Source: Rhodoplanes sp.
Lineage (GTDB): Bacteria > Pseudomonadota > Alphaproteobacteria > Rhizobiales > Xanthobacteraceae
Direction: 5' to 3'
NCBI RefSeq assembly: GCF_013377085.1
Contig: NZ_JACAAX010000016.1
Location: 1 to 64,000 of the forward strand
Length of the DNA: 64,000 bases
In this document: piece by piece, positions 1 through 64,000 of the stretch
Numbering within the stretch: position 1 is the first letter of the stretch
Layout: each line of letters opens with the position of its first letter
Notes under the pieces: model-generated
What the model was told of the DNA's origin: nothing
Seen by the model: only the letters and a program-made list of their open reading frames with translations
Database searches by the model: none
Position numbers and translations under genes: made by a program

Positions 1-29
1 CCATTGGTGGTCAGACATCATAAATCCGA

Positions 30-86
30 GCTGATCACCCGGAAACCGTATCAGTTGTTTTGATCCGGGCTGATTACCCGGAACCC
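30..86. repeat. 18-bp near-identical direct repeat at window start
   Basis: GCTGATCACCCGGAAACC at 30-47 recurs as GCTGATTACCCGGAACCC at 69-86 (16 of 18 bases identical). The second copy also forms a short inverted repeat, CCGGG at 65-69 with CCCGG at 77-81. The pair lies just downstream of the monooxygenase stop codon (minus strand). There is no T-run, so it is not a convincing terminator. Confidence 0.5.
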
Positions 87-89
87 GGC

Positions 90-1319
90 TCACGCATGCA
101 GAAAATCCAGCACTGCGGTTTCCGCCATCACGGCCTGCGGAATGCCGTGCCGGCGCGAGCGCGCCGCCTCCTCGGCGGTCTGCGCGGCCTGCAGATAGGC
201 GCCGAGATGGCGGGCGTGCCGGACGATGCGGGCATTGACGGGCAGCCGCGCCGCCTCGAAGCCGCGCAGCGCCCCGGCGATGTCGTCGGCCTCGGCGACC
301 GCCTCGGCCAGCGCGGCGGCATCGTCCGCCGCCTTGGCGACCCCGGCGGCGACATGCGGACGCGCCACGCAGGCGGCGTCGCCGACGATCGCCACCCGCC
401 CGAAGGCGAGCTTTCGGGCCTCGAGATCGTAGATCGGCTGCAGGATCGGCTCGTCCATCAGGGCGACCAGGTCGGCGAGCTGCGGCGCCAGCAGGCGCCG
501 CGCGTCGGCCATCAGCGCCGCGATGGCGGCGCGGCGGATCAGCGGCGGCGGGATCGAGATCGTGTGCGTGGTGCCGGTCTGGTCGGTGAGCAGCTCCTGC
601 AGCGCGCCCGTTTCGTCGGCAGGCCGGTACCAGACCACGTTGTAGCGCCGGTGGCCTGGCCGCAGGTCGTCGTCGGGGCCCGCCACCGGATAGCCGAGAA
701 ATTGCTCGCCGGGCGGCAGGCAGAACGTCATGTAGTCGAACAGCGCCGCGTGGGCGTCGGGCGGGAAGGCTGATTCGGCGATCAGGCTGCGCCAGGCGAC
801 ATAGCCGGCATAGACCGGCACGATCCCGGGATCGCAGATGTGCCGCACCGTCGAGCGGATGCCGTCGGCGCCGACCAGGAGGTCGCCGGATTCGGTGCCG
901 CCGTCGGCGAAGCGCAGGACGACGCCGGCCTCGCTCTGCTCGAAGCCGGCCAGCGCCCGGCCGCGGTGGTAATGGGCGGGCGGAAAGGCGTCGCGCAGCA
1001 GGCGCCACAGGCGCTCCCACGCCGTCAGGGTCTGGGCGCAGGCGAGCCGGCCGGCGACGCGCCCGTCCTGCTCGACGATCTGCCGCGTGGTGATCTCCAC
1101 CCCGAGCCCGCTTGTGTCGAGCCCGAGCGCGGCGATGCGGGCAATCAGGTCGGCCTGGGCCACGATGCCGGCGCCGCGCCCGGAGAGTTCGCTCGCCACC
1201 CGCTCGTAGACGTCGACGTCCCAGCCGCGCGACCGCAGCAGCAGACCGCCGAGGAGCCCGCTCATCGAGCCGCCGACGATCAGGGCGCGGCGGCCGCGCC
1301 GTCGCGATGGGTCGCGCAT
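90..1319 (-). CDS. FAD-dependent aromatic-ring monooxygenase (2,6-dihydroxypyridine 3-monooxygenase-like)
   Basis: 409 aa. Group A flavoprotein hydroxylase that would use NAD(P)H and O2 to hydroxylate an aromatic or N-heteroaromatic ring in the cytoplasm. Seen: FAD motif GGSMSG at residues 16-21, the mid-protein motif GADGIRS at 150-156, and the ribityl-binding GDAA from residue 313. The GGS-type start of the Rossmann motif and the length match the 2,6-dihydroxypyridine hydroxylase subgroup rather than PHBH. The ATG is preceded by a strong GGGAGG site. The gene is divergent from a cupin 54 bp away, which suggests co-regulation. Substrate is not determinable from sequence; salicylate or other ring hydroxylation is possible. 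Confidence 0.85.
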   Translation of the reverse strand: MRDPSRRRGRRALIVGGSMSGLLGGLLLRSRGWDVDVYERVASELSGRGAGIVAQADLIARIAALGLDTSGLGVEITTRQIVEQDGRVAGRLACAQTLTAWERLWRLLRDAFPPAHYHRGRALAGFEQSEAGVVLRFADGGTESGDLLVGADGIRSTVRHICDPGIVPVYAGYVAWRSLIAESAFPPDAHAALFDYMTFCLPPGEQFLGYPVAGPDDDLRPGHRRYNVVWYRPADETGALQELLTDQTGTTHTISIPPPLIRRAAIAALMADARRLLAPQLADLVALMDEPILQPIYDLEARKLAFGRVAIVGDAACVARPHVAAGVAKAADDAAALAEAVAEADDIAGALRGFEAARLPVNARIVRHARHLGAYLQAAQTAEEAARSRRHGIPQAVMAETAVLDFLHA

Positions 1320-1337
1320 TCCCCCCTCCCGGTCTCG

Positions 1338-1360
1338 TTGTTATATCTAGTTCGTATAAT
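1338..1360. promoter_or_regulatory. candidate operator/promoter between monooxygenase and cupin
   Basis: The 54-bp divergent gap holds the only AT-rich stretch nearby. It contains an inverted repeat TTATA-N9-TATAA (1340-1358), and its right arm is part of a perfect TATAAT at 1355-1360. The TATAAT lies so close to the cupin RBS (GGAGG at 1363-1367) that it is more likely part of a regulator site than a normal -10 box. No good -35 partner is visible. Confidence 0.3.
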
Positions 1361-1373
1361 GCGGAGGACCCCC

Positions 1374-1829
1374 ATGAGCGCAATGTCCATGCTGGACAAG
1401 AAGGCTGCCGCCGTCGACACCTCGGCCTGGCCGACGAGCATCCGCCAGGAATTCGAGCGCGAGGCGAAGGCGCCCAACGGGTGCGTCGGCCACGAGCTCG
1501 TCTCCGAGACCGATACGCTGCGGGTGTGGATGCTCCGCCTCGCCCCCGGCGAGCGCGTCGGCTTCCATCGCCACGTCCTCGACTATTTCTGGACCGCCGT
1601 GACGGCGAGCCGCGGCCGCCAGCATCTGATGGACGGCACCACGGTGGAGTACGACTACCAGCCGGGCGAGACGCGGCACGAGACCTACGGCCCGGGCGAG
1701 TTCAAGGTGCACGACCTGGAGAACATCGGCACCACCGAGATGGTGTTCATGACGGTGGAGACGCTGAACAGCGCCAACCCGCCGCTGCCGATTCCCGCCG
1801 GCGTCCGCCGCGAGGCGGTGGCGGCTTGA
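1374..1829 (+). CDS. small cupin-domain protein
   Basis: 151 aa. Single-domain cupin, probably a metal-dependent enzyme or a sensor. Seen: a HRHVLDYFW segment matching the first cupin metal-binding strand pair (two His), and a later segment with glutamates and histidines (GETRHETYGPGEFKVHD) matching the second motif. The frame is open far upstream, but ATG 1374 is chosen because GGAGG lies 6 bp before it and upstream codons read as antisense of the monooxygenase. It is paired divergently with the ring hydroxylase, so a role in the same aromatic pathway is likely. The reaction is unknown. Confidence 0.75.
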   Translation: MSAMSMLDKKAAAVDTSAWPTSIRQEFEREAKAPNGCVGHELVSETDTLRVWMLRLAPGERVGFHRHVLDYFWTAVTASRGRQHLMDGTTVEYDYQPGETRHETYGPGEFKVHDLENIGTTEMVFMTVETLNSANPPLPIPAGVRREAVAA

Positions 1830-2365
1830 CGTGACACGGACGCTCTTCCGGCTGGGGGTGGGGCTTTGAAGACCTCGTCATTCCGGGGCGCGAACCGACG
1901 GTTCGCGAGCCCGGAATCCATACGCCCGGCGCCCATTGCTCTCGAACTACCGGGGCTATGGGTCCCGGGCTCGGCGCTTTGCGCCGCCCCGGGACGACGG
2001 AAGTGACTTCTGCAAAGCCTGCCGCCGGGGAGAGGTGAAAGCGCCGAGTCCGGCCGCCAGCGCTCTGCATCAAAACCACTCTAGCCAACGCCCGCGCCTT
2101 CCTGCACACTCGGGCCAAGCAAACGACAAGCTCCGGCGCAAGATCGGGGCGGCGAGGATGACGTTCGGGAGAGGAGACCACGGCGCCGTCCGGCGCATCG
2201 CACCACGCATCATTGCCGATATGGTTCGACGTCGCGCGCTTTCGCTCGATGGCGCGCGTGTCGCCGCCGGCTCCGTCCGGCGGCAAAAGCTTTCGATGAC
2301 GCTCTCCATCGCGATCTTTCGTCTTTGCCCTCCCGTCGTCTGCCGGGCCCTGCCTCGAGGAGTTC
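1830..2365. other. intergenic stretch before liv operon, with repeat element
   Basis: 536 bp without a convincing gene. 1876-2000 is a copy of the mosaic palindromic element (family A). 2019-2041 has a decayed GGGGAGAGGTGAAAGC end of the CTCTCCCC-type hairpin family. The remainder to 2365 should hold the livH promoter, but I see no clear -35/-10 pair. Open frames here have no recognisable protein features. Confidence 0.6.
1876..2000. repeat. mosaic palindromic intergenic element, family A copy 1
   Basis: Two hairpin modules: CATTCCGGGGCGCGAA...GAGCCCGGAATCCATA, a spacer, then GGGCTATGGGTCCCGGGCTC...CCCCGGGACGACGG. The same architecture recurs at 5831, 7304, 17867, 28809, 30291 and 61157 (and partly at 19176). 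The stem tips vary while the ends are conserved, as in REP-like elements. Confidence 0.8.
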
Positions 2366-3238
2366 ATGGTCGAGCTCGATCTGGTGCTGAACGCCCTGCT
2401 GGCCGGGCTGCTGCTCGGCGGCTTCTACGCGGCCGTGACGGTCGGCATCTCGATCTCGTTCGGCATTCTCGACATCGTCAACATCGCGCACCCGGCCTTC
2501 ATCATCCTCGGCTCCTACGTGGCGTATCTGGCCAATGCCGCCTTCGGCATCGATCCGATCGTGGTCGGCGTGCTGGCGCTGCCGCTGTTCTATGTGCTCG
2601 GCGCCGCCATCTATCAGATCTACTATCTCTCGTTCGAGCAGCGCGGGCAGGATTCGCTGCGCGGCCTCGCCTTCTTCTTCGGCCTCCTGTTCATCACCGA
2701 GGTCGGCCTGATCCTCGCCTTCGGGGTCGACTACCGCTACGTCCAGGCCGTCTACATGGACCGGTCGCTCGATCTCGGCATCGTGCAGATCCCGCTGCGC
2801 ATGCTGGTGCCGTGCCTCGTCTCGCTCCTGATGCTGGCGGTGCTGCAGCTTCTTCTCACAAAGACCTTCGTCGGCCGCGCCGTGATGGCGGTGGCGCAGG
2901 ACCAGCTCGCGCTGCAGCTCATGGCCTGCGATCCGGTGCGCATCCGCCGCATCGCGTTTGCGGCGTCGATCGCCACCTGCGCCATGGCGGGCGCCTTCCT
3001 GATCGTCATCCAGCCGATCGAGCCGTCGATCGGGCGCGAATATATCGGCCGGGTGTTCGCCATCTGCGTCCTCGGCGGGCTCGGCAGCCTGCCCGGCACG
3101 CTGATCGGTGCCATGCTGCTCGGCGTGGTCGAGAGCCTCACCGCGACCTTCTACGGCCCGTCCTGGGCGCCCGCCGTCGGCTTCGGGCTTCTGCTGATCA
3201 CCCTGGCGGTGCGGCCCGCCGGCCTGTTCGGACGGTAG
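2366..3238 (+). CDS. livH: branched-chain amino acid-type ABC transporter permease, LivH family
   Basis: 290 aa, integral inner-membrane protein with about eight hydrophobic segments, one of the two permeases of a HAAT-family importer for branched-chain amino acids or, commonly in this order, aromatic acids, amides or urea. Seen: the family-typical start (LVLNALLAGLLLGGFYAAV), the SFGILDIVNIAHPAF region, and the C-terminal GGLGSLPGTLIGAMLLG loop that contacts the ATPase. GAGGAG lies a few bases before ATG 2366. First gene of livHMGF. No periplasmic binding protein gene is adjacent. Confidence 0.93.
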   Translation: MVELDLVLNALLAGLLLGGFYAAVTVGISISFGILDIVNIAHPAFIILGSYVAYLANAAFGIDPIVVGVLALPLFYVLGAAIYQIYYLSFEQRGQDSLRGLAFFFGLLFITEVGLILAFGVDYRYVQAVYMDRSLDLGIVQIPLRMLVPCLVSLLMLAVLQLLLTKTFVGRAVMAVAQDQLALQLMACDPVRIRRIAFAASIATCAMAGAFLIVIQPIEPSIGREYIGRVFAICVLGGLGSLPGTLIGAMLLGVVESLTATFYGPSWAPAVGFGLLLITLAVRPAGLFGR

Positions 3239-3270
3239 GCATGATCCGTCGAAATTTCCCCACGACGCTC

Positions 3271-3340
3271 CGCTCATTCCCGCGAAAGCGGGAATCCAGG
3301 TGCGTCAAGCCCTGGGTCCCCGCTTTCGCGGGGACGAGCG
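3271..3340. repeat. GCGAAAGCGGGAAT-type palindromic repeat inside the liv operon
   Basis: CATTCCCGCGAAAGCGGGAATCC followed 20 bp later by a related, inverted hairpin (GTCCCCGCTTTCGCGGGGAC). Both modules are near-perfect stem-loops in the 144-bp gap between livH and livM. Transcribed, they would fold in the polycistronic mRNA and could tune expression of livMGF relative to livH. Confidence 0.75.
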
Positions 3341-3382
3341 GAACGATCCGATCCCGCTGGAACGCATTTCAGGGACGCTGAC

Positions 3383-4405
3383 ATGCGCAACAGCCTCTTC
3401 ATCCTCGTCGTCAGTCTGGTCGCCGCCGCCGTGTTCGCGGCCGCGCTGCTGTTGCGCAGCGACTATCTGCTGTTCGCCGGCTACACGGTGTTGCAGTTCG
3501 TCGTGCTGGCGACGGCCTGGAACATTCTGGGCGGCTACACCGGCTACGTGAACTTCGGCACGGCGGCGTTCTTTGCGGTCGGGGCCTACACGTCGGTGTT
3601 CCTGCACAAGGCCTTCCCGCTGCCCGTGCCGGTGATGGTCGTGGTCGCAGGCGCGGTGGCCGGCCTGCTCGGCTTCGGCATGGGCTATCTGACGTTGCGG
3701 CTGCGCGGCGCCTTCTTCTCGATCGCGACGCTGGCGCTCGCCGTCGTGCTGCAGACCGTGGTGGTCAACTGGCACTACGTCGGCGGCTCGCGCGGCGCCT
3801 ACATTCTCCGCCCGCCGGCTGGCCCGATCGCCGGCCTGAGCTACATCGAGTATCTGTTTCTGATCATGCTGGCGCTCGCCGCGCTGTCGCTGATCGCAGC
3901 GCGCGCCATCGAGTGCTCGCGGCTCGGCTACGGCTTCGCCGCGATCCGCGACGACGAGCTCGCCGCCGAGGCCAACGGCGTGCCGACGCTGCGCCTCAAG
4001 CTGATCGCCACCACCATCTCGGGCGCCTTCATGGGCATGGCCGGGGCGCCGTTCCCCTCCTATATCGGCTATATCGAGCCGGCCTCTGCCTTCGGGCTGC
4101 CCTATGCGGTCAATGCCATCGCGATGCCGATGATCGGCGGTACCACGAGCTGGGCCGGCCCGCTGATCGGTGCCGTGCTGCTCGGCTCGCTGCAGCAGAT
4201 CGCCACCGTGACGATCTCGTCGGCCGTCAATCTCCTCATCGTCGGCCTGCTGCTGGTCGGCTTCGTCATCGTCGCGCCGAACGGCATCGTCGGCCTGTGG
4301 CAGAGGTTCTTTGGACGGAACAGGACATCATGGCGACCCTCCTCGAAGTCGACGGCGTCGGCAAGCGGTTCGGCGGCTTCATCGCCCTCGACTCCGTCAG
4401 CCTGA
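3383..4405 (+). CDS. livM: branched-chain amino acid-type ABC transporter permease, LivM family
   Basis: 340 aa, second inner-membrane permease of the HAAT importer. Seen: many hydrophobic segments, the LivM hallmark ATAWNILGGYTGYVNFGTAAFF near the first third, and the EAA-like loop IRDDELAAEANGVPTLRLKL after residue 190. The last 25 or so residues after the natural end (GLWQRFFGRN) are Ser/Pro-rich and of low quality. They are read through the start of livG, giving an unusual 76-bp overlap. A frameshift or lost stop near 4315 would explain it. Function is unlikely to be harmed, as the extension is at the C-terminal tail. Confidence 0.9.
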   Translation: MRNSLFILVVSLVAAAVFAAALLLRSDYLLFAGYTVLQFVVLATAWNILGGYTGYVNFGTAAFFAVGAYTSVFLHKAFPLPVPVMVVVAGAVAGLLGFGMGYLTLRLRGAFFSIATLALAVVLQTVVVNWHYVGGSRGAYILRPPAGPIAGLSYIEYLFLIMLALAALSLIAARAIECSRLGYGFAAIRDDELAAEANGVPTLRLKLIATTISGAFMGMAGAPFPSYIGYIEPASAFGLPYAVNAIAMPMIGGTTSWAGPLIGAVLLGSLQQIATVTISSAVNLLIVGLLLVGFVIVAPNGIVGLWQRFFGRNRTSWRPSSKSTASASGSAASSPSTPSA

Positions 4406-5064
4406 CGATCGCGAGAGGCGAGCGGGTCGGCTTGATCGGCCCGAACGGCTCCGGCAAGAGCACGCTGGTGAACTGCCTCTCGGGCACGCTGGTGCACGAG
4501 ACCGGCACGGTGCGGTTCGAGGGCCGCGATCTCGCCGGCCTGAAGCCGCACGAGCGCACGCGGCGCGGCCTCGCCCGCAGCTTCCAGCTCCCGCGGCCGT
4601 TCGCCAGCTTGTCCGTCGCCGACAACATCCGGGTGCCGCTGCTCTATGCCGCCGCGAGCCGGCGCGGGCGCCATCTCGGCGAGCGCGAGATCACGGACCG
4701 CATCGCCGAGGTCTTGGAGGCGATGGCGCTCACCGACCGCGCCCGCCATTTTCCCCGCGATCTCACCCAGGTGGACATGCGCAAGCTCGAGCTCGGCCGC
4801 GCCATGGCGGCGGAGCCGACCCTGCTGATCGCCGACGAGGCGATGGCCGGCCTCTCCAATTCGGAGGTCGAGGACATCGTCGCGCTGCTGATCCGGCTCA
4901 ACGAGACCGGCATCACCGTGATCCTGATCGAGCACATCATGAAGGCCGTGATGCAGTTCTCGCAGCGGCTCGTCGTGCTGGTGTCGGGCCGGAAGATCGC
5001 CGACGGCCCGCCGGCCGAGGTGGTGCGCCATCCCGAGGTGGAGAGGGCGTATCTTGGCCAGTAG
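4330..5064 (+). CDS. livG: branched-chain amino acid-type ABC transporter ATPase, LivG family
   Basis: 244 aa cytoplasmic ATPase subunit. Seen: Walker A GPNGSGKST near residue 40, the Q-loop SFQLPRPF, a Walker B-like LLIADEAMAGL, and the switch His in ILIEHIM. The ABC signature is atypical: LTQVDMRKLELGRA stands where LSGGQ/LPYGQ is expected. Divergent signatures occur in some rhizobial LivG subgroups. ATG 4330 is the family-typical start (MATLLEVDGVGKRFGG), although it overlaps livM by 76 bp. The 3' end overlaps livF by 11 bp. Confidence 0.92.
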   Translation: MATLLEVDGVGKRFGGFIALDSVSLTIARGERVGLIGPNGSGKSTLVNCLSGTLVHETGTVRFEGRDLAGLKPHERTRRGLARSFQLPRPFASLSVADNIRVPLLYAAASRRGRHLGEREITDRIAEVLEAMALTDRARHFPRDLTQVDMRKLELGRAMAAEPTLLIADEAMAGLSNSEVEDIVALLIRLNETGITVILIEHIMKAVMQFSQRLVVLVSGRKIADGPPAEVVRHPEVERAYLGQ

Positions 5065-5788
5065 CAGCATCAGGATCGAGGGCGTCGACGCCGCCTATGG
5101 GTCCGTGCGGGTGCTCGAGGACGTGTCGCTCGACGTGCGGGCCGGGGAGACCGTGGTGCTGCTCGGCACCAACGGCAACGGCAAGAGCACCCTGATCAAA
5201 TGCATCATGGGGCTGTTGAAGCCGCTGAAGGGCCGCATCGCCGTGACGATCGACGGCACGGCGCACGACCTCGCCGGGCTGACCACGGTCGAGATCGTCG
5301 ATCTCGGCATCGCCCTGGTGCCGGAGGGGAGGCGGTTGTTTCCGCGCCTCTCGGTCGAGGAGAACCTGCTGCTCGGCGCCTTCCGCAAGAAGGCGCGCGC
5401 GGCGCTCGCTGACAACCTCGCCTTCTGCTACGAGGCGTTCCCGCGGCTCGCCGAGCGGCGGCGCCAGCTCGCCGGCTCCATGAGCGGCGGCGAGCAGCAG
5501 ATGCTGGCGCTCGGCCGCGCCCTGATGCTGGCGCCGAAGATCCTCATCGTCGACGAGCCGTCGGTCGGCCTCGCCCCCGTGCTGGTCAGCCGGACGGTCG
5601 ACACGATCAAGGAGCTGAAGGAGCGCTACGGCCTCACCGTTCTGATGGCCGAGCAGAACTTCACCCAGGCGCTGCGCATCGCCGACCGCGGCTACGTCAT
5701 CGTCCACGGCCGCATCGCCTTCGAGGGCAAGTCGGCCGACGAGCTCAACAACAACGAGCTGATCCGGAAGTTCTATCTGGGGCTGTGA
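5054..5788 (+). CDS. livF: branched-chain amino acid-type ABC transporter ATPase, LivF family
   Basis: 244 aa, second ATPase of the importer. Seen: Walker A LGTNGNGKST, canonical signature MSGGEQQMLALGRAL, Walker B ILIVDEPSVGL and the family C-terminus (DELNNNELIRKFYLGL). The reading frame begins with TTG at 5054, inside livG, giving an 11-bp overlap typical of translational coupling; the next Met codon lies well inside the domain, so TTG is preferred. Last gene of the operon. A family A repeat begins 42 bp downstream. Confidence 0.92.
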   Translation: MASSSIRIEGVDAAYGSVRVLEDVSLDVRAGETVVLLGTNGNGKSTLIKCIMGLLKPLKGRIAVTIDGTAHDLAGLTTVEIVDLGIALVPEGRRLFPRLSVEENLLLGAFRKKARAALADNLAFCYEAFPRLAERRRQLAGSMSGGEQQMLALGRALMLAPKILIVDEPSVGLAPVLVSRTVDTIKELKERYGLTVLMAEQNFTQALRIADRGYVIVHGRIAFEGKSADELNNNELIRKFYLGL

Positions 5789-5830
5789 AGGTGGGGGACT
5801 CTGAAATGCGTCGCCGTGCACCGCGCCAGT

Positions 5831-5951
5831 CGTTCCGGGGCGGCGCTTAGCGCCGAGCCCGGAACCCATAACCCCTGTCGATCGTGGGTCGCCGACACCG
5901 GGAGTATGGATTCCGGGCTCGCGGGTCTTCGACCCGCGCCCCGGAATGACC
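5831..5951. repeat. mosaic palindromic intergenic element, family A copy 2
   Basis: CGTTCCGGGGCGGCGC...GAGCCCGGAACCCATAACCCC, a spacer, then TATGGATTCCGGGCTCGCGG...CCCCGGAATGACCG. It lies between the convergent ends of livF and the amidohydrolase, where it could act as a bidirectional 3'-end structure. Confidence 0.8.
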
Positions 5952-5971
5952 GACTGTGTGGCACTGTCGGT

Positions 5972-7036
5972 TCAGATCCCCAGGAGCGTCTTCGAGTTGC
6001 CGCCGCAGATCTTCGCCACCGTGTCGGCGTCGAAGCCGGACGAGACGATGTGCTCCACCGGCTCGTACTCGGCCATGTCGTAGGGATAGTCGGTGCCGAG
6101 GATGACGTGATCCGGGCCGAACACCTCGACCAGCGCGCGGAGCTGATGTGGCGTGAACACCACCGAGTCGACATAGATCTTCTTCAGGTAGCTGGTCGGC
6201 GGGTTCGGCAGCGTGCCGTGGGTGTCGGCGCGCGCGCCCCAGGCATGGTCGATGCGGCCCGAATAGGCGGCGAGGTACCCGCCGCCGTGCACCGCGACGA
6301 TCTTCAGGTTCGGATGCCGCTCCAAGACGCCGTCGAAGATCAGATAGTGCAGCGCCATCGTGGTCTCGAACGGATTGCCGATGACGTTGTTGAAGTAGTA
6401 GCGGGTCAGCCGCTGGCCTTCGGTGAAGCCGTTGGGATGCAGCAGCACCACGGCGCCGAGCTCCTCGGCCTTCTTCCAGAATGCCGCAAACGCCGGATCC
6501 GACAGCTCCTTGCCGGCCACGTTGGTGAGAATCTGGACGCCCTTGTGGCCGAGCCGCGTCATGCAATGCTCGAGCTCCTTGGCCGCCTCCTCGCCGTTCT
6601 GGAGCGGCACGGTGCCGAACACCAGATAGCGGTCGGGATTTTTGGCGGCGTATTCGGACAGGCCCTCGTTGACCATGCGGCTCGCCGGCACGGCGATGTC
6701 CAGCGGCACCGTGTAGTAGCACTGGGGCGGCGGGCACATGATCACCTGGAGATCGAGCCCCATGGCGTCGAGATCGGCGAGCCGTTCCTTGAAGCCGGTC
6801 ATCTGCGGCTGGCGCTCGGCGTCCTGCCTCTGGTTGAGCGCCTTGGTCTCCGGCGTCGCGAAATGGGCGAGCGGGATGGTCGACCAGTCGAGATGCGGCT
6901 TGGTGAACTCGGCCGCCCGCGGCACCGCGACGTGGGAGTGGATGTCGATGGTGACGCTCTTCGGTCGGACCTCGCGGCCGGGGCGGCCCTGCGGGCGCGC
7001 CGCGCTGGGGCCGTAACGGTTCCAATCGTTCGCCAT
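5972..7036 (-). CDS. amidohydrolase family 2 protein (ACMSD / resorcylate decarboxylase-like)
   Basis: 354 aa. TIM-barrel metal-dependent enzyme of the PF04909 group, whose members decarboxylate or hydrolyse ring-fission products and hydroxybenzoates. Seen: IDIHSHVAVP (the HxH metal pair) near the N-terminus, the HGGGYLAAYSGRIDHAW block, and ILGTDYPYDM with the conserved Asp near the C-terminus. ATG 7036 is chosen because AAGGAG lies just upstream in the transcript; a longer frame to 7282 has no similarity. Stands alone on the minus strand after a repeat. A decarboxylase in an aromatic or pyridine pathway fits the nearby monooxygenase, but the substrate is unproven. Confidence 0.85.
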   Translation of the reverse strand: MANDWNRYGPSAARPQGRPGREVRPKSVTIDIHSHVAVPRAAEFTKPHLDWSTIPLAHFATPETKALNQRQDAERQPQMTGFKERLADLDAMGLDLQVIMCPPPQCYYTVPLDIAVPASRMVNEGLSEYAAKNPDRYLVFGTVPLQNGEEAAKELEHCMTRLGHKGVQILTNVAGKELSDPAFAAFWKKAEELGAVVLLHPNGFTEGQRLTRYYFNNVIGNPFETTMALHYLIFDGVLERHPNLKIVAVHGGGYLAAYSGRIDHAWGARADTHGTLPNPPTSYLKKIYVDSVVFTPHQLRALVEVFGPDHVILGTDYPYDMAEYEPVEHIVSSGFDADTVAKICGGNSKTLLGI

Positions 7037-7444
7037 GAGGCGACTCCTTCTCGTTTGCTGACTGCTGTCTTTGAAAACAGACGTGGAAAGCAGACAGGGC
7101 GGGGCGGAAGCTGCCCGATGCGGGGAGGAGCGAGACAAGACCGGGCTCGCCGAACCGCCTGCCGTGGCCGTCGGTCGCATGCCCGCGAAAAACCGCCGGC
7201 GGAACGCGACCGTGACCCGTGCTCTGTATAGAAGCCTTCGCGCCGCCTCACAATCCACGCGCGCGACGGTGCTGGGGCGCATTTATCGCAGCATGGACTT
7301 GGTCGTTCCGCGGCGCTGCGCAGCAGCGAGCCCGGAACCCATATCCCCTGTGTTGCGAGAGCATTCAGCACCGGGGCTATGGATTCCGGGCCCGCGCGCT
7401 CACGCGCACGTCCCGGAATGACGGTCTCGGAGTGACGCCGTCGG
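7037..7444. other. intergenic stretch between amidohydrolase and FKBP genes
   Basis: 408 bp without a gene. It should carry the amidohydrolase promoter. AAAACAGAC (7074-7082) and AAAGCAGAC (7087-7095) form a small direct repeat close to the start codon. The distal part (7304-7424) is another family A palindromic element. Nothing else is recognisable. Confidence 0.55.
7304..7424. repeat. mosaic palindromic intergenic element, family A copy 3
   Basis: CGTTCCGCGGCGCTGCGCAGC...AGCCCGGAACCCATATCCCC, a spacer with CACCGGGGCTATGGATTCCGG, and a closing GTCCCGGAATGACGG. Same two-hairpin order as the other copies. It lies 20 bp beyond the FKBP stop codon. Confidence 0.8.
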
Positions 7445-7885
7445 CTACTCGATCCCCAAAAGGTCGATCTCGAACACCAGAACGCTGTTCGGCGGAATCT
7501 TGGGCGGCGAGCCGGCGGCGCCGTAGCCGAGCTCGGGCGGGATGGTGAGGCGGCGCTTGCCGCCGACCTTCATGCCGGCGACGCCCTGGTCCCAGCCCTT
7601 GATCACCTGGCCGCCGCCGAGCGTGAAGACGAAGGGCGACCGGCCGATCGAGGAGTCGAAGGTGGTGCCGTTGGTCAGCTTGCCGGTGTAGTTCACCCGC
7701 ACGCGCTGGCCGGCGCGCGCCTCCGCCCCGGTGCCGACCTTCAGATCCTGGCTGTTGAGCCCGGCGCCCGGCGCAGCGGCGGCTGGCGGCGCCGTGGCTT
7801 CGGGCGCCGGCCCGTCCGACCCGCTGGCGCAGGCCGCCAGCGCGAGCAGCGCGCAGAGCGCCACGGCGGTTCCGCTCCGGTGCAT
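7445..7885 (-). CDS. FKBP-type peptidyl-prolyl cis-trans isomerase lipoprotein
   Basis: 146 aa. Envelope-anchored prolyl isomerase that would assist folding of exported proteins. Seen: an N-terminal signal with lipobox LAAC (Cys at residue 19), a short Pro/Ala-rich linker, then one complete FKBP domain with [41 protein letters not shown] and the closing [18 protein letters not shown] 7885 starts the signal peptide; the longer frame upstream is repeat sequence. Monocistronic, flanked by repeat elements on both sides. Confidence 0.92.
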
Positions 7886-7990
7886 GGTGTCGTCCCTCCT
7901 GCCGCCTCCGGCGGCTCCCGGCCGCAGGCTACACCGTCGCGGCGGAGCGGGGAACAGGTCGGGACGGAGGAGGGAATTGGCGCCGGGCGC

Positions 7991-8160
7991 GCCTTCACCT
8001 CTCCCCGCTTGCGGGGAGAGGTCGGGGTCCGCGCGATCAGCGCGAACTCCGGGTGAGGGGGCGTCACCGCAAGTCTCTGCGCCGGGGCGGCGCCCCCTCA
8101 CCCGGCTCGATCTCGCTGCGCTCGATCGCGCCACCCTCTCCCCGCGCGCGGGGAGAGGGC
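7991..8160. repeat. inverted pair of CTCTCCCC-type hairpin elements (family B)
   Basis: CCTCTCCCCGC...GCGGGGAGAGG at 7998-8021 followed by GTCGGGGTCCGCGCGATCAG and CTCCGGGTGAGGGGGC. The inverse order then returns as GCCCCCTCACCCGG, a CGATC stem, and CCCTCTCCCCGCG...GGGGAGAGGG at 8134-8159. The two units are mirror images, so the whole could fold as one long cruciform. Confidence 0.75.
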
Positions 8161-8167
8161 TTTTGGC

Positions 8168-10048
8168 TCACCGCCCGCGCACGGGTGAGCCTCGTCCGCT
8201 CACGCCCTGCACCGGGCTGACGACGCCGGCCACGGGCGACTCCACCCGTGCGGCTGCGCCGGCCGGCGCCGGGATGACCGGCACCAGCAGCCACGATTGC
8301 CGCGTCGGGGTGACGTGCAGCGTCGTGGTGCCGCCGAAAATTTCGGCCGGCCGGTCGTCCGGGTCGTCGTGCAGGAACGGCCCGCAGCCGGTCAGCTCGT
8401 TCTTGAAGTTGGACAGCTTGCCGCCGCTGCCGCCCGGCCAGACATAGTCCTTGCCCCGCACCGTGAGGCCGAGCCGATAGCCGGCCGGGATCACGATCGA
8501 GGTCGGCCACACCTCGATGTCGAGCTCGACCATCTCGTCGGGCGTCAGCGGCTGCTTCTGGTCGTGGCTGTGATAGGGCCGCCACGGCTCGGAGAGCTTG
8601 CGGTCGAGCTTGCGGTGGGAGGCGCGCAGCCAGCCCTGCGCCACCGGCGTGTGCGGATCGATGGCACCCTGGAACGTCACCTCGGTCATGTCGGGGGAGA
8701 ACACCCGCACCACCAGGAACAGGTCGGCGTCCTCCGTGGTCGAGGAGACGAACAGCTTGGCCGCCATCGGCCCGGTGATCTCGACCTCGTCGGCGAACGG
8801 CGCGGTGAGGAACGTGACGCCGTCGCCGAGCGCCGAAAAGCTCACCCGGCCGGTCGTGCCGGAGGGCTCGCGCGTCAGCGAGCCGGTGGCGAAGTCGAGA
8901 TGCAGCCGCGTCCACTTGGTGCGGGCGAGCGGCCATTCCGTCTCGGCGCGCGGGACGAACTTGTCGACATGGCGCACCTGCAGGAACACCGGCGGCTGGT
9001 CGCGCCAGCCGTTGTCCTTGCCGTGCAGGAAATGGTCGAAGAATTTGAGCTGCAGTGCGCGGCCGTAGTCGGTGTAGAAGTGCGTCCAGTGCTCGATGCC
9101 GTGCACCTCGAGCCACTTGTCCTTCGACTTGGCGCGGAAGAATCCTTCGAAATTGCCGCGTGGATGCAGCGGTTGCCCGCCCCAGTTGGCGGCCGAGAGG
9201 AACGGCACCGTCACCTTCTCCCACACGGCCGAACGGGCCTTGTGATAGTCGTCGTCGAGCGGATGCGCGGCGATCTCGGCGCCGAAGTCGCAGCGGTTCT
9301 GCTCCAGCTCCTTCTTGGACAGCTCCTCCGGCCCACACACCGGCTCGCCGGTGGCGCGGCTCTTGGCGCCGCGCTTGCCGAGCCCGTACTGCACGGTCTT
9401 CACCTGCATGTCGTACCAGTTCTTGGCGAACGTGCAGAGGATGCCGCCGTGATGCGTCATCTCGCGGTAGAAGTCGGCGCAGCCCTCCCAGATGCACATG
9501 GCGGCGAGATGCGGCGGCTGCAGGCCGGCGACGTGCCACTGGTTGATGGCGTAGTAGGAGATGCCGGAGAGGCCGACCTTGCCGCTCGACCAGTCCTGCG
9601 CGGCGGCCCATTCGATGCAGTCGTGAAAGTCCTTGGTCTCGCGCGGCGACCAGTGGTCGATGTAGCCGGGCGAGCAGCCGCAGCCGCGCGAGTCGACCCG
9701 CACGCAGACATAGTCGTGCGGCACCCATTTCTCCGGGTCGACCACCTCCCAGCTCTGGTAGAGGTTCGACGAGCCGGCCGTGACGTCCGGATGCTTCTCC
9801 GCCATCCGGTTCCACGCGCTCGGATAGCCGTCCTGGAAGGCGAGGCCCTTGGCGTAGGGCCCGTAGCTCAGGATCACCGGGTAACGCCCCGGCTTTTCCG
9901 GACGAAAGACGTCGGCCCGCAGCACGAGCCCGTCGTCCATGACGATCGGCACGTTCCAGTCGACCTGCATGCCGTCCCGCGTTTCGCTCTTCGCGACGAT
10001 CGCTGCGTCCGACTTGGTGTCGAGTTTGGTATCGGGCTTGGTGTCCAT
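8168..10048 (-). CDS. CocE/NonD family hydrolase (X-Pro dipeptidyl-peptidase S15 type)
   Basis: 626 aa serine hydrolase of the cocaine esterase/glutaryl-7-ACA acylase/S15 group. Seen: an N-terminal alpha/beta-hydrolase domain with VRVDSRGCGCSPG, and the nucleophile elbow GLSGISYYAINQW (Ser of GIS-Y). A C-terminal jelly-roll domain follows, with the usual AKLFVSSTTEDADLF and PAGYRLGLTVRGKDY segments. No signal peptide is visible; the N-terminus is Lys/Asp/Thr-rich. Likely cleaves an ester or amide of a xenobiotic or peptide. A family B hairpin sits 8 bp beyond the stop codon. Confidence 0.88.
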   Translation of the reverse strand: MDTKPDTKLDTKSDAAIVAKSETRDGMQVDWNVPIVMDDGLVLRADVFRPEKPGRYPVILSYGPYAKGLAFQDGYPSAWNRMAEKHPDVTAGSSNLYQSWEVVDPEKWVPHDYVCVRVDSRGCGCSPGYIDHWSPRETKDFHDCIEWAAAQDWSSGKVGLSGISYYAINQWHVAGLQPPHLAAMCIWEGCADFYREMTHHGGILCTFAKNWYDMQVKTVQYGLGKRGAKSRATGEPVCGPEELSKKELEQNRCDFGAEIAAHPLDDDYHKARSAVWEKVTVPFLSAANWGGQPLHPRGNFEGFFRAKSKDKWLEVHGIEHWTHFYTDYGRALQLKFFDHFLHGKDNGWRDQPPVFLQVRHVDKFVPRAETEWPLARTKWTRLHLDFATGSLTREPSGTTGRVSFSALGDGVTFLTAPFADEVEITGPMAAKLFVSSTTEDADLFLVVRVFSPDMTEVTFQGAIDPHTPVAQGWLRASHRKLDRKLSEPWRPYHSHDQKQPLTPDEMVELDIEVWPTSIVIPAGYRLGLTVRGKDYVWPGGSGGKLSNFKNELTGCGPFLHDDPDDRPAEIFGGTTTLHVTPTRQSWLLVPVIPAPAGAAARVESPVAGVVSPVQGVSGRGSPVRGR

Positions 10049-10136
10049 GTTTCTCTCCCGTTTGGTCTTTGTCGCGGACGCTTGTTGTGTCTCGTCGACC
10101 GTTGCTCGTGCCGGCGCGTCAGTGCATTGACTTTCC

Positions 10137-10247
10137 CCTCATGGTGAGGAGAGGCCGACGGCCGCGTCTCGAACCATGTGGCCCCTGCGGTGCCCGCCCT
10201 CGCCCTTCGAGACGCCCGCTGCGCGGGCTCCTCAGGGTGAGGGCGGA
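10137..10247. repeat. CCTCATGGTGAGGAG-type intergenic repeat (family C)
   Basis: Begins CCTCATGGTGAGGAG (a short palindrome), continues GTCTCGAACCATGTGGCCCC, and ends CCTTCGAGACGCCCGCTGCG...CTCCTCAGGGTGAGGG. This sequence type is familiar from Bradyrhizobium and Rhodopseudomonas intergenic regions. A partial copy with the same start is at 46518-46536. Confidence 0.7.
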
Positions 10248-10273
10248 GCGAGACGGTTCGATAACGCCGCCCC

Positions 10274-11185
10274 TCACTTTTTGCGCGGCTTCTTGCTCCG
10301 CTTCACCCCGGCCAGGCCCTCCAGCACGGTGCAGACCGCGCCGGTGTCGAGCATGCCGAGGCCCATCGAGCGCGCCGCCGCGTAGATCGGCATGGTGGCG
10401 TTGAAGGTCGGGGTCGGCACCCCGAGGCTGTCGGCGAACGCGCCGATCACGTCCATGTCCTTCTGCCACGTCTTGATCTTCATGGTCGGCGGCTCGTACT
10501 TGTCGTTCGCCATCATGGGGGCACGCGCCTCGAACATGCGCGACGTGCCGGCGCCCGCCTTGATCACCTCGACCACCAGCTTGGGATCGAGCCCGGCCTT
10601 CATGGCCAGCACCATGGCCTCGGCGCTCGCCACGTTGTGGATGGCGACCAGAAGGTTGGCGACGTACTTCATGCGGCTGCCGTTGCCGAACACCCCGAGG
10701 TCGTAGACGACCCGCGAGAAGCCCTCCAGCATCGGCCGGATCGTCTTGATCGCCTTGGTGTCGCCCGAGGCCAGCACCACCAGATCCTTGACGGCGGCCT
10801 GGCCGCCGGTGCCGCTCATCGGCGTGTCGAGCAGCGTGTGGCCGGCCTTGCGCAGCGCCTTCTCGGCCGCGACCTTGTCCTCGATCGTGAAGGTCGACGC
10901 CTCGGCGATGATGCGCGGCGAGAGCTTCGCCGCGACGATCGCGTCGACGACGTCGCGCAGCGCCTGCGGGCTCGGCAGGCTGGTGATCACGGCGGGCGCC
11001 GCCGCGACGGCTGCGGCGACGTCCGGCGCGATGATGACGCCGGCGCGCGCCATGGTGCGGCGGCGGGCCGGGTCGATGTCGTAGCCGGTGACGCGCCAGC
11101 CCGATGCGACCAGGTTCTTGGCGAACGCGCCGCCCATGATGCCGAGGCCGATGATTCCGACCGCGCCTTTCGACCGAGCCGCCAT
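10274..11185 (-). CDS. beta-hydroxyacid dehydrogenase (3-hydroxyisobutyrate dehydrogenase family)
   Basis: 303 aa. NAD(P)-dependent oxidation of a 3-hydroxyacid, or reduction of its semialdehyde. Seen: N-terminal Rossmann motif IGLGIMGGAFAKNL, the substrate-binding loop TPMSGTGGQAA (family DAPVSGG) around residue 125, and the catalytic Lys segment GNGSRMKYVANLLVAIHN near residue 170. Length is typical. Family members include 2-(hydroxymethyl)glutarate, tartronate semialdehyde and 3-hydroxyisobutyrate enzymes, so the substrate remains open. It is divergent from the GlcG-like gene across a repeat-rich 400-bp gap. Confidence 0.88.
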   Translation of the reverse strand: MAARSKGAVGIIGLGIMGGAFAKNLVASGWRVTGYDIDPARRRTMARAGVIIAPDVAAAVAAAPAVITSLPSPQALRDVVDAIVAAKLSPRIIAEASTFTIEDKVAAEKALRKAGHTLLDTPMSGTGGQAAVKDLVVLASGDTKAIKTIRPMLEGFSRVVYDLGVFGNGSRMKYVANLLVAIHNVASAEAMVLAMKAGLDPKLVVEVIKAGAGTSRMFEARAPMMANDKYEPPTMKIKTWQKDMDVIGAFADSLGVPTPTFNATMPIYAAARSMGLGMLDTGAVCTVLEGLAGVKRSKKPRKK

Positions 11186-11228
11186 GGTCTTCTCCAGTCC
11201 TGTGTCGAGTGTCGAGGATGTCGCTTGG

Positions 11229-11276
11229 GTGACGATGATGGTGACGATGATCGTGTCGGGGATCGTGTCGGGGATC
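11229..11276. repeat. four-unit 12-bp tandem array
   Basis: Units GTGACGATGATG, GTGACGATGATC, GTGTCGGGGATC, GTGTCGGGGATC run head to tail. Neighbouring units are pairwise almost or fully identical, and all four begin GTG. The array lies 44 bp upstream of the minus-strand beta-hydroxyacid dehydrogenase start. Confidence 0.85.
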
Positions 11277-11399
11277 GTCGAAAACTGCCGCCTCGACGCT
11301 ATACGCTCGGTCAGCGTGCTTTCAAGGGACCTTTCTATGCGTGTAGCGATCGCCTATCGTGCCGTCCGCACAATGCGGCGTCCGCGCTCCCGCCTCTCG

Positions 11400-11410
11400 A
11401 TACACTGTAT
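11400..11410. promoter_or_regulatory. ATACACTGTAT perfect palindrome, candidate operator
   Basis: Five-base arms ATACA/TGTAT around a single C, set in GATACACTGTATGATC. Size and sequence resemble sites of GntR-type regulators (ATAC...GTAT core). It lies centrally between two divergent genes. No regulator gene is adjacent, so the match is only suggestive. Confidence 0.3.
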
Positions 11411-11513
11411 GATCTCCTGCACGCGGGCCGCCGACGAGGCGCGGCCAGGACGCAGTGCGCTGCAACAGCGCGGCGTGCGTGCAAGCGACGAGATTCGGGC
11501 GCGGTGACGAAAC

Positions 11514-11577
11514 GCATCGCGATCACACCGCATCGCGATCACACGGCATCGCGATCACACGGCATCGCGATCACATG
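11514..11577. repeat. four perfect-to-near-perfect 16-bp tandem repeats
   Basis: Unit GCATCGCGATCACACG. Copies lie at 11514-11529, 11530-11545, 11546-11561 and 11562-11577, with one mismatch in the first (last base C) and one in the last (CATG). Each unit contains the palindrome TCGCGA overlapping GATC. The array runs directly into the RBS of the following gene. Confidence 0.92.
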
Positions 11578-11585
11578 GAGGACAC

Positions 11586-12029
11586 ATGACATCGGTCGGA
11601 TTGTCGCAGGCGAGCATCATCGTCGACACGGCGCTGGCGAAGGGACGGGAGACGGCGTGCGACCCGCTCACCGTCGTGGTGCTCGACGCCGGCGGCCACG
11701 TGGTCGCGGTCAAGCGCGAGGACGGCTCGGGCATCATGCGGTTCGAGGTGGCGTTCGGGAAGGCCTGGGGCGCGCTCGGCATGGGCTTCGGCTCGCGCGG
11801 CTATGTCGAGCGGGCGAAGGTCAATCCGGCCTTCGTCAACGCCCTGATGGCGGCGAGCGGCGGCCGCGTGGTTCCGGTGCCGTCGGGCGTGCTGATCCGC
11901 GATAAGGCCGGCCATGTGGTCGGTGCCGTCGGCATCTCGGGCGACACCTCGGACCGTGACGAGGTCTGTGCCGTCGCCGGCATCAAGGCGATCGGCCTGA
12001 CGCCCGACACCGGCGGCGCGAAGGCGTAA
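11586..12029 (+). CDS. GlcG/HbpS family protein
   Basis: 147 aa. Member of the PF03928 family (GlcG, HbpS, PduO C-terminal-like), small alpha/beta proteins found beside catabolic operons; some bind haem or cobalamin, most have no proven role. Seen: the core VVVLDAGGHVVAVKREDGSG, GKAWGALGMGFGSR, and VGAVGISGDTSDRDE near the C-terminus. ATG 11586 follows GGAGG with 4-bp spacing, immediately after a tandem-repeat array. A second copy of the family lies at 44434. Confidence 0.85.
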   Translation: MTSVGLSQASIIVDTALAKGRETACDPLTVVVLDAGGHVVAVKREDGSGIMRFEVAFGKAWGALGMGFGSRGYVERAKVNPAFVNALMAASGGRVVPVPSGVLIRDKAGHVVGAVGISGDTSDRDEVCAVAGIKAIGLTPDTGGAKA

Positions 12030-12041
12030 CGCTCGGTTCTT

Positions 12042-12070
12042 CCCTCTCCCCGCGAGCGGGGAGAGGTGAA
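12042..12070. repeat. CTCTCCCC-type hairpin (family B)
   Basis: CCCTCTCCCCGC-GA-GCGGGGAGAGGTGAAG, a 10-bp GC-rich stem just after the GlcG-like stop codon. It may act as a transcript 3' end, though no T-run follows. Confidence 0.7.
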
Positions 12071-12119
12071 GACTGCGTGCAAATAACAATAAATATCAAA
12101 TAATATCAGGGAGGATCCC

Positions 12120-12779
12120 ATGTCGATAAAGCTCTATTCGTTCTGGCGCTCGCTCGCCACCCATCGGGTCCGCATCGCGCTCGCCCTCAAGGGTGTGACG
12201 CCCGACGAGGTGGTGACGATCGACCTGACCAAGGGCGACCAGCACGGCGCCGCCTACGACGCCGTCAATCCGATGCACGCCCTGCCGACCCTGGTCGACG
12301 GCGACGGGCCGCCGCTCGTCCAGTCGCTCGCCATCATCGAGTATCTGGACGAGACGCGGCCCGACCCGCCGCTGCTGCCGGCCGATCCGCGCGGCCGCGC
12401 CCGCGTTCGCAGCCTCGCCTTGATGGTCGCGGCCGACGCCCATCCGCTGATGGTGCCCCGCGTGCGCGAGTATCTGGAGCGCGAGCTGGGCGTGCCGGAG
12501 GCGGCCCGCACGGCCTGGTGCCGCCACTGGATCGCGACGGCGCTCGGCGCCCTCGAACGGCGCCTGTCGGGGGAAGCCGGGACCGGCCGCTTCTGCCACG
12601 GCGACGCCGTGTCGCTCGCCGACATCTGCCTGGTCAGCCAGGTCGCCGGCGCCGGCTTCTTTTCGGTCGACACCACCCCCTATCCGTCGGTGCGGCGGAT
12701 CGCCGAGGCCTGCAGCGCCATCGAGGCCTTCGCAACCGCACACCCGCTGCGGCAACCGGGCGCGCCGACCACCGCGTGA
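12120..12779 (+). CDS. maiA: maleylacetoacetate isomerase / zeta-class glutathione S-transferase
   Basis: 219 aa. Glutathione-dependent cis-trans isomerase of maleylacetoacetate or maleylpyruvate in homogentisate or gentisate breakdown. Seen: N-terminal thioredoxin-fold start KLYSFWRSLATHRVRIALALKG (the zeta SSC-type motif is here S-L-A-T-H-R with the first Ser kept), then HALPTLVDGDG and QSLAIIEYLDETRP, the glutathione-site segments. A C-terminal helical domain contains HGDAVSLADICLV. Length fits the family. Fumarylacetoacetate-hydrolase-type and hydroxyacid genes nearby make an aromatic catabolic role plausible. ATG 12120 has GGAGG upstream. Confidence 0.85.
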   Translation: MSIKLYSFWRSLATHRVRIALALKGVTPDEVVTIDLTKGDQHGAAYDAVNPMHALPTLVDGDGPPLVQSLAIIEYLDETRPDPPLLPADPRGRARVRSLALMVAADAHPLMVPRVREYLERELGVPEAARTAWCRHWIATALGALERRLSGEAGTGRFCHGDAVSLADICLVSQVAGAGFFSVDTTPYPSVRRIAEACSAIEAFATAHPLRQPGAPTTA

Positions 12780-12970
12780 GTTGCGTTTCCAAGGGGAGGC
12801 GTATGCCGGAACGGGGGCTTCAATTCACCGAATCGCCTCGATAGAGTCCCGTCCCGTCGCGTCGCCCGGCCGAAGCGTCAGCGCGCTCCGACCGGGCGGG
12901 CGTCGCCTTTCGACGCCGCGACGTCCTGAAATCCTGCCGCGACGGCCTCGCCTCTCGACGTCGCTCCTTT

Positions 12971-13012
12971 CACCTCGTCCCGTGCACCTCGTCCCGTGCA
13001 CGCCGTCCCGTT
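12971..13012. repeat. 14-bp tandem repeat, three units
   Basis: CACCTCGTCCCGTG at 12971-12984 and 12985-12998, then CACGCCGTCCCGTT at 12999-13012. It lies immediately upstream of the hydroxyacid dehydrogenase start and even covers the first possible ATG at 12996. Confidence 0.85.
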
Positions 13013-13028
13013 CACAGTGGATGCAGGC

Positions 13029-14012
13029 ATGCGCCCCCGGATTTTCGTCACCCAGCCAATCGCGACGTCTGCGATCGCGCTGATGCGCGCCGTCGCCGAC
13101 GTCGAGGTGCATCCCGACGCCACCGCCCCGATCGCCAAGGCGTCGATGATCGAGGGCGTCAAGCGGGCCGACGTGCTGTTCTGCCTGATGCACGACAAGG
13201 TCGACGCCGACGTGATCGCGGCCAATCCGAACCTGAAGGGGATCGCCGCCATGGCGATCCACCCGCAGGACATCGACGTCGCCGCGATGGAGAAGCGTAA
13301 CATCCCGCTCACCGTGATCCCGCCGATGGTGAGCGAAGCCACCGCCGACATGGCGATGGCGCTGATCCTCGCCTGCGCCCGCCGGGTGCTGGATGGCGAC
13401 CGGCTGCTGCGCGCCGGCATCTATCCGGGCGGACAGTCGAACTACCTGGCCGGCCTAGGCGTCACCGGCAAGACCATCGGGCTGATCGGCGGCGGCGGCC
13501 GCATCGGCAAGCTGGTGGCGAAACGGTGCCGCGGCTTCGACATGAAGGTCCTGTACTCGACGCCGCGGCGCAAGCCGGAGGCGGAGGAGCGCGAGGCCGA
13601 GATCGTCTATGCCTCGGTCGACGACCTGCTGCGTCAGTCCGACATCGTCTCGGTGCACTCGCCGCTGCGCGACGACACCCGCCATTCGATCGCCGACCGC
13701 GAGTTCGCCCTGATGAAGCCGACCGCGTATTTCGTCAACACGTCGCGCGGGCCCATCGTCGACGAGCAGGCGATGATCCGGGCGCTCCAGAGCGGGACCA
13801 TCGCGGGCGCCGGCCTCGACGTGTTCGAGCACGAGCCGCACGTCCCGGCCGAGCTGCTCGCCCTGAGCAATGTCGTGCTGACCCCGCATCTCGGCAGCGC
13901 CGTGGTCGATCTGCGCGAGGAGATGGCGCTTATCGTCGCCGCCAATGCGGTGGCGCTCGCGCAAGGCACGACACCGCCGAATCTGTTCGACTTTGCGGGC
14001 CCGGTGACCTGA
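13029..14012 (+). CDS. D-2-hydroxyacid dehydrogenase (NAD-dependent), first of three
   Basis: 327 aa. Oxidises a D-2-hydroxyacid or reduces a 2-oxoacid. Seen: Rossmann motif LIGGGGRIGKLVAKR in the middle, catalytic Arg in NTSRGPIVDEQAM, Glu in LDVFEHEP, and His in LTPHLGSAVVD. ATG 13029 (MRPRIFVTQPI) is chosen because the alternative ATG 12996 lies in a tandem repeat and adds residues without family match. Followed by a second family member only 75 bp downstream; the two are about 30 % alike by eye and probably serve different substrates in one pathway. Confidence 0.87.
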   Translation: MRPRIFVTQPIATSAIALMRAVADVEVHPDATAPIAKASMIEGVKRADVLFCLMHDKVDADVIAANPNLKGIAAMAIHPQDIDVAAMEKRNIPLTVIPPMVSEATADMAMALILACARRVLDGDRLLRAGIYPGGQSNYLAGLGVTGKTIGLIGGGGRIGKLVAKRCRGFDMKVLYSTPRRKPEAEEREAEIVYASVDDLLRQSDIVSVHSPLRDDTRHSIADREFALMKPTAYFVNTSRGPIVDEQAMIRALQSGTIAGAGLDVFEHEPHVPAELLALSNVVLTPHLGSAVVDLREEMALIVAANAVALAQGTTPPNLFDFAGPVT

Positions 14013-14087
14013 TCCCGGCCCGACACCCCGATGCCCGGTCGTCGACCGGGTGAGCGTCACAAGGCCTGCCACGACCGGAGCCGATCC

Positions 14088-15047
14088 ATGAGCAAAATCA
14101 AAATCGTCGTTTGCGACAGCCCGTTCCCGTCGCTCGATCCCGCCAAGGAGGCGCTGGCGCGCCTCGACCCGATCGTCGTGCAGGCCAAGAGCGCGTCGGC
14201 CGAGGACATCCTGGCCGAGGCGAAGGACGCCGACGGCATTCTCGTCACCTACGCCAAGCTGCCCGGCGATCTGCTGCGCCAGTGCAAGAAGCTGAAGGTG
14301 ATCGGCCGCTTCGGCCTCGGCGTCGACAATATCGACATCCCGGCCGCCAAGGAGCTCGGCATCGTCGTCACCTATGTGCCGGACTACTGCCTGCACGAGG
14401 TGTCCGACCACGCGATGGCCCTCCTGCTCTCGATCGCGCGGAAAATCCCGCTGGCCAACACGTCCGTGCAGAGCGGCGAGTGGAAGATGCCCGTGGTGGT
14501 GCCGCTGCGCCGCTTCAACACCCAGACGCTCGGCCTGATCGGCTTCGGCGGCATCCCGCGCTCGCTCGCCCCGAAGGCGCAGTCGTTCGGCTTCAAGGTC
14601 ATCGCCTCCGACCCGTTCCTGCCGAAGGAGATGTTCGACGCCGCCAAGGTCGAGAGCGTCACGCTGGACGAGCTCTATGCCCGCTCGGATCTCATCTCGG
14701 TGCATGCGCCGCTGATGCCGCAGACCCGCGGCCTGGTGAACGACGACGCCTTCGCCAAGATGAAGCAGGGCGTCATGATCGTGAACACGGCGCGCGGTCC
14801 GCTGATCGACGAGGACGCGCTGGTGCGCGCGCTCGACTCGGGCAAGGTCGCGGCCGCCGGCCTCGACGTCGTCACCACCGAGCCGCTGCCGAAGGACTCC
14901 AAGCTGCTCGGCCGCGGCAACGTGGTGATCACGCCGCACACCGGCTTCTACTCGGTCGAGGCGCTGCTCGAGCTCGAGACCAAATGCGCCAAGGACGTCG
15001 CCAGCGTGCTCTCCGGCGAGAAGCCCGTCTATCCGGTGAAGATGTGA
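14088..15047 (+). CDS. D-2-hydroxyacid dehydrogenase (phosphoglycerate dehydrogenase/CtBP-like)
   Basis: 319 aa. Same fold as the preceding gene. Seen: catalytic Arg in NTARGPLIDEDAL, Glu in LDVVTTEPLP, and His in ITPHTGFYS. The dinucleotide motif is unusual: GFGGIPRSLA, where the third Gly of GxGxxG is Pro. The DYCLHEVSDHAMALLL segment is typical of the CtBP/PGDH-like branch. ATG 14088 is preceded by GGAG with good spacing. Ends before a 30-bp hairpin shared with the convergent SDR. Confidence 0.87.
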   Translation: MSKIKIVVCDSPFPSLDPAKEALARLDPIVVQAKSASAEDILAEAKDADGILVTYAKLPGDLLRQCKKLKVIGRFGLGVDNIDIPAAKELGIVVTYVPDYCLHEVSDHAMALLLSIARKIPLANTSVQSGEWKMPVVVPLRRFNTQTLGLIGFGGIPRSLAPKAQSFGFKVIASDPFLPKEMFDAAKVESVTLDELYARSDLISVHAPLMPQTRGLVNDDAFAKMKQGVMIVNTARGPLIDEDALVRALDSGKVAAAGLDVVTTEPLPKDSKLLGRGNVVITPHTGFYSVEALLELETKCAKDVASVLSGEKPVYPVKM

Positions 15048-15076
15048 TCAACGTCGTCGGCCACGAGCCGGCTTAG

Positions 15077-15106
15077 TTTCACCCTCCCCTGGAGGGGAGG
15101 GTGAAA
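15077..15106. terminator. strong hairpin between convergent genes
   Basis: TTTCACCCTCCCCT, two-base centre GG, then AGGGGAGGGTGAAA: perfect 14-bp arms. It lies between the ends of the D-2-hydroxyacid dehydrogenase (+) and the SDR (-), a natural place for a bidirectional terminator. AAA/TTT ends give only a short U-tract, so termination strength is uncertain. It belongs to the family B hairpin style. Confidence 0.5.
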
Positions 15107-15150
15107 GGGTGGCTCGGGCTTGCGCCGAATTCTCGGCCGCAGAGCGTCGC

Positions 15151-15921
15151 TCAATCCGCCGTCCAGCCGCCGTCCAGCATCAGGGCGGAGCCGGTCATCA
15201 ACGACGAGGCGTCGGAGGCGAGGAACAGGATCCCGCCTGTCACCTCGTCGAGCTGGCCGACGCGGCCGAACTTGATCTTGGTCGTCACCTCGTCGCGGAA
15301 CGCCTTGTTCTCGAAGAACGGCTTGGTCATCGGTGTTTCCAGAAAAGTCGGCCCGATGGTGTTGACCCGCACATTGTGCGGCGCCAGCTCGACCGCCATC
15401 GCTTTCGTGAAACCCTCCATGGCGTGCTTGGTGGCGCAGTAGATGGTGCGCCGCGCCGCGCCGACATGGCCCATCTGCGACGAGATGTTGATGATCGAGC
15501 CGGCCCGCTTCTCGGCGACCAGACGTAAGGCCACGGCGCGCGCCATGAAGAAGGCCGCCCGGACGTTGAGATTGAAGATGGTGTCGAAGTCGGCGACCGT
15601 CACGTCCGCCAGAAGCGCCGGGCGGTTCATGCCGGCATTGTTGACCAGCACCTCGTAGGCGCCGCGCGCCGCAAGCGCCTTCTCCATCGCATCGAGATCC
15701 GTGACGTCGAGCACCAGCGCGTCGGCGCTGTGGCCGCGCGCCCGGATCGCCGCGGCCGCCGCCTCGATCTCGGCCGCCGTGCGGGCCGCCAGCGTCACAT
15801 GGGCGCCGGCCTCGGCCAGCACCGCGGCCGCCGCGAGCCCGATGCCGCGTCCGGCGCCGGTGACCAGCGCCCGCTTGCCGTCGACGCGGAACGACGGAGT
15901 CTTGGGGAGTTCGATTGTCAT
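15151..15921 (-). CDS. short-chain dehydrogenase/reductase
   Basis: 256 aa classical SDR, NAD(P)-dependent alcohol/ketone oxidoreductase. Seen: TGAGRGIG cofactor motif near residue 21, NNAG, catalytic Ser in INISSQMG, YCATK (Tyr-x-x-x-Lys), and the FLASDASSLMTGSALMLDGG C-terminus. Sits 16 bp after a MAPEG gene and downstream of a histidinol dehydrogenase homologue on the same strand, so these three may be co-transcribed. Substrate not predictable. Confidence 0.88.
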   Translation of the reverse strand: MTIELPKTPSFRVDGKRALVTGAGRGIGLAAAAVLAEAGAHVTLAARTAAEIEAAAAAIRARGHSADALVLDVTDLDAMEKALAARGAYEVLVNNAGMNRPALLADVTVADFDTIFNLNVRAAFFMARAVALRLVAEKRAGSIINISSQMGHVGAARRTIYCATKHAMEGFTKAMAVELAPHNVRVNTIGPTFLETPMTKPFFENKAFRDEVTTKIKFGRVGQLDEVTGGILFLASDASSLMTGSALMLDGGWTAD

Positions 15922-15937
15922 CGTCCTGTCCGGGTGA

Positions 15938-16333
15938 TCAGAGGATGCGTGAGACGCGAGCCAGCAGCATCGCGCTCGTGAGGCCTGCGACCGTGAAAGT
16001 CATGGCCATGCCGGCGACGCGCAGCCGAAAGTCTTCGTTCTGGCGCGACAGCCCGTAGGCGTGGATGGAGCGGCCGATCAGCAGGGCGAGGCAAAGCAGG
16101 TGGATCGACCATCCGGGGAAACCCTGCATCTCGGCGAAGGCGAGCAGCAGCAGCGCGAGCGGTACGTACTCGGCGAAGTTCCCGTGCACCCGGACGGCGC
16201 GTTCGAGCTCGGCATTGCGGCTGGTTCCGACCGGCACCCGGGTGCTCCGCCGCAGCCGAATCACCCGCACCGAGAGCGCGATGAAGATCAAAGCAAGGAT
16301 CGCCGCATAGCCGGGCACGATCGTCGGAACCAT
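15938..16333 (-). CDS. MAPEG family membrane protein
   Basis: 131 aa. Four-helix integral membrane protein of the MAPEG superfamily (membrane-associated proteins in eicosanoid and glutathione metabolism). Seen: hydrophobic helix 1, then the hallmark segment ELERAVRVHGNFAEYVPLAL, and two further hydrophobic helices. Bacterial members are mostly uncharacterised; some have glutathione transferase or peroxidase activity. The gene precedes the SDR by 16 bp. Confidence 0.85.
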   Translation of the reverse strand: MVPTIVPGYAAILALIFIALSVRVIRLRRSTRVPVGTSRNAELERAVRVHGNFAEYVPLALLLLAFAEMQGFPGWSIHLLCLALLIGRSIHAYGLSRQNEDFRLRVAGMAMTFTVAGLTSAMLLARVSRIL

Positions 16334-16453
16334 GGCCGTCTCCGTGGTGTGTCACGGCGCGGGCGTGGCCCGCGCGTCCGCCGTCCATGCGGAACACCAG
16401 CATGGCGCGGCGATCGCCGTGTGTCATCGCACCATTCGGCCGCCGGGTAGCAC

Positions 16454-16487
16454 TGCCTTCACCTCTACCCAGCGGGGAGAGGTGAAG
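16454..16487. repeat. CTCTCCCC-type hairpin (family B)
   Basis: CTTCACCTCTACCCAGCGGGGAGAGGTGAAG: imperfect 12-bp stem just downstream of the histidinol dehydrogenase homologue's stop codon, separating it from the MAPEG gene. Confidence 0.65.
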
Positions 16488-16503
16488 CGGAAGCGGGCGT
16501 AGA

Positions 16504-17811
16504 TCACTCCGCCGCCTCGCCGTAGGGGACGTTGCGGTGGCCGTAGCGGCGCACGCGGACATTCGCCTGCTCGGCGTGGGCCACGAAACCCTCCAGCATG
16601 CACAGCCGCGAGGCGTACTCGCCGACCATGGCCGAGGCCTCGTCGGTCAGAACCTTCTGGTACGTGCAGGTCTTGATGAACTTGCCCACCCACAGGCCGC
16701 CGGTGTAACGCGCCGCCTTCTTGGTCGGCAGCGTGTGGTTGGTGCCGATCACCTTGTCGCCATAGGCGACGTTCGTGCGCGGCCCCAGGAAGAGGGACCC
16801 GTAGTTCTTCATGTTGTTCAGGAAGAAGTCCGGGTCGCGGGTCATCACCTGGACGTGCTCGGAGGCGACGCGGTCGGCCTCCGTCACCATCTCCTCGTAG
16901 GAGTCGCAGATGATCACCTCGCCGTATCCGGCCCACGCCCTGCCGGCGAGCTCGGCGGTCGGCAGGATTTTCAGCAGCCGCTCGATCTCGCCCATGGTGT
17001 CGCGCGCGAGCTTTTCCGAGTTGGTGATCAGCACGGCCGGCGAGTTCGGCCCGTGCTCGGCCTGGCCCAGAAGGTCGGTCGCGCAGATCTCGCCGTCGAC
17101 CGTGTCGTCGGCGATGATCAGGGTCTCGGTCGGCCCGGCCAGAAGGTCGATGCCGACGCGGCCGAAGAGCTGGCGCTTGGCCTCCGCCACGAAGGCGTTG
17201 CCGGGGCCGACGATCATGTCGACGGGCGCGACCGTCTCGGTGCCGAGCGCCATGGCGGCCACCGCCTGCACGCCGCCGAGCACGAAAATCTCGTCGGCGC
17301 CGCCGAAATGCATGGCCGCGACGATGGCCGGATGCGGCCCGCCCTTGAACGGCGGCGCGCAGGCGGTGATGCGCCGCACGCCGGCCACCTTGGCCGTGAC
17401 GATCGACATGTGGGCGGAAGCGACCATCGGGTAGCGGCCGCCCGGCACGTAGCAGCCGATGCTGTCGACCGGGATGTGGCGGTGGCCGAGGATCACACCG
17501 GGCAGCGTCTCGACCTCGAGATCCGTCATGGTGTCGCGCTGCTTCCGGGCGAAGTTGCGCACCTGAGCTTGAGCAAACTTGACGTCCTCGAGGTCGCGCT
17601 TCGGCACCTGCGCGATGGCGCGCTCGATCTCCTGCGGGCTCAGCTTGAAGCTCTCCGGTGCCCAGCCGTCGAACCTCTCCGAAAGCTCGCGCACCGCCAC
17701 GTCGCGCCGCTCCTCGACGTCGGCGAGGATGTGTTCCACGGTCTTGCGGACCTGATCGTCCGCCGCCTTGATGGCGCTCGCGTCCATGCCGCGCTTGAGA
17801 TAACGGGCCAT
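16504..17811 (-). CDS. histidinol dehydrogenase-family enzyme, probably not histidine biosynthesis (HpsN-like)
   Basis: 435 aa Zn- and NAD-dependent alcohol-to-acid dehydrogenase. Seen: the HisD core [42 protein letters not shown], zinc/catalytic segments QAEHGP and ASEHVQV, and the C-terminal [13 protein letters not shown]. All key residues appear present. No other his genes are near; the neighbours are an SDR and MAPEG protein. HisD paralogues in such settings include sulfopropanediol 3-dehydrogenase (HpsN), which often occurs with SDR-type dehydrogenases. The exact substrate is inference. Confidence 0.85.
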
Positions 17812-17866
17812 GATCGGCCTCCCATTGTGGCGTCGTTGTTGGTTATGCAGTCCCTGCTCTCGGCGT

Positions 17867-17970
17867 CGTCATTCCGGAAGCCGGCCGAAGGTCGGCTGTC
17901 CGGAATCCATAACCCCGGTCTGTGTGTATGGATTCCGGGCTCGCCGCTGCGCGGCGCCCCGGAATGACGG
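17867..17970. repeat. mosaic palindromic intergenic element, family A copy 4
   Basis: CGTCATTCCGGAAGCCGGCC...GGCTGTCCGGAATCCATAACCCC, a short spacer, then TATGGATTCCGGGCTCGCCG...CCCCGGAATGACGG. Sits upstream of the histidinol dehydrogenase homologue start and downstream of the cyclase-family stop. Confidence 0.8.
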
Positions 17971-17991
17971 GACTCTGATCGTGGCTTTTAT

Positions 17992-18945
17992 TTATTTGAC
18001 CGCCTGCGGGTTGATCGGCGAGCCGGTGCCGCCCGTGATGATCAGGGGCGGGCCGCAGAAGAAGAACTCGTAGACGCCGTCGTCGGCGCAGTCGGCGGCC
18101 AGATCCTTGAGATAGAACATCTCGCCCATGCACAGGCCCATGGCCGGGATCACCACCCAGTGCCAGGGCTGGTTGGCCTCGTCGGTCTCGTTCGGCCGCA
18201 CCTCGACGCCCCAGGTGTCGGAGCAGATTGCCGCGATCTGGTGCTCCTGGCACCAGTAGCAGTTCTCGAACCGCACGCCGGGCGCGTCGCCGCCGGCAAA
18301 GCCGCCCCACTGACCTTCGCTGAGGCAGCGCTCCATCTGGCCAGTGCGGACGATGACGAAGTCACCCTTGCGGATCTCGACGTTCTGGGCGCGGGCGCAT
18401 TTGTTCAGCTCGTCGTTGGAGATCGCCTCGCCGTCCTTGAGCCAGTCGACGCCGCGGAACCGGGCGATGTCCAGGAGCACGCCGCGGCCGACCATCTTGT
18501 TCTTCGAATGCTCGATGCCGAGCACGGCGAGGCCGCGCGAATCGATCAGCTTGGCGTCGTGGCCGTTATAGGCCTTGTCCTCGTAGAAGACGTGGCCGAG
18601 CGCATCCCAGTGGGTGGCGCCCTGGACGCACAGATTGAGCGTGTCGTCGGCGTAGCGGATCTTGTTCCAGTCCTGCTGGCCGGCCACCGCGTCGGTGCCG
18701 GTCGCCAGCATCTGGTGGATCGGGTTGAAGCGGCCGCCGAACAGGCCGGTCTGCGGGCCGTTGCGGTCGAGCGGGATGCCGAGCGCGAAGGTCTTGCCGG
18801 CCCGGATCAGCGAGGCGGCGTTGACGATGTCCTCCGGCGAGACGTGGTTGAGGGTGCCGATCTGGTCGTCCTTGCCCCAGCGTCCCCAGTTGCTCAGTTT
18901 TTGCGAAGCTTCGGCGATCGCCTGCTTGCCGACTTTGATGTTCAT
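17992..18945 (-). CDS. cyclase family protein (kynurenine formamidase-like metal hydrolase)
   Basis: 317 aa. PF04199 family: Mn/Zn-dependent hydrolases such as arylformamidase and isatin hydrolase, opening amide bonds or rings. Seen: the metal-binding block GATHWDALGHVFYEDKAYNG (HxGTHxDxxxH type, with Ala for the Gly before Thr) around residue 100, and downstream conserved segments RGVLLDIAR and GDFVIVRTGQ. The protein is longer than kynurenine formamidase (about 210 aa), matching the longer PF04199 branch. ATG 18945 is chosen from the conserved MNIKVGKQAI start. Substrate unknown. Confidence 0.82.
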   Translation of the reverse strand: MNIKVGKQAIAEASQKLSNWGRWGKDDQIGTLNHVSPEDIVNAASLIRAGKTFALGIPLDRNGPQTGLFGGRFNPIHQMLATGTDAVAGQQDWNKIRYADDTLNLCVQGATHWDALGHVFYEDKAYNGHDAKLIDSRGLAVLGIEHSKNKMVGRGVLLDIARFRGVDWLKDGEAISNDELNKCARAQNVEIRKGDFVIVRTGQMERCLSEGQWGGFAGGDAPGVRFENCYWCQEHQIAAICSDTWGVEVRPNETDEANQPWHWVVIPAMGLCMGEMFYLKDLAADCADDGVYEFFFCGPPLIITGGTGSPINPQAVK

Positions 18946-19107
18946 CGGTTTGTCCTTGGTGTCGTCGTGACGGGCGGCCGAATGACGCCGCACCGCCGTC
19001 GGCGCCCGTGCGGGCGCTCCCCGTTCAGAATGTCGATATTGGCGCGGTCCTGGCCGCCCGTCTACGGATGGAAACGGGCTAATCGCTGGTCGTTCGCGGC
19101 CGGCGAC

Positions 19108-19146
19108 GGCGTTCGGCCGCCGGGCGGGGCGCCGCGGCCGAACGCC
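19108..19146. repeat. 13-bp perfect inverted repeat
   Basis: GGCGTTCGGCCGC (19108-19120), a 13-base GC-only loop, then GCGGCCGAACGCC (19134-19146). Unlike the family A-E elements, I saw no second copy in the window. It lacks a T-run, so it could be an operator-like site, an RNA processing structure or a terminator needing a factor. Confidence 0.75.
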
Positions 19147-19175
19147 GCGGAGGGGAGAGGGCGAGACGTCCCTCC

Positions 19176-19221
19176 GTCGTTCCGGTGCGGCCCGCAGGGC
19201 CGAGCCCGGAACCCAACCCCG
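19176..19221. repeat. partial mosaic palindromic element, family A copy 5
   Basis: Only the first hairpin module is present: CGTTCCGGTGCGGCCCGCAG...GAGCCCGGAACCCAACCCC. The second module is absent, showing that modules can occur singly. Confidence 0.65.
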
Positions 19222-19284
19222 GTGTCTCGAGGGTAATCTGCACAGGGGCGGTGGATTGACGGAGCCGGTAAGGCGAACTCCGAC

Positions 19285-20202
19285 CTACCCGGCCGTCGTC
19301 CCGACGATCCCCCGCACGATGTCGATGGCGCGGCGCAGCAGCGTCTCGGACGCCTCGGCGGTGCGGAAGGCGGCGTGCGACGTGAGCGTCACGTTGTCGA
19401 GCTGCGTCAGCGGGTGGTCGGCCTTCAGCGGCTCGGCATGGAAGACGTCAAGCCCGGCGTGGCGCAGTCGGCCGCTGGTCAGCGCGTCGAGCAGTGCCGC
19501 CTCGTCGACCAGGGCGCCGCGCGCCGTGTTGACCAGGATGGCGCCGGGCTTCATCAGGCCCAGGCGACGGGCATCGACGAGGCCGCGGGTCTCGTCGTTG
19601 AGGACGAGATTGAGCGACACCACGTCGGCGCTCGCGAGAAGCTCGTCGAGGCCGACCATCGGCACGCCGGCGTCGGGCCGCGGCGTCCGGTTCCAGGCGA
19701 TGACCTTCATCCCCAGTCCCGAGGCGATGCGGGCGACCTCGCGGCCGATGCCGCCCAGGCCGACGATGCCGAGCGTCTTGCCGAGGAGCTGCATGCCTTC
19801 GAGCGGCTTCCAGATGCCGGCCCGGACGGTGCGGTCCATGCGGGCGACGTCGCGGGCGCAGGCGAACATCAGGGCGACGGTGTGCTCGGCGACCGCGGTG
19901 TCGCCATAGCCCTTGATGGTATGGACCGTGACGCCGAGCCCGGCGAGAGCGGGAACGTCCATGTAGCTGGCCGCGCCGGTGCCGAGAAAGACGATGTGAC
20001 GCAGGTCCGGGCAGGCGGCGACCTGCTCGGTCGGCATGTAGGAATGGTCGTCCAGGCAGATGGCGCAGCCGGCCAGGAGCCGCGGCAGGTCCGCCGTCCC
20101 GAACGGGATGGTGTTGACGCCGATCGGCGGGTCGTCGGGGCGGTGCACCCGGGCAAAGACGGGCTCGAGCTGGTGATTGCAGTCGATGAACAGGGCTTTC
20201 AT
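19285..20202 (-). CDS. D-2-hydroxyacid dehydrogenase (NAD-dependent), third of three
   Basis: 305 aa. Seen: Rossmann motif IVGLGGIGREVARIA, catalytic Arg in NTARGALVDEAAL, and Glu in LDVFHAEPL. The active-site His position reads LTSHAAFRTAEA, with Ser for the usual Pro before His. It is divergent from the FAH-family gene over 224 bp. Likely acts on a small D-2-hydroxyacid such as glycerate or lactate, or on a ring-cleavage intermediate. Confidence 0.86.
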   Translation of the reverse strand: MKALFIDCNHQLEPVFARVHRPDDPPIGVNTIPFGTADLPRLLAGCAICLDDHSYMPTEQVAACPDLRHIVFLGTGAASYMDVPALAGLGVTVHTIKGYGDTAVAEHTVALMFACARDVARMDRTVRAGIWKPLEGMQLLGKTLGIVGLGGIGREVARIASGLGMKVIAWNRTPRPDAGVPMVGLDELLASADVVSLNLVLNDETRGLVDARRLGLMKPGAILVNTARGALVDEAALLDALTSGRLRHAGLDVFHAEPLKADHPLTQLDNVTLTSHAAFRTAEASETLLRRAIDIVRGIVGTTAG

Positions 20203-20426
20203 GGGGGCGGCCGGCGGCTCCGGGTTAAGCGGGCAGGGTGCCGGTTCATAGCGCGATCGGATCGCTTTTCGAAGGGGTTGCGAAGGGGTTGCGGCGAATG
20301 GGCCGGTCCGGCCGGGGCCCCGGCCGGGCCGGTGCGGCGAAATCGAAGGGGGCGGCCGTCCCCCGCCGCCTTGCGCCGGAGCGGGGACCGGTGTTGTGTG
20401 CGACCGACGATTCGGGGGGACGGGGC

Positions 20427-21287
20427 ATGCGACTCGCGAGCTATGTCACGCACGGCCGGTCCGGGTTCGGTGCGGTGGTCGGAAACGGGGTGGTCGACAT
20501 GCGGCTTCGCATGGGACCGCGCTTCCCGACGCTTCTCGACGTGCTGCGCGAGGGGGCGCTGGACGAGCTGCGGGCCGGCGCCTCGGGCGTGCGGCCCGAC
20601 TATCCGCTGAGCGAGATCCGCTTCCTACCGCCGGTGGTCGGGCCGGAAAAGATCATCTGCGTCGGCATCAACTATTCGGGCCGGCCCGGCGAGTACCAGG
20701 ACCCGGCCGAGGATTCGAAGTTCCCCAACCTGTTCTTCCGCACCCCGGGGTCGCTGGTCGGCCACCTGCAGCCGCTGGTGCGGCCGCGCGAATCCGATCA
20801 GCTCGACTACGAGGGCGAGATCGCCTTGGTGATCGGTCGCACCGGGCGGCGGATCCCGCGCGAGACGGCGCTCGACCATGTCGCCGGCTATACGCTGTGC
20901 AACGAGGGCACGGTGCGCGATTGGCTGCGCCACGGCTCGCGCAACATCACGCCGGGCAAGAATTTCGACGCCTCGGGGAGTCTCGGCCCGTGGATCGTCA
21001 CGGCCGACGAGATCGACGGCCGGGAGCCGCTGCGCCTCACCACGCGGGTGAACGGCGAGCTGCGCCAGGACGCCACCACGGCCGCCATGATCTTCGGCTT
21101 CGCCGAGCTGATCGCCTATGTCAGCATCTTCGCGACACTGATGCCCGGCGACGTCATCGTCACCGGCACGCCGGTCGGGGCGGGGGCGCGGTTCGAGCCG
21201 CCGCGCTGGCTGGAGCCGGGCGACGTGGTCGAGGTCGCGGTCCCCGAGATCGGCGTCCTGCGCAACGAGGTGATCGACGAACCATGA
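20427..21287 (+). CDS. fumarylacetoacetate hydrolase family protein
   Basis: 286 aa. Mg/Mn-dependent C-C hydrolase or tautomerase of the FAH superfamily (2-hydroxyhepta-2,4-diene-1,7-dioate isomerase, acylpyruvase types). Seen: KIICVGINYSGRP opening the catalytic domain, metal ligands in DYEGEIALVIGR, AGYTLCNEGTVRDW, KNFDASGSLGPW and TGTPVGAGARFEPPRWL. ATG 20427 follows a GGGGGGA run; the longer frame to 20238 has no family match. Overlaps aroE by four bases (ATGA), showing translational coupling. With the MaiA-like protein upstream it suggests maleylpyruvate/fumarylpyruvate-type chemistry. Confidence 0.88.
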   Translation: MRLASYVTHGRSGFGAVVGNGVVDMRLRMGPRFPTLLDVLREGALDELRAGASGVRPDYPLSEIRFLPPVVGPEKIICVGINYSGRPGEYQDPAEDSKFPNLFFRTPGSLVGHLQPLVRPRESDQLDYEGEIALVIGRTGRRIPRETALDHVAGYTLCNEGTVRDWLRHGSRNITPGKNFDASGSLGPWIVTADEIDGREPLRLTTRVNGELRQDATTAAMIFGFAELIAYVSIFATLMPGDVIVTGTPVGAGARFEPPRWLEPGDVVEVAVPEIGVLRNEVIDEP

Positions 21288-22141
21288 CGGATGCCACGTC
21301 TGGCATGCGGGCAGCCTGCGTCATCGGCTGGCCCGCGGCGCATTCCCGCTCACCTCTGATCCACCGCCATTGGCTCGCGACCTACGGGATCGCCGGCGAC
21401 TACCGCATCGAGGCGGTGCCGGCCGCCGAGCTCGAGGATTTCCTGTCCGGGCTCGCGGAGCGCGGCTATGTGGGCGCCAACATCACGCTGCCCCACAAGG
21501 AGGCCGTGCTCGCCCTGACGATGCCGGACGAGCGCGCCCGCAAGATCGGGGCCGCCAATACGCTGTGGCTCGACGGCACCAGGCTGCGGGCGACCAACAC
21601 GGACGCCGAGGGCTTCATCGCCAATCTCGACGCCTCGGCGCCCAATTGGGACCGCGGCATCGAGACGGCGCTGGTGCTCGGCGCCGGCGGCTCGGCCCGC
21701 GCCGTCGTCTACGGCCTGATCGACCGCGGCGTGTCGCGCATCTATGTCGCCAACCGCACGCCCGGCCGGGCCGAGACGATCGCCAACCGGTTCGGCTCGG
21801 CGGTCCACCCGATCCGCTGGGAGGAGGCGCGCGGCCTGTTCGGCGCCACCCAGCTCCTGGTCAACACCACGACGCTCGGCATGGTCGGCCAGCCGGCGCT
21901 CGACTTCGGGCTCGGCCGGCTGGCGGCCAATGCGGTGGTCGCCGACCTCGTCTATGCGCCGCTGGAGACGACGCTGCTCGCGGCCGCGCGCGAGCGCGGC
22001 CTGCGCCGCGCCGACGGCCTCGGCATGCTGCTGCATCAGGCGGTGCGCGGCTTCGCGCTGTGGTTCGGCGTCACGCCGGAGGTGACGCCGGAGCTGCGCA
22101 AGCTGGTCGAGACGGACCTCTTGGCGCCCGCCAAGGTCTAG
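21284..22141 (+). CDS. aroE: shikimate/quinate dehydrogenase
   Basis: 285 aa. NADP(H)- or NAD(H)-dependent reduction of 3-dehydroshikimate, or the reverse in quinate/shikimate use. Seen: substrate site SRSPLIH, catalytic Lys in NITLPHKEAV, NTDAEGF with the catalytic Asp, cofactor motif GAGGSARAV, and GMLLHQA near the C-terminus. ATGA overlap with the FAH-family gene rather than linkage to other aro genes suggests a catabolic or accessory paralogue, but a biosynthetic role cannot be excluded. Confidence 0.88.
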   Translation: MTDATSGMRAACVIGWPAAHSRSPLIHRHWLATYGIAGDYRIEAVPAAELEDFLSGLAERGYVGANITLPHKEAVLALTMPDERARKIGAANTLWLDGTRLRATNTDAEGFIANLDASAPNWDRGIETALVLGAGGSARAVVYGLIDRGVSRIYVANRTPGRAETIANRFGSAVHPIRWEEARGLFGATQLLVNTTTLGMVGQPALDFGLGRLAANAVVADLVYAPLETTLLAAARERGLRRADGLGMLLHQAVRGFALWFGVTPEVTPELRKLVETDLLAPAKV

Positions 22142-22269
22142 GCCGACGGCGATATCCTGGTCATCCCGGGGGGTGCGGGCGTCAGTCAGCGGGCCCGGAG
22201 TGACGGCGAGTTGCGGCCGCACGGCCGATCCGCCATCCTGCACGCCCCGCACCGCAGGAGCCCACCCCC

Positions 22270-22896
22270 ATGGCATCCCTCGTCAAGACGCTCGCCGGCG
22301 CCGCATTCGCCGCCGTTCTGGCCGGCACGGCTTTCGCCCAGTCGGCGCAGCCGGCCGCCCAGACGGCGCGCATCCGCGGCCAGATCACGGCCGTCGACGG
22401 CAAGACCCTGACCATCCGCACCCGCGAGGGCGGCACCGCGTCGGTCGATCTCGCCGACGACGCCCGGGTGATGGCGCTGGAGAAGGCCTCGATCGCCGAC
22501 GTCAAGCCGGGGCGCTACATCGGCGTGACGGCGATGCCGCAGCCTGACGGCCGCCAGCGGGCGATCGCCATCCACATCTTCACCGAGCAGCAGCGCGGTG
22601 TGGGAGAGGGTCATCGCCCCTGGGATCTCAAGCCCGACAGCACCATGACCAACGCCGCCGTCGACACCGTGCTGGCGGAAGGCAAGGACGGCGAGCTTCT
22701 CACGGTCAAGTACAAGGACGGCGAGAAGACCATCGTGGTGCCGCCCGACACGCCGGTGGTCGCCTATGCGCCGGGCCGGCGCGACGAGGTGAAGCCGGGC
22801 GCCGAGATCATCATCTCGGCCGCCACCCTGCAGCCGGACGGTCGCTGGCGGGCCCCCGCCATCAATGTCGGCCGTGGCGTCACCCCGCCGATGTGA
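22270..22896 (+). CDS. secreted protein with internally duplicated domain, unknown function
   Basis: 208 aa. An N-terminal signal peptide (hydrophobic AAFAAVLAGTAFA, cleavage likely after AFAQ) is followed by two similar halves of about 75 residues. The first runs from IRGQITAVDG to QRAIAIHIF and the second from VDTVLAEGKDG to WRAPAINVG. Matching positions include LTIRTREGG/LTVKYKDGE, DVKPGRY/EVKPGAE and MPQPDGRQRA/LQPDGRWRA. This looks like a duplicated small beta-barrel, perhaps DUF5666-like. Periplasmic. A family B hairpin follows. No function is assigned. Confidence 0.75.
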   Translation: MASLVKTLAGAAFAAVLAGTAFAQSAQPAAQTARIRGQITAVDGKTLTIRTREGGTASVDLADDARVMALEKASIADVKPGRYIGVTAMPQPDGRQRAIAIHIFTEQQRGVGEGHRPWDLKPDSTMTNAAVDTVLAEGKDGELLTVKYKDGEKTIVVPPDTPVVAYAPGRRDEVKPGAEIIISAATLQPDGRWRAPAINVGRGVTPPM

Positions 22897-22945
22897 GGCG
22901 ACTTTCTGTTCACGCGAGATGGTCTGTTCTCGATGAGCCGCCGCC

Positions 22946-22970
22946 CACCTCTCCCCGCCGGGGAGAGGTG
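22946..22970. repeat. CTCTCCCC-type hairpin (family B)
   Basis: CACCTCTCCCC-GCC-GGGGAGAGGTG, perfect 11-bp arms with a 3-base loop, followed by AAGCGG. Lies between the convergent duplicated-domain protein and DUF1330 genes. Confidence 0.75.
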
Positions 22971-22999
22971 AAGCGGAGAGCGTCGCAGGTGCTTTGATC

Positions 23000-23302
23000 T
23001 CACTTCGTCGCGTCGCCGGCGTCGACCACGATGGTCTCGACCTCGCCGGCACCGCCGCGGCGGAACTTTGCGGCCGCGTCATATTCGGGCGACTTGAAGC
23101 AGGCGACGCCCTGCTCGAAGGTCGGGAACTCGATCACCACGAAGCGCTGGAACTTCTCCGGCCCTTCCATGATCTGATAACGCCCGCCGCGTGCCAAGAC
23201 CTTGCCGCCGTGCTTCTTGATGATGCCGGGAACGAGGTCGGTGTACTTCTTGTACTCGACCGGATCGTTGATCTTGGAGCGGGCAACCCAGTAGGCGGGC
23301 AT
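23000..23302 (-). CDS. DUF1330 domain protein
   Basis: 100 aa. Small ferredoxin-like alpha/beta fold protein of PF07045 (dimeric alpha/beta barrel group); function unknown. Seen: MPAYWVARSKINDPVEYKKY start, a central GGRYQIMEGPEKFQRFVVIEFP strand pair, and the closing SPEYDAAAKFRRGGA motif typical of the family. ATG 23302 has GGGAGA upstream; the longer frame adds nine residues without match. It is divergent from tctC. Confidence 0.85.
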   Translation of the reverse strand: MPAYWVARSKINDPVEYKKYTDLVPGIIKKHGGKVLARGGRYQIMEGPEKFQRFVVIEFPTFEQGVACFKSPEYDAAAKFRRGGAGEVETIVVDAGDATK

Positions 23303-23639
23303 CGCGGTCTCCCTGGTGGATGAAAGCAATGGCGACGAGGAACGCGGTGGCGACAGAAGCGCGGAGGTTCGGTCGCCGGACCGGCGATGTCAAAAGCCGA
23401 GACCGCATGGGCCGCACGCAGAATTGCATCGCGGCGGCACGCCGCACCGCCCGCACCTGGCATGCAAAGGGCGCCCGCCTCCACCCCGTCGTGCTCGTGT
23501 TCTGTTGACCGCGCCTCCACGCTCGCTACCATGACGGACGAGACGGACCGACCAGCCTCGATGCTGCGCCGCACACCGTCCACGATCAAAACGACCAGAC
23601 GAAAACGGCGGACAACGCCGGTTCAGGGAGGAAGACCAC
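23303..23639. other. divergent intergenic region before the first TTT system
   Basis: 337 bp between the DUF1330 gene and tctC. It contains a candidate sigma-70 promoter at 23505-23532. No other gene, repeat or hairpin stood out; short open frames in it have no recognisable features. Confidence 0.5.
23505..23532 (+). promoter_or_regulatory. candidate sigma-70 promoter for tctCBA
   Basis: TTGACC (23505-23510) as -35, a 16-bp spacer, and TACCAT (23527-23532) as -10. This would place the start near 23539, leaving a leader of about 100 bases before the GTG start of tctC. Confidence 0.35.
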
Positions 23640-24632
23640 GTGAGCACCCCCGGTCTCGACCGGCGGAGCCTGATGCTCGGCGCCGCCGTTTCGGTTCCCG
23701 CACTGTCACTCGGTCCGGCACACGCCGAGGACTACCCGAGCCGCCCGATCACGATCATCAATCCGTTCCCGCCGGGGGGAGCCGCCGATGTGGTGGCGCG
23801 CCCCTTCGCGGCCGTGGTCGAGCCGATCATCAGGCAGCCGATGGTGATCGAGACCAAGGCGGGCGCAGCCGGCGCCGTCGGCGCGCAGGTCGCCGCCAGT
23901 GCCAAGCCGGACGGCTATACGCTGCTGATGCATCTCGTCTCGATCTCCGGCTTCGCCGAGGTCGACCGGCTGTTCGGCCGCAAGCCGAAATTCACCCGCG
24001 ACGACTTCGTGCCGGTCGCCCGGCTGATCGCCGACCCCTGCGTGCTGATCGTCAACGACCAGCAGCCCTACAAGACGCTGCAAGAGTTCGTCGACGACGC
24101 CAGGAAGCGACCGAACGAGCTGCTGTTCTCGTCGTCGGGGCTGTACGGCGCGCTGCATCTGCCGATGGCGCTGTTCATGAAGGCGGCCGGCCTGCAGATC
24201 CGTCACCTGCCGACCAATGGCGGCGGTCCGGCCCTGACCGCGCTGGTCGGCAACAACGCGCAGGCGCTGGTGTCGTCGATCGCCGCGGCGAGCGGACAGA
24301 TGAAGGCCGGCAAGGCGCGCGCCCTCGCCTCCTTCGGCGCGACCCGCGCCCCCGCCTGGCCCGACGTGCCGACCATGAAGGAGCTCGGCTACGACCTCGA
24401 ATACTATCTGTGGGTCGGCCTGTTCGCGCCCAAGGGCACGCCCGAGCCGATCGTGACGAAACTGCGCGACGTCACCCGGCAGGCGGCGGCGAGCGACGCC
24501 TTCAGGCAGGCGATGACCAATCTCGGCCAGGACGTCGCCTATCAGGACCAGCCGGAGTTCAGGACCTTCTGGGACGCCGACGCGCGCCACATCGAGGACG
24601 CGGTGCGCAGCATCGGCAAGGTGGAGGGATGA
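23640..24632 (+). CDS. tctC: TTT system substrate-binding protein (Bug/TctC family), system 1
   Basis: 330 aa periplasmic binding protein for a carboxylate. Seen: RRSLMLGAAVSVPALSLGPAHA as a signal with a twin Arg (Tat-like), then the Bug core EDYPSRPITIINPFPPGGAADVVARP, TKAGAAGAVGAQVAA, and PDVPTMKELGYDLEYYLWVGLFAPKGTPEP. GTG 23640 is preceded by GGGAGG. First gene of tctCBA, separated from tctB by 142 bp that includes a repeat. Confidence 0.9.
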   Translation: MSTPGLDRRSLMLGAAVSVPALSLGPAHAEDYPSRPITIINPFPPGGAADVVARPFAAVVEPIIRQPMVIETKAGAAGAVGAQVAASAKPDGYTLLMHLVSISGFAEVDRLFGRKPKFTRDDFVPVARLIADPCVLIVNDQQPYKTLQEFVDDARKRPNELLFSSSGLYGALHLPMALFMKAAGLQIRHLPTNGGGPALTALVGNNAQALVSSIAAASGQMKAGKARALASFGATRAPAWPDVPTMKELGYDLEYYLWVGLFAPKGTPEPIVTKLRDVTRQAAASDAFRQAMTNLGQDVAYQDQPEFRTFWDADARHIEDAVRSIGKVEG

Positions 24633-24647
24633 GGGGGCACACAAGGG

Positions 24648-24740
24648 CGTCATGCGCGGGCTCGACCCGCGCATCCATCAAAAGAAGACGGCATCGTCGT
24701 TTCGAAACGATGGATCGCCGGGTCGAGCCCGGCGATGACG
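24648..24740. repeat. ATGGATCGCCGGGTC-type palindromic element (family D copy 1)
   Basis: GTCATGCGCGGGCTCGACCC...CATCCATC, a central AACGATGG region, and GATCGCCGGGTCGAGCCCGG...CGATGACG. It lies between tctC and tctB of the first TTT system. A second copy is at 27996-28090. Confidence 0.75.
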
Positions 24741-24774
24741 GTGCGGCTTGGTCACCCATCCGGGCCAGCCTGCC

Positions 24775-25218
24775 ATGAGGCTCAAGCGCGACACCGTCGC
24801 CGGCGGCGCCTTCGTCGGGCTCGGCGCCGCCTTGTGGGCGTCGAGCGGCGACCTGCCGGTCGGCTCGCTGGCGATGCCCGGCGCCGGCATGGTGCCGATG
24901 ATCGCCATCGGCCTGGTGATGGTGCTCGGCGGCGTGCTGCTGGTGCGCGGCACCGCCGGCCCGTCCCTCTCGGCCGACCACTGGAGCGACGCCGACCACG
25001 CCATCCGGGTCGTCGTCGCCACCGCCATCGCGACGGCGCTCTACACGCGGCTCGGCTTCCTGATCACGGTGCCGCTGCTGCTGTTCGGTCTCGTCGGCTT
25101 GGTCGAGCGGCGGAACATCGTCGCTGCCGCCGCCTTCAGCATCGGCGTCACGGCCGTCGCCTGGCTGCTGTTCGCGATGCTGCTGAAGACGCCCCTTCCG
25201 CCCGTTCCCTGGTCGTAG
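24775..25218 (+). CDS. tctB: TTT system small membrane subunit TctB, system 1
   Basis: 147 aa with four hydrophobic segments, the poorly conserved small inner-membrane subunit of the tripartite tricarboxylate transporter. Seen: MRLKRDTVAGGAFVGLGAALW start, the PGAGMVPMIAIGLVMVLGG segment matching the TctB GPGFFP-type motif, and a C-terminal hydrophobic pair. ATG 24775 is chosen over the TTG at 24748, which lies in sequence trailing the repeat. tctA starts 3 bp downstream. Confidence 0.85.
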   Translation: MRLKRDTVAGGAFVGLGAALWASSGDLPVGSLAMPGAGMVPMIAIGLVMVLGGVLLVRGTAGPSLSADHWSDADHAIRVVVATAIATALYTRLGFLITVPLLLFGLVGLVERRNIVAAAAFSIGVTAVAWLLFAMLLKTPLPPVPWS

Positions 25219-25221
25219 CCC

Positions 25222-26751
25222 GTGGACTCCACCCTCGACAGTCTGCTGCTCGGCTTTTCGGTGGCGCTGCAGCCGGACGTGCTGCTCTATGCGTTCGTCG
25301 GCTGCCTGGTCGGAACGCTGGTCGGCATGCTGCCCGGCATCGGGCCGCTCGCCGGCATCAGCATCCTGCTGCCGGCGACGTTCGGGCTCGACGCCACCAA
25401 GGCGATCGTGATGCTGGCCGGCATCTATTACGGCTCGCAATACGGCGGCTCGACCACCTCGATCCTGATGCGCATCCCGGGCGAGGCCGCCTCGGTGATG
25501 ACCTGCATCGACGGCTACGCGATGACGCAGAAAGGCCGCGGCGGCGCGGCGCTGTGCATCGCCGCGGTCGGCTCGTTCGTGGCCGGCACGTTCGGCGTGA
25601 TCATGCTGACGCTGGTGGCACCGCCGCTCGGCGCCTTCGCGCTGCGCTTCGGGCCGCCGGAGTTCACGGCGCTCCTGGTGCTCGGCCTCGTCTTCCTCGC
25701 CTACATGTCGTCGACCTCGCTGGTGCGCACGTTGCTGATGGCAAGCGTCGGGCTGCTGCTCGGAATGGTCGGCATCGACGTGATGACCGGACATTTCCGC
25801 TGGGCCTTCGACATCCCCGAGCTCGGCGACGGCATCGGCATCGTGCCGGTGGCGGTCGGCCTGTTCGGGCTCGGCGAGATCCTGTCGACCCCGAGCCGCA
25901 GCGTGACGACCAAGGTGGTGTCGCCGCGGCTCCGCGATCTTCTGCCGAGCCGCACCGAGTGGCGCGAGGCGGCGGCGCCGATCGCCCGCGGCAGCGTGCT
26001 CGGCTTCATCATCGGCATCGTCCCGGGCTCCGCCCACATCATCTCGAGCTTTTTGTCGTACGCGCTGGAGCGACGGCTCGCCAAGAACCCGGAGGACTTC
26101 GGCCGGGGCGCGGTCGCCGGCGTCGCCGGGCCGGAGTCCGCCAACAATGCCGCGTCGACGGGGGCGTTCGTGCCGATGCTGGCGCTCGGCCTGCCGACCG
26201 GACCGGTCACCGCCGTGCTGATGGCGGCGCTGCTGATCCACGGCATCCCGCCCGGCCCGCAGCTCGTCACCGAGCATCCGCAAGTGTTCTGGGGCTTCGT
26301 CGCCTCGATGTATGTGGGCAATCTGATGTTGCTGGCGCTGAACCTGCCGCTGGTCGGCCTGTTCGTCAGCGTGCTGCGCATCCCCTACGCGTATCTCTAC
26401 CCGCTGATCGTGATGTTCTGCATCCTCGGCGTCTACGAGGTGAACCATTCGATCGTCGACGTCTGGATCATGCTGATCATGGGCGTCGCCGGTTATCTGC
26501 TGCGCAAGTTCGACTTCGACCCGGCGCCGCTGGTGCTCGGCCTGGTGATCGCGCCGATCCTGGAGATGAGCCTGCGACAGTCGCTGGTGATGTCGAACGG
26601 CCACTGGAGCATCTTCGTGCAGCGGCCGATCGCCGCAGCGCTGCTCGGCCTCTGCGCGGCGCTGCTGGTGCTCTCCGCCCTCTCGATCCTGCGGCGGCGG
26701 CGCGACTGGCGCACCAAGCTCGCCGCCGAGGAAGCCGGCGATGCCGCCTGA
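25222..26751 (+). CDS. tctA: TTT system large membrane subunit TctA, system 1
   Basis: 509 aa inner-membrane permease with about 11-12 hydrophobic segments. Seen: the TctA signature regions GTLVGMLPGIGPLAGISILLP, YYGSQYGGSTTSILMRIPGE, and GVAGPESANNAASTGAFVPMLALGLPTGP. GTG 25222 follows tctB by 3 bp. The substrate is a di- or tricarboxylate or another acid carried by the partner TctC; it cannot be read from sequence. Confidence 0.93.
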   Translation: MDSTLDSLLLGFSVALQPDVLLYAFVGCLVGTLVGMLPGIGPLAGISILLPATFGLDATKAIVMLAGIYYGSQYGGSTTSILMRIPGEAASVMTCIDGYAMTQKGRGGAALCIAAVGSFVAGTFGVIMLTLVAPPLGAFALRFGPPEFTALLVLGLVFLAYMSSTSLVRTLLMASVGLLLGMVGIDVMTGHFRWAFDIPELGDGIGIVPVAVGLFGLGEILSTPSRSVTTKVVSPRLRDLLPSRTEWREAAAPIARGSVLGFIIGIVPGSAHIISSFLSYALERRLAKNPEDFGRGAVAGVAGPESANNAASTGAFVPMLALGLPTGPVTAVLMAALLIHGIPPGPQLVTEHPQVFWGFVASMYVGNLMLLALNLPLVGLFVSVLRIPYAYLYPLIVMFCILGVYEVNHSIVDVWIMLIMGVAGYLLRKFDFDPAPLVLGLVIAPILEMSLRQSLVMSNGHWSIFVQRPIAAALLGLCAALLVLSALSILRRRRDWRTKLAAEEAGDAA

Positions 26752-26982
26752 CCGGCCGGCTCGAAGAACCGGCTTGGCAATTTCTCGGCTGGGCCCGCGG
26801 AACCAACTCCACAATCGCGCATTGTCTTGGTTCACCGCGCCGGTGCGTCACTGCCGGCGCCCTTCCATCGGGTCGGGAAGGGTCGGGCGTATCCCGAGCG
26901 TCCATCCGGACGCTGTCGCGCTCCTCGAATCCCCCGCCGCCAAGCCGACACTCCGGACCCCCCGGAGCAACGAGAGGATCAC

Positions 26983-27420
26983 ATGGGCAAGAGGAACACC
27001 AAGGGCATCATCACGGTCGCAGCCGCGGCGATCGCAGTGGCCGGCTTCGGCTTCGCGCCCGCCACTGCGGCGCCGGCCAAGAGCGACACGCCGGATCTCA
27101 GTGCCGGGACCGTGGACGCGAGCGCGCAGCGCCGCGCCTATCGGGGCGGCGTCTACCGGGGAGGCGCCTATCGGGGCGGCTACCGGGCCTATGGCTATCG
27201 CGGCGGGGCCGGGGTGCCCCTGGCGCTCGGCGCCGCCGCCGTGACGGCGGCCGGCATCGCCGCCGCCAGCAGCTACCAGCGCAACTACTATCAGCCGGCG
27301 CCCTACGGCTATTACGGTGGGGGCGGCTACGCACCCTATGGCGCCTACGGCGGATACGGCGGATACGGCGGCTACGGCGGCTGCGGCAATACCCTCGGCT
27401 GCGGCTACGGCCGCTGGTGA
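26983..27420 (+). CDS. small secreted Gly/Tyr-rich protein
   Basis: 145 aa. A clear signal peptide (MGKRNTKG, then AVAGFGFAPATAAPA) precedes RGG/Tyr repeats (YRGGVYRGGAYRGGYRA), a hydrophobic Ala-rich helix (PLALGAAAVTAAGIAAAS), and a C-terminal GGYGGYGGYGG tract ending with two Cys (GGCGNTLGCGYGRW). Such proteins are common and uncharacterised in Hyphomicrobiales. ATG 26983 has GAGAGGA upstream. A strong intrinsic terminator follows, so it is probably monocistronic and well expressed. Confidence 0.75.
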   Translation: MGKRNTKGIITVAAAAIAVAGFGFAPATAAPAKSDTPDLSAGTVDASAQRRAYRGGVYRGGAYRGGYRAYGYRGGAGVPLALGAAAVTAAGIAAASSYQRNYYQPAPYGYYGGGGYAPYGAYGGYGGYGGYGGCGNTLGCGYGRW

Positions 27421-27485
27421 GGCCGGCGGCCGGCCGGGCGACGCGCGCCATGCGCGACCGCCCGGCACAGACATCGCGATGCGTG

Positions 27486-27514
27486 ATGGCGCTGCCTCGC
27501 AGCGCCATTTTTTT
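27486..27514 (+). terminator. rho-independent terminator
   Basis: ATGGCGCTGC - CTC - GCAGCGCCAT, perfect 10-bp arms with a 3-base loop, followed by seven T (27508-27514). The clearest intrinsic terminator in the window, 66 bp after the Gly/Tyr-rich gene. Confidence 0.93.
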
Positions 27515-27568
27515 GTTGCTTCCGGCGGTGCGTAGTAGCCCGGTCGCCGCGGACCGTTATGGTTGGGC

Positions 27569-27946
27569 ATGGCTGATTCGATCGATCGACTCTTCCGGGC
27601 CGTGATGGCCGAGGCGGAAGCCCGTCCGGCGAGCTCCCGGACCGCGCGCCTGCTGCGGTCCAGCCGCGCCAAGATCGCCAAGAAGCTGGTCGAGGAGGCC
27701 GCCGAGGTGATCATCGAGGCGATGGACGAGCACCACGACAATGTCGTGCGCGAGAGCGCCGACCTCGTCTACAACCTCACGGTCCTGTGGGCCTCGGTCG
27801 GCGTCAAGCCGGTCGAGGTGTGGAAGGAGATGCAGCGGCGCGAGCGCCTCTACGGCATCGCCGAGAAGCTCGCCAAGCGTGCCCCGAAGCGCGCCCCCAA
27901 GGCCCGCCGCAAGCGCCCCGCCGCCCAGGCCCGCAAGCGCGGGTGA
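27569..27946 (+). CDS. HisE-like phosphoribosyl-ATP pyrophosphohydrolase domain protein
   Basis: 125 aa, all-alpha NTP pyrophosphohydrolase (MazG/HisE group). Seen: AKIAKKLVEEAAEVIIEA (the KxxEExxE metal-binding helix) and ESADLVYNLTVLWASVGVKPVEVWKEMQRR (ExxD helix), both diagnostic of HisE. It lacks his neighbours and carries a Lys/Arg/Pro-rich tail of about 25 residues after the domain. ATG 27569 is preferred over an in-frame TTG six bases upstream. It could be the true HisE lying apart from the his operon or a house-cleaning paralogue. Confidence 0.8.
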   Translation: MADSIDRLFRAVMAEAEARPASSRTARLLRSSRAKIAKKLVEEAAEVIIEAMDEHHDNVVRESADLVYNLTVLWASVGVKPVEVWKEMQRRERLYGIAEKLAKRAPKRAPKARRKRPAAQARKRG

Positions 27947-27995
27947 GCCGCGGGGCAACCGACCGCCTCCTGCGTCGTGCCGCGCGCACAAAACC

Positions 27996-28090
27996 GTCAT
28001 GCGCGGACTCGACCCGCACATCCATCACGCTCCGCAAAAACGCTTTGTTCGCAGGATGATGGATCGCCGGGTCAAGCCCGGCGATGACGC
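27996..28090. repeat. ATGGATCGCCGGGTC-type palindromic element (family D copy 2)
   Basis: CGTCATGCGCGGACTCGACCC...CATCCATC, a variable centre, and GATGGATCGCCGGGTCAAGCCCGGCGATGACG. Ends match copy 1 at 24648-24740; the centre does not. Confidence 0.75.
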
Positions 28091-28210
28091 CATGCGTGAG
28101 GCTCGCTCGCTGTCCCGCTTGATCGTCTCGAGCACGGCCTCGCGTTTGGTGGCGCCAGCATCCGGAGGCCCCGCATGGACATTGTCACACGCGCCGGTTA
28201 AGCAGGCGCC

Positions 28211-28792
28211 ATGTTGAGAAAGCTGTACGACTGGTGCATCGGGGCAGCCGGCAAGCGGCGCGCCGCATGGGCGCTCGGCGCGGTTTCGTTCGCGGAGAGC
28301 TCGTTCTTTCCGATCCCGCCCGACACGATGCTGATCCCGATGGCGCTGGCGCGCCCGGACAAGGCCTATTACTACGCCGCCGTGTGCACGGTCGCCTCGG
28401 TGTTCGGCGGCATGCTGGGCTACGCGATCGGCGCCTATCTCTACGACTCGGTCGGGCTGTGGCTGATCAGCCTTTACGGCTACGGCGACAAGGTCGAGGC
28501 GTTCCGGGAGGCCTATGCCCGCTGGGGCTCCTGGATCATCCTGATCAAGGGCGTGACGCCGATCCCCTACAAGATCGTCACCATCACGTCGGGCTTCGCC
28601 GGCTATAATTTCCCGTTGTTCGTGCTGCTCTCGTGCATCACCCGCGGCGCCCGCTTCTTCCTCAGCGCCTTCCTGCTCGACCGCTACGGCCCGCAGGCCC
28701 GCGCCGCGATCGAGAAGCGCCTCGGCTTCTGGTTCACGGTGTTCCTGGTGGTGCTGATCGGCGGCATCGTCGCGGCCCTCTACGTCATGTGA
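28211..28792 (+). CDS. YqaA family (DedA-like/VTT domain) membrane protein
   Basis: 193 aa inner-membrane protein. Seen: FAESSFFPIPPDTMLIPMAL near the N-terminus (the acidic-Pro re-entrant motif), the GGMLGYAIGAYLYDSVG segment, and the later WIILIKGVTPIPYKIVTITSGFAG motif with the conserved Lys/Pro, all typical of the YqaA branch. Relatives are linked to lipid scrambling/flipping and membrane homeostasis. Stands alone between two repeat elements. Confidence 0.87.
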   Translation: MLRKLYDWCIGAAGKRRAAWALGAVSFAESSFFPIPPDTMLIPMALARPDKAYYYAAVCTVASVFGGMLGYAIGAYLYDSVGLWLISLYGYGDKVEAFREAYARWGSWIILIKGVTPIPYKIVTITSGFAGYNFPLFVLLSCITRGARFFLSAFLLDRYGPQARAAIEKRLGFWFTVFLVVLIGGIVAALYVM

Positions 28793-29298
28793 GACCAAAT
28801 CCGTTCGCCGTCATTCCGGGGCGCGCTGAAAGCGCGAACCCGGAATCCAGCGGCGATCTCCGAAGGCATGGCTGGATTCCGGGTCCGGCGCTCCGAAGTC
28901 GGCTGCAACCGACTTCGGCACGATATGATGCCGATCCCGGGTAAACCCGGGATCGGTGCGCCGTCCCGGAATGACCTCGGAATCCATAACCCGCCTGTGG
29001 CCATGGCGCATCCGCCCCGGTTTCCGGTTCCCCCTCGGCGCGAAAACGATCTAGAGTGCCTCCAGGCGAACGCAGATTTGCCGTCCGGGAGGCCTCGACG
29101 TGACTGCATTTCCCCTGCCAGAACCATCCTGCCTGCCTGCCACCCCTCGGCGGGCCCGCCCGCATGGCGCGCCGCCCGGCGCCTCGCGACCGACGACCGC
29201 CCGGACCGTCTGACCCGCCGCCGCGCCGCCTCCCGCCGCCCCCTCTCCGGCGCGGATCATCTCTCCGCCACGAGACACAAGACCAACAAGGAGCATCC
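28793..29298. other. intergenic stretch before the NMT1-type binding protein
   Basis: 506 bp. 28809-28975 is a long family A element, with an extra inner hairpin ATCCCGGGTAAACCCGGGAT. From 28976 to 29298 no gene is supported; the sequence is Pro/Arg-codon-rich noise in all frames. The promoter of the binding protein should lie here but is not obvious. Confidence 0.55.
28809..28975. repeat. mosaic palindromic intergenic element, family A copy 6
   Basis: CGTCATTCCGGGGCGCGCTG...GCGAACCCGGAATCCAG, a spacer, GATTCCGGGTCCGGCG, an inserted GAAGTCGGCTGCAACCGACTTC-type stem, an ATCCCGGGTAAACCCGGGAT stem, and a closing GTCCCGGAATGACC. Longest copy in the window. Confidence 0.78.
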
Positions 29299-30270
29299 AT
29301 GACGCGTGGAGTCCGAACCCTCACCCTCGCCGCCGCGACCGTAGCCCTCCTGGCCGGATCGATCCCCGCGGTCGCGCAGACCAAGCTCACCATCATGGTG
29401 TTCGCCGGCATGCAGAACCTGCCGATCTTCGCGGCGCAGGCGAAGGGGTTCTTCGCCAAGCGCGGCCTCGAGGTCGACATGAAGATCGCGCCGAACTCGG
29501 ACGAGCTGCGCAACGGCCTCGCCGACGGCCGCTTCCAGATCGTCCACGCCGCCGCCGACAACTCGGTCGCCATGGTCGAGATGGCCAATGTCGACGCCAA
29601 GATCGTGATCGGCGGCGACGACGGCATGAACCGATTGTTCGTCCAGCCCGAGATCGGCTCGGTCGCCGATCTGCGCGGCAAAACCGTCGCGGTCGACGCG
29701 CCCAACACGGCCTACGCGTTCCAGCTCTACGAGATGCTGCGGCTCGCCGGGATGGAGAAGGACAAGGACTACAAGATCGCCATCGTCGGCGCGACCTTCA
29801 AGCGGGCCGACGCGCTGCTCGCCGACAAGACCATGGCCGGCACCATGCTCAACCCGCCGTTCTCGCTGCGCGCCGCCAAGGGCGGCCTGAAGGATCTCGG
29901 CGAGGCGACCAAGACGATCGGCCCCTACCAGGCCTCCGCCGGCTTCGTGCTCGCCACCTGGGGCCGCGCCAACGCCGACACGCTCACGAAGTATCTCTCG
30001 GCCTATGTCGAGGGAATGCGCTGGGCCGCCGACCCGAAGAACAAGGCCGAGGCCGTCAAGCTCGTCGCCGACAACCTGAAGATGCCCGAGGACATCGCGA
30101 CCGCCGGCTACGAGGCGCTGATGACCGGCATGAGCAAGGACGCCGCCTTCGACATGAAGGGCTTCGAGAACGTGCTGGCGCTGCGCGCCCGCCACACCGG
30201 CAAGCCGACCAAGCCGGCGGCGGACTACATCGACCTCTCCTACTATCAGAAGGCGATCGCCGGGATGTGA
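29299..30270 (+). CDS. ABC transporter substrate-binding protein, NMT1/SsuA-like, orphan
   Basis: 323 aa. Periplasmic binding protein of the taurine/sulfonate/pyrimidine-precursor type. Seen: signal peptide (LTLAAATVALLAGSIPAVAQ), then FAGMQNLPIFAAQAKGFFAKRGLEVD, the diagnostic NMT1 opening, and LRGKTVAVDAPNTAYAFQLYEML. ATG 29299 is preceded by AAGGAG. No permease or ATPase is adjacent; the gene lies between repeat elements. It may supply a transporter elsewhere. Confidence 0.85.
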   Translation: MTRGVRTLTLAAATVALLAGSIPAVAQTKLTIMVFAGMQNLPIFAAQAKGFFAKRGLEVDMKIAPNSDELRNGLADGRFQIVHAAADNSVAMVEMANVDAKIVIGGDDGMNRLFVQPEIGSVADLRGKTVAVDAPNTAYAFQLYEMLRLAGMEKDKDYKIAIVGATFKRADALLADKTMAGTMLNPPFSLRAAKGGLKDLGEATKTIGPYQASAGFVLATWGRANADTLTKYLSAYVEGMRWAADPKNKAEAVKLVADNLKMPEDIATAGYEALMTGMSKDAAFDMKGFENVLALRARHTGKPTKPAADYIDLSYYQKAIAGM

Positions 30271-30290
30271 GACCGGATCCGGGTGATCCC

Positions 30291-30429
30291 TTCGCTGGTC
30301 ATTCCGGGACGGCGCGGAGCGCCGGACCCGGAATCCAGTCGAGAATGCAGAGTTTGCAGATGGATTCCGGGTTCGCGCCTTCGGCGCGCCCCGGAATGAC
30401 GGCGACCCCATCATCCGGAAAGCGTATGA
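30291..30429. repeat. mosaic palindromic intergenic element, family A copy 7
   Basis: GGTCATTCCGGGACGGCGCG...GGACCCGGAATCCAG, a spacer GCAGAGTTTGC, GATTCCGGGTTCGCGCCTTC...CCCCGGAATGACGG, and a conserved tail CATCCGGAAAGCGTATGA. It is nearly identical along its whole length to copy 8 at 61157-61298. Confidence 0.85.
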
Positions 30430-30438
30430 GACCGCCCT

Positions 30439-30461
30439 GCCCGGGACCTCGTGTCCCGGGC
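30439..30461. terminator. GC-rich hairpin between convergent genes
   Basis: GCCCGGGAC - CTCGT - GTCCCGGGC, perfect 9-bp arms. It lies between the NMT1-type gene (+) and the NTF2-like gene (-), so it could limit read-through both ways. There is no T-run. Confidence 0.35.
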
Positions 30462-30492
30462 CGCGACCTCTCGACGGCTCGCGTGATCGCGA

Positions 30493-30888
30493 TCAGCCGG
30501 GCGCCGCGCGATGCTCCCCGGCGTCGTTCCACACGTCCTGACGACGAATCCCCCGCGCGTCGACCTCGAAGCGGTCGATGAAGCGGATGTCGGAAAAGGG
30601 CGTTCCGTTCGGCCATTCGCCGAACAGCATGCCGCGGCAGTAGACGACCCAGGCGTCGTTCTGACGCGAGACCTCCCAGGCCTCGATCGTCTTGCCGATG
30701 CGGCGATAACGCGACGCCGAGCCGGCGGCGATCGCGGCCGCCCCTTCGCGGCGCACGCCGCCCGGGAAGGTCAGCACCGCGCCCTCGGTCAGGCAGCCCG
30801 ATGCCGCCGCGCAGTCGCGCCGCTGCATCGCCGCCAGATAGTCCTTCACCAGGGTCAGCGCGGCTTCGCCTGACTCGATCGACCGCAT
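30493..30888 (-). CDS. NTF2-like / SnoaL-fold small protein
   Basis: 131 aa. Cone-shaped alpha+beta fold protein, often a small dehydratase, isomerase or binding protein. Seen: a helical opening (EAALTLVKDYLAAMQRRDCAAASGCL), then a strand containing LTFPGGVRREG, and the final strands WVVYCRGMLFGEWPNGTPFSDIRFIDRFEVD. Lies 20 bp after tctA on the same strand, so it is probably the last gene of the GntR-headed operon. Function unassigned. Confidence 0.7.
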   Translation of the reverse strand: MRSIESGEAALTLVKDYLAAMQRRDCAAASGCLTEGAVLTFPGGVRREGAAAIAAGSASRYRRIGKTIEAWEVSRQNDAWVVYCRGMLFGEWPNGTPFSDIRFIDRFEVDARGIRRQDVWNDAGEHRAAPG

Positions 30889-30908
30889 GGTTTCCCTCCG
30901 TCAGGCCA

Positions 30909-32408
30909 TCACAGCTCGTTCACGGCACGCGCCGGGGACAGCACCTTGCGCACCACCGAGAACAGCGGCAGAACCGCGATGACCGCGGTGGACACGAGGA
31001 TCGTCAGCGCGATCGGCCGGTCCAGCAGGAACTCCCAGGAGCCTCGGCCCAGCATCAGCGTCTGCCGCAGGTTGAGCTCGATCGCACCGCCGAGCACATA
31101 GGCGAGGATCAGCGGCGCGGTGTCGAACGCGAGCTTGCGCAAGCCGTAGCCGAGCAGCCCGAAGAACAGCAGCAGGCCGAGATCGAACACGCTGTTGTTG
31201 AGCGAGTAGCCGCCGACCAGGATGAACAGGATCAGCGGCGCGTACAGAATCTTGTACGGCACCTTGAGGAGCTGCACCCAGACGCCGATCAGCGGCAGGT
31301 TCAACAGGAGCAGCATGACGTTGCCGACATACATGGACGCCACGACACTCCAGAACACCTCCGGCTTGCTCTGGATCATCAGCGGCCCCGGCGCGACGCC
31401 GTACATCACGAAGGCGCCGAGCAGGATGGCGGTGACCGGGTTTCCGGGCAGGCCGAGCGTCAGCAGCGGGATGAAGGACCCGGCCGCCCCGGCATTGTTG
31501 GCCGTCTCGGGCCCGGCGACGCCCTCGATGGCGCCCTTGCCGAACCGCTCGGGATGGGCCGACAGCCGCTTCTCCAGTCCGTAGGACACGAAGGAGGCGA
31601 GCGTCGCGCCGCCGCCCGGCAACAGGCCGATCAGGAATCCGAGCACCGAGCCGCGCGCGATCGGACCGGCACACAGCTTCCAGTCCTCGCGCGAGGGCAT
31701 GAGCTGCTTGATCGGGACCATCTGCACGCTGCGCTGGGACAGACGCTCGAGGTTGTAGAAGATCTCGCCCAGGCCGAACATCCCCATGGCGATCACGACG
31801 ACGCCGACGCCGTCGGCGAGCTCGGTGATCCCGAACGTGAACCGCGGCTCGCCGGTGACGACGTCCTGCCCGACCATGCTGAGCAGGAGCCCGGCCAGGA
31901 TCATGACCAGCGACTTGATCACCGAGCCCTTGGCCAGCACCAGCAGCACGACGAAGCCGAGCAGCATCAGCGCGAAATACTCCGGCGGCCCGAACTTGAT
32001 GGCGAACTCGACCAGCGGCATGCTGATGAGCGCGATGGCGACGGCGCCGAGCGTTCCGGCGATGAACGATCCGATCGCGGCGATGCCGATGGCCGGGCCG
32101 GCGCGGCCCTGCTTCGCCATCTGATAGCCGTCGATGCAGGTCATCACGCTCTGCGCCTCGCCCGGGATGTTGACCAGGATCGCCGTGGTCGAGCCGCCGT
32201 AGCTGGCGCCGTAATAGATTCCCGCGATCATGATGATCGCCGTCACCGGCTCGAGGCCGACGGTGAGCGGCAGCAGCATGGCGATCGACGCGCTCGGGCC
32301 GAGACCGGGCAGCACCCCGATCAGCGTGCCGATCAGCGCGCCCAGGAAGCAGAACATGACGTTGTAGGGTTGCAGGACCGTGATGAACCCGCCGATGAGA
32401 CCGTCCAT
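30909..32408 (-). CDS. tctA: TTT system large membrane subunit TctA, system 2
   Basis: 499 aa permease with about 11-12 hydrophobic segments. Seen: GTLIGVLPGLGPSASIAMLLP, YYGASYGGSTTAILVNIPGE, and GVAGPETANNAGAAGSFIPLLTLGLPGNP, the TctA hallmarks. ATG 32408 shares its A with the tctB stop codon (TGATG), so translation is coupled. Downstream of tctC and tctB in the operon of the GntR regulator, lyase and flavoprotein. This setting points to uptake of the acid metabolised by those enzymes. Confidence 0.93.
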   Translation of the reverse strand: MDGLIGGFITVLQPYNVMFCFLGALIGTLIGVLPGLGPSASIAMLLPLTVGLEPVTAIIMIAGIYYGASYGGSTTAILVNIPGEAQSVMTCIDGYQMAKQGRAGPAIGIAAIGSFIAGTLGAVAIALISMPLVEFAIKFGPPEYFALMLLGFVVLLVLAKGSVIKSLVMILAGLLLSMVGQDVVTGEPRFTFGITELADGVGVVVIAMGMFGLGEIFYNLERLSQRSVQMVPIKQLMPSREDWKLCAGPIARGSVLGFLIGLLPGGGATLASFVSYGLEKRLSAHPERFGKGAIEGVAGPETANNAGAAGSFIPLLTLGLPGNPVTAILLGAFVMYGVAPGPLMIQSKPEVFWSVVASMYVGNVMLLLLNLPLIGVWVQLLKVPYKILYAPLILFILVGGYSLNNSVFDLGLLLFFGLLGYGLRKLAFDTAPLILAYVLGGAIELNLRQTLMLGRGSWEFLLDRPIALTILVSTAVIAVLPLFSVVRKVLSPARAVNEL

Positions 32409-32887
32409 CAAAGTCCTCCCAGGATCCCGGCGGGCAGCCGCACGCCGAGGATCAGCACGAACAGCCCATAGGCGGCGAGCGACGAGACCACGGCGGCGAC
32501 GAGCGCAAACCGGCTGAACGGGCGTCCGATCCCGATGGCGTAGAAGACATACATCAGGGCGAAGCTCGAGATCAGAAAGCCGGCGACCGGCAGCACCAGG
32601 ATGAACAGGCCGATCAGCACGATGACGGCCGCGACGCGGGCGTAGCCCCAGGTGTCGGGCGGCTCCTCCTCGACGACGCCGGCCTCGGGCCGGCGAACCG
32701 CGCGCACGATCAGCGCCGCCGCCAGGCCGATCATCGCGACCCCGACCGCGATCGGCATCGCCCCCGGCCCGACCAGGCGAAGCGTGCCGACGTCGAGGTC
32801 GGTCGCCAGCCAGATCGTCAGGAGGCCGACGGCGAGGAACGCCACGCCGCCGACGAGATCGCGCGAGATCGCGGGCGCGACGATCAT
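32408..32887 (-). CDS. tctB: TTT system small membrane subunit TctB, system 2
   Basis: 159 aa, four hydrophobic segments. Seen: DLVGGVAFLAVGLLTIWLATD start, GPGAMPIAVGVAMIGLAAALI, a polar linker (RRPEAGVVEEEPPDT), then two hydrophobic hairpins. ATG 32887 overlaps the tctC stop by four bases (ATGA), and its own stop overlaps the tctA start by one base. Confidence 0.87.
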   Translation of the reverse strand: MIVAPAISRDLVGGVAFLAVGLLTIWLATDLDVGTLRLVGPGAMPIAVGVAMIGLAAALIVRAVRRPEAGVVEEEPPDTWGYARVAAVIVLIGLFILVLPVAGFLISSFALMYVFYAIGIGRPFSRFALVAAVVSSLAAYGLFVLILGVRLPAGILGGL

Positions 32888-33876
32888 TTCGCCATTCCGA
32901 GATCGCGCAGCAGGCCGAGATAGAACTTGTCCTCGGCCTCGAGATCGCGCTGGAACTGATCCGGTCCGGTCACGTCGACCTCGGCCAGCGCCCGCTTGGC
33001 GAAGTCGACGAACTCGGGCGCGGCGCTGGCCTGCCTGACGGCGTCGGCGATCCTGGCGACGACCTCGTCGGGCGTCTTCGCCGGCGCGAGGAAGCCGACG
33101 CGCGGCGGCATGGCGAGATCGACGCCGGCCTCGCGGATGGTCGGCACGTCGGGGATCACCTTGGCGCGAGTGTCGCCGAACTGGGCGATCGCGATCAGGC
33201 GCTTGCCCTCGACCTGCGGCCAGATCGCCTGGGCGAAGCCGAGCGCCAGATCGACGGTGCCGCCGACCGTGGCGGTGACGGCCGGCGTCACCCCCTGGAA
33301 CGGAATGTGGTTGAGCTTGATGCCGGCCGCGCGCGCGAACGCCGCACCGGCCAGATGGGTGGCGCCGCCCGTGCCGGCGCTGCCGTATGTCACCTTGTCG
33401 GGATTGGCCTTGGCATACGCGATCAGCGACTTGAGGTCCTTGAAGGCGGCGCCCGGATAGGCGCCCATCATGTTCGGGCCGGTGGTGACCTGGGCGACGC
33501 CGCGCAGGTCGGCAAAGCCGTAAGGCAGCTTGTTCTGGTGCGGCGCGACCGTCTGGACCGAGGTGACGGCGAACAGCAGCGTGTGGCCGTCCGGCTTGGC
33601 GTTCTTGGCGACATAGTTGGTGCCGACCGAGCCGCCCGCGCCCGGCTTGGTCTCCACCACCACCGGCTTGCCGAGGATCTTCTCCATCTGCATGCCGAGG
33701 ATGCGCACGAGCTGGTCGGTCGAGCCCGGCGAATACGGCACGATCACGGTGATGGGCTCGGTCGGATAGGCGGCGCGCGCGTTGCGGGTGCCGATCAGCC
33801 CGGCCGCCGCCGTCCCGGCGGCGACCTTCAGCATGGTCCGCCGGCTCCACCCGGGCGTCGTCAAGATCTTGCTCAT
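32884..33876 (-). CDS. tctC: TTT system substrate-binding protein (Bug/TctC family), system 2
   Basis: 330 aa periplasmic binding protein. Seen: a Tat-like signal (WSRRTMLKVAAGTAAAGLIG), then AAYPTEPITVIVPYSPGSTDQLVRI, TKPGAGGSVGTNYVA, and IPDVPTIREAGVDLAMPPRVGFLAPAKTP. ATG 33876 starts one base after the flavoprotein stop (TGA-G-ATG), with its RBS GAAGGGA inside that gene. This tight coupling to the flavoprotein and lyase ties the imported compound to their chemistry. Confidence 0.91.
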   Translation of the reverse strand: MSKILTTPGWSRRTMLKVAAGTAAAGLIGTRNARAAYPTEPITVIVPYSPGSTDQLVRILGMQMEKILGKPVVVETKPGAGGSVGTNYVAKNAKPDGHTLLFAVTSVQTVAPHQNKLPYGFADLRGVAQVTTGPNMMGAYPGAAFKDLKSLIAYAKANPDKVTYGSAGTGGATHLAGAAFARAAGIKLNHIPFQGVTPAVTATVGGTVDLALGFAQAIWPQVEGKRLIAIAQFGDTRAKVIPDVPTIREAGVDLAMPPRVGFLAPAKTPDEVVARIADAVRQASAAPEFVDFAKRALAEVDVTGPDQFQRDLEAEDKFYLGLLRDLGMAK

Positions 33877-33877
33877 C

Positions 33878-35368
33878 TCAAATCCCTTCGCGATGGGGGC
33901 TTGCGTTGCTCGCAGGTGAAAGCGTGGCGGTCGGCGACCTGCCGGTCGCCGGCTTGCCCTTCGCCGCCGCGGCGCGGCGGGCAGCCGCCCGGCCGGCGAT
34001 GAAGCCGAGCCCGAGCGCCGACAGCAGACCGTTGCCGGACACGTAGCCGAGGCTGCCGTGACGGCCGCTGATGCCGCAGGCGGCGCCACCGCCGGCATAG
34101 AGGCCCGCGATCGGCGTGCCGTCCGCGCGCAGCACGCGGGCCTCGGTGTCGACGATCACGCCGCCCTGGGTGTGGAACAGCGCCGGCGCGATGCGCGTCA
34201 CCACATAGGGCGGCACCAGCGGCGCGAGGCCCCAGGCGGTGCGGCCGAACGGATCGGCCGCTTCGCCCCGGGCCGCGGCGTCCGCGCTCGCCAGGACGGC
34301 GGCGAGGCGCGCCTCCGGGCAGCCGACCAGGCGGGCGAGATCCGCCACCGTGGCGGCCTCGCGGGCGCCACCGTGATCCACGAGCTCGCCGAACTCGGGC
34401 TGGCCGGCGGCGGTGAGATCGCGGATGCGACGATCGTAGATCGCGAAGGTCGGCCGCTGGTGGCGGGCGGCGTGCTCGGCGAAGGCCGAGTAGCCCTGGC
34501 TCTCGTCGGCGAACCGGGCGCCCGCGTCGTCGACGACGACGCCGCCCTTCTCGACGATCGTCCAGGTGACCAGCGCGCCGTGCGGCTGGGCAACCCCGGC
34601 ATGAGCCTGGAAGGACGCCATGTTGCCGAGCCGGGCGCCGAGCGCCTCGCCCCACACCACCGCATCGCCCTCGCTGCCGGTGGCGCCGAAATGCGGGATC
34701 GCCGCCATGTCCGGACAGAAGCGATCGAGCAGCGCGCGGCTGTTGCCGAAGCCCGAGCAGGCCAGCACGGTCGCCGCCGCGCCGATGCGGGCGGTGTCGC
34801 CGCCGTCGGCCTTGGTCACGGCGCCGCACACGGCCCCGCCGTCGACGATCAGCGCCACCGCCGGATTGCCGAACGCGACGGGGATGTCGCGCGCCTCGGT
34901 GGCGCGCTCGAGATCTCGGATCAGGTCGGCGCCGCGGCGCGAGGGCGGCGCGTGCAGGCGGCAGACGCTGTGGCCGACATGGCGATAATGGGTGATCAGC
35001 GTCAGGTCGACGCCGACGCGGTCGAGCAGGAAGTGCACCAGCTCGGCCGAGATGCCGGCGAGACGATCGACCATGTGGTCGGCGTCGTGGCGGCCGGCCA
35101 CCCGCCGCAGATCGGCGGCGAAGCGGTCCGGATCGTCGGCGATGCCGGCGGCGCGCTGCAGCCGCGTGCCGGCGGCCGGGATGGATCCGCTCGACAGGAC
35201 CGTGTTGCCGGCGAAGCGATCGAGCTTCTCCACCACGGCGACCTCGGCGCCCGCCGCCTGGGCGGCCAGCGCCGCCACCAGGCCGCAGCCGCCGGCGCCG
35301 ACGACCAGCACGTCGACCTCGGCGTCGAAGCGCGCGTCGAACTCCGCGGCCGGTACGAGCGAAACCAC
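33878..35368 (-). CDS. FAD-dependent oxidoreductase of fumarate reductase/KstD family (TcuA-like candidate)
   Basis: 496 aa flavoprotein. Seen: N-terminal dinucleotide site VDVLVVGAGGCGLVAALAAQAAGAEVAVVEK, NTVLSSGSIPAAG, substrate-side GHSVCRLHAPPSRRG with His and Arg, and C-terminal HTQGGVIVDTEARVL and GLYAGGGAACGISG...GSLGYVSGNGL. No haem or signal sequence is visible, so it is a soluble cytoplasmic enzyme. The family includes fumarate reductase, 3-ketosteroid dehydrogenase and tricarballylate dehydrogenase. With TTT uptake, aconitase and lyase genes around it, dehydrogenation of a saturated polycarboxylate is a good hypothesis. GTG 35368 has GGAGG at ideal spacing; the lyase ends 13 bp upstream. 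Confidence 0.85.
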   Translation of the reverse strand: MVSLVPAAEFDARFDAEVDVLVVGAGGCGLVAALAAQAAGAEVAVVEKLDRFAGNTVLSSGSIPAAGTRLQRAAGIADDPDRFAADLRRVAGRHDADHMVDRLAGISAELVHFLLDRVGVDLTLITHYRHVGHSVCRLHAPPSRRGADLIRDLERATEARDIPVAFGNPAVALIVDGGAVCGAVTKADGGDTARIGAAATVLACSGFGNSRALLDRFCPDMAAIPHFGATGSEGDAVVWGEALGARLGNMASFQAHAGVAQPHGALVTWTIVEKGGVVVDDAGARFADESQGYSAFAEHAARHQRPTFAIYDRRIRDLTAAGQPEFGELVDHGGAREAATVADLARLVGCPEARLAAVLASADAAARGEAADPFGRTAWGLAPLVPPYVVTRIAPALFHTQGGVIVDTEARVLRADGTPIAGLYAGGGAACGISGRHGSLGYVSGNGLLSALGLGFIAGRAAARRAAAAKGKPATGRSPTATLSPASNASPHREGI

Positions 35369-35381
35369 CTTGGTCCTCCGG

Positions 35382-36350
35382 CTATTTCTCGGCCGGCGCG
35401 ATGCCGTACTTGGTTTCCAGCACGTCGGTCGTCAGCAGCCTGGCCTCCAGGCTGCGCATCTCGGAATAGCCCATCAGCGCCGTGATCTCGTCGATGCCGG
35501 CGACCATTTCCGGATGGTCGACCGGCTCGCCGGTGGCGACCACCTGCTTCATCATCTCCAGCGCATTCGACATGGCGCGGATGGCGGCGCCCGGCAGCAT
35601 GCGCGGCAGGCTGACGCGGCGCACGCCCAGCGCCTTCAGGCGCGGCAGCGGGATCAGCGGCGTCGTCGGCCGCGCGCGGATGCCGAAGCCCATGTTGATC
35701 GAGACGGGCACGCCGGCCGCCGCGACGATGCGGGCGATGTCCTCCTCGCGCTTGACCGCGTCCGGAAAGATCATGTCGGCGCCCGCCTCCGCATAGGCGC
35801 GGACGCGGCGGACCGCACCCTCGATCCCCTCGATCGCCAACGCATCGGTGCGCGCGACGATGACGAAGCCGTCGTTGCGACGGGCGAGGCACGCCGCCTC
35901 GATCTTCTTCACCATCTCGGCGAGCGGAATCACCTCCTTGCCGGGCATGTGGCCGCAGCGCTTGGGCGCGACCTGATCCTCGATGTTGATGCCGGCGACG
36001 CCCGCCTCCTCGAACATCTGCACCGTGTAGTGGACGTTCATCGGGTTGCCGTAACCGGTGTCGGCGTCGCAGGTGATCGGGATCGCGACGGACCGGGCGA
36101 GATAGCGGCAGTGGTCGACGTTCTCGCGCAGCCCCATGACGCCGATGTCGTCGATGCCCAGGATGGCGTTGGAGATCGCCGCGCCGCTGGTGGCGGCACA
36201 CTTGAACCCGGCCTTCTCGACCAGCCGCGCGCTGTAGCCGTCGTAGATTCCGGGCGCGACCATGAGCTCGCCGGAGTTCATGTAGGCGCGGTACTGCTCG
36301 ACCTTGCCGGTCGCTGCTTGTGAATTCACCAAGGCCTCACCCTGTGTCAT
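35382..36350 (-). CDS. isocitrate lyase/PEP mutase family lyase (2-methylisocitrate lyase-like)
   Basis: 322 aa. Mg-dependent retro-aldol C-C lyase of the ICL/PEPM superfamily. Seen: GIYDGYSARLVEKAGFKCAATSG opening, DADTGYGNPMN (metal Asp), EDQVAPKRCGHMPGKEV with the catalytic Cys at residue 132, and VARTDALAIEGIEGAVRR. The Cys-containing KRCGH loop indicates cleavage of isocitrate-, 2-methylisocitrate- or 2,3-dimethylmalate-type substrates rather than PEP mutase chemistry. ATG 36350 overlaps the gntR stop (ATGA). No prpC/prpD is adjacent, arguing against an ordinary methylcitrate cycle. Confidence 0.88.
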   Translation of the reverse strand: MTQGEALVNSQAATGKVEQYRAYMNSGELMVAPGIYDGYSARLVEKAGFKCAATSGAAISNAILGIDDIGVMGLRENVDHCRYLARSVAIPITCDADTGYGNPMNVHYTVQMFEEAGVAGINIEDQVAPKRCGHMPGKEVIPLAEMVKKIEAACLARRNDGFVIVARTDALAIEGIEGAVRRVRAYAEAGADMIFPDAVKREEDIARIVAAAGVPVSINMGFGIRARPTTPLIPLPRLKALGVRRVSLPRMLPGAAIRAMSNALEMMKQVVATGEPVDHPEMVAGIDEITALMGYSEMRSLEARLLTTDVLETKYGIAPAEK

Positions 36351-37036
36351 GCCGCCGAGACGTCGGCATCGGTGCCGACGGCTTCGGCCGAAGCGGGAAG
36401 ATGGCGCAGCACGTTCTCGGCCGCGCGGGCGATGTGGGAGCGCATCAGCGATTCGGCGAGCTCGCCGTCGCGATTGCGGATGGCCAAAACGATCTGCCGG
36501 TGCTCGGTATAGGCGATAGACCGGCGCTCGCCGGCGGAGCCGGACCAGCGCCGGTACAGGCGCAGCAGATGATAGAGATCGCCGCACAGCGTATCGACGA
36601 TGCGGGCGTTGCCGCTGGCGCGCACGATCCGCTCGTGGAAGTCGAACGTCTCGGCGGGAGACTGGCGGTCGTCCGCGCCGAGGCCGATGCGGCGATTGTG
36701 GTCCAGACCGGCCGCCAGCGCCTCGACGTCGGCCGGGTCCATGCGCTGCGCGGCGAGCCGGCTGGCATAGCCTTCGAGCGCCTCGCGCATCTCGAACAGC
36801 TCGCGCACGGCCCGCGGCTCCAGCGTGATCACGCGGGCGCGCATGAACGGCTCCCGCGAGACGAGCTGGATGCCCTGCAGCCGGCGCACCGCCTCGCGCA
36901 CCGGACCGCGACTGACACTGAAGCGCGCGGCCAGGACCGACTCGTTGACGACGGCGCCGGGCGGCAGCTCGCAACTATAGATCAGGTCGAGCAGCCGCTC
37001 GAACACGTCGTCGCCCAGAGTGGCCTTCTGCGCCAT
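36347..37036 (-). CDS. GntR family transcriptional regulator, FCD (FadR/VanR) subfamily
   Basis: 229 aa DNA-binding regulator. Seen: N-terminal winged helix with PPGAVVNESVLAARFSVSRGPVREAVRRLQG, then the all-helical FCD effector domain with FEMREALEGYASRLAA, DFHERIVRASGNARIVDTL and EHRQIVLAIRNRDGELAESLMRSHI (Asp/His metal-ligand pattern). Effectors in this subfamily are usually carboxylates. ATG 37036 is chosen from the family start; the longer frame runs across the operator. It heads the lyase-flavoprotein-tctCBA operon and faces aconitase, so it likely represses both until the substrate appears. Confidence 0.9.
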   Translation of the reverse strand: MAQKATLGDDVFERLLDLIYSCELPPGAVVNESVLAARFSVSRGPVREAVRRLQGIQLVSREPFMRARVITLEPRAVRELFEMREALEGYASRLAAQRMDPADVEALAAGLDHNRRIGLGADDRQSPAETFDFHERIVRASGNARIVDTLCGDLYHLLRLYRRWSGSAGERRSIAYTEHRQIVLAIRNRDGELAESLMRSHIARAAENVLRHLPASAEAVGTDADVSAA

Positions 37037-37060
37037 GTGCGATCCTCGACGGACGGAAAT

Positions 37061-37072
37061 AGTGTCAACACT
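37061..37072. promoter_or_regulatory. GntR-type operator half of a pair: AGTGTCAACACT
   Basis: AGTGT-CA-ACACT, perfect 5-bp arms around CA, 25 bp upstream of the gntR start codon. The core AGTGTCAACA recurs at 37235-37244 before aconitase. Palindrome size fits FCD-type GntR sites. Confidence 0.65.
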
Positions 37073-37091
37073 CTCACAAATCTTGTGAGAG
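37071..37091. promoter_or_regulatory. 21-bp perfect palindrome in the divergent control region
   Basis: CTCTCACAA - ATC - TTGTGAGAG, perfect 9-bp arms. It overlaps the end of the preceding AGTGTCAACACT site by two bases and lies 35 bp upstream of gntR. Could be a second regulator site or a dimer site for the GntR protein itself. Confidence 0.7.
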
Positions 37092-37230
37092 GCGTCAATG
37101 TCGCTGGCCGGGGTCATGGCGGTCTCTGATGCGCGAATTTCGGCCATTTTCATGCATTTCTTGGGCAATCCGCTCAAATTTGCAGCAGACCGGGAAAGCG
37201 CGCATCTCTTCCCAAGACGGGAAAATGAGC

Positions 37231-37244
37231 TATAAGTGTCAACA
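37231..37244 (+). promoter_or_regulatory. candidate aconitase promoter -10 overlapped by TGTCAACA operator
   Basis: TATAAG (37231-37236) resembles a -10 hexamer and runs directly into AGTGTCAACA (37235-37244), the same 10-mer found upstream of gntR. A repressor bound here would block the promoter. The matching -35 is weak, so activation or a non-consensus promoter is possible. Confidence 0.45.
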
Positions 37245-37303
37245 ATTCAGGGAGCGGCCCGTGCCTCCTTCCGGCACGGCTGCCGACGTCACGGACAACA
37301 TCG

Positions 37304-40018
37304 ATGACCGCCGCCGGTGATGATGACGACGTCCCGCTGAACTGGGGCGCAGACACGCTGGCGATCGCCGACGTCGCCGCCACGGCCGCCCGCGCCGGCC
37401 GCGCCGTCGCCGAGATCCCGTATGCGATCCGGGTGCTGGTGGAGAACCTCAAGCGCCATCGCCGCGCCGGCCCACCCGGCGTGGTCGGCTCAGACGACGT
37501 CGCCGCCGCCGTCCTGTGGGACCGGAACCGCAACCGCGGCCTGCCGCTCCATGTCGAGCGGGTGATCCTCCCGGACTCGAGCGGCCTGCCGGTGCTGCTC
37601 GACCTCGCCGCGCTACGCGACGCCGTCGCCGCCCGCGGCGGTGATCCGCACCAGGTCGAGCCGGTGGTGCCGGTCGACCTCGTCGTCGACCACTCGCTGC
37701 AGGTCGACTGGGCCGGCGCGAGCGACGCCATGGCGGCCAACATGCGGCGCGAATACGAGCGCAACGGCGAACGCTATCGCTTCCTCAAATGGGCGGACGG
37801 CGCCTTCAAGTCGCTGCGGGTGTTTCCGCCCGGCACCGGCATCATCCACCAGGTCAACCTCGAATTCATCGCCGAGGTCGTGCGGCGCCGGAGCCACGGC
37901 GGCACGCTGTGGGCCGTGCCGGACTTCGTCATCGGCGGCGACTCCCACACGCCGATGGTCAACGGCATCGGCGTTCTCGGCTGGGGCGTCGGCGGCATCG
38001 ACGCGGAATCGGCCATGCTCGGCGCCGCCTACGTCCTCCCCTGCCCCGAGGTGGTCGGCGTGCGGCTCGACGGCACGCGACGCGCCGGCGTCACCACCAC
38101 CGACATCGCGCTCGCCGTCACCGAGCGGCTGCGGCGCGAGACCGTCGTCGCCGCGATCGTCGAGTATTACGGCGACGCCGTGGATGCGCTGGCCATTCCG
38201 GAGCGTGCCACCATGGCCAACATGGCGCCGGAATACGGCGCCACGGCCGGCTTCTTCCCGATCGACGCACGCACCATCGACTACCTCGCGCTGACCCGGC
38301 CGGGCCGCGACCTCGCCGGCCTGGTGGACGCCTATGCCCGGCGCAACAGTCTGTTCCGGCACCCGGACGCACCCGTTCCGCACTATCAGCGCACGATCGA
38401 GATCGATGTCGGCGCCATCGGCGCAGCCGTCGCCGGGCCGCGCCGGCCGCAGGACCGGCTGGATCTGGCCGCCGTCGCCGCCGATTTCTCGCAGCGGCTC
38501 GCGCGGCCGCTCGCCGCCGGCGGCTTCGCGGCGAAACCGGCTGCGCCGACGGCCGCGCCTGCCGCCGACCGCCCCGACAACGGCACGATCGACGACGGCA
38601 CCATCGTCATCGCCGCCGTCACCTCGTGCACCAACACGTCCAACCCGGCCGTCATGCTCGCCGCCGGCCTGGTCGCCAAAAAAGCGCGGGCGCGCGGGCT
38701 CACGGTCGCGCCGCACGTCAAGACGTCGCTGGCGCCGGGCTCGCGGGTGGTCACCCGCTATCTCGACCACGCCGGCCTGCTCGGCGATCTCGAGGCGCTC
38801 GGCTTCCATGTCGTCGGCTACGGCTGCACCACCTGCGGCGGCAAGTCGGGCCCGCTCGCGTCCGATATCGCGCAGGCGATCGAACGGGACGGCCCGGTCG
38901 CCGTCGCGGTGCTGTCCGGCAACCGCAATTTCGAGGGCCGCATCCATCGCCTGGTGCGGGCGAACTACATCATGTCGCCGCCGCTGGTCGTCGCCTACGC
39001 CCTGGCGGGCCGCATCGACCGCGATCTGTCGCGCGAGCCGGTCGGGCACGATGGCGACGGCGCGCCCGTGATGCTCGCCGACCTCTGGCCGAGCGCCGAC
39101 GAGATCGCCGCCGTGATGCCGCACGCGCTCGATTCTGCCCTCTTCGCCGAGGTGTACGGACACGCCTCCGCCGATCCGCTGTGGGACGGGCTCGCCGCCC
39201 CCACGGGCGAGCGCTACTTGTGGGACGCGGCGTCCACCTATCTGGTCAAGCCCCCCTTCTTCGACGACACGCCGGCGCCGCTCGCCGACCGCATCGACGG
39301 CGCCCGCGTGCTCGGCCTGTTCGGCGACTCGCTCACCACCGACCACATCTCGCCCGGCGGCGAAATCCCGGCCGACAGCCCGGCCGGCCTCTATCTCCAG
39401 GGACAGGGCATCGCGCCGCGCGACTTCAACACCTATGTGGCGCGCCGCTGCAACCACCACGTCATGGCCCGCGCCACCTTCGCCAATCTGCGCATCAAGA
39501 ACCGGCTGCTGCCCGACCGCGAAGGCTGGTTCACCATCCATCATCCGAGCGGCGAGACGGTCACGTTCCACGAGGCGGCCCGCCGCTATCTCGACGCCGG
39601 CACTCCGACGATCGTGCTGGCCGGCCGCGAATACGGCACCGGCTCGAGCCGCGACTGGGCCGCCAAGGGCTCGGCGCTGCTCGGCCTCCGGGCCGTGATC
39701 GCCGAATCCTACGAGCGCATCCACCGCGCCAACCTGATCGGGATGGGCATCGTGCCGCTCGCCTTCAGGGACGGCGAAGGCTGGGCGAAGCTCGGCCTCA
39801 CCGGCCGCGAGACCTGCACGATCGAGAACCTGCGTGCCGGCGTCCGCACCAGCGCCCCGATCACCGTCACGACCCGCGACGGCGACCGCACGATCACGTT
39901 CGCGGTCACGGCCCAGGTGTTCACCGAAAGCGAGCGCCGCCAGATCGAAGGCGGCGGCATTCTCGCCATGATGGTCCGCGATCTCTCGGCCGCGCCGCAG
40001 CGCGCGACCACGCCTTGA
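37304..40018 (+). CDS. acnA: aconitate hydratase (AcnA/IRP type)
   Basis: 904 aa [4Fe-4S] enzyme that interconverts citrate, cis-aconitate and isocitrate, or related tricarboxylates such as methylaconitate. Seen: cluster Cys at residues 442 (VTSCTNTSNP), 508 and 511 (YGCTTCGG), plus FVIGGDSHTPMVNG, GLFGDSLTTDHISPGG, and the mobile-domain GREYGTGSSRDWAAKG. All domains 1-4 are present and the length is close to AcnA. Placed in a catabolic cluster under a GntR-type operator rather than alone, it is probably a pathway-specific paralogue, perhaps with shifted substrate. ATG 37304; hydantoinase-like gene 11 bp downstream. Confidence 0.92.
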   Translation: MTAAGDDDDVPLNWGADTLAIADVAATAARAGRAVAEIPYAIRVLVENLKRHRRAGPPGVVGSDDVAAAVLWDRNRNRGLPLHVERVILPDSSGLPVLLDLAALRDAVAARGGDPHQVEPVVPVDLVVDHSLQVDWAGASDAMAANMRREYERNGERYRFLKWADGAFKSLRVFPPGTGIIHQVNLEFIAEVVRRRSHGGTLWAVPDFVIGGDSHTPMVNGIGVLGWGVGGIDAESAMLGAAYVLPCPEVVGVRLDGTRRAGVTTTDIALAVTERLRRETVVAAIVEYYGDAVDALAIPERATMANMAPEYGATAGFFPIDARTIDYLALTRPGRDLAGLVDAYARRNSLFRHPDAPVPHYQRTIEIDVGAIGAAVAGPRRPQDRLDLAAVAADFSQRLARPLAAGGFAAKPAAPTAAPAADRPDNGTIDDGTIVIAAVTSCTNTSNPAVMLAAGLVAKKARARGLTVAPHVKTSLAPGSRVVTRYLDHAGLLGDLEALGFHVVGYGCTTCGGKSGPLASDIAQAIERDGPVAVAVLSGNRNFEGRIHRLVRANYIMSPPLVVAYALAGRIDRDLSREPVGHDGDGAPVMLADLWPSADEIAAVMPHALDSALFAEVYGHASADPLWDGLAAPTGERYLWDAASTYLVKPPFFDDTPAPLADRIDGARVLGLFGDSLTTDHISPGGEIPADSPAGLYLQGQGIAPRDFNTYVARRCNHHVMARATFANLRIKNRLLPDREGWFTIHHPSGETVTFHEAARRYLDAGTPTIVLAGREYGTGSSRDWAAKGSALLGLRAVIAESYERIHRANLIGMGIVPLAFRDGEGWAKLGLTGRETCTIENLRAGVRTSAPITVTTRDGDRTITFAVTAQVFTESERRQIEGGGILAMMVRDLSAAPQRATTP

Positions 40019-40029
40019 GGAGTGATCCC

Positions 40030-41391
40030 ATGCTCGATGTGGTTCTCGCCGGCGGCGAGCTCGTCATTCCGGAGACCGGAGTCGTGCGCGGCTCGGTCGG
40101 CATCAAGGACGGCAGGATCGCCACCGTCGCCGACCCGGACGAGACTCTGGCCGCGCGAAAAACCGTCGACTGCCGCGGCAAGTGGGTGATGCCCGGCCTG
40201 ATCGACCCGCACACCCATATCGGCTTCGGCGACAAGGAGCACGACTTCCAGACCGAGTCGCGCTCGGCGGCGCTCGGCGGCGTCACGGCACTGTTCACGT
40301 TCCACCGCTCGGCCGACCTGCGCGAGTCGTCCGCACCCTGGATCGCCCACGGCGAGAGGCTGAGCTGCATCGATTTCGGCCTGCATTTCGGCCTCACCAG
40401 CGCGCTGCATGTCGACACCCTGGTCGAGACGGCGAAGCGCTTCGGTGTCAGCTCGTTCAAGGTTTATCTGATGTACAAGGGCGCCGCCGGCGCCGCCAAG
40501 GGCTTCACCGAGATCGACGACGGCCTCTTGTTCCGCACCATGCTGGAGGCGCGCAAGGTGCCGGGCGGCGTGGTCGGCGTGCATTGCGAGAATGTCGAGG
40601 TGATCCCGGTGTTCCGCGGGCCGCTCAAGGCCGCCGGCCGCACCGATCTCGCCGCCTGGGACGAGCAGAGCCCGGACTTCCTCGAGGCCGAGAACGTCAG
40701 CCGGGTGATCTATTTCGCCGCCAAGGCGGACTGCCCGGTCAACATCGTCCATCTGTCGAGCGCCGAAGGCCTCGGCATCATCCGGCGCCACCGCGCCGTC
40801 TATCGCAATCCGGTGCACGTCGAGACCTGCGCGCACTACCTGACGATGACGCGCGACGACCCCAGCGGCTTCCTCGCCAAGGTCAATCCGCCGCTGCGCC
40901 GCCAGGCCGATTGCGACGCGCTGTGGGAGGGCATCATGGACGGCTCGATCGAGACCGTCGGCTCGGACCATGTGCCGCGCAAGGTCGCCACCAAGGCGCC
41001 GGATCTGTGGGGCGCCAGCGCCGGCTTTCCCGGCCTCGCCACCCTGCTGCCGCTGATGATCGAGGAGGGCCACTACGCCCGCGGCGTCCCGCTCACCCGC
41101 ATCGCCGCCGTGACGAGCCTCAACGTCGCGCGTCTCTACAACGTGCCCTCGAAGGGCTCGATCGCGGTCGGCAAGGACGCCGACCTGATGGTGATCGATC
41201 CGCACGAGACCCGCAAGGTCGACCACGCCGCGCTCGCCTCCTATTCCGACTACACGCCGCTGCAGGGCCGCGCGCTGCGCGGCTGGCCGGTGCACACTTT
41301 TGCGCGCGGCCGTCATCTCGTCGACGGCGGGCGCCTCACCGAGACGGCGCTGACGGCGCCGGCCGGCCACTATCTCAGGCGCGCCGTGTGA
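40030..41391 (+). CDS. dihydropyrimidinase/hydantoinase-like amidohydrolase
   Basis: 453 aa cytoplasmic cyclic-amide hydrolase. Seen: N-terminal composite domain (LDVVLAGGELVIPETGVV, DCRGKWVMPGLIDPHTHIG) with the HxH pair, FKVYLMYKG with the Lys expected to be carboxylated, then VHCEN and NIVHLSS histidines, and GSDHVPRK with the catalytic Asp. GSIAVGKDADLMVIDP is the C-terminal family motif. GAGGAG lies ahead of ATG 40030. Its place between aconitase and an amidase suggests ring opening of a cyclic imide, lactam or ureide that yields a carboxylate. Enamidase-type activity is an alternative. Confidence 0.88.
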   Translation: MLDVVLAGGELVIPETGVVRGSVGIKDGRIATVADPDETLAARKTVDCRGKWVMPGLIDPHTHIGFGDKEHDFQTESRSAALGGVTALFTFHRSADLRESSAPWIAHGERLSCIDFGLHFGLTSALHVDTLVETAKRFGVSSFKVYLMYKGAAGAAKGFTEIDDGLLFRTMLEARKVPGGVVGVHCENVEVIPVFRGPLKAAGRTDLAAWDEQSPDFLEAENVSRVIYFAAKADCPVNIVHLSSAEGLGIIRRHRAVYRNPVHVETCAHYLTMTRDDPSGFLAKVNPPLRRQADCDALWEGIMDGSIETVGSDHVPRKVATKAPDLWGASAGFPGLATLLPLMIEEGHYARGVPLTRIAAVTSLNVARLYNVPSKGSIAVGKDADLMVIDPHETRKVDHAALASYSDYTPLQGRALRGWPVHTFARGRHLVDGGRLTETALTAPAGHYLRRAV

Positions 41392-41470
41392 GGCCGCTCA
41401 TCCGCAGAGGACGGGCCGCCACCGACGCGGCGACAGCACGACACAGGACACCGGACGGAAGGTCGACGAC

Positions 41471-42202
41471 ATGACGCAGACACGCATCTGGGACAAGTTC
41501 CTCACCGCGCGCGACCAGAAGGTGCTGGCGGCCTCCGGCTACGGCAAGCGCGGCGGCTTCGGAACGCGGCCGGCGCTGTTCATCATCGACGTGCAGTACA
41601 ATTTCTGCGGCGACACCCCGCAGGACATTCTCGACGGCCTCAAGCAGTACCGCACCCATTGCGGCCGCGAGGCCTGGGACGCGGTCGCCCATATCGAGCC
41701 GCTGCTGCACCTCGCCCGCGAGAAGAATTTTCCGGTGTTCTACACCGAGAGCGCGCGCCGCACCGACATGCTCGATTCCGGCGTCCAGGTCGGCAAGAGC
41801 CATCGCGGCACCGAGAAGACCGTGATCGAAGGCACGCATGCGACCCAGACGGTCGAGCCGCTGGCGCCGCGTCCGCAGGACATCCGCATCGGCAAGCGCA
41901 AGCCGTCGTGCTTCTTCGGCACCATCTTCATGAGCCACCTGAACTTCCTCGACATCGACACGCTCATCCTGACGGGCTGCACCACCTCGGGCTGCCTGCG
42001 CGCCACGGCGGTCGACGCCTACTCGTACAATTTCAAGGTCGTCATCCCGGAGGAGTGCTCGTTCGATCGCTTCGAGGCGAGCCATGCCGTCAATCTGTTC
42101 GACCTGAACTGCAAGTACGCCGACGTCATCCCGACCGCCGAGGTCGAGACCTATCTGGGCGGCCTGCCGGTCCGCCCGCCGTTCACCGCGCCCGTCGGTT
42201 GA
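41471..42202 (+). CDS. isochorismatase-like cysteine hydrolase (amidase)
   Basis: 243 aa. Catalytic triad visible: Asp40 (IIDVQYNF), Lys144 (IGKRKPSCFFGT) and Cys175 (CTTSGCLRATAVDA), as in N-carbamoylsarcosine amidohydrolase, maleamate amidase and biuret hydrolase. An N-terminal extension of about 30 residues (MTQTRIWDKFLTARDQKVL) precedes the core. Likely hydrolyses the open-chain amide or ureide made by the preceding hydantoinase-like enzyme, releasing ammonia and an acid. Starts 79 bp after that gene, same strand. Confidence 0.88.
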   Translation: MTQTRIWDKFLTARDQKVLAASGYGKRGGFGTRPALFIIDVQYNFCGDTPQDILDGLKQYRTHCGREAWDAVAHIEPLLHLAREKNFPVFYTESARRTDMLDSGVQVGKSHRGTEKTVIEGTHATQTVEPLAPRPQDIRIGKRKPSCFFGTIFMSHLNFLDIDTLILTGCTTSGCLRATAVDAYSYNFKVVIPEECSFDRFEASHAVNLFDLNCKYADVIPTAEVETYLGGLPVRPPFTAPVG

Positions 42203-42216
42203 CCGGGGCTGCGGCG

Positions 42217-42912
42217 ATGACCGACCGGCGCGCCATCGTCACCGGCACGGCCTCGGGCATCGGGCGCGCCATCGCCCGGCGGCTGCTCGCCGACGGCTGG
42301 GAGGTGGTCGGGCTCGACCGCGAGCCGCAGGGGGAGAGCGCCGGCTTCACGCCGATCACGATCGACCTGCTCGATCGCGACCGCCTCGGCGAGATCGCCG
42401 AAAAGCTCGCCGCCGGGCGGCCGACCGCGCTGGTGCATTCGGCCGGCATCATGCGGGCCGACGACGACCCGGAGACGCGCGACACCGGCGGCGAGACCTT
42501 GTGGCACCTGCACGTCGCCGCCGCCGAGCTGCTGATCAGCACGCTGACGCCGGCGATGCCGGATCGCGACGGCCGCGTCGTGGTGATGTCGAGCCGGGCG
42601 GCACAGGGCCGGCCCGGCCGCATGTTCTATGCGGCCTCCAAGGGCGGCGTCGAAGCCATGGTGCGCTGTGCCGCCGGCGCGCTGGTGGCGCGCGGCATCA
42701 CCGTGAATGCCGTCGCGCCGGGCGCCACCGACACGCCGCAGCTCGTCGACCCGGCCCGCGCCGGCGCCCCCATCCGGCTGCCGCCGATCGGCCGGCTGAT
42801 CGCGCCCGACGAGGTCGCCGCCCTGATCGCCTTCCTGGTCGGCCCATACGGCGGCGCCATCACGGGCCAGACGCTGACCATGTGCGGCGGCGCCAGCCTG
42901 ACGCTCGCCTGA
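42217..42912 (+). CDS. short-chain dehydrogenase/reductase
   Basis: 231 aa SDR. Seen: TGTASGIG cofactor motif, HSAGI in place of NNAG, VMSSRAAQGRPG with the catalytic Ser, YAASK, and the C-terminal GAITGQTLTMCGG. ATG 42217 lies 14 bp after the amidase stop, so the two are co-transcribed. Probably oxidises or reduces a hydroxy intermediate of the same pathway. Confidence 0.85.
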   Translation: MTDRRAIVTGTASGIGRAIARRLLADGWEVVGLDREPQGESAGFTPITIDLLDRDRLGEIAEKLAAGRPTALVHSAGIMRADDDPETRDTGGETLWHLHVAAAELLISTLTPAMPDRDGRVVVMSSRAAQGRPGRMFYAASKGGVEAMVRCAAGALVARGITVNAVAPGATDTPQLVDPARAGAPIRLPPIGRLIAPDEVAALIAFLVGPYGGAITGQTLTMCGGASLTLA

Positions 42913-43041
42913 CGCGTCCGGCGGTCGGACCGGTCGCGATCGCCGCCAGGATCTCCGCAACGCGACGCGTGACGGCCGCGCCGGAGCCTCGTTAAGATGC
43001 CGGCAAGCGATCCGAAAAAAATCGTCGCCGGGAGGTCCGTC

Positions 43042-44403
43042 GTGAATCTGTTCCAGAAGCTCGTCGAGCGCGAGGAGGCCGGGCTGCCCGTCACGGTCGG
43101 GGTGATCGGCGCGGGCAAGTTCGGCACCATGTTCCTGGCCCAGGCGCGGCTGACCCGCGGCCTGCACGTGGTCGGCGTCGCCGACCTCGACGTTGTTCGC
43201 GCCAGGCGTCAGCTCGCCGCGGCCGGCTGGGAGGAGGAACGCAGCACCGCCACCTCGCTGGCCGACGCGATCGAGACGCGCCGCACCCATGTCGGCCCCG
43301 ACGCCGACGCGCTGATCGCCCAGCCGGACGTCGAGGTGATCGTCGAGGCGACCGGCGTGCCGGCCGCCGGCATCCGCCACGCGCTGGCGGCGATCGCGCA
43401 CGGCAAGCATGTGGTGATGGTCAATGTCGAGGCCGACGCGCTCGCCGGTCCGCTGCTCGCCCGCGCCGCCCAGGCGGCCGGCGTCGTCTACAGCCTCGCC
43501 TGGGGCGACCAGCCGGCGCTGATCTGCGAGCATGTCGACTGGGCGCGTGCCTGCGGCTTCAAGGTGATCTCGGCCGGCAAGGGCACACGATACGAGCCGC
43601 ACTACCACGCCTCGACGCCCGACACAGTGTGGGACATCCTCGACAAGTATCTGTCGATCGCCGACCGCGGCTCGATCAATCCAAAAATGTTCAACAGCTT
43701 CGTCGACGGCACCAAGTCGGCGATCGAGATGACGGCGGTGTGCAACGCCACCGGCCTGCTGCCGCAAAGCGACGGCCTCGCCTTCCCGCCGGCGAGCCGC
43801 TTCCAGCTCGCCGACGTATGCAAGCCGGCCCGCGACGGCGGCACCCTGGAGACGGCCGGCGTCACCGAGGTGGTCTCCTCGGTCAACCGGCAGGGCCGCG
43901 ACGTGCCGCATCATCTGGCGCTCGGCACGTTTGTCGTGATCGAGGGCGAGACCGAGTATGCGCGGCGCTGCTTTCGGGAATACGCCATGCTGCCGGATGC
44001 GAGCGGGCGGTATGCGGCACTCTACCGGCCGATCCACCTGATCGGGCTGGAGCTCGGCATCTCGGTGGCGAGCGCTGCGCTGCGCGGCGAGCCGACCGGC
44101 AGCCCGACCGGCTTCCGTTCCGACGTCGTCGCAACCGCCAAGCGCGCGCTGCGCCGGGGCGAGGTGCTGGACGGCGAAGGCGGCTTCTGCGTGTGGGGCA
44201 AGCAGACGCCGGCGGCGCGCTCTCTCGCCGACGGGCTGCTGCCGCTCGGCCTCGCCCACGGCGTCACGCTCTTGCGCGATGTTCCGGAGGGCGCAGCCTT
44301 GCGCTGGGCCGACGTGACCATCGACGAGACCGACATCGCCGTGAAAACGCGGCGGGAGATGGAGGCGTCCTGTGGCGAGACGGCAGGTGCATCGGCGCGT
44401 TGA
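43042..44403 (+). CDS. homoserine dehydrogenase-like oxidoreductase with C-terminal SAF domain
   Basis: 453 aa. NAD(P)-dependent Rossmann domain (VTVGVIGAGKFGTMFLAQA near residue 20), a catalytic-type central domain (HGKHVVMVNVEADALAGP, SLAWGDQPALICEHVDWARACGF), and a C-terminal SAF-like segment (GVTLLRDVPEGAALRWADVTID) as found in sialic acid synthase and FlgA. GTG 43042 is preferred because GGGAGG lies 6 bp upstream; an ATG at 42997 lacks an RBS. Such proteins are often misnamed as flagellar. They oxidise hydroxyacids or sugar acids in catabolic clusters; the substrate is unknown here. Confidence 0.78.
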   Translation: MNLFQKLVEREEAGLPVTVGVIGAGKFGTMFLAQARLTRGLHVVGVADLDVVRARRQLAAAGWEEERSTATSLADAIETRRTHVGPDADALIAQPDVEVIVEATGVPAAGIRHALAAIAHGKHVVMVNVEADALAGPLLARAAQAAGVVYSLAWGDQPALICEHVDWARACGFKVISAGKGTRYEPHYHASTPDTVWDILDKYLSIADRGSINPKMFNSFVDGTKSAIEMTAVCNATGLLPQSDGLAFPPASRFQLADVCKPARDGGTLETAGVTEVVSSVNRQGRDVPHHLALGTFVVIEGETEYARRCFREYAMLPDASGRYAALYRPIHLIGLELGISVASAALRGEPTGSPTGFRSDVVATAKRALRRGEVLDGEGGFCVWGKQTPAARSLADGLLPLGLAHGVTLLRDVPEGAALRWADVTIDETDIAVKTRREMEASCGETAGASAR

Positions 44404-44433
44404 GAGACTGCTCTCGAATCGGAGGATCGAAAT

Positions 44434-44925
44434 GTGAGTGACTACTACGTTCATCGCCTGCAAGTGTCGATGTCGCTGGCGACGGCCGACAAGATCGCGA
44501 ACGAAGCCATCGCGGCCGGTCACGAAGCGAAGCTGCTGCCGTTGACCGTAGCGATCCTCGACGCCGGCGGCACGCTGGTCGTTCTCAAGCGGGAGGACGG
44601 ATCCGGCATACTGCGCGGCGATATCGCCATCGGAAAAGCCTGGGGTGCGCTCGGCATGGGCATTTCCAGCCGCACCATCCGCGATCGCCTGCGCGAGCGG
44701 CCGGCCTTTCAGAGCGCGCTCGCCGCGGCATCGGACGGACGGTTCATTCCAGTTCCCGGCGGCGTTCTGGTGATGAACGACAGGAAAGACGTGATCGGCG
44801 CGGTCGGCATCAGCGGCGACGCGTCCGACAAGGACGAGTATGCGGCCGTCACGGCGGTGCAGCGCGTCGGGCTGATGCCGCATCCCGAGATGCCGGCCGA
44901 GCACTGGCGCGAGGCCGGCCTGTGA
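44434..44925 (+). CDS. GlcG/HbpS family protein, second copy
   Basis: 163 aa, PF03928 family. Seen: LTVAILDAGGTLVVLKREDGSG, GKAWGALGMGISSR and VIGAVGISGDASDKDEY, very like the copy at 11586. GTG 44434 has GGAGG upstream. An ATG two bases earlier meets a stop codon at once and is not used. It ends 38 bp before tctC and extends the same-strand series from aconitase. Role unknown; possible haem or cofactor binding. Confidence 0.83.
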   Translation: MSDYYVHRLQVSMSLATADKIANEAIAAGHEAKLLPLTVAILDAGGTLVVLKREDGSGILRGDIAIGKAWGALGMGISSRTIRDRLRERPAFQSALAAASDGRFIPVPGGVLVMNDRKDVIGAVGISGDASDKDEYAAVTAVQRVGLMPHPEMPAEHWREAGL

Positions 44926-44963
44926 CGACACGATCGACGAAACGAGACCGGGAAGGAGTCCAG

Positions 44964-45935
44964 ATGAAGACGCTTGCGGCCGCAATCATATGCCTTGGCG
45001 CCTTGCTGTCGCCGGCAATGGCGCAGGACGCTTATCCGAGCCGCGCTATCCGCCTGGTCGTCCCCTTCCCGGCCGGCGGACCGACCGACGTCTTCGCCCG
45101 GCAGTACGCGGCGCGGATGTCCACCGTTCTCGGCCAGCAGATGTTCGTGGAGAACAAGGCCGGTGCGGCCGGCGCGATCGGCTCGGCCGAGGTCGCCCGA
45201 GCCGCGGCGGACGGCTACACGCTGCTGTTCGGGACGGCCTCGACACACGGGCTGTACAATCTGCTGTCGAAGAATCCGGTCTACGATTCCCTGAAGGATT
45301 TTTCCCCGGTCGCCATCGTCGGCGCGGCGCCGGCGGTCGTCGTCGTCCATCCCTCGGGACCTGCCGACCTGAAGGCCCTGGTCGCGGCCGTGAAGGCCAA
45401 TCCGGGTAAGCTGCAATACGGCTCGCCCGGCACCGGCACGTTCCTGCATCTCGCTGGCGAGATGTTCAAGACCGAGGCCGGCAAGCTCGATATTCCACAC
45501 ATCCCCTACAAGGGCGCCGCCCCGGCCATGAACGATCTGATCGGCAACCAGATCGGCATGGTGATCGATACGCTCGGAACGTCGCTTCAACAGTACCGTG
45601 CCGGCACGGTCCGCATCCTCGCGGTGGCCTCGGCGAAGCGGTCCGAACTGGCGCCCGACATTCCGACCGTGGACGAGGCGCTGAACATCCAAGGCTTCGA
45701 AGCGGGCTTGTGGAACATGGTGGCCGTACCCGCGGCGACACCGGCTGCGGTGGTGGCGAAGCTCTCTGACGCCACGTCGCGCGTCATGGCGGATGCGGAG
45801 TTTCAGGCGCAGTTGCGCAAGCTCGGCATCGATCCGGTCACCGACTCGTCGCCCGCGGCTGCCCGCGCCTTCATCGAACGGGAGCGGATGCGCTTCAAGC
45901 CCGTGGTCGCAGCTTCGGGCGTCAGCATCGACTGA
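44964..45935 (+). CDS. tctC: orphan Bug/TctC family binding protein
   Basis: 323 aa periplasmic binding protein with a Sec signal peptide (KTLAAAIICLGALLSPAMAQ). Seen: DAYPSRAIRLVVPFPAGGPTDVFARQ, NKAGAAGAIGSAEVA, and IPTVDEALNIQGFEAGLWNMVAVPAATP. ATG 44964 has AAGGAG upstream; an in-frame GTG at 44922 overlaps the GlcG stop but has no RBS. No tctAB adjoins it, so it may share the tctAB of system 2, 12 kb away. Confidence 0.9.
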   Translation: MKTLAAAIICLGALLSPAMAQDAYPSRAIRLVVPFPAGGPTDVFARQYAARMSTVLGQQMFVENKAGAAGAIGSAEVARAAADGYTLLFGTASTHGLYNLLSKNPVYDSLKDFSPVAIVGAAPAVVVVHPSGPADLKALVAAVKANPGKLQYGSPGTGTFLHLAGEMFKTEAGKLDIPHIPYKGAAPAMNDLIGNQIGMVIDTLGTSLQQYRAGTVRILAVASAKRSELAPDIPTVDEALNIQGFEAGLWNMVAVPAATPAAVVAKLSDATSRVMADAEFQAQLRKLGIDPVTDSSPAAARAFIERERMRFKPVVAASGVSID

Positions 45936-45980
45936 CCGTTGGAGCGGCCAGACGGGGCCTCCAGGAACGGTCCGTCCGAT

Positions 45981-46478
45981 TCACGTTTTCGTCTGATCAT
46001 CGGATGTCGACACCGCCGGCGTGCCGCCCAGGAAGGTGGCGATCACGGGATCTTTCACGAGCACCGCAAGATCATCGGCGGTCGGCAGTTGCGGCTTGTC
46101 GCGCCTCGCATTGACCAGGCACAGGAAGCCGAGCAACGCGTCGCCTGTCGCACGGAACTGATGCCAGGTCATCGGCGGCACCGAGACGAGATCACGCTCC
46201 GCGACCGCCCGCACGGTGTCGCCGATCAGGCAGTGGCCGTGCCCGCGAAAAATCATCACGGCGTGGACGTGCTCGTGCCGCTCCAGCGTCGAGAAGCCGC
46301 CGGGCGCCACCTCGAAATAGCGCAGCTCGCCGTCGAGCGCCGGATCCGAGAACAGGATCTGGCGCGTCACCGCCTTGAACAGCGCGCGCTCGTCCTCCTT
46401 GTAGGGCATTTTTTCGACGCCCTCCCAACGGAAGTCTTGTTCGGCTTTTCGATAGTGAGTCGGCTGGTCGGTCGTCAT
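45981..46478 (-). CDS. cupin-domain protein
   Basis: 165 aa. Single cupin barrel in the middle: HEHVHAVMIFRGHGHCLIGD supplies the first metal motif (two His, with the Glu in HEH), and VSVPPMTWHQF the second His. The N-terminal segment (YRKAEQDFRWEGVEKMPYKEDE) is typical of a subgroup that accompanies sugar-phosphate or RuBisCO-like genes. It lies 42 bp downstream of the RuBisCO-like gene on the same strand, suggesting a shared pathway as isomerase, lyase or decarboxylase. Confidence 0.8.
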   Translation of the reverse strand: MTTDQPTHYRKAEQDFRWEGVEKMPYKEDERALFKAVTRQILFSDPALDGELRYFEVAPGGFSTLERHEHVHAVMIFRGHGHCLIGDTVRAVAERDLVSVPPMTWHQFRATGDALLGFLCLVNARRDKPQLPTADDLAVLVKDPVIATFLGGTPAVSTSDDQTKT

Positions 46479-46517
46479 GACGATCTCGTTCGGTGCATCT
46501 TCACGCTGCGCGTTTCG

Positions 46518-46536
46518 ACCTCATGGTGAGGAGCGG
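46518..46536. repeat. partial CCTCATGGTGAGGAG repeat (family C)
   Basis: CCTCATGGTGAGGAGCGGAT repeats the start of the element at 10137. It lies at the junction between the RuBisCO-like gene stop and the cupin. Confidence 0.5.
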
Positions 46537-47663
46537 ATCGAGGTCCGCGCGCGCACGGCTTTCACATAATCATGCCCATGCACGGCGGCCACGAAATCCG
46601 CCGTTGCTTCGATCAGCCGCGGACCGGCCTCCAGCAGCGCGCCACCGATCAGCAGCATGACGTCGGGACCGTAAAAGTCGAGGAGCTCCGGCACGCGCTC
46701 GCGCGTCATGCCGCCGGCCGGCCCCGGCAGGCTCGGCGCCAGACCGTGCCAGGGTGCGCGCGCCGCATCGGCCAGCGCCCGGCATGTCTGCGCCGACCAG
46801 CCGAAGCGTCCGCCGAAATTCGGATAGACGATGGCGTCGCAGCCGATCAGGCGAAAGAGCTTGCCGAACAGCAGCGGCGGCGCGACGCGGCTCGCCCCGC
46901 CGAGCGCCGGATGGGCGACGAAGGCCATGTCGGGGTTCTCGGTCACCAGCGTGCGCACCGTGGCGAAGCCCGCCACCATCGGGGCGACCATCACGGCGGC
47001 GACGCCGGCGGCGCCGGCGCAGGCGAGCTGGACGCGCATGCTATCGAGGTCGCCCGAGAGGTTCGGCACGTAGAGCGTGGGCCGCCCGGTCTTTCGCACC
47101 GCCTCGCGCACGGCGTCGGCGATCCGCGGCACCCGCGCCGCGAACGGCGCATAGCTCTGGTCGGCGATGCCGTGGTCGTCCTTGATCAGGTCGATGCCGC
47201 CGGCGGCGAACTTTTGGGCCAGATCGGCGAGCGCCGCGGGCGGCAGGCCCTGCGGCTTCAGCGCCGTCGCCGTCAGGGCGCGGCGCTCGGCGCCGAGGCG
47301 GCCGCGAAACCCGGCGATGCCGTGCCGCGGCCCGCCGAAACCCGCGGCCATGTCGTCCGGCAGCGCGACGTCGGCGAGGACCACGTCGTCGTGCAGCGAC
47401 GAGTTGCCGAACAGCATGTTCAGAAGCTGGCCGGCATCGGCCTCGATGGTGGCGCAGGCGAGGGCGATCGTCACGGCGAAGCGGTCGGCGCCGGCCGGCT
47501 CGATCGCGTCGACGCGGCCGACGATCCCGTCGCGCAAAGCCGCATCCGTGATGGCCGCGACCGGCATCTCGACGCTCTGCTCGACCGCGAGCGCGCGGGC
47601 GCGCGATTCGACCGCCTGAACCCCGCAGGAGACCAGATACGTGACCTTCAAACGACCGCCCAC
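46521..47663 (-). CDS. RuBisCO-like protein (form IV-type), not a carboxylase
   Basis: 380 aa. RuBisCO large-subunit fold with a short N-terminal domain and a TIM barrel. Seen: TALKPQGL (loop 1 Lys), GGIDLIKDDHGIADQ with Lys161-Asp162-Asp163-His164 where true RuBisCO has KDDE, YVPNLSG, and the C-terminal MLLIGGALLE strand. The Glu-to-His change removes one Mg ligand and the RuBisCO loop-6 Lys is not evident, so CO2 fixation is ruled out. Relatives act as enolases, isomerases or 3-oxo-isoapionate-4-phosphate decarboxylases in sugar-acid or sulfur salvage routes. GTG 47663 follows GGGAG. The cupin is downstream. Confidence 0.85.
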   Translation of the reverse strand: MGGRLKVTYLVSCGVQAVESRARALAVEQSVEMPVAAITDAALRDGIVGRVDAIEPAGADRFAVTIALACATIEADAGQLLNMLFGNSSLHDDVVLADVALPDDMAAGFGGPRHGIAGFRGRLGAERRALTATALKPQGLPPAALADLAQKFAAGGIDLIKDDHGIADQSYAPFAARVPRIADAVREAVRKTGRPTLYVPNLSGDLDSMRVQLACAGAAGVAAVMVAPMVAGFATVRTLVTENPDMAFVAHPALGGASRVAPPLLFGKLFRLIGCDAIVYPNFGGRFGWSAQTCRALADAARAPWHGLAPSLPGPAGGMTRERVPELLDFYGPDVMLLIGGALLEAGPRLIEATADFVAAVHGHDYVKAVRARTSIRSSP

Positions 47664-47941
47664 GCCTCACTCCCGACTATTCACGACGCAGCCTTCGGCG
47701 CCCCGCGCGCTCTGCTTGTCGGAACACGATCCCGAAAAGTCGGACTTGGTTGTCGGAAAAGATCATGCTCGGCACAAAACTTAGAGCGAAAAGACCAGAC
47801 CAGGAAACGGCATCCGGCTCCAGCAGGCACGCGATGCAAAAGCCTGCCCGCCGCAAAGCCGAACCAGGACTGCCACGGCGGCGTCCAATCTCCGCCATGA
47901 AACGCTGATTCTATGGAGCTGGGGACTGGGGGAGTATGTGT

Positions 47942-48541
47942 ATGGTGGGCTGGCCGAAGCTCCTTCGGAGCGTGACGGCGCGTGCGCTCGTCAGGCGTTT
48001 TTCGAAAGATCTGGTGATCGCGGGCACGGCGACGACAGCCGCGGTGCTCGTCCTGGCAGCCATCCACGACAATCCGATGACGGACAAGCCGCCGCGGCCA
48101 CCCGCGGATGTGCTGCGGACCGCCATCCGCATCGAGCCGCCCGCCACCGTGACGGTGACGAGCCATCTCACTGAAGCCGAACCTGCAGCCACGCCCGCGC
48201 CACACGCTTCCATCCGGAAGCGGAGCGGACCGCGGCTGTCCGGCCCCGAGACGACCCGGCCCGTTGCGCCGGCCCAGCGTCTCGCCTCGGCCGCACGACC
48301 GGCGCCCTCCGGCGCCGCGATCTCCGACGAGCCCCCAACCGTATCGCCGCCGCTCGACCTGCAGGCCTTCGCCCGGACCTCCGACGGTCCCAGGGCGAGC
48401 CCCGAGACCGAGCGTCCTTGGACTTTCGGTTCATCGCTCCGCCTCGCGCGCACGGCTGCCGAGACGGCGACCAGCAGGGTGCTCGCATGGAAACACCGCG
48501 TCACGACTTCGACCGCTTGGCTGCTCGACGGCCTGCCTTGA
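47942..48541 (+). CDS. hypothetical membrane-anchored Pro/Ala-rich protein
   Basis: 199 aa. One hydrophobic segment near residues 20-40 (LVIAGTATTAAVLVLAAI) follows basic residues, then a long low-complexity Pro/Ala/Arg-rich region, presumably periplasmic. ATG 47942 has GGGGGAG about 7 bases upstream; ATG 47936 is too close. It overlaps the TetR gene by 55 bp in another frame. Composition-biased, so it could be a non-coding open frame, but signal-anchor plus disordered tail proteins are common in this order. Confidence 0.45.
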   Translation: MVGWPKLLRSVTARALVRRFSKDLVIAGTATTAAVLVLAAIHDNPMTDKPPRPPADVLRTAIRIEPPATVTVTSHLTEAEPAATPAPHASIRKRSGPRLSGPETTRPVAPAQRLASAARPAPSGAAISDEPPTVSPPLDLQAFARTSDGPRASPETERPWTFGSSLRLARTAAETATSRVLAWKHRVTTSTAWLLDGLP

Positions 48542-49152
48542 CACGCGAGCGGCTCTTGCGAGCCGCCATCGCGGTCTTCGCGGACCACGGCTATGCGGGC
48601 GCCTCGGTGCGCCGCATCTGCCAGCGCGCCCGCGCCAATCCGGCCGCCGTGAAGCACTATTTCGGCAACAAGGACGGCCTCTATCAGGAGGTCCTGCACG
48701 TCGCCTCGGCGGCCTTCGCGGGTGACGAGACCGGCAAGATCGAGCGCGGCGAGCGCCCGCCCGAAGCGATGCTGCGCGACATGATCCGCCACCAGCTCCG
48801 CCCGGTGCTGCGGCGGAACACGATCGGCCGCTATCTGCGGGTCTTCGCCTGGGAGGACATGGCTCCGTCGCGGCCCTACAAGCAGTTCCTCGCCGCCGGG
48901 CGCGTGCCGGTCGTCGCCCGGGCCAGCACGATCGCGCGCGAGCTCTTGTCGCCCGATGCGACCAGCGAGGAGGTTGCGGTCGCGACCGTCTGGCTGATGA
49001 ACCAGGCGATGCCGTTCGTGCGCAGCCGCGACACCCTGACGGCGCCGCCGTTCGGCCTGCGCTTCGACCAGGCCATGGTCGACCGGCTCGCCGACCGGCT
49101 GACGCGGCTGGCGCTCGCCGGCCTCGCCCGCGCGCCGGCGCGGCTCGATTAG
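48487..49152 (+). CDS. TetR family transcriptional regulator (CecR-like)
   Basis: 221 aa. Seen: N-terminal helix-turn-helix ALTRERLLRAAIAVFADHGYAGASVRRICQRARANPAAVKHYFGNKDGLY, a textbook TetR domain, and a C-terminal ligand-binding domain of the YbiH/CecR type (PPEAMLRDMIRHQLRPVL). ATG 48487 gives the family-typical start; the longer frame lies in the preceding hypothetical. It is convergent with the enoyl-CoA hydratase gene, overlapping at the stops by four bases. Confidence 0.88.
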   Translation: METPRHDFDRLAARRPALTRERLLRAAIAVFADHGYAGASVRRICQRARANPAAVKHYFGNKDGLYQEVLHVASAAFAGDETGKIERGERPPEAMLRDMIRHQLRPVLRRNTIGRYLRVFAWEDMAPSRPYKQFLAAGRVPVVARASTIARELLSPDATSEEVAVATVWLMNQAMPFVRSRDTLTAPPFGLRFDQAMVDRLADRLTRLALAGLARAPARLD

Positions 49153-49961
49153 GAGGTCGCCTTCGGCTTCCGATCCTGCGGCGCCCAGGCGGGCGGACGG
49201 CGATCGCGAAAGCTCGCCCGCCCCTCGACGCCCTCGGACGCCTCGAAGCCGCGCCGGAACTTTTCGCGCAACGTGTCCATCAGCTCCGCGGTCGGCGCGC
49301 GGCCCGAAAGCTCGCGCAAATCCTGCTTGGCGACGGCGGTCGCGGCGGGCGCCGACAGCAGCACCTCACCGATCACGTTTTCCAGTTGCTGCTCGATCGC
49401 GGCGGCCGAGCAGATCCGGTGGGCGACGCCGAGCCGCAGCGCCTCTTCGGCGCCGATCCGCTCGCCCGTGATCAACAGCCGCCGCAGGGCCCGCGCGCCC
49501 AGCGCCCGCTCGAAGAACGGCAGATAGGGCGCGACCGGAAAGCCGAGCCGCAGCTCCGGGACCGCGAAGCTCGCATCGTCGGCGGCGAGCAGCACGTCGC
49601 AGCAGGCGGCGAGCGCGAAGGCGCCGCCCATGCAGGCGCCATGCACCAGCGCGATGGTCGGCTTCGGGCAGGCATCGAGCGCCAGGCACACGGTCGGCAT
49701 CACCACGCCGCCGCCGTCCTCTCGCCCGACGATCGCCTGCGGATCGCCCAGAACGTCGCCGCCGACGCCGAAGTGGCGTCCGCTGCCGCGCAGCACCAGC
49801 GCCCGCACGCCGGCGTCGGCCGAGACGCGCGCGATGCCGTCGGCGAGCCCCTCGAGCATGCGCCCGTCATAGGCATTGCCCTTGTCGGGCCGGTCGAGCG
49901 TCAGGGTCGCGACGCCGCGCGAATCGCAATCGAGACGGACGGCGCTCGTCGGCGCGGTCAC
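49149..49961 (-). CDS. enoyl-CoA hydratase/isomerase family protein
   Basis: 270 aa crotonase-fold enzyme acting on acyl-CoA thioesters. Seen: VATLTLDRPDKGNAYDGRML, the oxyanion-hole block HFGVGGDVLGD and HGACMGGAFALAACCDVLLA, and FAVPELRLGFPVAPYLPF with the Glu of hydratases. GTG 49961 overlaps the upstream alpha/beta hydrolase stop by four bases (GTGA), so the pair is coupled. Typical of the lower part of aromatic or fatty acid degradation. Confidence 0.87.
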   Translation of the reverse strand: MTAPTSAVRLDCDSRGVATLTLDRPDKGNAYDGRMLEGLADGIARVSADAGVRALVLRGSGRHFGVGGDVLGDPQAIVGREDGGGVVMPTVCLALDACPKPTIALVHGACMGGAFALAACCDVLLAADDASFAVPELRLGFPVAPYLPFFERALGARALRRLLITGERIGAEEALRLGVAHRICSAAAIEQQLENVIGEVLLSAPAATAVAKQDLRELSGRAPTAELMDTLREKFRRGFEASEGVEGRASFRDRRPPAWAPQDRKPKATS

Positions 49962-50755
49962 GCACCGGCCCCGTCGAGGAAGTCGAGCAGCACGCGGTCG
50001 AACAGCGCCGGCTGGTCGAGATTGGAGATATGGCCGGCGCCCGGCATCTCCTCGTAGCGCGAGCCGGGCAGCGCCGCCTGCAGTCGCCGCATCGCCGCCG
50101 GGGTGGTGCCGTCCTTCTCGCCGACCACGAACATCACCGGGCTGCGGATCGACGCGGCCGCGGGGCGCATGTCGTGATCGGCGAGCGCCGCGGCGCATCC
50201 GACGAAGCCGTTCACCGGGGTGGTGCGGATCATCGCCCGCAGGCGGTCGAGATGAGCCGGCGCGGCCGCCACCGTCTCGGGCGGGAACCAGCGTCCGATG
50301 GTCGGCTCGACCAGCGCATCCATGCCGTGCTGGCGCGCCACGACGATGCGCTCCTCCCAGCCCCGCGCGCTCTCCGGCGTCGAGGCGCCGCCGGTGTCGC
50401 AGGCGACGACGCGGTCGACCCGGTCGGGATTGCGCCCGGCGAAGCCGAGCACGGTGGCGCCGCCCATCGACAGGCCGACCACATGGGCGCGACGGATCGC
50501 GAAGGCGTCGAGCAGCGCGGTAAAATCGGCGAGCAGCAGGTCGAACGTGTAGCGGCCGCCCGGCGCCTCGCTGCCGCCGTGGCCGCGCTGGTCGTAGCGC
50601 AGCACCCGGAAATTTCCGCGCAACGCCTCAGCCTCGGCATCCCACATGGCGAGGTTGGTCGCCAGCGAGTTGCTGAACACGACCCACGGAGCGCCTTCGG
50701 CGCCCTCGACCTCGCAATGGATGTTGATGCCGTTGGCTCTGATCTGCATGGACAT
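49958..50755 (-). CDS. alpha/beta hydrolase (3-oxoadipate enol-lactonase-like)
   Basis: 265 aa. Seen: VVFSNSLATNLAMWD (PcaD-type oxyanion segment), RYDQRGHGGSEAPGG, nucleophile elbow GLSMGGAT, VVGEKDGTTP with the acid, and GAGHISNLDQP with the His. These match 3-oxoadipate enol-lactone hydrolase, but the enzyme is outside a pca operon. Coupled to the crotonase by a GTGA overlap, so the two may act in one ring-cleavage or CoA route. Confidence 0.85.
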   Translation of the reverse strand: MSMQIRANGINIHCEVEGAEGAPWVVFSNSLATNLAMWDAEAEALRGNFRVLRYDQRGHGGSEAPGGRYTFDLLLADFTALLDAFAIRRAHVVGLSMGGATVLGFAGRNPDRVDRVVACDTGGASTPESARGWEERIVVARQHGMDALVEPTIGRWFPPETVAAAPAHLDRLRAMIRTTPVNGFVGCAAALADHDMRPAAASIRSPVMFVVGEKDGTTPAAMRRLQAALPGSRYEEMPGAGHISNLDQPALFDRVLLDFLDGAGA

Positions 50756-50794
50756 CGCCTGTTGGGCCGACCGACCGGGTGCGGGAGGCGGACG

Positions 50795-52624
<1,830 letters not shown>

Positions 52625-52714
52625 CGACGACTCGTTTGGACGGCGGACCGGTGGCGGGCGGGACTGTAGTCGATCGTCGTCCCCACGTCCAACCGCACGG
52701 GACGCACAGCCGCC

Positions 52715-53854
52715 CTACGGGGGGGCCGGTGTTGCTGCAGACACAAACGGCCGACCGGCCCGCCGCAGCGTCGTCTCGACGACGTGCCGCGCGATCGCGG
52801 CCGGGGTGTGATGGGCGAGCACATGGGCGCGTCCGGCCGCGGCGATCGTCGCCAGGCGCGGGCGATCGGCGAGCGCGGCGCGCACGGCGCGGGCGAGGCC
52901 GCCGGGCTCGACATCGTAATAGAGCGCGTGCTCGCCGTCGACGAGCGGCGCGTGCTGCATGATGGACGGCCGGTTGGCGAGCGGCACCGAGCCGCACAGC
53001 GCCGCCTCGTAGAGGCGGAAGCATTGCCAGCCGTAACCTTCCGGCGTCCACACCAGACGGGCGCGGGCGAGCCGGTCGAGATACGCATCGAGCGGCAGCG
53101 GCGCATCCGGGATGTCGATCACGATGCCTTCGTGGCGCAGCGACAGCAGCTCGTCGAGGCCGCGCTCGCGCACCGTGGAGGAATCCTTCACACGGCCGGC
53201 GAAGAAGACATCGGCGGTCTTCTCGTGATCGGGGATCGGGCTCGGGACGGTGCAGCCGAACACCTGGAGCGGCACGCCGAGCGACAGCGGCGCGAGCTTC
53301 TCGAGGCGGCGGCGGTTGCGCGCGACGCGGCGGAAGCGTGCGGTCGGCACCCGCCAGTGCAGCGTTCCCGTGAAGGCCTGCCAGTTGTCGGGCGGCAGCT
53401 CGCGCTTGAACCACACGGTGGCGCGGTCGAGCAGAAACGCGTTGGCGCGATCGATCACGGCGGGATCGTCGAAGTCGAGCACGGCGATCGGCGCGGCGAC
53501 GCGGCCACGCAGAAGCTGCGGCGCCAGCGCCCGCGCCAGCGGCAACGATCCGTGCATCACGCTGCGCCGGAACACGAGTCGCCCGAGCGCGCGAAAACTC
53601 CACGGCGCGAAGGGGAGCGCGTGGACGACGACGAGATCGAAGGACGGATCGGCGAGACGCGCGGCGAGCTCGCGCAGCGTCGCGACCGTCACCAGATGGC
53701 GGCCGCGTTCGGGATCGGACGCGGTCTCGTCGGGCCAGGTCGAATAGAACTGCGTCGTCTGCGGAAACGCCGCATGCATGAAGCCGGTCTGGCCGATCTC
53801 GAGGATCCGTGGCGCGGCGGCGCCGGAGTCTGGCACGCGGGAGGATTCGGGCAT
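52715..53854 (-). CDS. glycosyltransferase, GT4/GT1-like (GT-B)
   Basis: 379 aa. No strong signature, but the C-terminal half has the GT-B pattern: VFFAGRVKDSSTVRERGLDELLSL, LVWTPEGYGWQCFRLYEAALCGSVPLA (the donor-sugar Glu motif) and LVDGEHALYYDVEPGGLARAVRAAL. It ends after a short Ala-rich tail. Twelve bp after the GT-A-like gene upstream, so co-transcribed. Likely adds a sugar to a surface glycan. Confidence 0.75.
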   Translation of the reverse strand: MPESSRVPDSGAAAPRILEIGQTGFMHAAFPQTTQFYSTWPDETASDPERGRHLVTVATLRELAARLADPSFDLVVVHALPFAPWSFRALGRLVFRRSVMHGSLPLARALAPQLLRGRVAAPIAVLDFDDPAVIDRANAFLLDRATVWFKRELPPDNWQAFTGTLHWRVPTARFRRVARNRRRLEKLAPLSLGVPLQVFGCTVPSPIPDHEKTADVFFAGRVKDSSTVRERGLDELLSLRHEGIVIDIPDAPLPLDAYLDRLARARLVWTPEGYGWQCFRLYEAALCGSVPLANRPSIMQHAPLVDGEHALYYDVEPGGLARAVRAALADRPRLATIAAAGRAHVLAHHTPAAIARHVVETTLRRAGRPFVSAATPAPP

Positions 53855-53866
53855 GGCGGCGCAGCC

Positions 53867-54775
53867 TCAGGACGAGGCCGCGGTCTCCTTCTCGACGAAG
53901 GGCCGCATGGCGGCGGCGAGATGAGGCATGATGATCGCCTCGACGCTGTCGCGCTTCTCCTCGAACAAATCGGACCGCCCCATCAGGCCGACCTCGTGCA
54001 GCCACGCGCCGACCCATTGCAGCGGCCCGTCCTCGACGGCGAGACCGGGGCGGAACGGCACGAACCGCGTCTCCGCCTGCCGGATCGTCGTGAGGTCGAT
54101 ATGGCTGTACAGCGGCTCCCAGTTGCCGCCGCCGGTGTCGAGCCCGATGAACCAGTCCTGGCCGAAGTCGAGCGGCAGGCCCGCGACCTTGTCGAAGCGG
54201 AACATGCAGAAGCCGGCCCACAGGAACCAGCGCTCGCCGTTGCGGCGGACCTGGCCGTAGACGTCCTGCTCGGCGAGCGGCGCGAAGGGATCGTCGGGCG
54301 CGGTCGGAAACAGATCGTCGTCGATGAAGCCGAAGGCGTGCGGCGCCGCCGGGCGGATCAGATTGTGCCAGGTCCAGTTCAGCGCGATGCCGTGCGAACG
54401 GCTCGGCGCCTTCCCGGTCCACGGATTGGGCGGAAGCTGCAGGTAGAGCGCGCCCTCCGCCTCGACCACGTGGCGCAGGCGCGTCGCCGTCTCGGGCGTC
54501 GGCGAATTGTCGGCGATGACATGGACGACGTCGGGAACGTAGTGGCGCAGCAGCGCGATCTGCCAGCGCGCCGCATTGACGTCGGCGAACGCCACCGTGA
54601 CGAGCACGTTGCGCCCGGCGATCTCCCGCATGATCGCGCCGACATCGCCGACGACCGCCGGCCGCCGCCGATAGGCGGTGTCGACGGCGCGATATCGCGC
54701 CGTCTTGAATATGTGCATGAGCGGGCGCAACCGGGCCCACTCACGCAACGTATAATCCGACAAGGCCCGCGGCAT
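53867..54775 (-). CDS. GT-A fold glycosyltransferase-like protein, family uncertain
   Basis: 302 aa. Seen: an N-terminal Rossmann-like half (NVLVTVAFADVNAARWQIALLRHYVPDVVHVIADNS), then GIALNWTWHNLIRP and a metal-binding-like FGFIDDDLFP (Asp-Asp-Asp), then WFLWAGFCMFRFDKV and GNWEPLYSHID. The order matches GT-A enzymes with a DxD-type motif, but the subfamily is not recognised. Overlaps nothing; 12 bp before the next glycosyltransferase, and divergent from a GT2 gene. Probably part of the same surface-glycan locus. Confidence 0.6.
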   Translation of the reverse strand: MPRALSDYTLREWARLRPLMHIFKTARYRAVDTAYRRRPAVVGDVGAIMREIAGRNVLVTVAFADVNAARWQIALLRHYVPDVVHVIADNSPTPETATRLRHVVEAEGALYLQLPPNPWTGKAPSRSHGIALNWTWHNLIRPAAPHAFGFIDDDLFPTAPDDPFAPLAEQDVYGQVRRNGERWFLWAGFCMFRFDKVAGLPLDFGQDWFIGLDTGGGNWEPLYSHIDLTTIRQAETRFVPFRPGLAVEDGPLQWVGAWLHEVGLMGRSDLFEEKRDSVEAIIMPHLAAAMRPFVEKETAASS

Positions 54776-54905
54776 GTCTCCGTCATACGGAATCGGGCCG
54801 GATTGCGCCAGCCTCGGCTTTCGGACGGAGCCGACCGGCCGCGCCCCCGGTGGGGCTAGTCCGGGTGGGGTCGTCGCGGCGGCGCGGTGTCTCTATACTG
54901 GACCG

Positions 54906-55958
54906 ATGACGATCCGGGTTTCGGTGGTAATGCCGGTCCGCGACGGCGGTCCGTGGGTGCGCGAGGCCGTCGAAAGCGTGCTGGCGCAGGATTTCGGCGC
55001 CTTCGAGCTGATCGCCGTGGACGACGGCTCGACCGACGACACCCCGGCGATTCTGGCCGAAGCGGCGGCGCGCGATGCCCGGGTCCGGGTGCTGCAGCCG
55101 CAGGGGCGCGGCCTGGTGGCGGCGTTGACCTGCGCGGTCGCGGCGGCACAAGGGGCCTACCTGGCCCGGCTCGACGCCGACGACGTGGCGGCACCGGGCC
55201 GACTCGGGCGCCAGCTCGCCGTCATGGAGGCACGGCCCGCCCTCGGCCTGTTGGGGAGCTGGGCCGACAAGATCGACCAGAGCGGGGCGCCGATCGGCCG
55301 GCTGACGCCGGAGACCGATCCGCACAAGCTCGTCGACCTGCTCGCCCGCACCAACCCGTTCATCCATTCCTCGCTGATGCTGCGCACCGAGCTGGTGCGC
55401 TCGCTCGGCAGCTATCGCGCGGCCTTCGAGGCCGCCGAGGACTACGACCTTTGGTTGAGAGTGGCCGAGGTCGCCGAGGTCGCGAACCTGCCCGAGGCGC
55501 TGATTCGCTACCGCTGGCATCCCGGCAATGTCACGAGCCGCAAGGAGGTGCGGCAGTGCTTCTCGGTGCGGCTGGCGCAGCATGCCGCCGCCGCCCGCCG
55601 GGCCGGACGGCCCGATCCCGCCGCAGCCCTCGCGTCGCCGCCCGACTGGACCGATCCGGCCTGCGACGCCGCCTTCTTCGCCGAGGATGCGCGGCTCTAT
55701 CGGGTGCTCGCGCTGGCCGACCCCGACACCGCACCGGCCGGGAGCACGCCCGTCGACCTCGCCCCGCTTCTCAGCCCATCGACGCCGTTGTCGCATCGCG
55801 AGCGAAAGCTCGCCCAGCGCGCCCTGGCGACCCTGCTGCGCCGGCCGGACCTCGCCGGCGGAACCGGCGCGGCGGAGCTCCTGTGGCACGCCGTCCGGCT
55901 GCATCCGGCCCGCGCCGCCTCGCTCGCCTGGCGCTATTTCACCGGCGCAACCGCCTGA
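54906..55958 (+). CDS. glycosyltransferase family 2
   Basis: 350 aa. Seen: N-terminal GT-A start VSVVMPVRDGGPWVREAVESVLAQ, AVDDGSTDDTPAIL (nucleotide binding), ARLDADD (metal DxD), and FEAAEDYDLWLRVAE near the acceptor side. ATG 54906 is the family start; a TATACT box at 54894-54899 ends 6 bp upstream, which would make the transcript leaderless if used. It is convergent with the GT4 gene, overlapping 25 bp at the 3' ends. Confidence 0.85.
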   Translation: MTIRVSVVMPVRDGGPWVREAVESVLAQDFGAFELIAVDDGSTDDTPAILAEAAARDARVRVLQPQGRGLVAALTCAVAAAQGAYLARLDADDVAAPGRLGRQLAVMEARPALGLLGSWADKIDQSGAPIGRLTPETDPHKLVDLLARTNPFIHSSLMLRTELVRSLGSYRAAFEAAEDYDLWLRVAEVAEVANLPEALIRYRWHPGNVTSRKEVRQCFSVRLAQHAAAARRAGRPDPAAALASPPDWTDPACDAAFFAEDARLYRVLALADPDTAPAGSTPVDLAPLLSPSTPLSHRERKLAQRALATLLRRPDLAGGTGAAELLWHAVRLHPARAASLAWRYFTGATA

Positions 55959-57151
55959 GCCCCGACCGGCGCCGGGCCGCCCCGCGCCGCAGCCTTGGCG
56001 GAAGCCGTCTCGATGATCAGGTCGGCGGCCTTTTCGCGCCCGGCGTAGAGGTCCGGGCTGGCTCCATAGGCCGCCCCGGCCGCCGACCAGGCCGCCCGCC
56101 GGGCCGGATCGCTCGCCGTGGCGAGCGCCGTCGCAAATGCCGCCGCGTCGAACGGCTCGGGCACGACGAGCCCGGCCCCGGCCGCCGCCACATGCTCCGC
56201 ATAGCCGCACACGCCGCCGGCGATCACGGGCAGGCCGTTCACAACAGCTTCGAGGATGACCGTGCCGGTGGTGTCGAGCCGCGCCGGATGCACCAACAGG
56301 TCGGCCACGGCCATCACGGCCGGCACATCCTCGCGATGGCCGAGCCAGATGACGCGATCGGCGACGCCGAGCTTTCGGGCGAGTCGGAGGGTCTCGCCGG
56401 CGGCCTTGTCGGTCGCGGCGAGGCCGGCGACCAAGAGGCGCGCATCGGGATGCCGGACCAGGGCCCGCAGGGTGCGGTCGAGCCCCTTGGTGGCGGGCTG
56501 CACGGCGACGGCGAGCCAGACGATCTCGCCGCCGAGCCCCAGCGCCGCCCGCAGGTTGTCGCGCGTTCCGTCGCGGCGCAGCGCCGGCTGGCGGCGGGCG
56601 AGCGACAGGGTCGGCGGCAGCACCGTGATGCGCTCCGGCTCGGTGCCCCAGGCCGCGCGGTAGGACTCCGCCTGCGCCTTGCTCAGCAGCAGGAGCCGGG
56701 TCGCCCGGCCGGGCGCAAAAGACTCGGCCTCGAGGGCTCGAAATGCCCGGTAGCGCGGCAGCAGCGCCAGAATGGGCACCTCGCTCATCCGGGCGGCGAT
56801 CGACGGATCGGCGCAGTAGAGCGCGTCGAGGCCGGGGAGCTTGTTGAAGCCGATCACGGCATCGAAGCGCGCCGCCTCCGCGGCGACGCGCGTCGAAAAG
56901 GCCGCCTGCCGGCCGTGATTGGTGCGGGCCGCGACCGGCAGCGCGCGCACCGCGAGATCGTCGGCGAAATCGCCGGCCGCCCGCTCGGCCGTGAGGATCT
57001 CGACCGCGTGGCCGCGCGCCTGCACGACCCGGGCGAGCGCCAGGCAGTCGCGCTGCAGCCCGCCGCCCGGAAACAGCTTCACGATCGCGAACGCCATCCG
57101 CAGGGCCGGCGCGGCAGCCGGCGCGATCCGGGAGCCGGCGGTCGTCGTCAC
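55934..57151 (-). CDS. glycosyltransferase family 4
   Basis: 405 aa GT-B enzyme. Seen: IVKLFPGGGLQRDCLALARVVQARGHAVEI at the N-terminus, IVWLAVAVQPATKGLDRTLRAL, VIWLGHREDVPAVMAVADLLVHPARLDTTGTVILEAVVNGLPVIA (the EX7E region), and GYAEHVAAAGAGLVVPEPFD. GTG 57151 overlaps the lptF stop by four bases (GTGA); an internal ATG at 57097 could be the real start, removing a variable leader. Linkage to lptF suggests a role in lipopolysaccharide core assembly. Confidence 0.85.
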   Translation of the reverse strand: MTTTAGSRIAPAAAPALRMAFAIVKLFPGGGLQRDCLALARVVQARGHAVEILTAERAAGDFADDLAVRALPVAARTNHGRQAAFSTRVAAEAARFDAVIGFNKLPGLDALYCADPSIAARMSEVPILALLPRYRAFRALEAESFAPGRATRLLLLSKAQAESYRAAWGTEPERITVLPPTLSLARRQPALRRDGTRDNLRAALGLGGEIVWLAVAVQPATKGLDRTLRALVRHPDARLLVAGLAATDKAAGETLRLARKLGVADRVIWLGHREDVPAVMAVADLLVHPARLDTTGTVILEAVVNGLPVIAGGVCGYAEHVAAAGAGLVVPEPFDAAAFATALATASDPARRAAWSAAGAAYGASPDLYAGREKAADLIIETASAKAAARGGPAPVGAQAVAPVK

Positions 57152-58308
57152 CGCAACGCCGGGCGCGACAGCCTGGCGAGCAGCCGGTCGCGGATCATGC
57201 GGAAGTCGACGGCAGTCTCGTACTCGAGACCGCGGCCCGTGTAGATGGCGAAGAGGCCGAGGCCGATCGATCCGAGCAGGGCCGGATAGAGCAGATAGAG
57301 CGCGCCCGGCGAGCTCTGCCCGATAGCCATGCAGGCGAAGCCCATGATGCGCAGGCCGAACACGCCGGCGATCACCAGCACGGTGGACATCATCCGGCCC
57401 TGGCGGGTCGAGCGCGGCGTGCACAGGAGCACGAAGGCGATCACCACGAAGGCGAGCGGATAGAGCGGCGCGACCAGGCGGTCATGCAACTCGACCTGGA
57501 ACTGGTTGGGCGCCGACTTGAGCAGCTTGTCGTCCGCATCGGGAAAGAGCAGCTCCCACAGATATCGCTCGCGCAGGCCGTAGGAGACCCGGCCCGCCAC
57601 CGTGTAGGGCGAGAGGTCGAAGGCGTAACGCTCGAACTTCACCATGGTCGGGTCGCGGTCGGCGTTGCGGCGGCGCTGCACCCAGCCGTCGGTCATCACC
57701 AGATAGGTGCCGCGGGCGGTCTGCAGGATGTTGCCCTGCTCGGCCAGGATGGTGGCGCGCTCGGCAGGGTCGCGGAAGTCGTCGATCAGGATGCCGCCGA
57801 ACTGGCTGTCGCTGCGCTTCTCGCGGATGTGGAAGGTGAGGCCGCGCTCGATCGACGTGAAGGTGCCGGGCCGCACGATGTTGGCGACCACGTCGGCACG
57901 GACCTTGGCGAGCCGCTCGTTCATCTCGCGCTGCAGGAACGGCGACAGCCACGCGGCGATGAAGGCGACCATCAGGCAGACCACGACGGCCAGCAGCAGG
58001 AAGGGTCGGAACAGCCGCTGCGGTGACACGCCGGCGGCGCTGATCACCACGAGCTCGGAGTCGTTGTTGAGCTTGGTCAGCGTGGTGACGACCGCGATCA
58101 GCATGGCGATCGGCGCCAGCACCAGCATCAGGGTCGGCACGATCAGGCTGGTGATCCCGAGGAACACCAGCACGGTCTGGCCCTGGCCGGTGATCAGATC
58201 GATCTGGCGCAGGATCTGGGTGACCCAGATGACCGCGGTCAGACTGCACAGGACCAGCAGGAACAGGTTGAAGCCGGTCTTGAACACGTATCGGTCGAGC
58301 GAATCCAT
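57148..58308 (-). CDS. lptF: LPS export ABC transporter permease, LptF family
   Basis: 386 aa inner-membrane permease of the LptB2FG complex that extracts lipopolysaccharide. Seen: two N-terminal hydrophobic helices flanking QILRQIDLITGQGQ, the segment LTKLNNDSELVVISAAGVS (coupling helix), a large periplasmic beta-jellyroll domain in the middle, and three C-terminal helices. ATG 58308. Usually followed by lptG; here the next gene is a glycosyltransferase overlapping it by 4 bp. Confidence 0.87.
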   Translation of the reverse strand: MDSLDRYVFKTGFNLFLLVLCSLTAVIWVTQILRQIDLITGQGQTVLVFLGITSLIVPTLMLVLAPIAMLIAVVTTLTKLNNDSELVVISAAGVSPQRLFRPFLLLAVVVCLMVAFIAAWLSPFLQREMNERLAKVRADVVANIVRPGTFTSIERGLTFHIREKRSDSQFGGILIDDFRDPAERATILAEQGNILQTARGTYLVMTDGWVQRRRNADRDPTMVKFERYAFDLSPYTVAGRVSYGLRERYLWELLFPDADDKLLKSAPNQFQVELHDRLVAPLYPLAFVVIAFVLLCTPRSTRQGRMMSTVLVIAGVFGLRIMGFACMAIGQSSPGALYLLYPALLGSIGLGLFAIYTGRGLEYETAVDFRMIRDRLLARLSRPALR

Positions 58309-58496
58309 CGGGTCTCGTCGCGGGGGCCCGGCGCGCCGCCGGCCAGCCAGCCCATTCGGGCGATCTTATAGGCGATGTTGTGACGCTTGGCACGCGACGG
58401 CGTCGCAGGGGGCGTGGGCGAGGTCGGCCATGCCGCACCGACCACCGGCCGGGATTCCGGGTTCCGCCGGCGGGGCGGAGGGCTTATCTCCGGGCC

Positions 58497-59180
58497 ATGG
58501 ATGGTCCGATGCCGCCTGCCCTCCCGCCGCCACGGATCGACACCGAGGCCGATCTGGCCCGCGGCGTCGCTTACCTGATCGCCGCCGACCCGCGGCTTGC
58601 CGCCGTGCTGGCGACCGGCGGTCCGCCGCCCTTGCGACGCCGGCCGGGCGGCTTCGCCGGGCTCGCCGCCACGGTGCTGGGCCAGCAGCTCTCCACCGCC
58701 AGCGCCGCCGCCATCGGGGCGCGGCTGTTTTCGGCGATCGACCCGTTCGAGCCGGCGGCCGTGCTGAAAGCGCGGCCCGCACGCCTCGCCCGGATCGGGC
58801 TGTCGGCCCCGAAGATCAAGTCGCTCAAGGAGATCGCCCGGGCGCTCGGCTCCGGCGCGCTCGACCTCGAGGCGATCGCGGCGATGCCGGCCGACGAGGC
58901 GCATCTGGCGCTGGTCGCCGTGCATGGGATCGGGCCGTGGACGGCCGACAGCTACCTGTTGTTCTGCCTGGGACACGCCGATGCCTGGCCGGCCGGCGAC
59001 CTCGCCTTGCAGGAGGCGCTGCGGCTCGCCTTCGCGCTCGACGCCCGGCCGACCGCCAAGGCCATGATGGCGCTCGCCGAGCCGTGGCGGCCGTGGCGCG
59101 GAGTGGCGGCGTTCCTGCTGTGGACCTATTATCGCACCGTCAAGCAGCGCGATCCCGTGCTGCCCGGGCCGCCGCCCTGA
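58497..59180 (+). CDS. DNA-3-methyladenine glycosylase (AlkA/HhH-GPD family)
   Basis: 227 aa base-excision repair enzyme. Seen: TVLGQQLSTASAAAIGARL (family opening), helix-hairpin-helix ALVAVHGIGPWTADSYLLF with the following GHADAWPAGDLALQ that holds the catalytic Asp, and the closing EPWRPWRGVAAFLLWTYYR. No iron-sulfur Cys set. ATG 58497 is the likely start; the esterase begins 10 bp downstream, so they are probably co-transcribed. Confidence 0.9.
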   Translation: MDGPMPPALPPPRIDTEADLARGVAYLIAADPRLAAVLATGGPPPLRRRPGGFAGLAATVLGQQLSTASAAAIGARLFSAIDPFEPAAVLKARPARLARIGLSAPKIKSLKEIARALGSGALDLEAIAAMPADEAHLALVAVHGIGPWTADSYLLFCLGHADAWPAGDLALQEALRLAFALDARPTAKAMMALAEPWRPWRGVAAFLLWTYYRTVKQRDPVLPGPPP

Positions 59181-59190
59181 CCTCGAGGAG

Positions 59191-59880
59191 ATGCCCGTGC
59201 CCGCAGTGCTCGACGGCCCCCGCCTGGAGCCGCGTTCGAAAAGACCGGCGCGCCAGCTCGTCGTCTTCCTGCACGGCTACGGGGCCGACGGCAACGACCT
59301 GATCGACATCGGCCGCATGTGGCAGGAGATCCTGCCCGACGCCGCCTTCGTGTCGCCGCATGCGCCGCGCCCCTGCGGCCAGGCGCCGGTCGGCCGCGAG
59401 TGGTTCCCGCTCACCTTCCGCGAGCCGGGCGAGCGCTGGCGCGGCGTCAATGCCGCCGCCCCGGGGCTGGACGCCTTTCTGGACGCCGAGCTCGCCCGCC
59501 ACAACCTGCCGGGCCAGGCGCTGGCGCTGGTCGGCTTCAGCCAGGGCACCATGATGGCGCTCCATGTCGGCCTTCGCCGGGCCGTCGCGCCGGCCGCAAT
59601 CGTCGGCTATTCGGGCATCCTGGTGCTGCCCGACGACGGCGGCGCCGAGGCGGCCGAGCTGGTGGCGAAGGACGTTCGGGCGCGACCGCCGGTGCTCTTG
59701 GTGCACGGCGCCGAGGACGAGCTCATCCCCGTCGAGGCCCTGATGCAGGCCGCCAATGGCCTCGCCGTGCTGGGCGTGCCGGCCGAATGGCACATCTCCT
59801 ACGGAATCGGCCACGGCATCGACGAGGACGGCCTGCGGCTCGGCGGCGCCCTGCTGGCGCGGCGATTCGGGAGCCGCTGA
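59191..59880 (+). CDS. carboxylesterase/phospholipase family hydrolase (YpfH-like)
   Basis: 229 aa alpha/beta hydrolase. Seen: QLVVFLHGYGADGNDL (oxyanion region), nucleophile elbow VGFSQGTMMAL, VLLVHGAEDELIPVEAL with the Asp, and ISYGIGHGIDEDGL with the His. Length and motifs match the bacterial YpfH/acyl-protein-thioesterase-like group. ATG 59191 has GAGGAG upstream. Second gene of the glycosylase unit. Confidence 0.9.
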   Translation: MPVPAVLDGPRLEPRSKRPARQLVVFLHGYGADGNDLIDIGRMWQEILPDAAFVSPHAPRPCGQAPVGREWFPLTFREPGERWRGVNAAAPGLDAFLDAELARHNLPGQALALVGFSQGTMMALHVGLRRAVAPAAIVGYSGILVLPDDGGAEAAELVAKDVRARPPVLLVHGAEDELIPVEALMQAANGLAVLGVPAEWHISYGIGHGIDEDGLRLGGALLARRFGSR

Positions 59881-59940
59881 GCGGCGCCGGTGTCGCCGGA
59901 CCGCCGCAGGTCACGAAAAATCGAGGAGGACCCGTCCGGC

Positions 59941-59969
59941 TTCACAACGCTGTCACGCCTGCCTATAAG
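59941..59969 (+). promoter_or_regulatory. sigma-70 promoter for the HNH gene
   Basis: TTCACA (-35, 59941-59946), a 17-bp spacer, and TATAAG (-10, 59964-59969), each five of six to consensus. Predicted start near 59976, giving a leader of about 48 bases to the TTG start with GGAGGA. The best promoter match in the window. Confidence 0.65.
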
Positions 59970-60023
59970 ATACGGGTGCTGGTTGCTGCGCTGCAGCGGT
60001 CCGAGAAACGAGGTGGAGGAGCG

Positions 60024-60581
60024 TTGAACGCTCATACTTCCCCGAGCGGATGGCCGGTTCTCGTGCTCAACGCCGACTTCCGTCCGCTGAGCTATTACCC
60101 GCTGTCTCTGTGGTCGTGGCAGGACGCGATCAAGGCGGTGTTTCTCGATCGCGTCAACATCGTCGCGCATTACGACAAGGCCGTGCACAGCCCGACCTTG
60201 GAGCTGCAGCTCCCGAGCGTGGTGTCGCTGAAGACCTTCGTGAAGCCGACGACCAATCCGGCCTTCACCCGGTTCAACGTCTTCCTGCGCGACCGCTTCT
60301 CCTGCCAGTATTGCGGCCAGCACGAGGATCTCACCTTCGACCACGTGATCCCGCGCTCGCGCGGCGGCCAGACGACGTGGGACAACGTCGTCACGGCCTG
60401 CGCGGCCTGCAACCTGCGCAAGGGCAGCAAGACCCCGACCGAGTCCGGCATGCGGCCCGGCCAGGTGCCGTTCCAGCCGAGCGTCAACCACCTGCACCGC
60501 AACGGCCGGCTGTTCCCGCCCAACTACCTGCACGACTCGTGGCTCGACTATCTCTACTGGGACACCGAGCTCGATCCGTGA
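60024..60581 (+). CDS. HNH endonuclease family protein
   Basis: 185 aa. Seen: two CxxC pairs (SCQYCGQ and CAACNLRKG), the HNH core DLTFDHVIPRSRGGQTTWDNVV, and an N-terminal domain (VLVLNADFRPLSYYPLSLWSWQDAI) typical of a widespread chromosomal HNH group. TTG 60024 with GGAGGA upstream is chosen; no ATG suits the conserved N-terminus. Role is unclear; the group is common in alphaproteobacteria and may be housekeeping rather than phage-derived. Confidence 0.88.
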   Translation: MNAHTSPSGWPVLVLNADFRPLSYYPLSLWSWQDAIKAVFLDRVNIVAHYDKAVHSPTLELQLPSVVSLKTFVKPTTNPAFTRFNVFLRDRFSCQYCGQHEDLTFDHVIPRSRGGQTTWDNVVTACAACNLRKGSKTPTESGMRPGQVPFQPSVNHLHRNGRLFPPNYLHDSWLDYLYWDTELDP

Positions 60582-60721
60582 GGGCTTCGCGCGGCACCCG
60601 TACGCCCGCCCCGATTCGCCGTGCTATGGATCGCGGCTCGGCCGAACCCTGCCTCGTACGGGCAGGACGATGGCCGACGCTCCCCTGCCGGACCGCCCGG
60701 CGAACACGAAGAACCACTCCG

Positions 60722-61138
60722 ATGGACCGATCCGTTCTGCTGTCGATGGCGATGCTGTGTGCTGCTTCGGCGTATGTGTGTGCCGAGGAGCGCGCGCGGC
60801 CGAACAACCTGTTCACGGCCTCGGGGTTCAAGGTCAAATACGCCGACACGCCCGAGAAGCTCGCATTGCTGCGGTCGTTTCCGCCCGACAAGCTGGCGAT
60901 CCGGCGGAAAGGCGGCAAGAGCTACTACGTCTACGCCGACCCGAAGGGCTGCGGCTGTGCCTATGTCGGAACGCCGGAGGCCTGGGCGGCCTACCAGAAC
61001 GGTGGCACCGTGACGCCGTTCGACCCCAGCGGGGGATCGCCGCCCGCCTATGTCCGCGACGTCGAGGACAGCATCGCCGAGGACGGCTCGATCGACATGC
61101 CGGGCAGCCTGCTGGGGAATTTCCTCGACCAGGAGTGA
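60722..61138 (+). CDS. small secreted protein of unknown function
   Basis: 138 aa. Signal peptide MDRSVLLSMAMLCAASAYVCAEE, then a compact domain: FTASGFKVKYADTPEKLALLRSFPPDKLAIRRKGG, YYVYADPKGCGCAYVGTPEAWAAYQ with a CGC pair, and an acidic C-terminus (EDSIAEDGSIDMPGSLLGNF). Resembles uncharacterised rhizobial periplasmic proteins. ATG 60722 begins the signal; the longer frame covers the HNH gene. A family A repeat follows 18 bp after the stop. Confidence 0.75.
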   Translation: MDRSVLLSMAMLCAASAYVCAEERARPNNLFTASGFKVKYADTPEKLALLRSFPPDKLAIRRKGGKSYYVYADPKGCGCAYVGTPEAWAAYQNGGTVTPFDPSGGSPPAYVRDVEDSIAEDGSIDMPGSLLGNFLDQE

Positions 61139-61156
61139 TACGAGTCTCGGATGATT

Positions 61157-61298
61157 CGTTCGGTGGTCATTCCGGGACGGCGCGGAGCGCCGGACCCGGA
61201 ATCCAGCCGAGAACGCAGAGTTTGCCGCTGGATTCCGGGTTCGCGCCTTCCGGCGCGCCCCGGAATGACGGTGAGCTTTTCATCCGGAAAGCGTATGA
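61157..61298. repeat. mosaic palindromic intergenic element, family A copy 8
   Basis: GGTCATTCCGGGACGGCGCG...GGACCCGGAATCCAG, GCAGAGTTTGCCG spacer, GATTCCGGGTTCGCGCCTTC...CCCCGGAATGACGG, tail CATCCGGAAAGCGTATGA. Nearly identical to copy 7 at 30291, 31 kb away, including spacer and tail. Confidence 0.85.
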
Positions 61299-61352
61299 CG
61301 GCGTTCCGCAAAGCCCCCGGGATCGATCCGTGACGAGGCGCCCAGCGAGGCG

Positions 61353-61985
61353 ATGACGGCTCCGGTCGAGGTGCTCACCATCGGCCACTCCGCCCATTCG
61401 GCGGAGGCGTTCGTCGCGCTGCTGCGCCGCGCCGGCATCACCGCGATCGCCGACGTGCGCAGCTCCCCCTGGTCGCGCCAGAACCCGCAATTCAATCGCG
61501 AGCCCCTGCAGAAAAGCCTGCAGGAGAATGGCATCGCCTACGCGCATCTGGGCGATGCGCTCGGCGGCCGGCCGCGCGAGACAAGCTTCTATTGCGACGG
61601 CGTCGCCGACTACGAGCGGATGGCCCAGGCGCCGGGATTCTTGGACGGACTCGACCGGGTGATCGCCGGCGCCCAAAAATACCGGATCGCCCTGATGTGC
61701 GCCGAGCGCGACCCGCTGACCTGCCACCGCTGCCTGCTGGTCGGCCGCGCGCTGGCCGAACGCGGCGTCCATGTCCGCCATGTCCTCGACGATGGCGCTC
61801 TGGTTCCCCAGTCCGAGATCGAGGAGACGCTGCTGGCGCTGTCGGGCCGCGCCGGCGACGACCTGTTCGCGCCGCGCGCCGAGCGGCTGGCGCTGGCCTA
61901 CCGGGCACAGGCGCGAAAGCACGCGTTCGCCACGCCCGAGCGGGCGGGCGGCATGCCTGCGCGCCGCACGGCGCGGCCCGACTAG
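61353..61985 (+). CDS. DUF488 family protein
   Basis: 210 aa. PF04343 family, function unproven. Seen: LTIGHSAHSAEAFVALLRRAGITAIADVRSSPWSRQNPQFN, LQENGIAYAHLGDALGGRP, and the conserved MCAERDPLTCHRCLL with His and Cys. ATG 61353 has GAGGCG upstream; the family start is matched. Converges with the large glycosyltransferase, sharing a 4-bp stop overlap. Confidence 0.88.
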   Translation: MTAPVEVLTIGHSAHSAEAFVALLRRAGITAIADVRSSPWSRQNPQFNREPLQKSLQENGIAYAHLGDALGGRPRETSFYCDGVADYERMAQAPGFLDGLDRVIAGAQKYRIALMCAERDPLTCHRCLLVGRALAERGVHVRHVLDDGALVPQSEIEETLLALSGRAGDDLFAPRAERLALAYRAQARKHAFATPERAGGMPARRTARPD

Positions 61986-63823
61986 GGCGTCGGCGCCGAC
62001 ATCGTGGACCTCTCGTCCTGGATCGTCGCCAGCGCCGGCTCCGCGGACTCGCCGCCGGCGCCTGACGACATCGTCTGCACCGAAACGCCGCTCGCATGGA
62101 CGAGGAACGGAGCGTCGGCATCGTCCTGCAGCACCACGATGCCGGCGAAACGGCGGCGCGCCTGCAGGGTGCGGACGAGAGGATCGAGCGGGACCGGTTT
62201 TCGCGATCGTCCGTGACGGATCGACAGGCCGCGGGCGAGAGCGGACGTCGCGATCACGACCAGCCGCTCGGCGACACCGGCGGCGCCGCGGCGCCGGCGC
62301 GTCCAGGCGGAGAGCTGTGCGGCGCTGTCGGCGAGCCGTTCCACCATCTCGTCGCGCAGCGCCCGGCGGCCGCGGCCGGACGCCGCGACCACGAGCTCGA
62401 GGACCGGAACGCCGCGCGCGGCGAGTTGCGCGAGATGCCGGCGGCACAGCGCCGCCGCGTGCTCGCTGAGCTGCGCCGAGCGGACATAGAGGACGGGGCG
62501 CGGGGCGGCGCGCGGCGCTCGCTCGGCCGTCAGCCGGTCCGTCATCGCGTGCCACCGCGTCAGCCGCGCGGCGACGCCGTCCCGCGTGCCGTCGACGCTC
62601 GCGCCGCCGCGACGGGAACCGTCCAGCAGCACGGCGGCCCGGGCGGGCCACGACGTCCAGTCGTCCACGAAGACCGCGAGACTGCCCTCGCCCTCCTCCT
62701 CGGCCTGCGCGGCGATCCCGGCGGAGGCGACGACCGGGCGGCAGGCGAGCGAGGCTTCCAGGAACACGCGGCTGACCCGTCGACCGAAGACCGCGGCGTC
62801 GTAGGGCAGCAGGAGCACGTCGGCGAGGCCGAGCAGCGCGTCATAGGCGGTATCGGTCAGAAGCTCCCGGATCACCGTGACGCGCGGGTGCCCGTCGAGC
62901 GCGTCGACCTCGGCGGATCGCCCGGTCGTCCCGGTCGGCGCCTGCACGACGAGATGAAAGCGCGGATCGGCGTCGAGCGCCTGCACGATGGCCGGCAGCC
63001 GGCCCTGGCCCTTGTCCGGACGCATCGACCCGGGGCACCAGGCGATGTGCCGTCCCGACCGCTTCAGCGCCGCGAGCCGACCGACGACACCCGGCCCGCC
63101 GCTCTCGGCCTCGCCGTTCGCGGGGCGCGCGGCGACGGCGCGGAGGCGGTCGATCTCGCTGGTGCCGAACACGTCACCGATGTCGTCGACGGGCGCGCCG
63201 AGCACATCGGCGAGGCGTCGTGCCAGCGGCGCGTTGGTCGCGAAGCAGTGCAGCGCGTCGCCCCATCCGGATCCCCGCAGGCGCGCCGGCAGCGCGTCGA
63301 GCCGCAACGGGCGATACCAGTGAGCGTAAAGCTCGGGCTCCTCGTGGAACAGCAGCGCAGTGGGCGGCAGCTCGCCGTCGAGGAGCAGCGGCAGCGCCGA
63401 CAGCTCGGCCAGGATCGCCGGCGTCGCGGTCGGCACGAGCAGGCGGACGTCGCGGCTCCGCCGACGCTCGCAGGCCAAGGCGTCGCGGACGATCGCGGCG
63501 AACGGCGACAGCGTGCTGCGGGCGCGCGACGGGTCGCGTCGTCGCCACAGCCCCCCGCCGCGTCCCGCGTCGCGATCGCGGAGCTCGTAATAGGAGCGCG
63601 AGAACACCGGCGCGACCGGCGCATCGCCGATCCTGGCGGGACCGTCGTAGACCGCATGCGCCAGGATCCGCACCGACCATCCGGCGGCGGCGAGACGATC
63701 GACCAGAGCGTGCGCATAGCGCCACGGATGACCGAACCGGCCTTCGAGGTGCGGCTCGACGATCAAGACCGTGCCGCCCGCGGCGTGGTCACCCATCCGG
63801 CGTCCCCCGAAAGTCCTCGTCAT
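61982..63823 (-). CDS. large glycosyltransferase (GT-B), with C-terminal extension
   Basis: 613 aa. Seen: GGTVLIVEPHLEGRFGHPWRYAHALVDRLAAAGWSV at the N-terminus, HIAWCPGSMRPDKGQGRLPAIVQALD (GT4-like acceptor/donor hinge), TDTAYDALLGLADVLLLPYDAAVFGRRVSRVFLEASLACRPVVA (donor motif). A further 200-residue C-terminal region follows that does not look like a GT domain (VLYVRSAQLSEHAAALCRRHLAQLA, AERLVVIATSALARG). ATG 63823 is the first start, but ATG 63796 (MGDHAAGG) is equally possible. The extension may be a second regulatory or partner domain. Follows a truncated glycosyltransferase at the window edge. Confidence 0.78.
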   Translation of the reverse strand: MTRTFGGRRMGDHAAGGTVLIVEPHLEGRFGHPWRYAHALVDRLAAAGWSVRILAHAVYDGPARIGDAPVAPVFSRSYYELRDRDAGRGGGLWRRRDPSRARSTLSPFAAIVRDALACERRRSRDVRLLVPTATPAILAELSALPLLLDGELPPTALLFHEEPELYAHWYRPLRLDALPARLRGSGWGDALHCFATNAPLARRLADVLGAPVDDIGDVFGTSEIDRLRAVAARPANGEAESGGPGVVGRLAALKRSGRHIAWCPGSMRPDKGQGRLPAIVQALDADPRFHLVVQAPTGTTGRSAEVDALDGHPRVTVIRELLTDTAYDALLGLADVLLLPYDAAVFGRRVSRVFLEASLACRPVVASAGIAAQAEEEGEGSLAVFVDDWTSWPARAAVLLDGSRRGGASVDGTRDGVAARLTRWHAMTDRLTAERAPRAAPRPVLYVRSAQLSEHAAALCRRHLAQLAARGVPVLELVVAASGRGRRALRDEMVERLADSAAQLSAWTRRRRGAAGVAERLVVIATSALARGLSIRHGRSRKPVPLDPLVRTLQARRRFAGIVVLQDDADAPFLVHASGVSVQTMSSGAGGESAEPALATIQDERSTMSAPTP

Positions 63824-63847
63824 CGGCGCGTCGCGGCCGAAGCACCG

Positions 63848-64000
63848 TCAGGCATCGGACGAGACCATGGGCGGGCGCACCTCCTCGCGCGTCTCGGTCC
63901 GGAGGAGCGAGGCGACGTGGTCCGCATAGCGCCGTCCGATCGACGACCAGTCGGCGGTCGCCCGGGCGGCGACGCGGGCTCTGGCGCCGAGCCGGCGGAG
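63848..64000 (-). CDS. partial glycosyltransferase (3' end only)
   Basis: 50 residues plus stop, read from the window edge. The sequence RLGARARVAARATADWSSIG, followed by RRYADHVASLL, is the usual C-terminus of a GT4 enzyme (the final helix region). The gene continues beyond 64000 and lies 24 bp upstream of the 613-aa glycosyltransferase on the same strand, so the two are likely co-transcribed. Confidence 0.65.
   Translation of the reverse strand, partial: LRRLGARARVAARATADWSSIGRRYADHVASLLRTETREEVRPPMVSSDA

Follow-up and report, generated by a model that had tools for sequence, protein, structure and literature searches.

The enzymes described here have partial counterparts in several known pathways. 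The 2-methylcitrate pathway of propionate uses PrpB, PrpD and AcnD, and the tail of nicotinate fermentation in Eubacterium barkeri uses enamidase, dimethylmaleate hydratase and 2,3-dimethylmalate lyase. The tricarballylate operon tcuABC encodes the FAD-dependent tricarballylate dehydrogenase TcuA together with TcuB and TcuC (PMC10468695). In the nicotinate pathway of Aspergillus nidulans, the PuuE-related cyclic imidase HxnM is followed by the ammonia-freeing amidase HxnN (PMC9304392), and another source counts imidase among the cyclic amidohydrolases (PMC4437985). We found no paper on the gene set reported below in an open-access literature search.

Architecture of the Rhodoplanes locus

The window analysed is a 64,000-nucleotide stretch of Rhodoplanes sp. 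(GCF_013377085.1, contig NZ_JACAAX010000016.1, positions 1-64,000; genome 6.48 Mb). On its minus strand, the GntR/FCD regulator gene gntR (36347..37036 from the likely start; Pfam GntR 45 and FCD 91.2 bits) overlaps by 4 bp the gene for an ICL/PEP-mutase-family C-C lyase resembling methylisocitrate and dimethylmalate lyases (35382..36350; PEP_mutase 192 and ICL 56 bits). A 13-bp gap leads to the gene for an FAD flavoprotein of its own subfamily, a predicted Tyr-type C-C dehydrogenase (33878..35368; FAD_binding_2 172 bits), and a 1-bp gap to a complete tripartite tricarboxylate transporter (TTT), in which the genes for the solute-binding subunit tctC (32884..33876; Pfam TctC 195.6 bits) and the small membrane subunit tctB (32408..32887; Pfam TctB 67.8 bits) overlap by 4 bp, and tctB and the large membrane subunit tctA (30909..32408; Pfam TctA 529.8 bits) by 1 bp counted from the ATG. 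The final gene of this unit, 20 bp beyond the end of tctA, encodes a SnoaL-like (NTF2-fold) protein of 131 aa (30493..30888; SnoaL_2). Divergently, on the plus strand, the gene for the locus's own AcnA-type aconitase, acn (37304..40018), is followed by genes for a dihydropyrimidinase/hydantoinase-family cyclic amidohydrolase, the predicted ring-opener (40030..41391), an isochorismatase-family amidase, predicted to hydrolyse a half-amide (41471..42202; Pfam 95.7 bits), and a short-chain dehydrogenase (42217..42912; Pfam adh_short_C2 117.7 bits). Membership of the last is uncertain: a 66% identical gene follows in one congeneric locus, L049, and no counterpart was matched in another, L050.

Coordinates and Pfam/NCBIfam families agree with the minus-strand gene order, the overlaps or gaps of 1-13 bp and the divergent aconitase described in an earlier, sequence-only reading of this DNA. 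The borders drawn there, 30909-40018, are too narrow. The whole block is present in two further genomes of the same genus (L049, 66-95% identity per gene; L050, 54-91%) and is therefore not due to chance, and the SnoaL-like, amidohydrolase and isochorismatase-family genes are placed identically in both. We conclude that these three genes belong to the unit. They were absent from the earlier account and would be superfluous in a plain tricarballylate route.

The sequence AGTGTYRACAMT is found at both divergent promoters, as AGTGTCAACACT before gntR (37061..37072) and AGTGTCAACAAT before acn (37235..37246); the whole 6.48 Mb genome has it at three places, with a pattern chosen after the sites had been seen. 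L049 and L050 retain its ten-base core at both of their promoters. In Stappia (L112), Maritimibacter (L119) and Bordetella ansorpii (L113) the core is found both at the aconitase unit and ahead of the flavoprotein unit, and it precedes a GntR-TctC-SnoaL-PrpD unit in a same-genus genome (G004). The amidohydrolase and amidase genes sit behind the aconitase promoter that bears the operator-like site. GntR probably controls both divergent units through AGTGTYRACAMT, a putative operator.

A flavoprotein subfamily distinct from TcuA

The flavoprotein had been taken for a TcuA-like enzyme, an assignment that is not supported. It scored 123.4 bits against model NF006130, whose cut-off is 369, and two genuine TcuA genes, scoring 607 and 509 bits, lie elsewhere in the same genome. 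Phylogenetic placement against TcuA, as the sequence-only reading had proposed, also separates the two: in a quick tree, which gave a long-branch warning and included no KSTD row, eight TcuA rows grouped in a clade of their own (SH-aLRT 100), away from the flavoprotein rows. Of the 98 flavoprotein-family sequences, 88 to 98 agree at each of nine conserved positions. H133, H139, R144, Q254, W269, S294, H399 and Q401 occur in 0 of 24 TcuA sequences, and the ninth, R137, is common to 9 of the 24. With a TcuB query that the TcuB model confirmed (438 versus 247 bits), tblastn (E 1e-5) gave no match in the window, L049 or L050, and a TcuB relative was present at 1 of 80 named flavoprotein loci versus 12 of 24 TcuA control loci.

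The locus thus resembles tcuABC in having an FAD_binding_2 protein next to a carboxylate-type importer and in Tyr at two common positions, but differs in the sub-threshold TcuA score, the other conserved residues, the absence of TcuB nearby, the TTT importer, and the added lyase, amidohydrolase and amidase. Pairing of a TTT importer with a TcuA-like enzyme had been put forward as unlike the known operon; a TTT gene is in fact present at 12 of the 24 TcuA control loci, so the pairing itself is common.

Other assignments were not supported either. Scores lay below the cut-offs of two 3-ketosteroid dehydrogenase models (149 versus 789 bits, NF009478; 129 versus 788, NF005882) and of the flavocytochrome c/fumarate reductase model TIGR01813 (221 versus 285). 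At Y293, 96 of the 98 family sequences have Tyr; the position aligns with Arg402, the acid catalyst of Shewanella Fcc3, and with the Tyr of the Arg402Tyr mutant 1jrz. A Tyr stands where the catalytic Arg of fumarate reductases would be. By fold, the flavoprotein model comes closest to flavocytochrome c3 and urocanate reductase, and next to 3-ketosteroid and cyclohexanone dehydrogenases. Among the 40 plasmid rows listed, members of the subfamily are named, if at all, only as FAD-dependent oxidoreductase, FAD-binding protein or fumarate reductase flavoprotein.

Families and active sites of the accompanying enzymes

The lyase did not reach the cut-off of the methylisocitrate lyase PrpB model (TIGR02317, 234.8 versus 354.4 bits). 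Its best PDB match is methylisocitrate lyase (171 bits), with 2,3-dimethylmalate lyase at 151. The active-site loop K-[KR]-C-G-H reads KRCGH in the window, and its Lys, Cys and His columns are conserved in 56 of 56 sequences. Judged by these residues, the lyase belongs to the ICL/PEP-mutase superfamily with its catalytic residues intact. The aconitase passes the AcnA cut-off (TIGR01341, 1072.7 versus 945 bits) and falls below that of AcnD (738 versus 1420). It is 52-60% identical to the six full-length aconitases of other-genus loci and 47-50% identical to three paralogs of the same genome, and the motifs CT.C, TSCTN and SSRDWA are each present in 13 of 14 locus and paralog copies. The likeness to the 2-methylcitrate pathway, a lyase closest to methylisocitrate lyase and a hydratase of AcnA type here and PrpD type in other loci, is limited by the scores against PrpB and AcnD and by the N-ring enzymes present here; neither PrpC nor PrpE was found among the ten proteins scanned against Pfam/NCBIfam.

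The amidohydrolase (TIGR02033, 272.7 bits, cut-off 393) has L-hydantoinase as its best PDB match (207 bits). All six ligand columns of its binuclear metal site, which we take to be four His, Lys and Asp, are conserved in 25 of 25 sequences; the catalytic residues of a cyclic amidohydrolase are intact, and hydrolysis of an imide is predicted. For the amidase, the best PDB match is N-carbamoylsarcosine amidohydrolase (120 bits). Of its presumed Asp-Lys-Cys triad, Asp is found in 23 of 23 sequences and Cys in 22 of 23, with Lys in 9 of 23 in the column that we chose, the ISO2 group being left out. Both PDB matches speak against an imide substrate, as does the action of the same hydrolase families on hydantoins and ureides; a TTT importer, too, suits a free carboxylate at least equally.

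Co-occurrence across genera

We surveyed 80 named flavoprotein loci, the best 80 of 475 relatives, with 24 TcuA loci as controls. Among these best 80, a ring-opener was present in 57, an isochorismatase-family protein in 54, a hydratase in 61, the lyase in 49 and all four in 40; the corresponding TcuA control counts were 1, 0, 3, 1 and 0. In the 54 loci of at least 18 kb, the ring-opening hydrolase was found in 45, the amidase in 42, the hydratase in 48, the lyase in 36 and all four in 34. The ring-opener is missing in 23 of 80 and the isochorismatase in 26 of 80, with 26 of the 80 under 18 kb. Thirteen of the 54 longer loci lack one or both hydrolases, including L120, L121, L124, L171 and L174, which lack both, and L151, L156 and L173, which have the flavoprotein only. 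Records with the gene set come from Pseudomonadota, Desulfobacterales, Actinomycetota and haloarchaea.

The enzymes accompanying the flavoprotein vary in family. In the 80 loci, ring-openers are hydantoinase-like (22), HyuA/B (32) or PuuE-like (12), hydratases are AcnA (8), LeuC (31) or MmgE/PrpD (31), and transporters are TTT (18), LIV-type ABC (26) or TRAP (14). No ICL-type lyase was found in Haloferax, where an HMGL-like lyase and a CoA-transferase stand in its place, and Rhodococcus has a CitE-like lyase with CoA-transferases. Transporter, ring-opener, hydratase and, in some loci, lyase are thus exchanged for unrelated types that, judged by family, keep the chemistry. This widespread set retains one flavoprotein throughout. 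From the pattern of swaps, the reaction types can be predicted closely enough to be tested on a few chosen substrates. About 5 kb outside the locus, R. tepidamans has a molybdenum-hydroxylase trio, a possible hint that the substrate is a pyridine or pyrimidine.

A proposed pathway for cyclic imides

Gene content, intact catalytic residues in the amidohydrolase and lyase, conserved co-occurrence and shared operator-like sites are computed results. From enzyme families and context we infer the reactions, and likewise their order, the binding of GntR and the substrate. The usual company of ring-opening and amide-splitting enzymes suggests an uncharacterised N-ring pathway and not the known tricarballylate route. 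With about even confidence, we propose that this is a catabolic regulon, induced by its substrate, for a small cyclic imide or a cyclic amide much like it, built on the carbon skeleton of a substituted succinate or tricarboxylate. TctCBA would bring in the imide, and the flavoprotein would dehydrogenate the C-C bond adjoining its carbonyl(s). The amidohydrolase would then open the ring to a half-amide, from which the amidase would release NH3 to leave an unsaturated aconitate/maleate-type acid. Aconitase would hydrate this acid, and the lyase would split the hydroxy acid into a 2-oxo acid (glyoxylate or pyruvate) and a carboxylate. Of the earlier claim of a dedicated pathway, the importer, FAD dehydrogenase, hydratase and ICL-family lyase as one route stand, and a TcuA-like enzyme acting on tricarballylate is not supported. 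If true, the proposal means a further catabolic route, serving a class of N-ring compounds, and a function for a subfamily so far named, in the plasmid rows listed, in generic terms only.

Hematinic acid is a tricarboxylate locked as an imide. Our boldest candidate substrates, improbable as they are, are the pyrrole-derived imides from heme, chlorophyll and bilin breakdown, such as dihydro-hematinic and hematinic acid, for which the locus would provide a bacterial and archaeal mineralisation route. The flavoprotein would yield the maleimide, ring opening and deamidation would give a methyl-homoaconitate, and hydration by an enzyme of aconitase, LeuCD or PrpD type followed by cleavage would give pyruvate and glutarate; the enzyme set and the chemistry of such substrates are what point this way.

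The cyclic-imide proposal shares with the E. barkeri nicotinate tail an amidohydrolase, a LeuCD-type hydratase (in other loci) and an ICL-family lyase within one pathway, but adds the flavoprotein and the isochorismatase-family amidase. Around five plasmid loci, none of the annotated neighbours carries a hydroxynicotinate or methyleneglutarate-mutase name. With HxnM/HxnN (PMC9304392), the proposal shares a cyclic imidase followed by an ammonia-freeing amidase, and PuuE-type relatives occur in 12 of the 80 loci; it differs in the flavoprotein, in the enzyme families of the window and in a route that would continue through a hydratase and ICL-type cleavage.

The main rival, which we regard as possible though doubtful, takes the ring to be a hydantoin or dihydropyrimidine with a polycarboxylate side chain. 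The amidohydrolase would form an N-carbamoyl acid, the isochorismatase-family enzyme would strip the carbamoyl group, and flavoprotein, hydratase and lyase would process the remaining skeleton. HyuA/B proteins have a hydantoin role as a family, and both the HyuA/HyuB and the PuuE-like alternatives include hydantoin or ureide members; the top family and structure matches are hydantoinase and allantoinase for the ring-opener and N-carbamoylsarcosine amidohydrolase for the amidase. Such a route would yield an amino acid as product, but no aminotransferase- or ammonia-lyase-like cluster was seen, by eye, among the unassigned clusters recurring in at least 4 of 80 loci (an L-serine ammonia-lyase is present in 1 of 5 annotated plasmid loci), and the frequent hydratase and lyase directly suit an N-free polycarboxylate.

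On the earlier interpretation, now unlikely, free tricarballylate or another saturated tricarboxylate of this kind is imported, dehydrogenated to an aconitate, hydrated by aconitase and cleaved by the lyase; the amidohydrolase and amidase would then serve a separate function next to it. The TTT importer, frequent beside real TcuA genes too, and the AcnA-level aconitase would fit it, and Tyr 293 and Tyr 442 recur in each of the 24 TcuA sequences, which leaves room for a dehydrogenation of the same kind. Against this interpretation stand the flavoprotein's TcuA score, clade and conserved residues, the two real TcuA genes elsewhere, the rarity of TcuB, and the two hydrolases that accompany the flavoprotein across genera, here behind the aconitase promoter with its operator-like site.

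We likewise give little credence to a six-membered, pyridine-derived imide (citrazinate-like, glutaconimide-carboxylate), opened and deamidated to aconitate and passed through isocitrate to glyoxylate and succinate. Such a route would employ amidohydrolase, amidase, AcnA-level aconitase and ICL-type lyase in sequence, and R. tepidamans has, 5 to 11 kb past its amidase gene, the molybdenum-hydroxylase trio together with a RutB-like isochorismatase gene. The window and L050, however, contain no relative of this hydroxylase, and among the 80 named loci only 2 have relatives, distant ones (27%), versus 2 of 20 TcuA control loci searched; where a locus has a hydratase, it is mostly of LeuC or PrpD type, aconitase being found in 8 of 80. 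A citrazinate-to-aconitate route belongs to the general background, and our literature search on it turned up nothing relevant.

In the cyclic-imide pathway favoured here, the SnoaL-like protein (Pfam SnoaL_2 27.3 bits, cut-off 27; PDB 9mua 'Tautomerase', 94 bits) might perhaps move a double bond. In its relatives a fused 4-oxalocrotonate-tautomerase-type domain is frequent, as in the Tautomerase+SnoaL_2 fusion of Sulfitobacter. The gene lies between aconitase and amidohydrolase in the Stappia and Maritimibacter loci and was found in 28 of the 80 named loci with a search model built partly from those loci.

Layout of the locus

We confirmed with Pfam and NCBIfam models the gene run noted in the sequence-only reading, in which gntR, the ICL-family lyase, the flavoprotein, tctC, tctB and tctA follow one another on the minus strand (junctions in order from gntR: 4-bp overlap, 13-bp gap, 1-bp gap, 4-bp overlap and 1-bp overlap) with aconitase divergent from them. 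The run and the divergent aconitase stood, but the borders 30909-40018 did not, as the unit is larger by three genes. A SnoaL-like gene of 131 residues lies 20 bases past tctA (30493-30888, minus strand) and, by family matches, a hydantoinase/dihydropyrimidinase-family amidohydrolase (40030-41391, plus strand) is found downstream of aconitase, followed by an isochorismatase-family amidase gene (41471-42202, plus strand). The block is kept in two more Rhodoplanes-genus genomes (loci L049 and L050), with these three genes in equivalent positions. The SnoaL-like gene of Stappia stellulata DSM 5886 (L112) and of Maritimibacter (L119) sits between aconitase and amidohydrolase, a position that links the two units. 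The closest named flavoprotein locus among the matches listed is that of Rhodoplanes tepidamans, at 79% identity.

The surroundings hold further genes. A DRL-type oxidoreductase (42997-44403), for which tblastn found no relative in L049 or L050, is followed by an HbpS-like gene (PF03928, 98 bits; 44434-44925), the third gene past the amidase. The plus strand carries a second tctC-tctB-tctA set at 23673-26751 (Pfam 196.5, 62.2 and 518.2 bits). Elsewhere in the genome (6.48 Mb, 89 contigs), 46 kb past the window on the same contig, an operon of UTRA-type regulator, TctC, ICL-family lyase, LeuC and LeuD (G000:C8:109727-114530; L070:5728-10531), with neither flavoprotein nor amidohydrolase, is a candidate for a dimethylmalate/citramalate-type route.

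A recurrent gene set accompanies the flavoprotein

One genome per species was scanned with the family alignment, and presence was scored anywhere in the locus, not in the same operon alone. Among the best 80 of at least 475 relatives, 57 loci had a ring-opener (hydantoinase-like 22, HyuA/B 32, PuuE-like 12), 54 an isochorismatase, 61 a hydratase (AcnA 8, LeuC 31, MmgE/PrpD 31), 49 an ICL-family lyase and 28 a SnoaL-like gene; all four main modules (ring-opener, isochorismatase, hydratase and lyase) occurred together in 40. Counts from the SNL and CIH search models lean high because both models were derived from clusters inside the same 80 loci, and at least two pairs of loci share a contig (L135 of R. 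tepidamans DSM 9987 with L049, which was used in model building, and L159 with L054). In the 54 of these loci that span at least 18 kb, the ring-opener was found in 45, isochorismatase in 42, hydratase in 48, lyase in 36 and all four in 34; 13 are without a ring-opener, without an isochorismatase, or without either. Control loci around TcuA genes (n = 24) gave 1, 0, 3, 1 and 0, respectively, with a TTT (tripartite tricarboxylate transporter) gene in 12, although these controls all belong to one family and the flavoprotein loci span many. Twenty-two controls came from 59 places: two are in the window's own genome, and 20 were chosen by hand according to flank length and spread. The other two came from a TcuA-model search.

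When loci that had both types or neither were set aside, the tree called for a minimum of two switches of ring-opener (hydantoinase-like versus HyuA/B) and of six between single types of hydratase. Similar sets lie on annotated plasmids of Methylobacterium nodulans and Sulfitobacter pontiacus, where the ICL-family gene is present, and on a Variovorax plasmid that is without it. No ICL-type gene was found in the Haloferax gibbonsii locus, where an HMGL-like lyase and a CoA-transferase (L217:5762-7923) adjoin the flavoprotein relative; in Rhodococcus gordoniae a CitE-like lyase and CoA-transferases do so (L215:9973-10815), and an annotated amidase occurs instead of the isochorismatase. Such lyases apparently stand in for the ICL-family enzyme.

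Catalytic residues are intact in the amidohydrolase and the lyase: 25/25 amidohydrolase sequences keep all six metal-ligand columns, and 56/56 lyase sequences keep the active-site columns, one of which holds either Arg (49) or Lys (7). The amidase has its Asp in 23/23 and its Cys in 22/23, and Lys stood in 9/23 in the column selected for it. The window lyase is 57-73% identical to lyases of same-clade loci from other genera versus 36-41% to four genome paralogs; for aconitase the values are 52-60% to six full-length proteins of other-genus loci and 47-50% to three other AcnA-like proteins of the genome, so that the lowest locus value is only slightly above the paralogs. The locus thus has its own versions of the two enzymes.

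In Sulfitobacter (L216:6082-6648) and many other loci, a tautomerase domain precedes the SnoaL-like part in a fusion protein, and the window copy consists of the SnoaL part alone. Among the relatives is the 186-aa protein of PDB 9mua ('Tautomerase'), and work on syringate calls the SnoaL-like MgaD a putative tautomerase (PMC12314914).

A proposed pathway and its rivals

The recurrent gene set fits a scheme, tentative in step order and substrate, in which a compound would be dehydrogenated, its ring opened, and the product deamidated, hydrated and cleaved. An imide of a substituted succinate or tricarboxylate would yield acids of a type processed by aconitase, by LeuCD or PrpD-type hydratases and by ICL-type lyases, and we infer that the substrate is a cyclic imide of this kind, a reading that may well be right but could equally prove wrong. 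The main rival substrate is a hydantoin, since the hydrolases match hydantoin and N-carbamoyl enzymes; we consider it a minority prospect, if a serious one. One source classes imidase, hydantoinase, dihydropyrimidinase and allantoinase together as cyclic amidohydrolases (PMC4437985), and another describes a PuuE-related cyclic imidase followed by an amidase in a fungal nicotinate pathway (PMC9304392). A pyridine-derived imide is possible but improbable: R. tepidamans has a molybdenum-hydroxylase trio about 5 kb past the locus, whereas neither the window nor L050 has a relative, and distant ones alone occur in 2 of the best 80 of at least 475 loci. In R. tepidamans (G001:C5) the trio (L223:3569-7292) and the first part of a RutB-like isochorismatase gene (9586-9999) lie 5 to 11 kb past the locus amidase.

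We found no description of the cyclic-imide gene set in the open-access literature searched, within which the combination of these known enzyme kinds appears undescribed. The observation of the sequence-only reading was right and merits follow-up, and a broader pathway is the better-supported replacement for its tricarballylate interpretation.

The flavoprotein is distinct from TcuA

That interpretation, now unlikely, required a TcuA-like flavoprotein, an identity ruled out by model score, conserved residues, tree and TcuB search. The flavoprotein scores 123 bits against a TcuA cut-off of 369, which two other genes of the genome exceed (607 and 509 bits). Of 98 family sequences, 88 to 98 share each of nine positions of the flavoprotein; none of the 24 TcuA sequences has any of eight of these, and nine have the remaining one, R137. 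In a quick tree of 100 rows, which carried a long-branch warning, eight TcuA rows were set apart with SH-aLRT 100. Four rows came from a TIGR01813 search; L212, under that model's cut-off, fell inside the flavoprotein clade and the other three were long branches. The genuine TcuA genes (L106 on G000:C16 and L078 on G000:C25) have different neighbours, one adjoining TctC and a GntR and the other a TcuB gene in surroundings that by eye resemble a cobalamin-synthesis cluster.

The flavoprotein has Tyr where fumarate reductase has Arg (position 402), which points to a putative dehydrogenase, with a substrate that the residue does not specify; we withdrew it as an argument against tricarballylate because 24/24 TcuA sequences carry the same Tyr. 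The folds nearest its AlphaFold model (mean pLDDT 85.7) are flavocytochrome c3 and urocanate reductase, then 3-ketosteroid and cyclohexanone dehydrogenases. A steroid dehydrogenase was rejected on scores under the model cut-offs. Searches of 81 and 120 genomes at very strict limits found no KSTD, so the tree is without KSTD rows. The best match of a 66-residue C-terminal piece of the flavoprotein is KSTD (E 0.0011, over 32 residues), which is suggestive only.

Operator-like sites at both promoters

The pattern AGTGTYRACAMT occurs at both divergent promoters, at 37061-37072, where it is nearly palindromic, and at 37235-37246. Its ten-base core has three matches in the window, all at the locus (the near-palindrome counting twice), with 0.04 expected from shuffles; the longer AGTGTYRACAMT pattern, picked after the sites had been seen, has three places genome-wide, two of them at the locus. 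L049 and L050 each have the core at the two promoters. Despite a different arrangement of the units, Stappia, Maritimibacter and Bordetella ansorpii (L113) have it both at the aconitase unit and upstream of the flavoprotein or tctC-flavoprotein unit. Of 13 loci from the window's clade that were searched for the core (12 genomes, L049 and L135 being one), 12 have at least one site and L121 has none. Since operator-like sites are common to both units, the amidohydrolase, amidase, aconitase, lyase, flavoprotein and importer are likely to form one regulon, with GntR as its putative regulator.

The 12-base pattern was counted in four genomes of the genus: G001 has 1 place, G002 has 0, G003 has 1 and G004 has 4. 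Its backwards version, used as a control, matches twice in G002 and once in G003. The single place in G001 is the locus, where a second site fits the ten-base core alone; G004 has an additional site upstream of a GntR-TctC-SnoaL-PrpD unit. The third match in the window's genome (G000:C35:20331; L219:8332) lies in a bacteriochlorophyll gene cluster (BchL, BchG and BchP models passed), and we treat it as a coincidence, not as a tetrapyrrole link. In an intergenic region of that cluster, AGTGTCAACAAT occurs in three same-genus genomes (L219:8332, L220:7331 and L221:7536), and the stretch around it is conserved as a whole.
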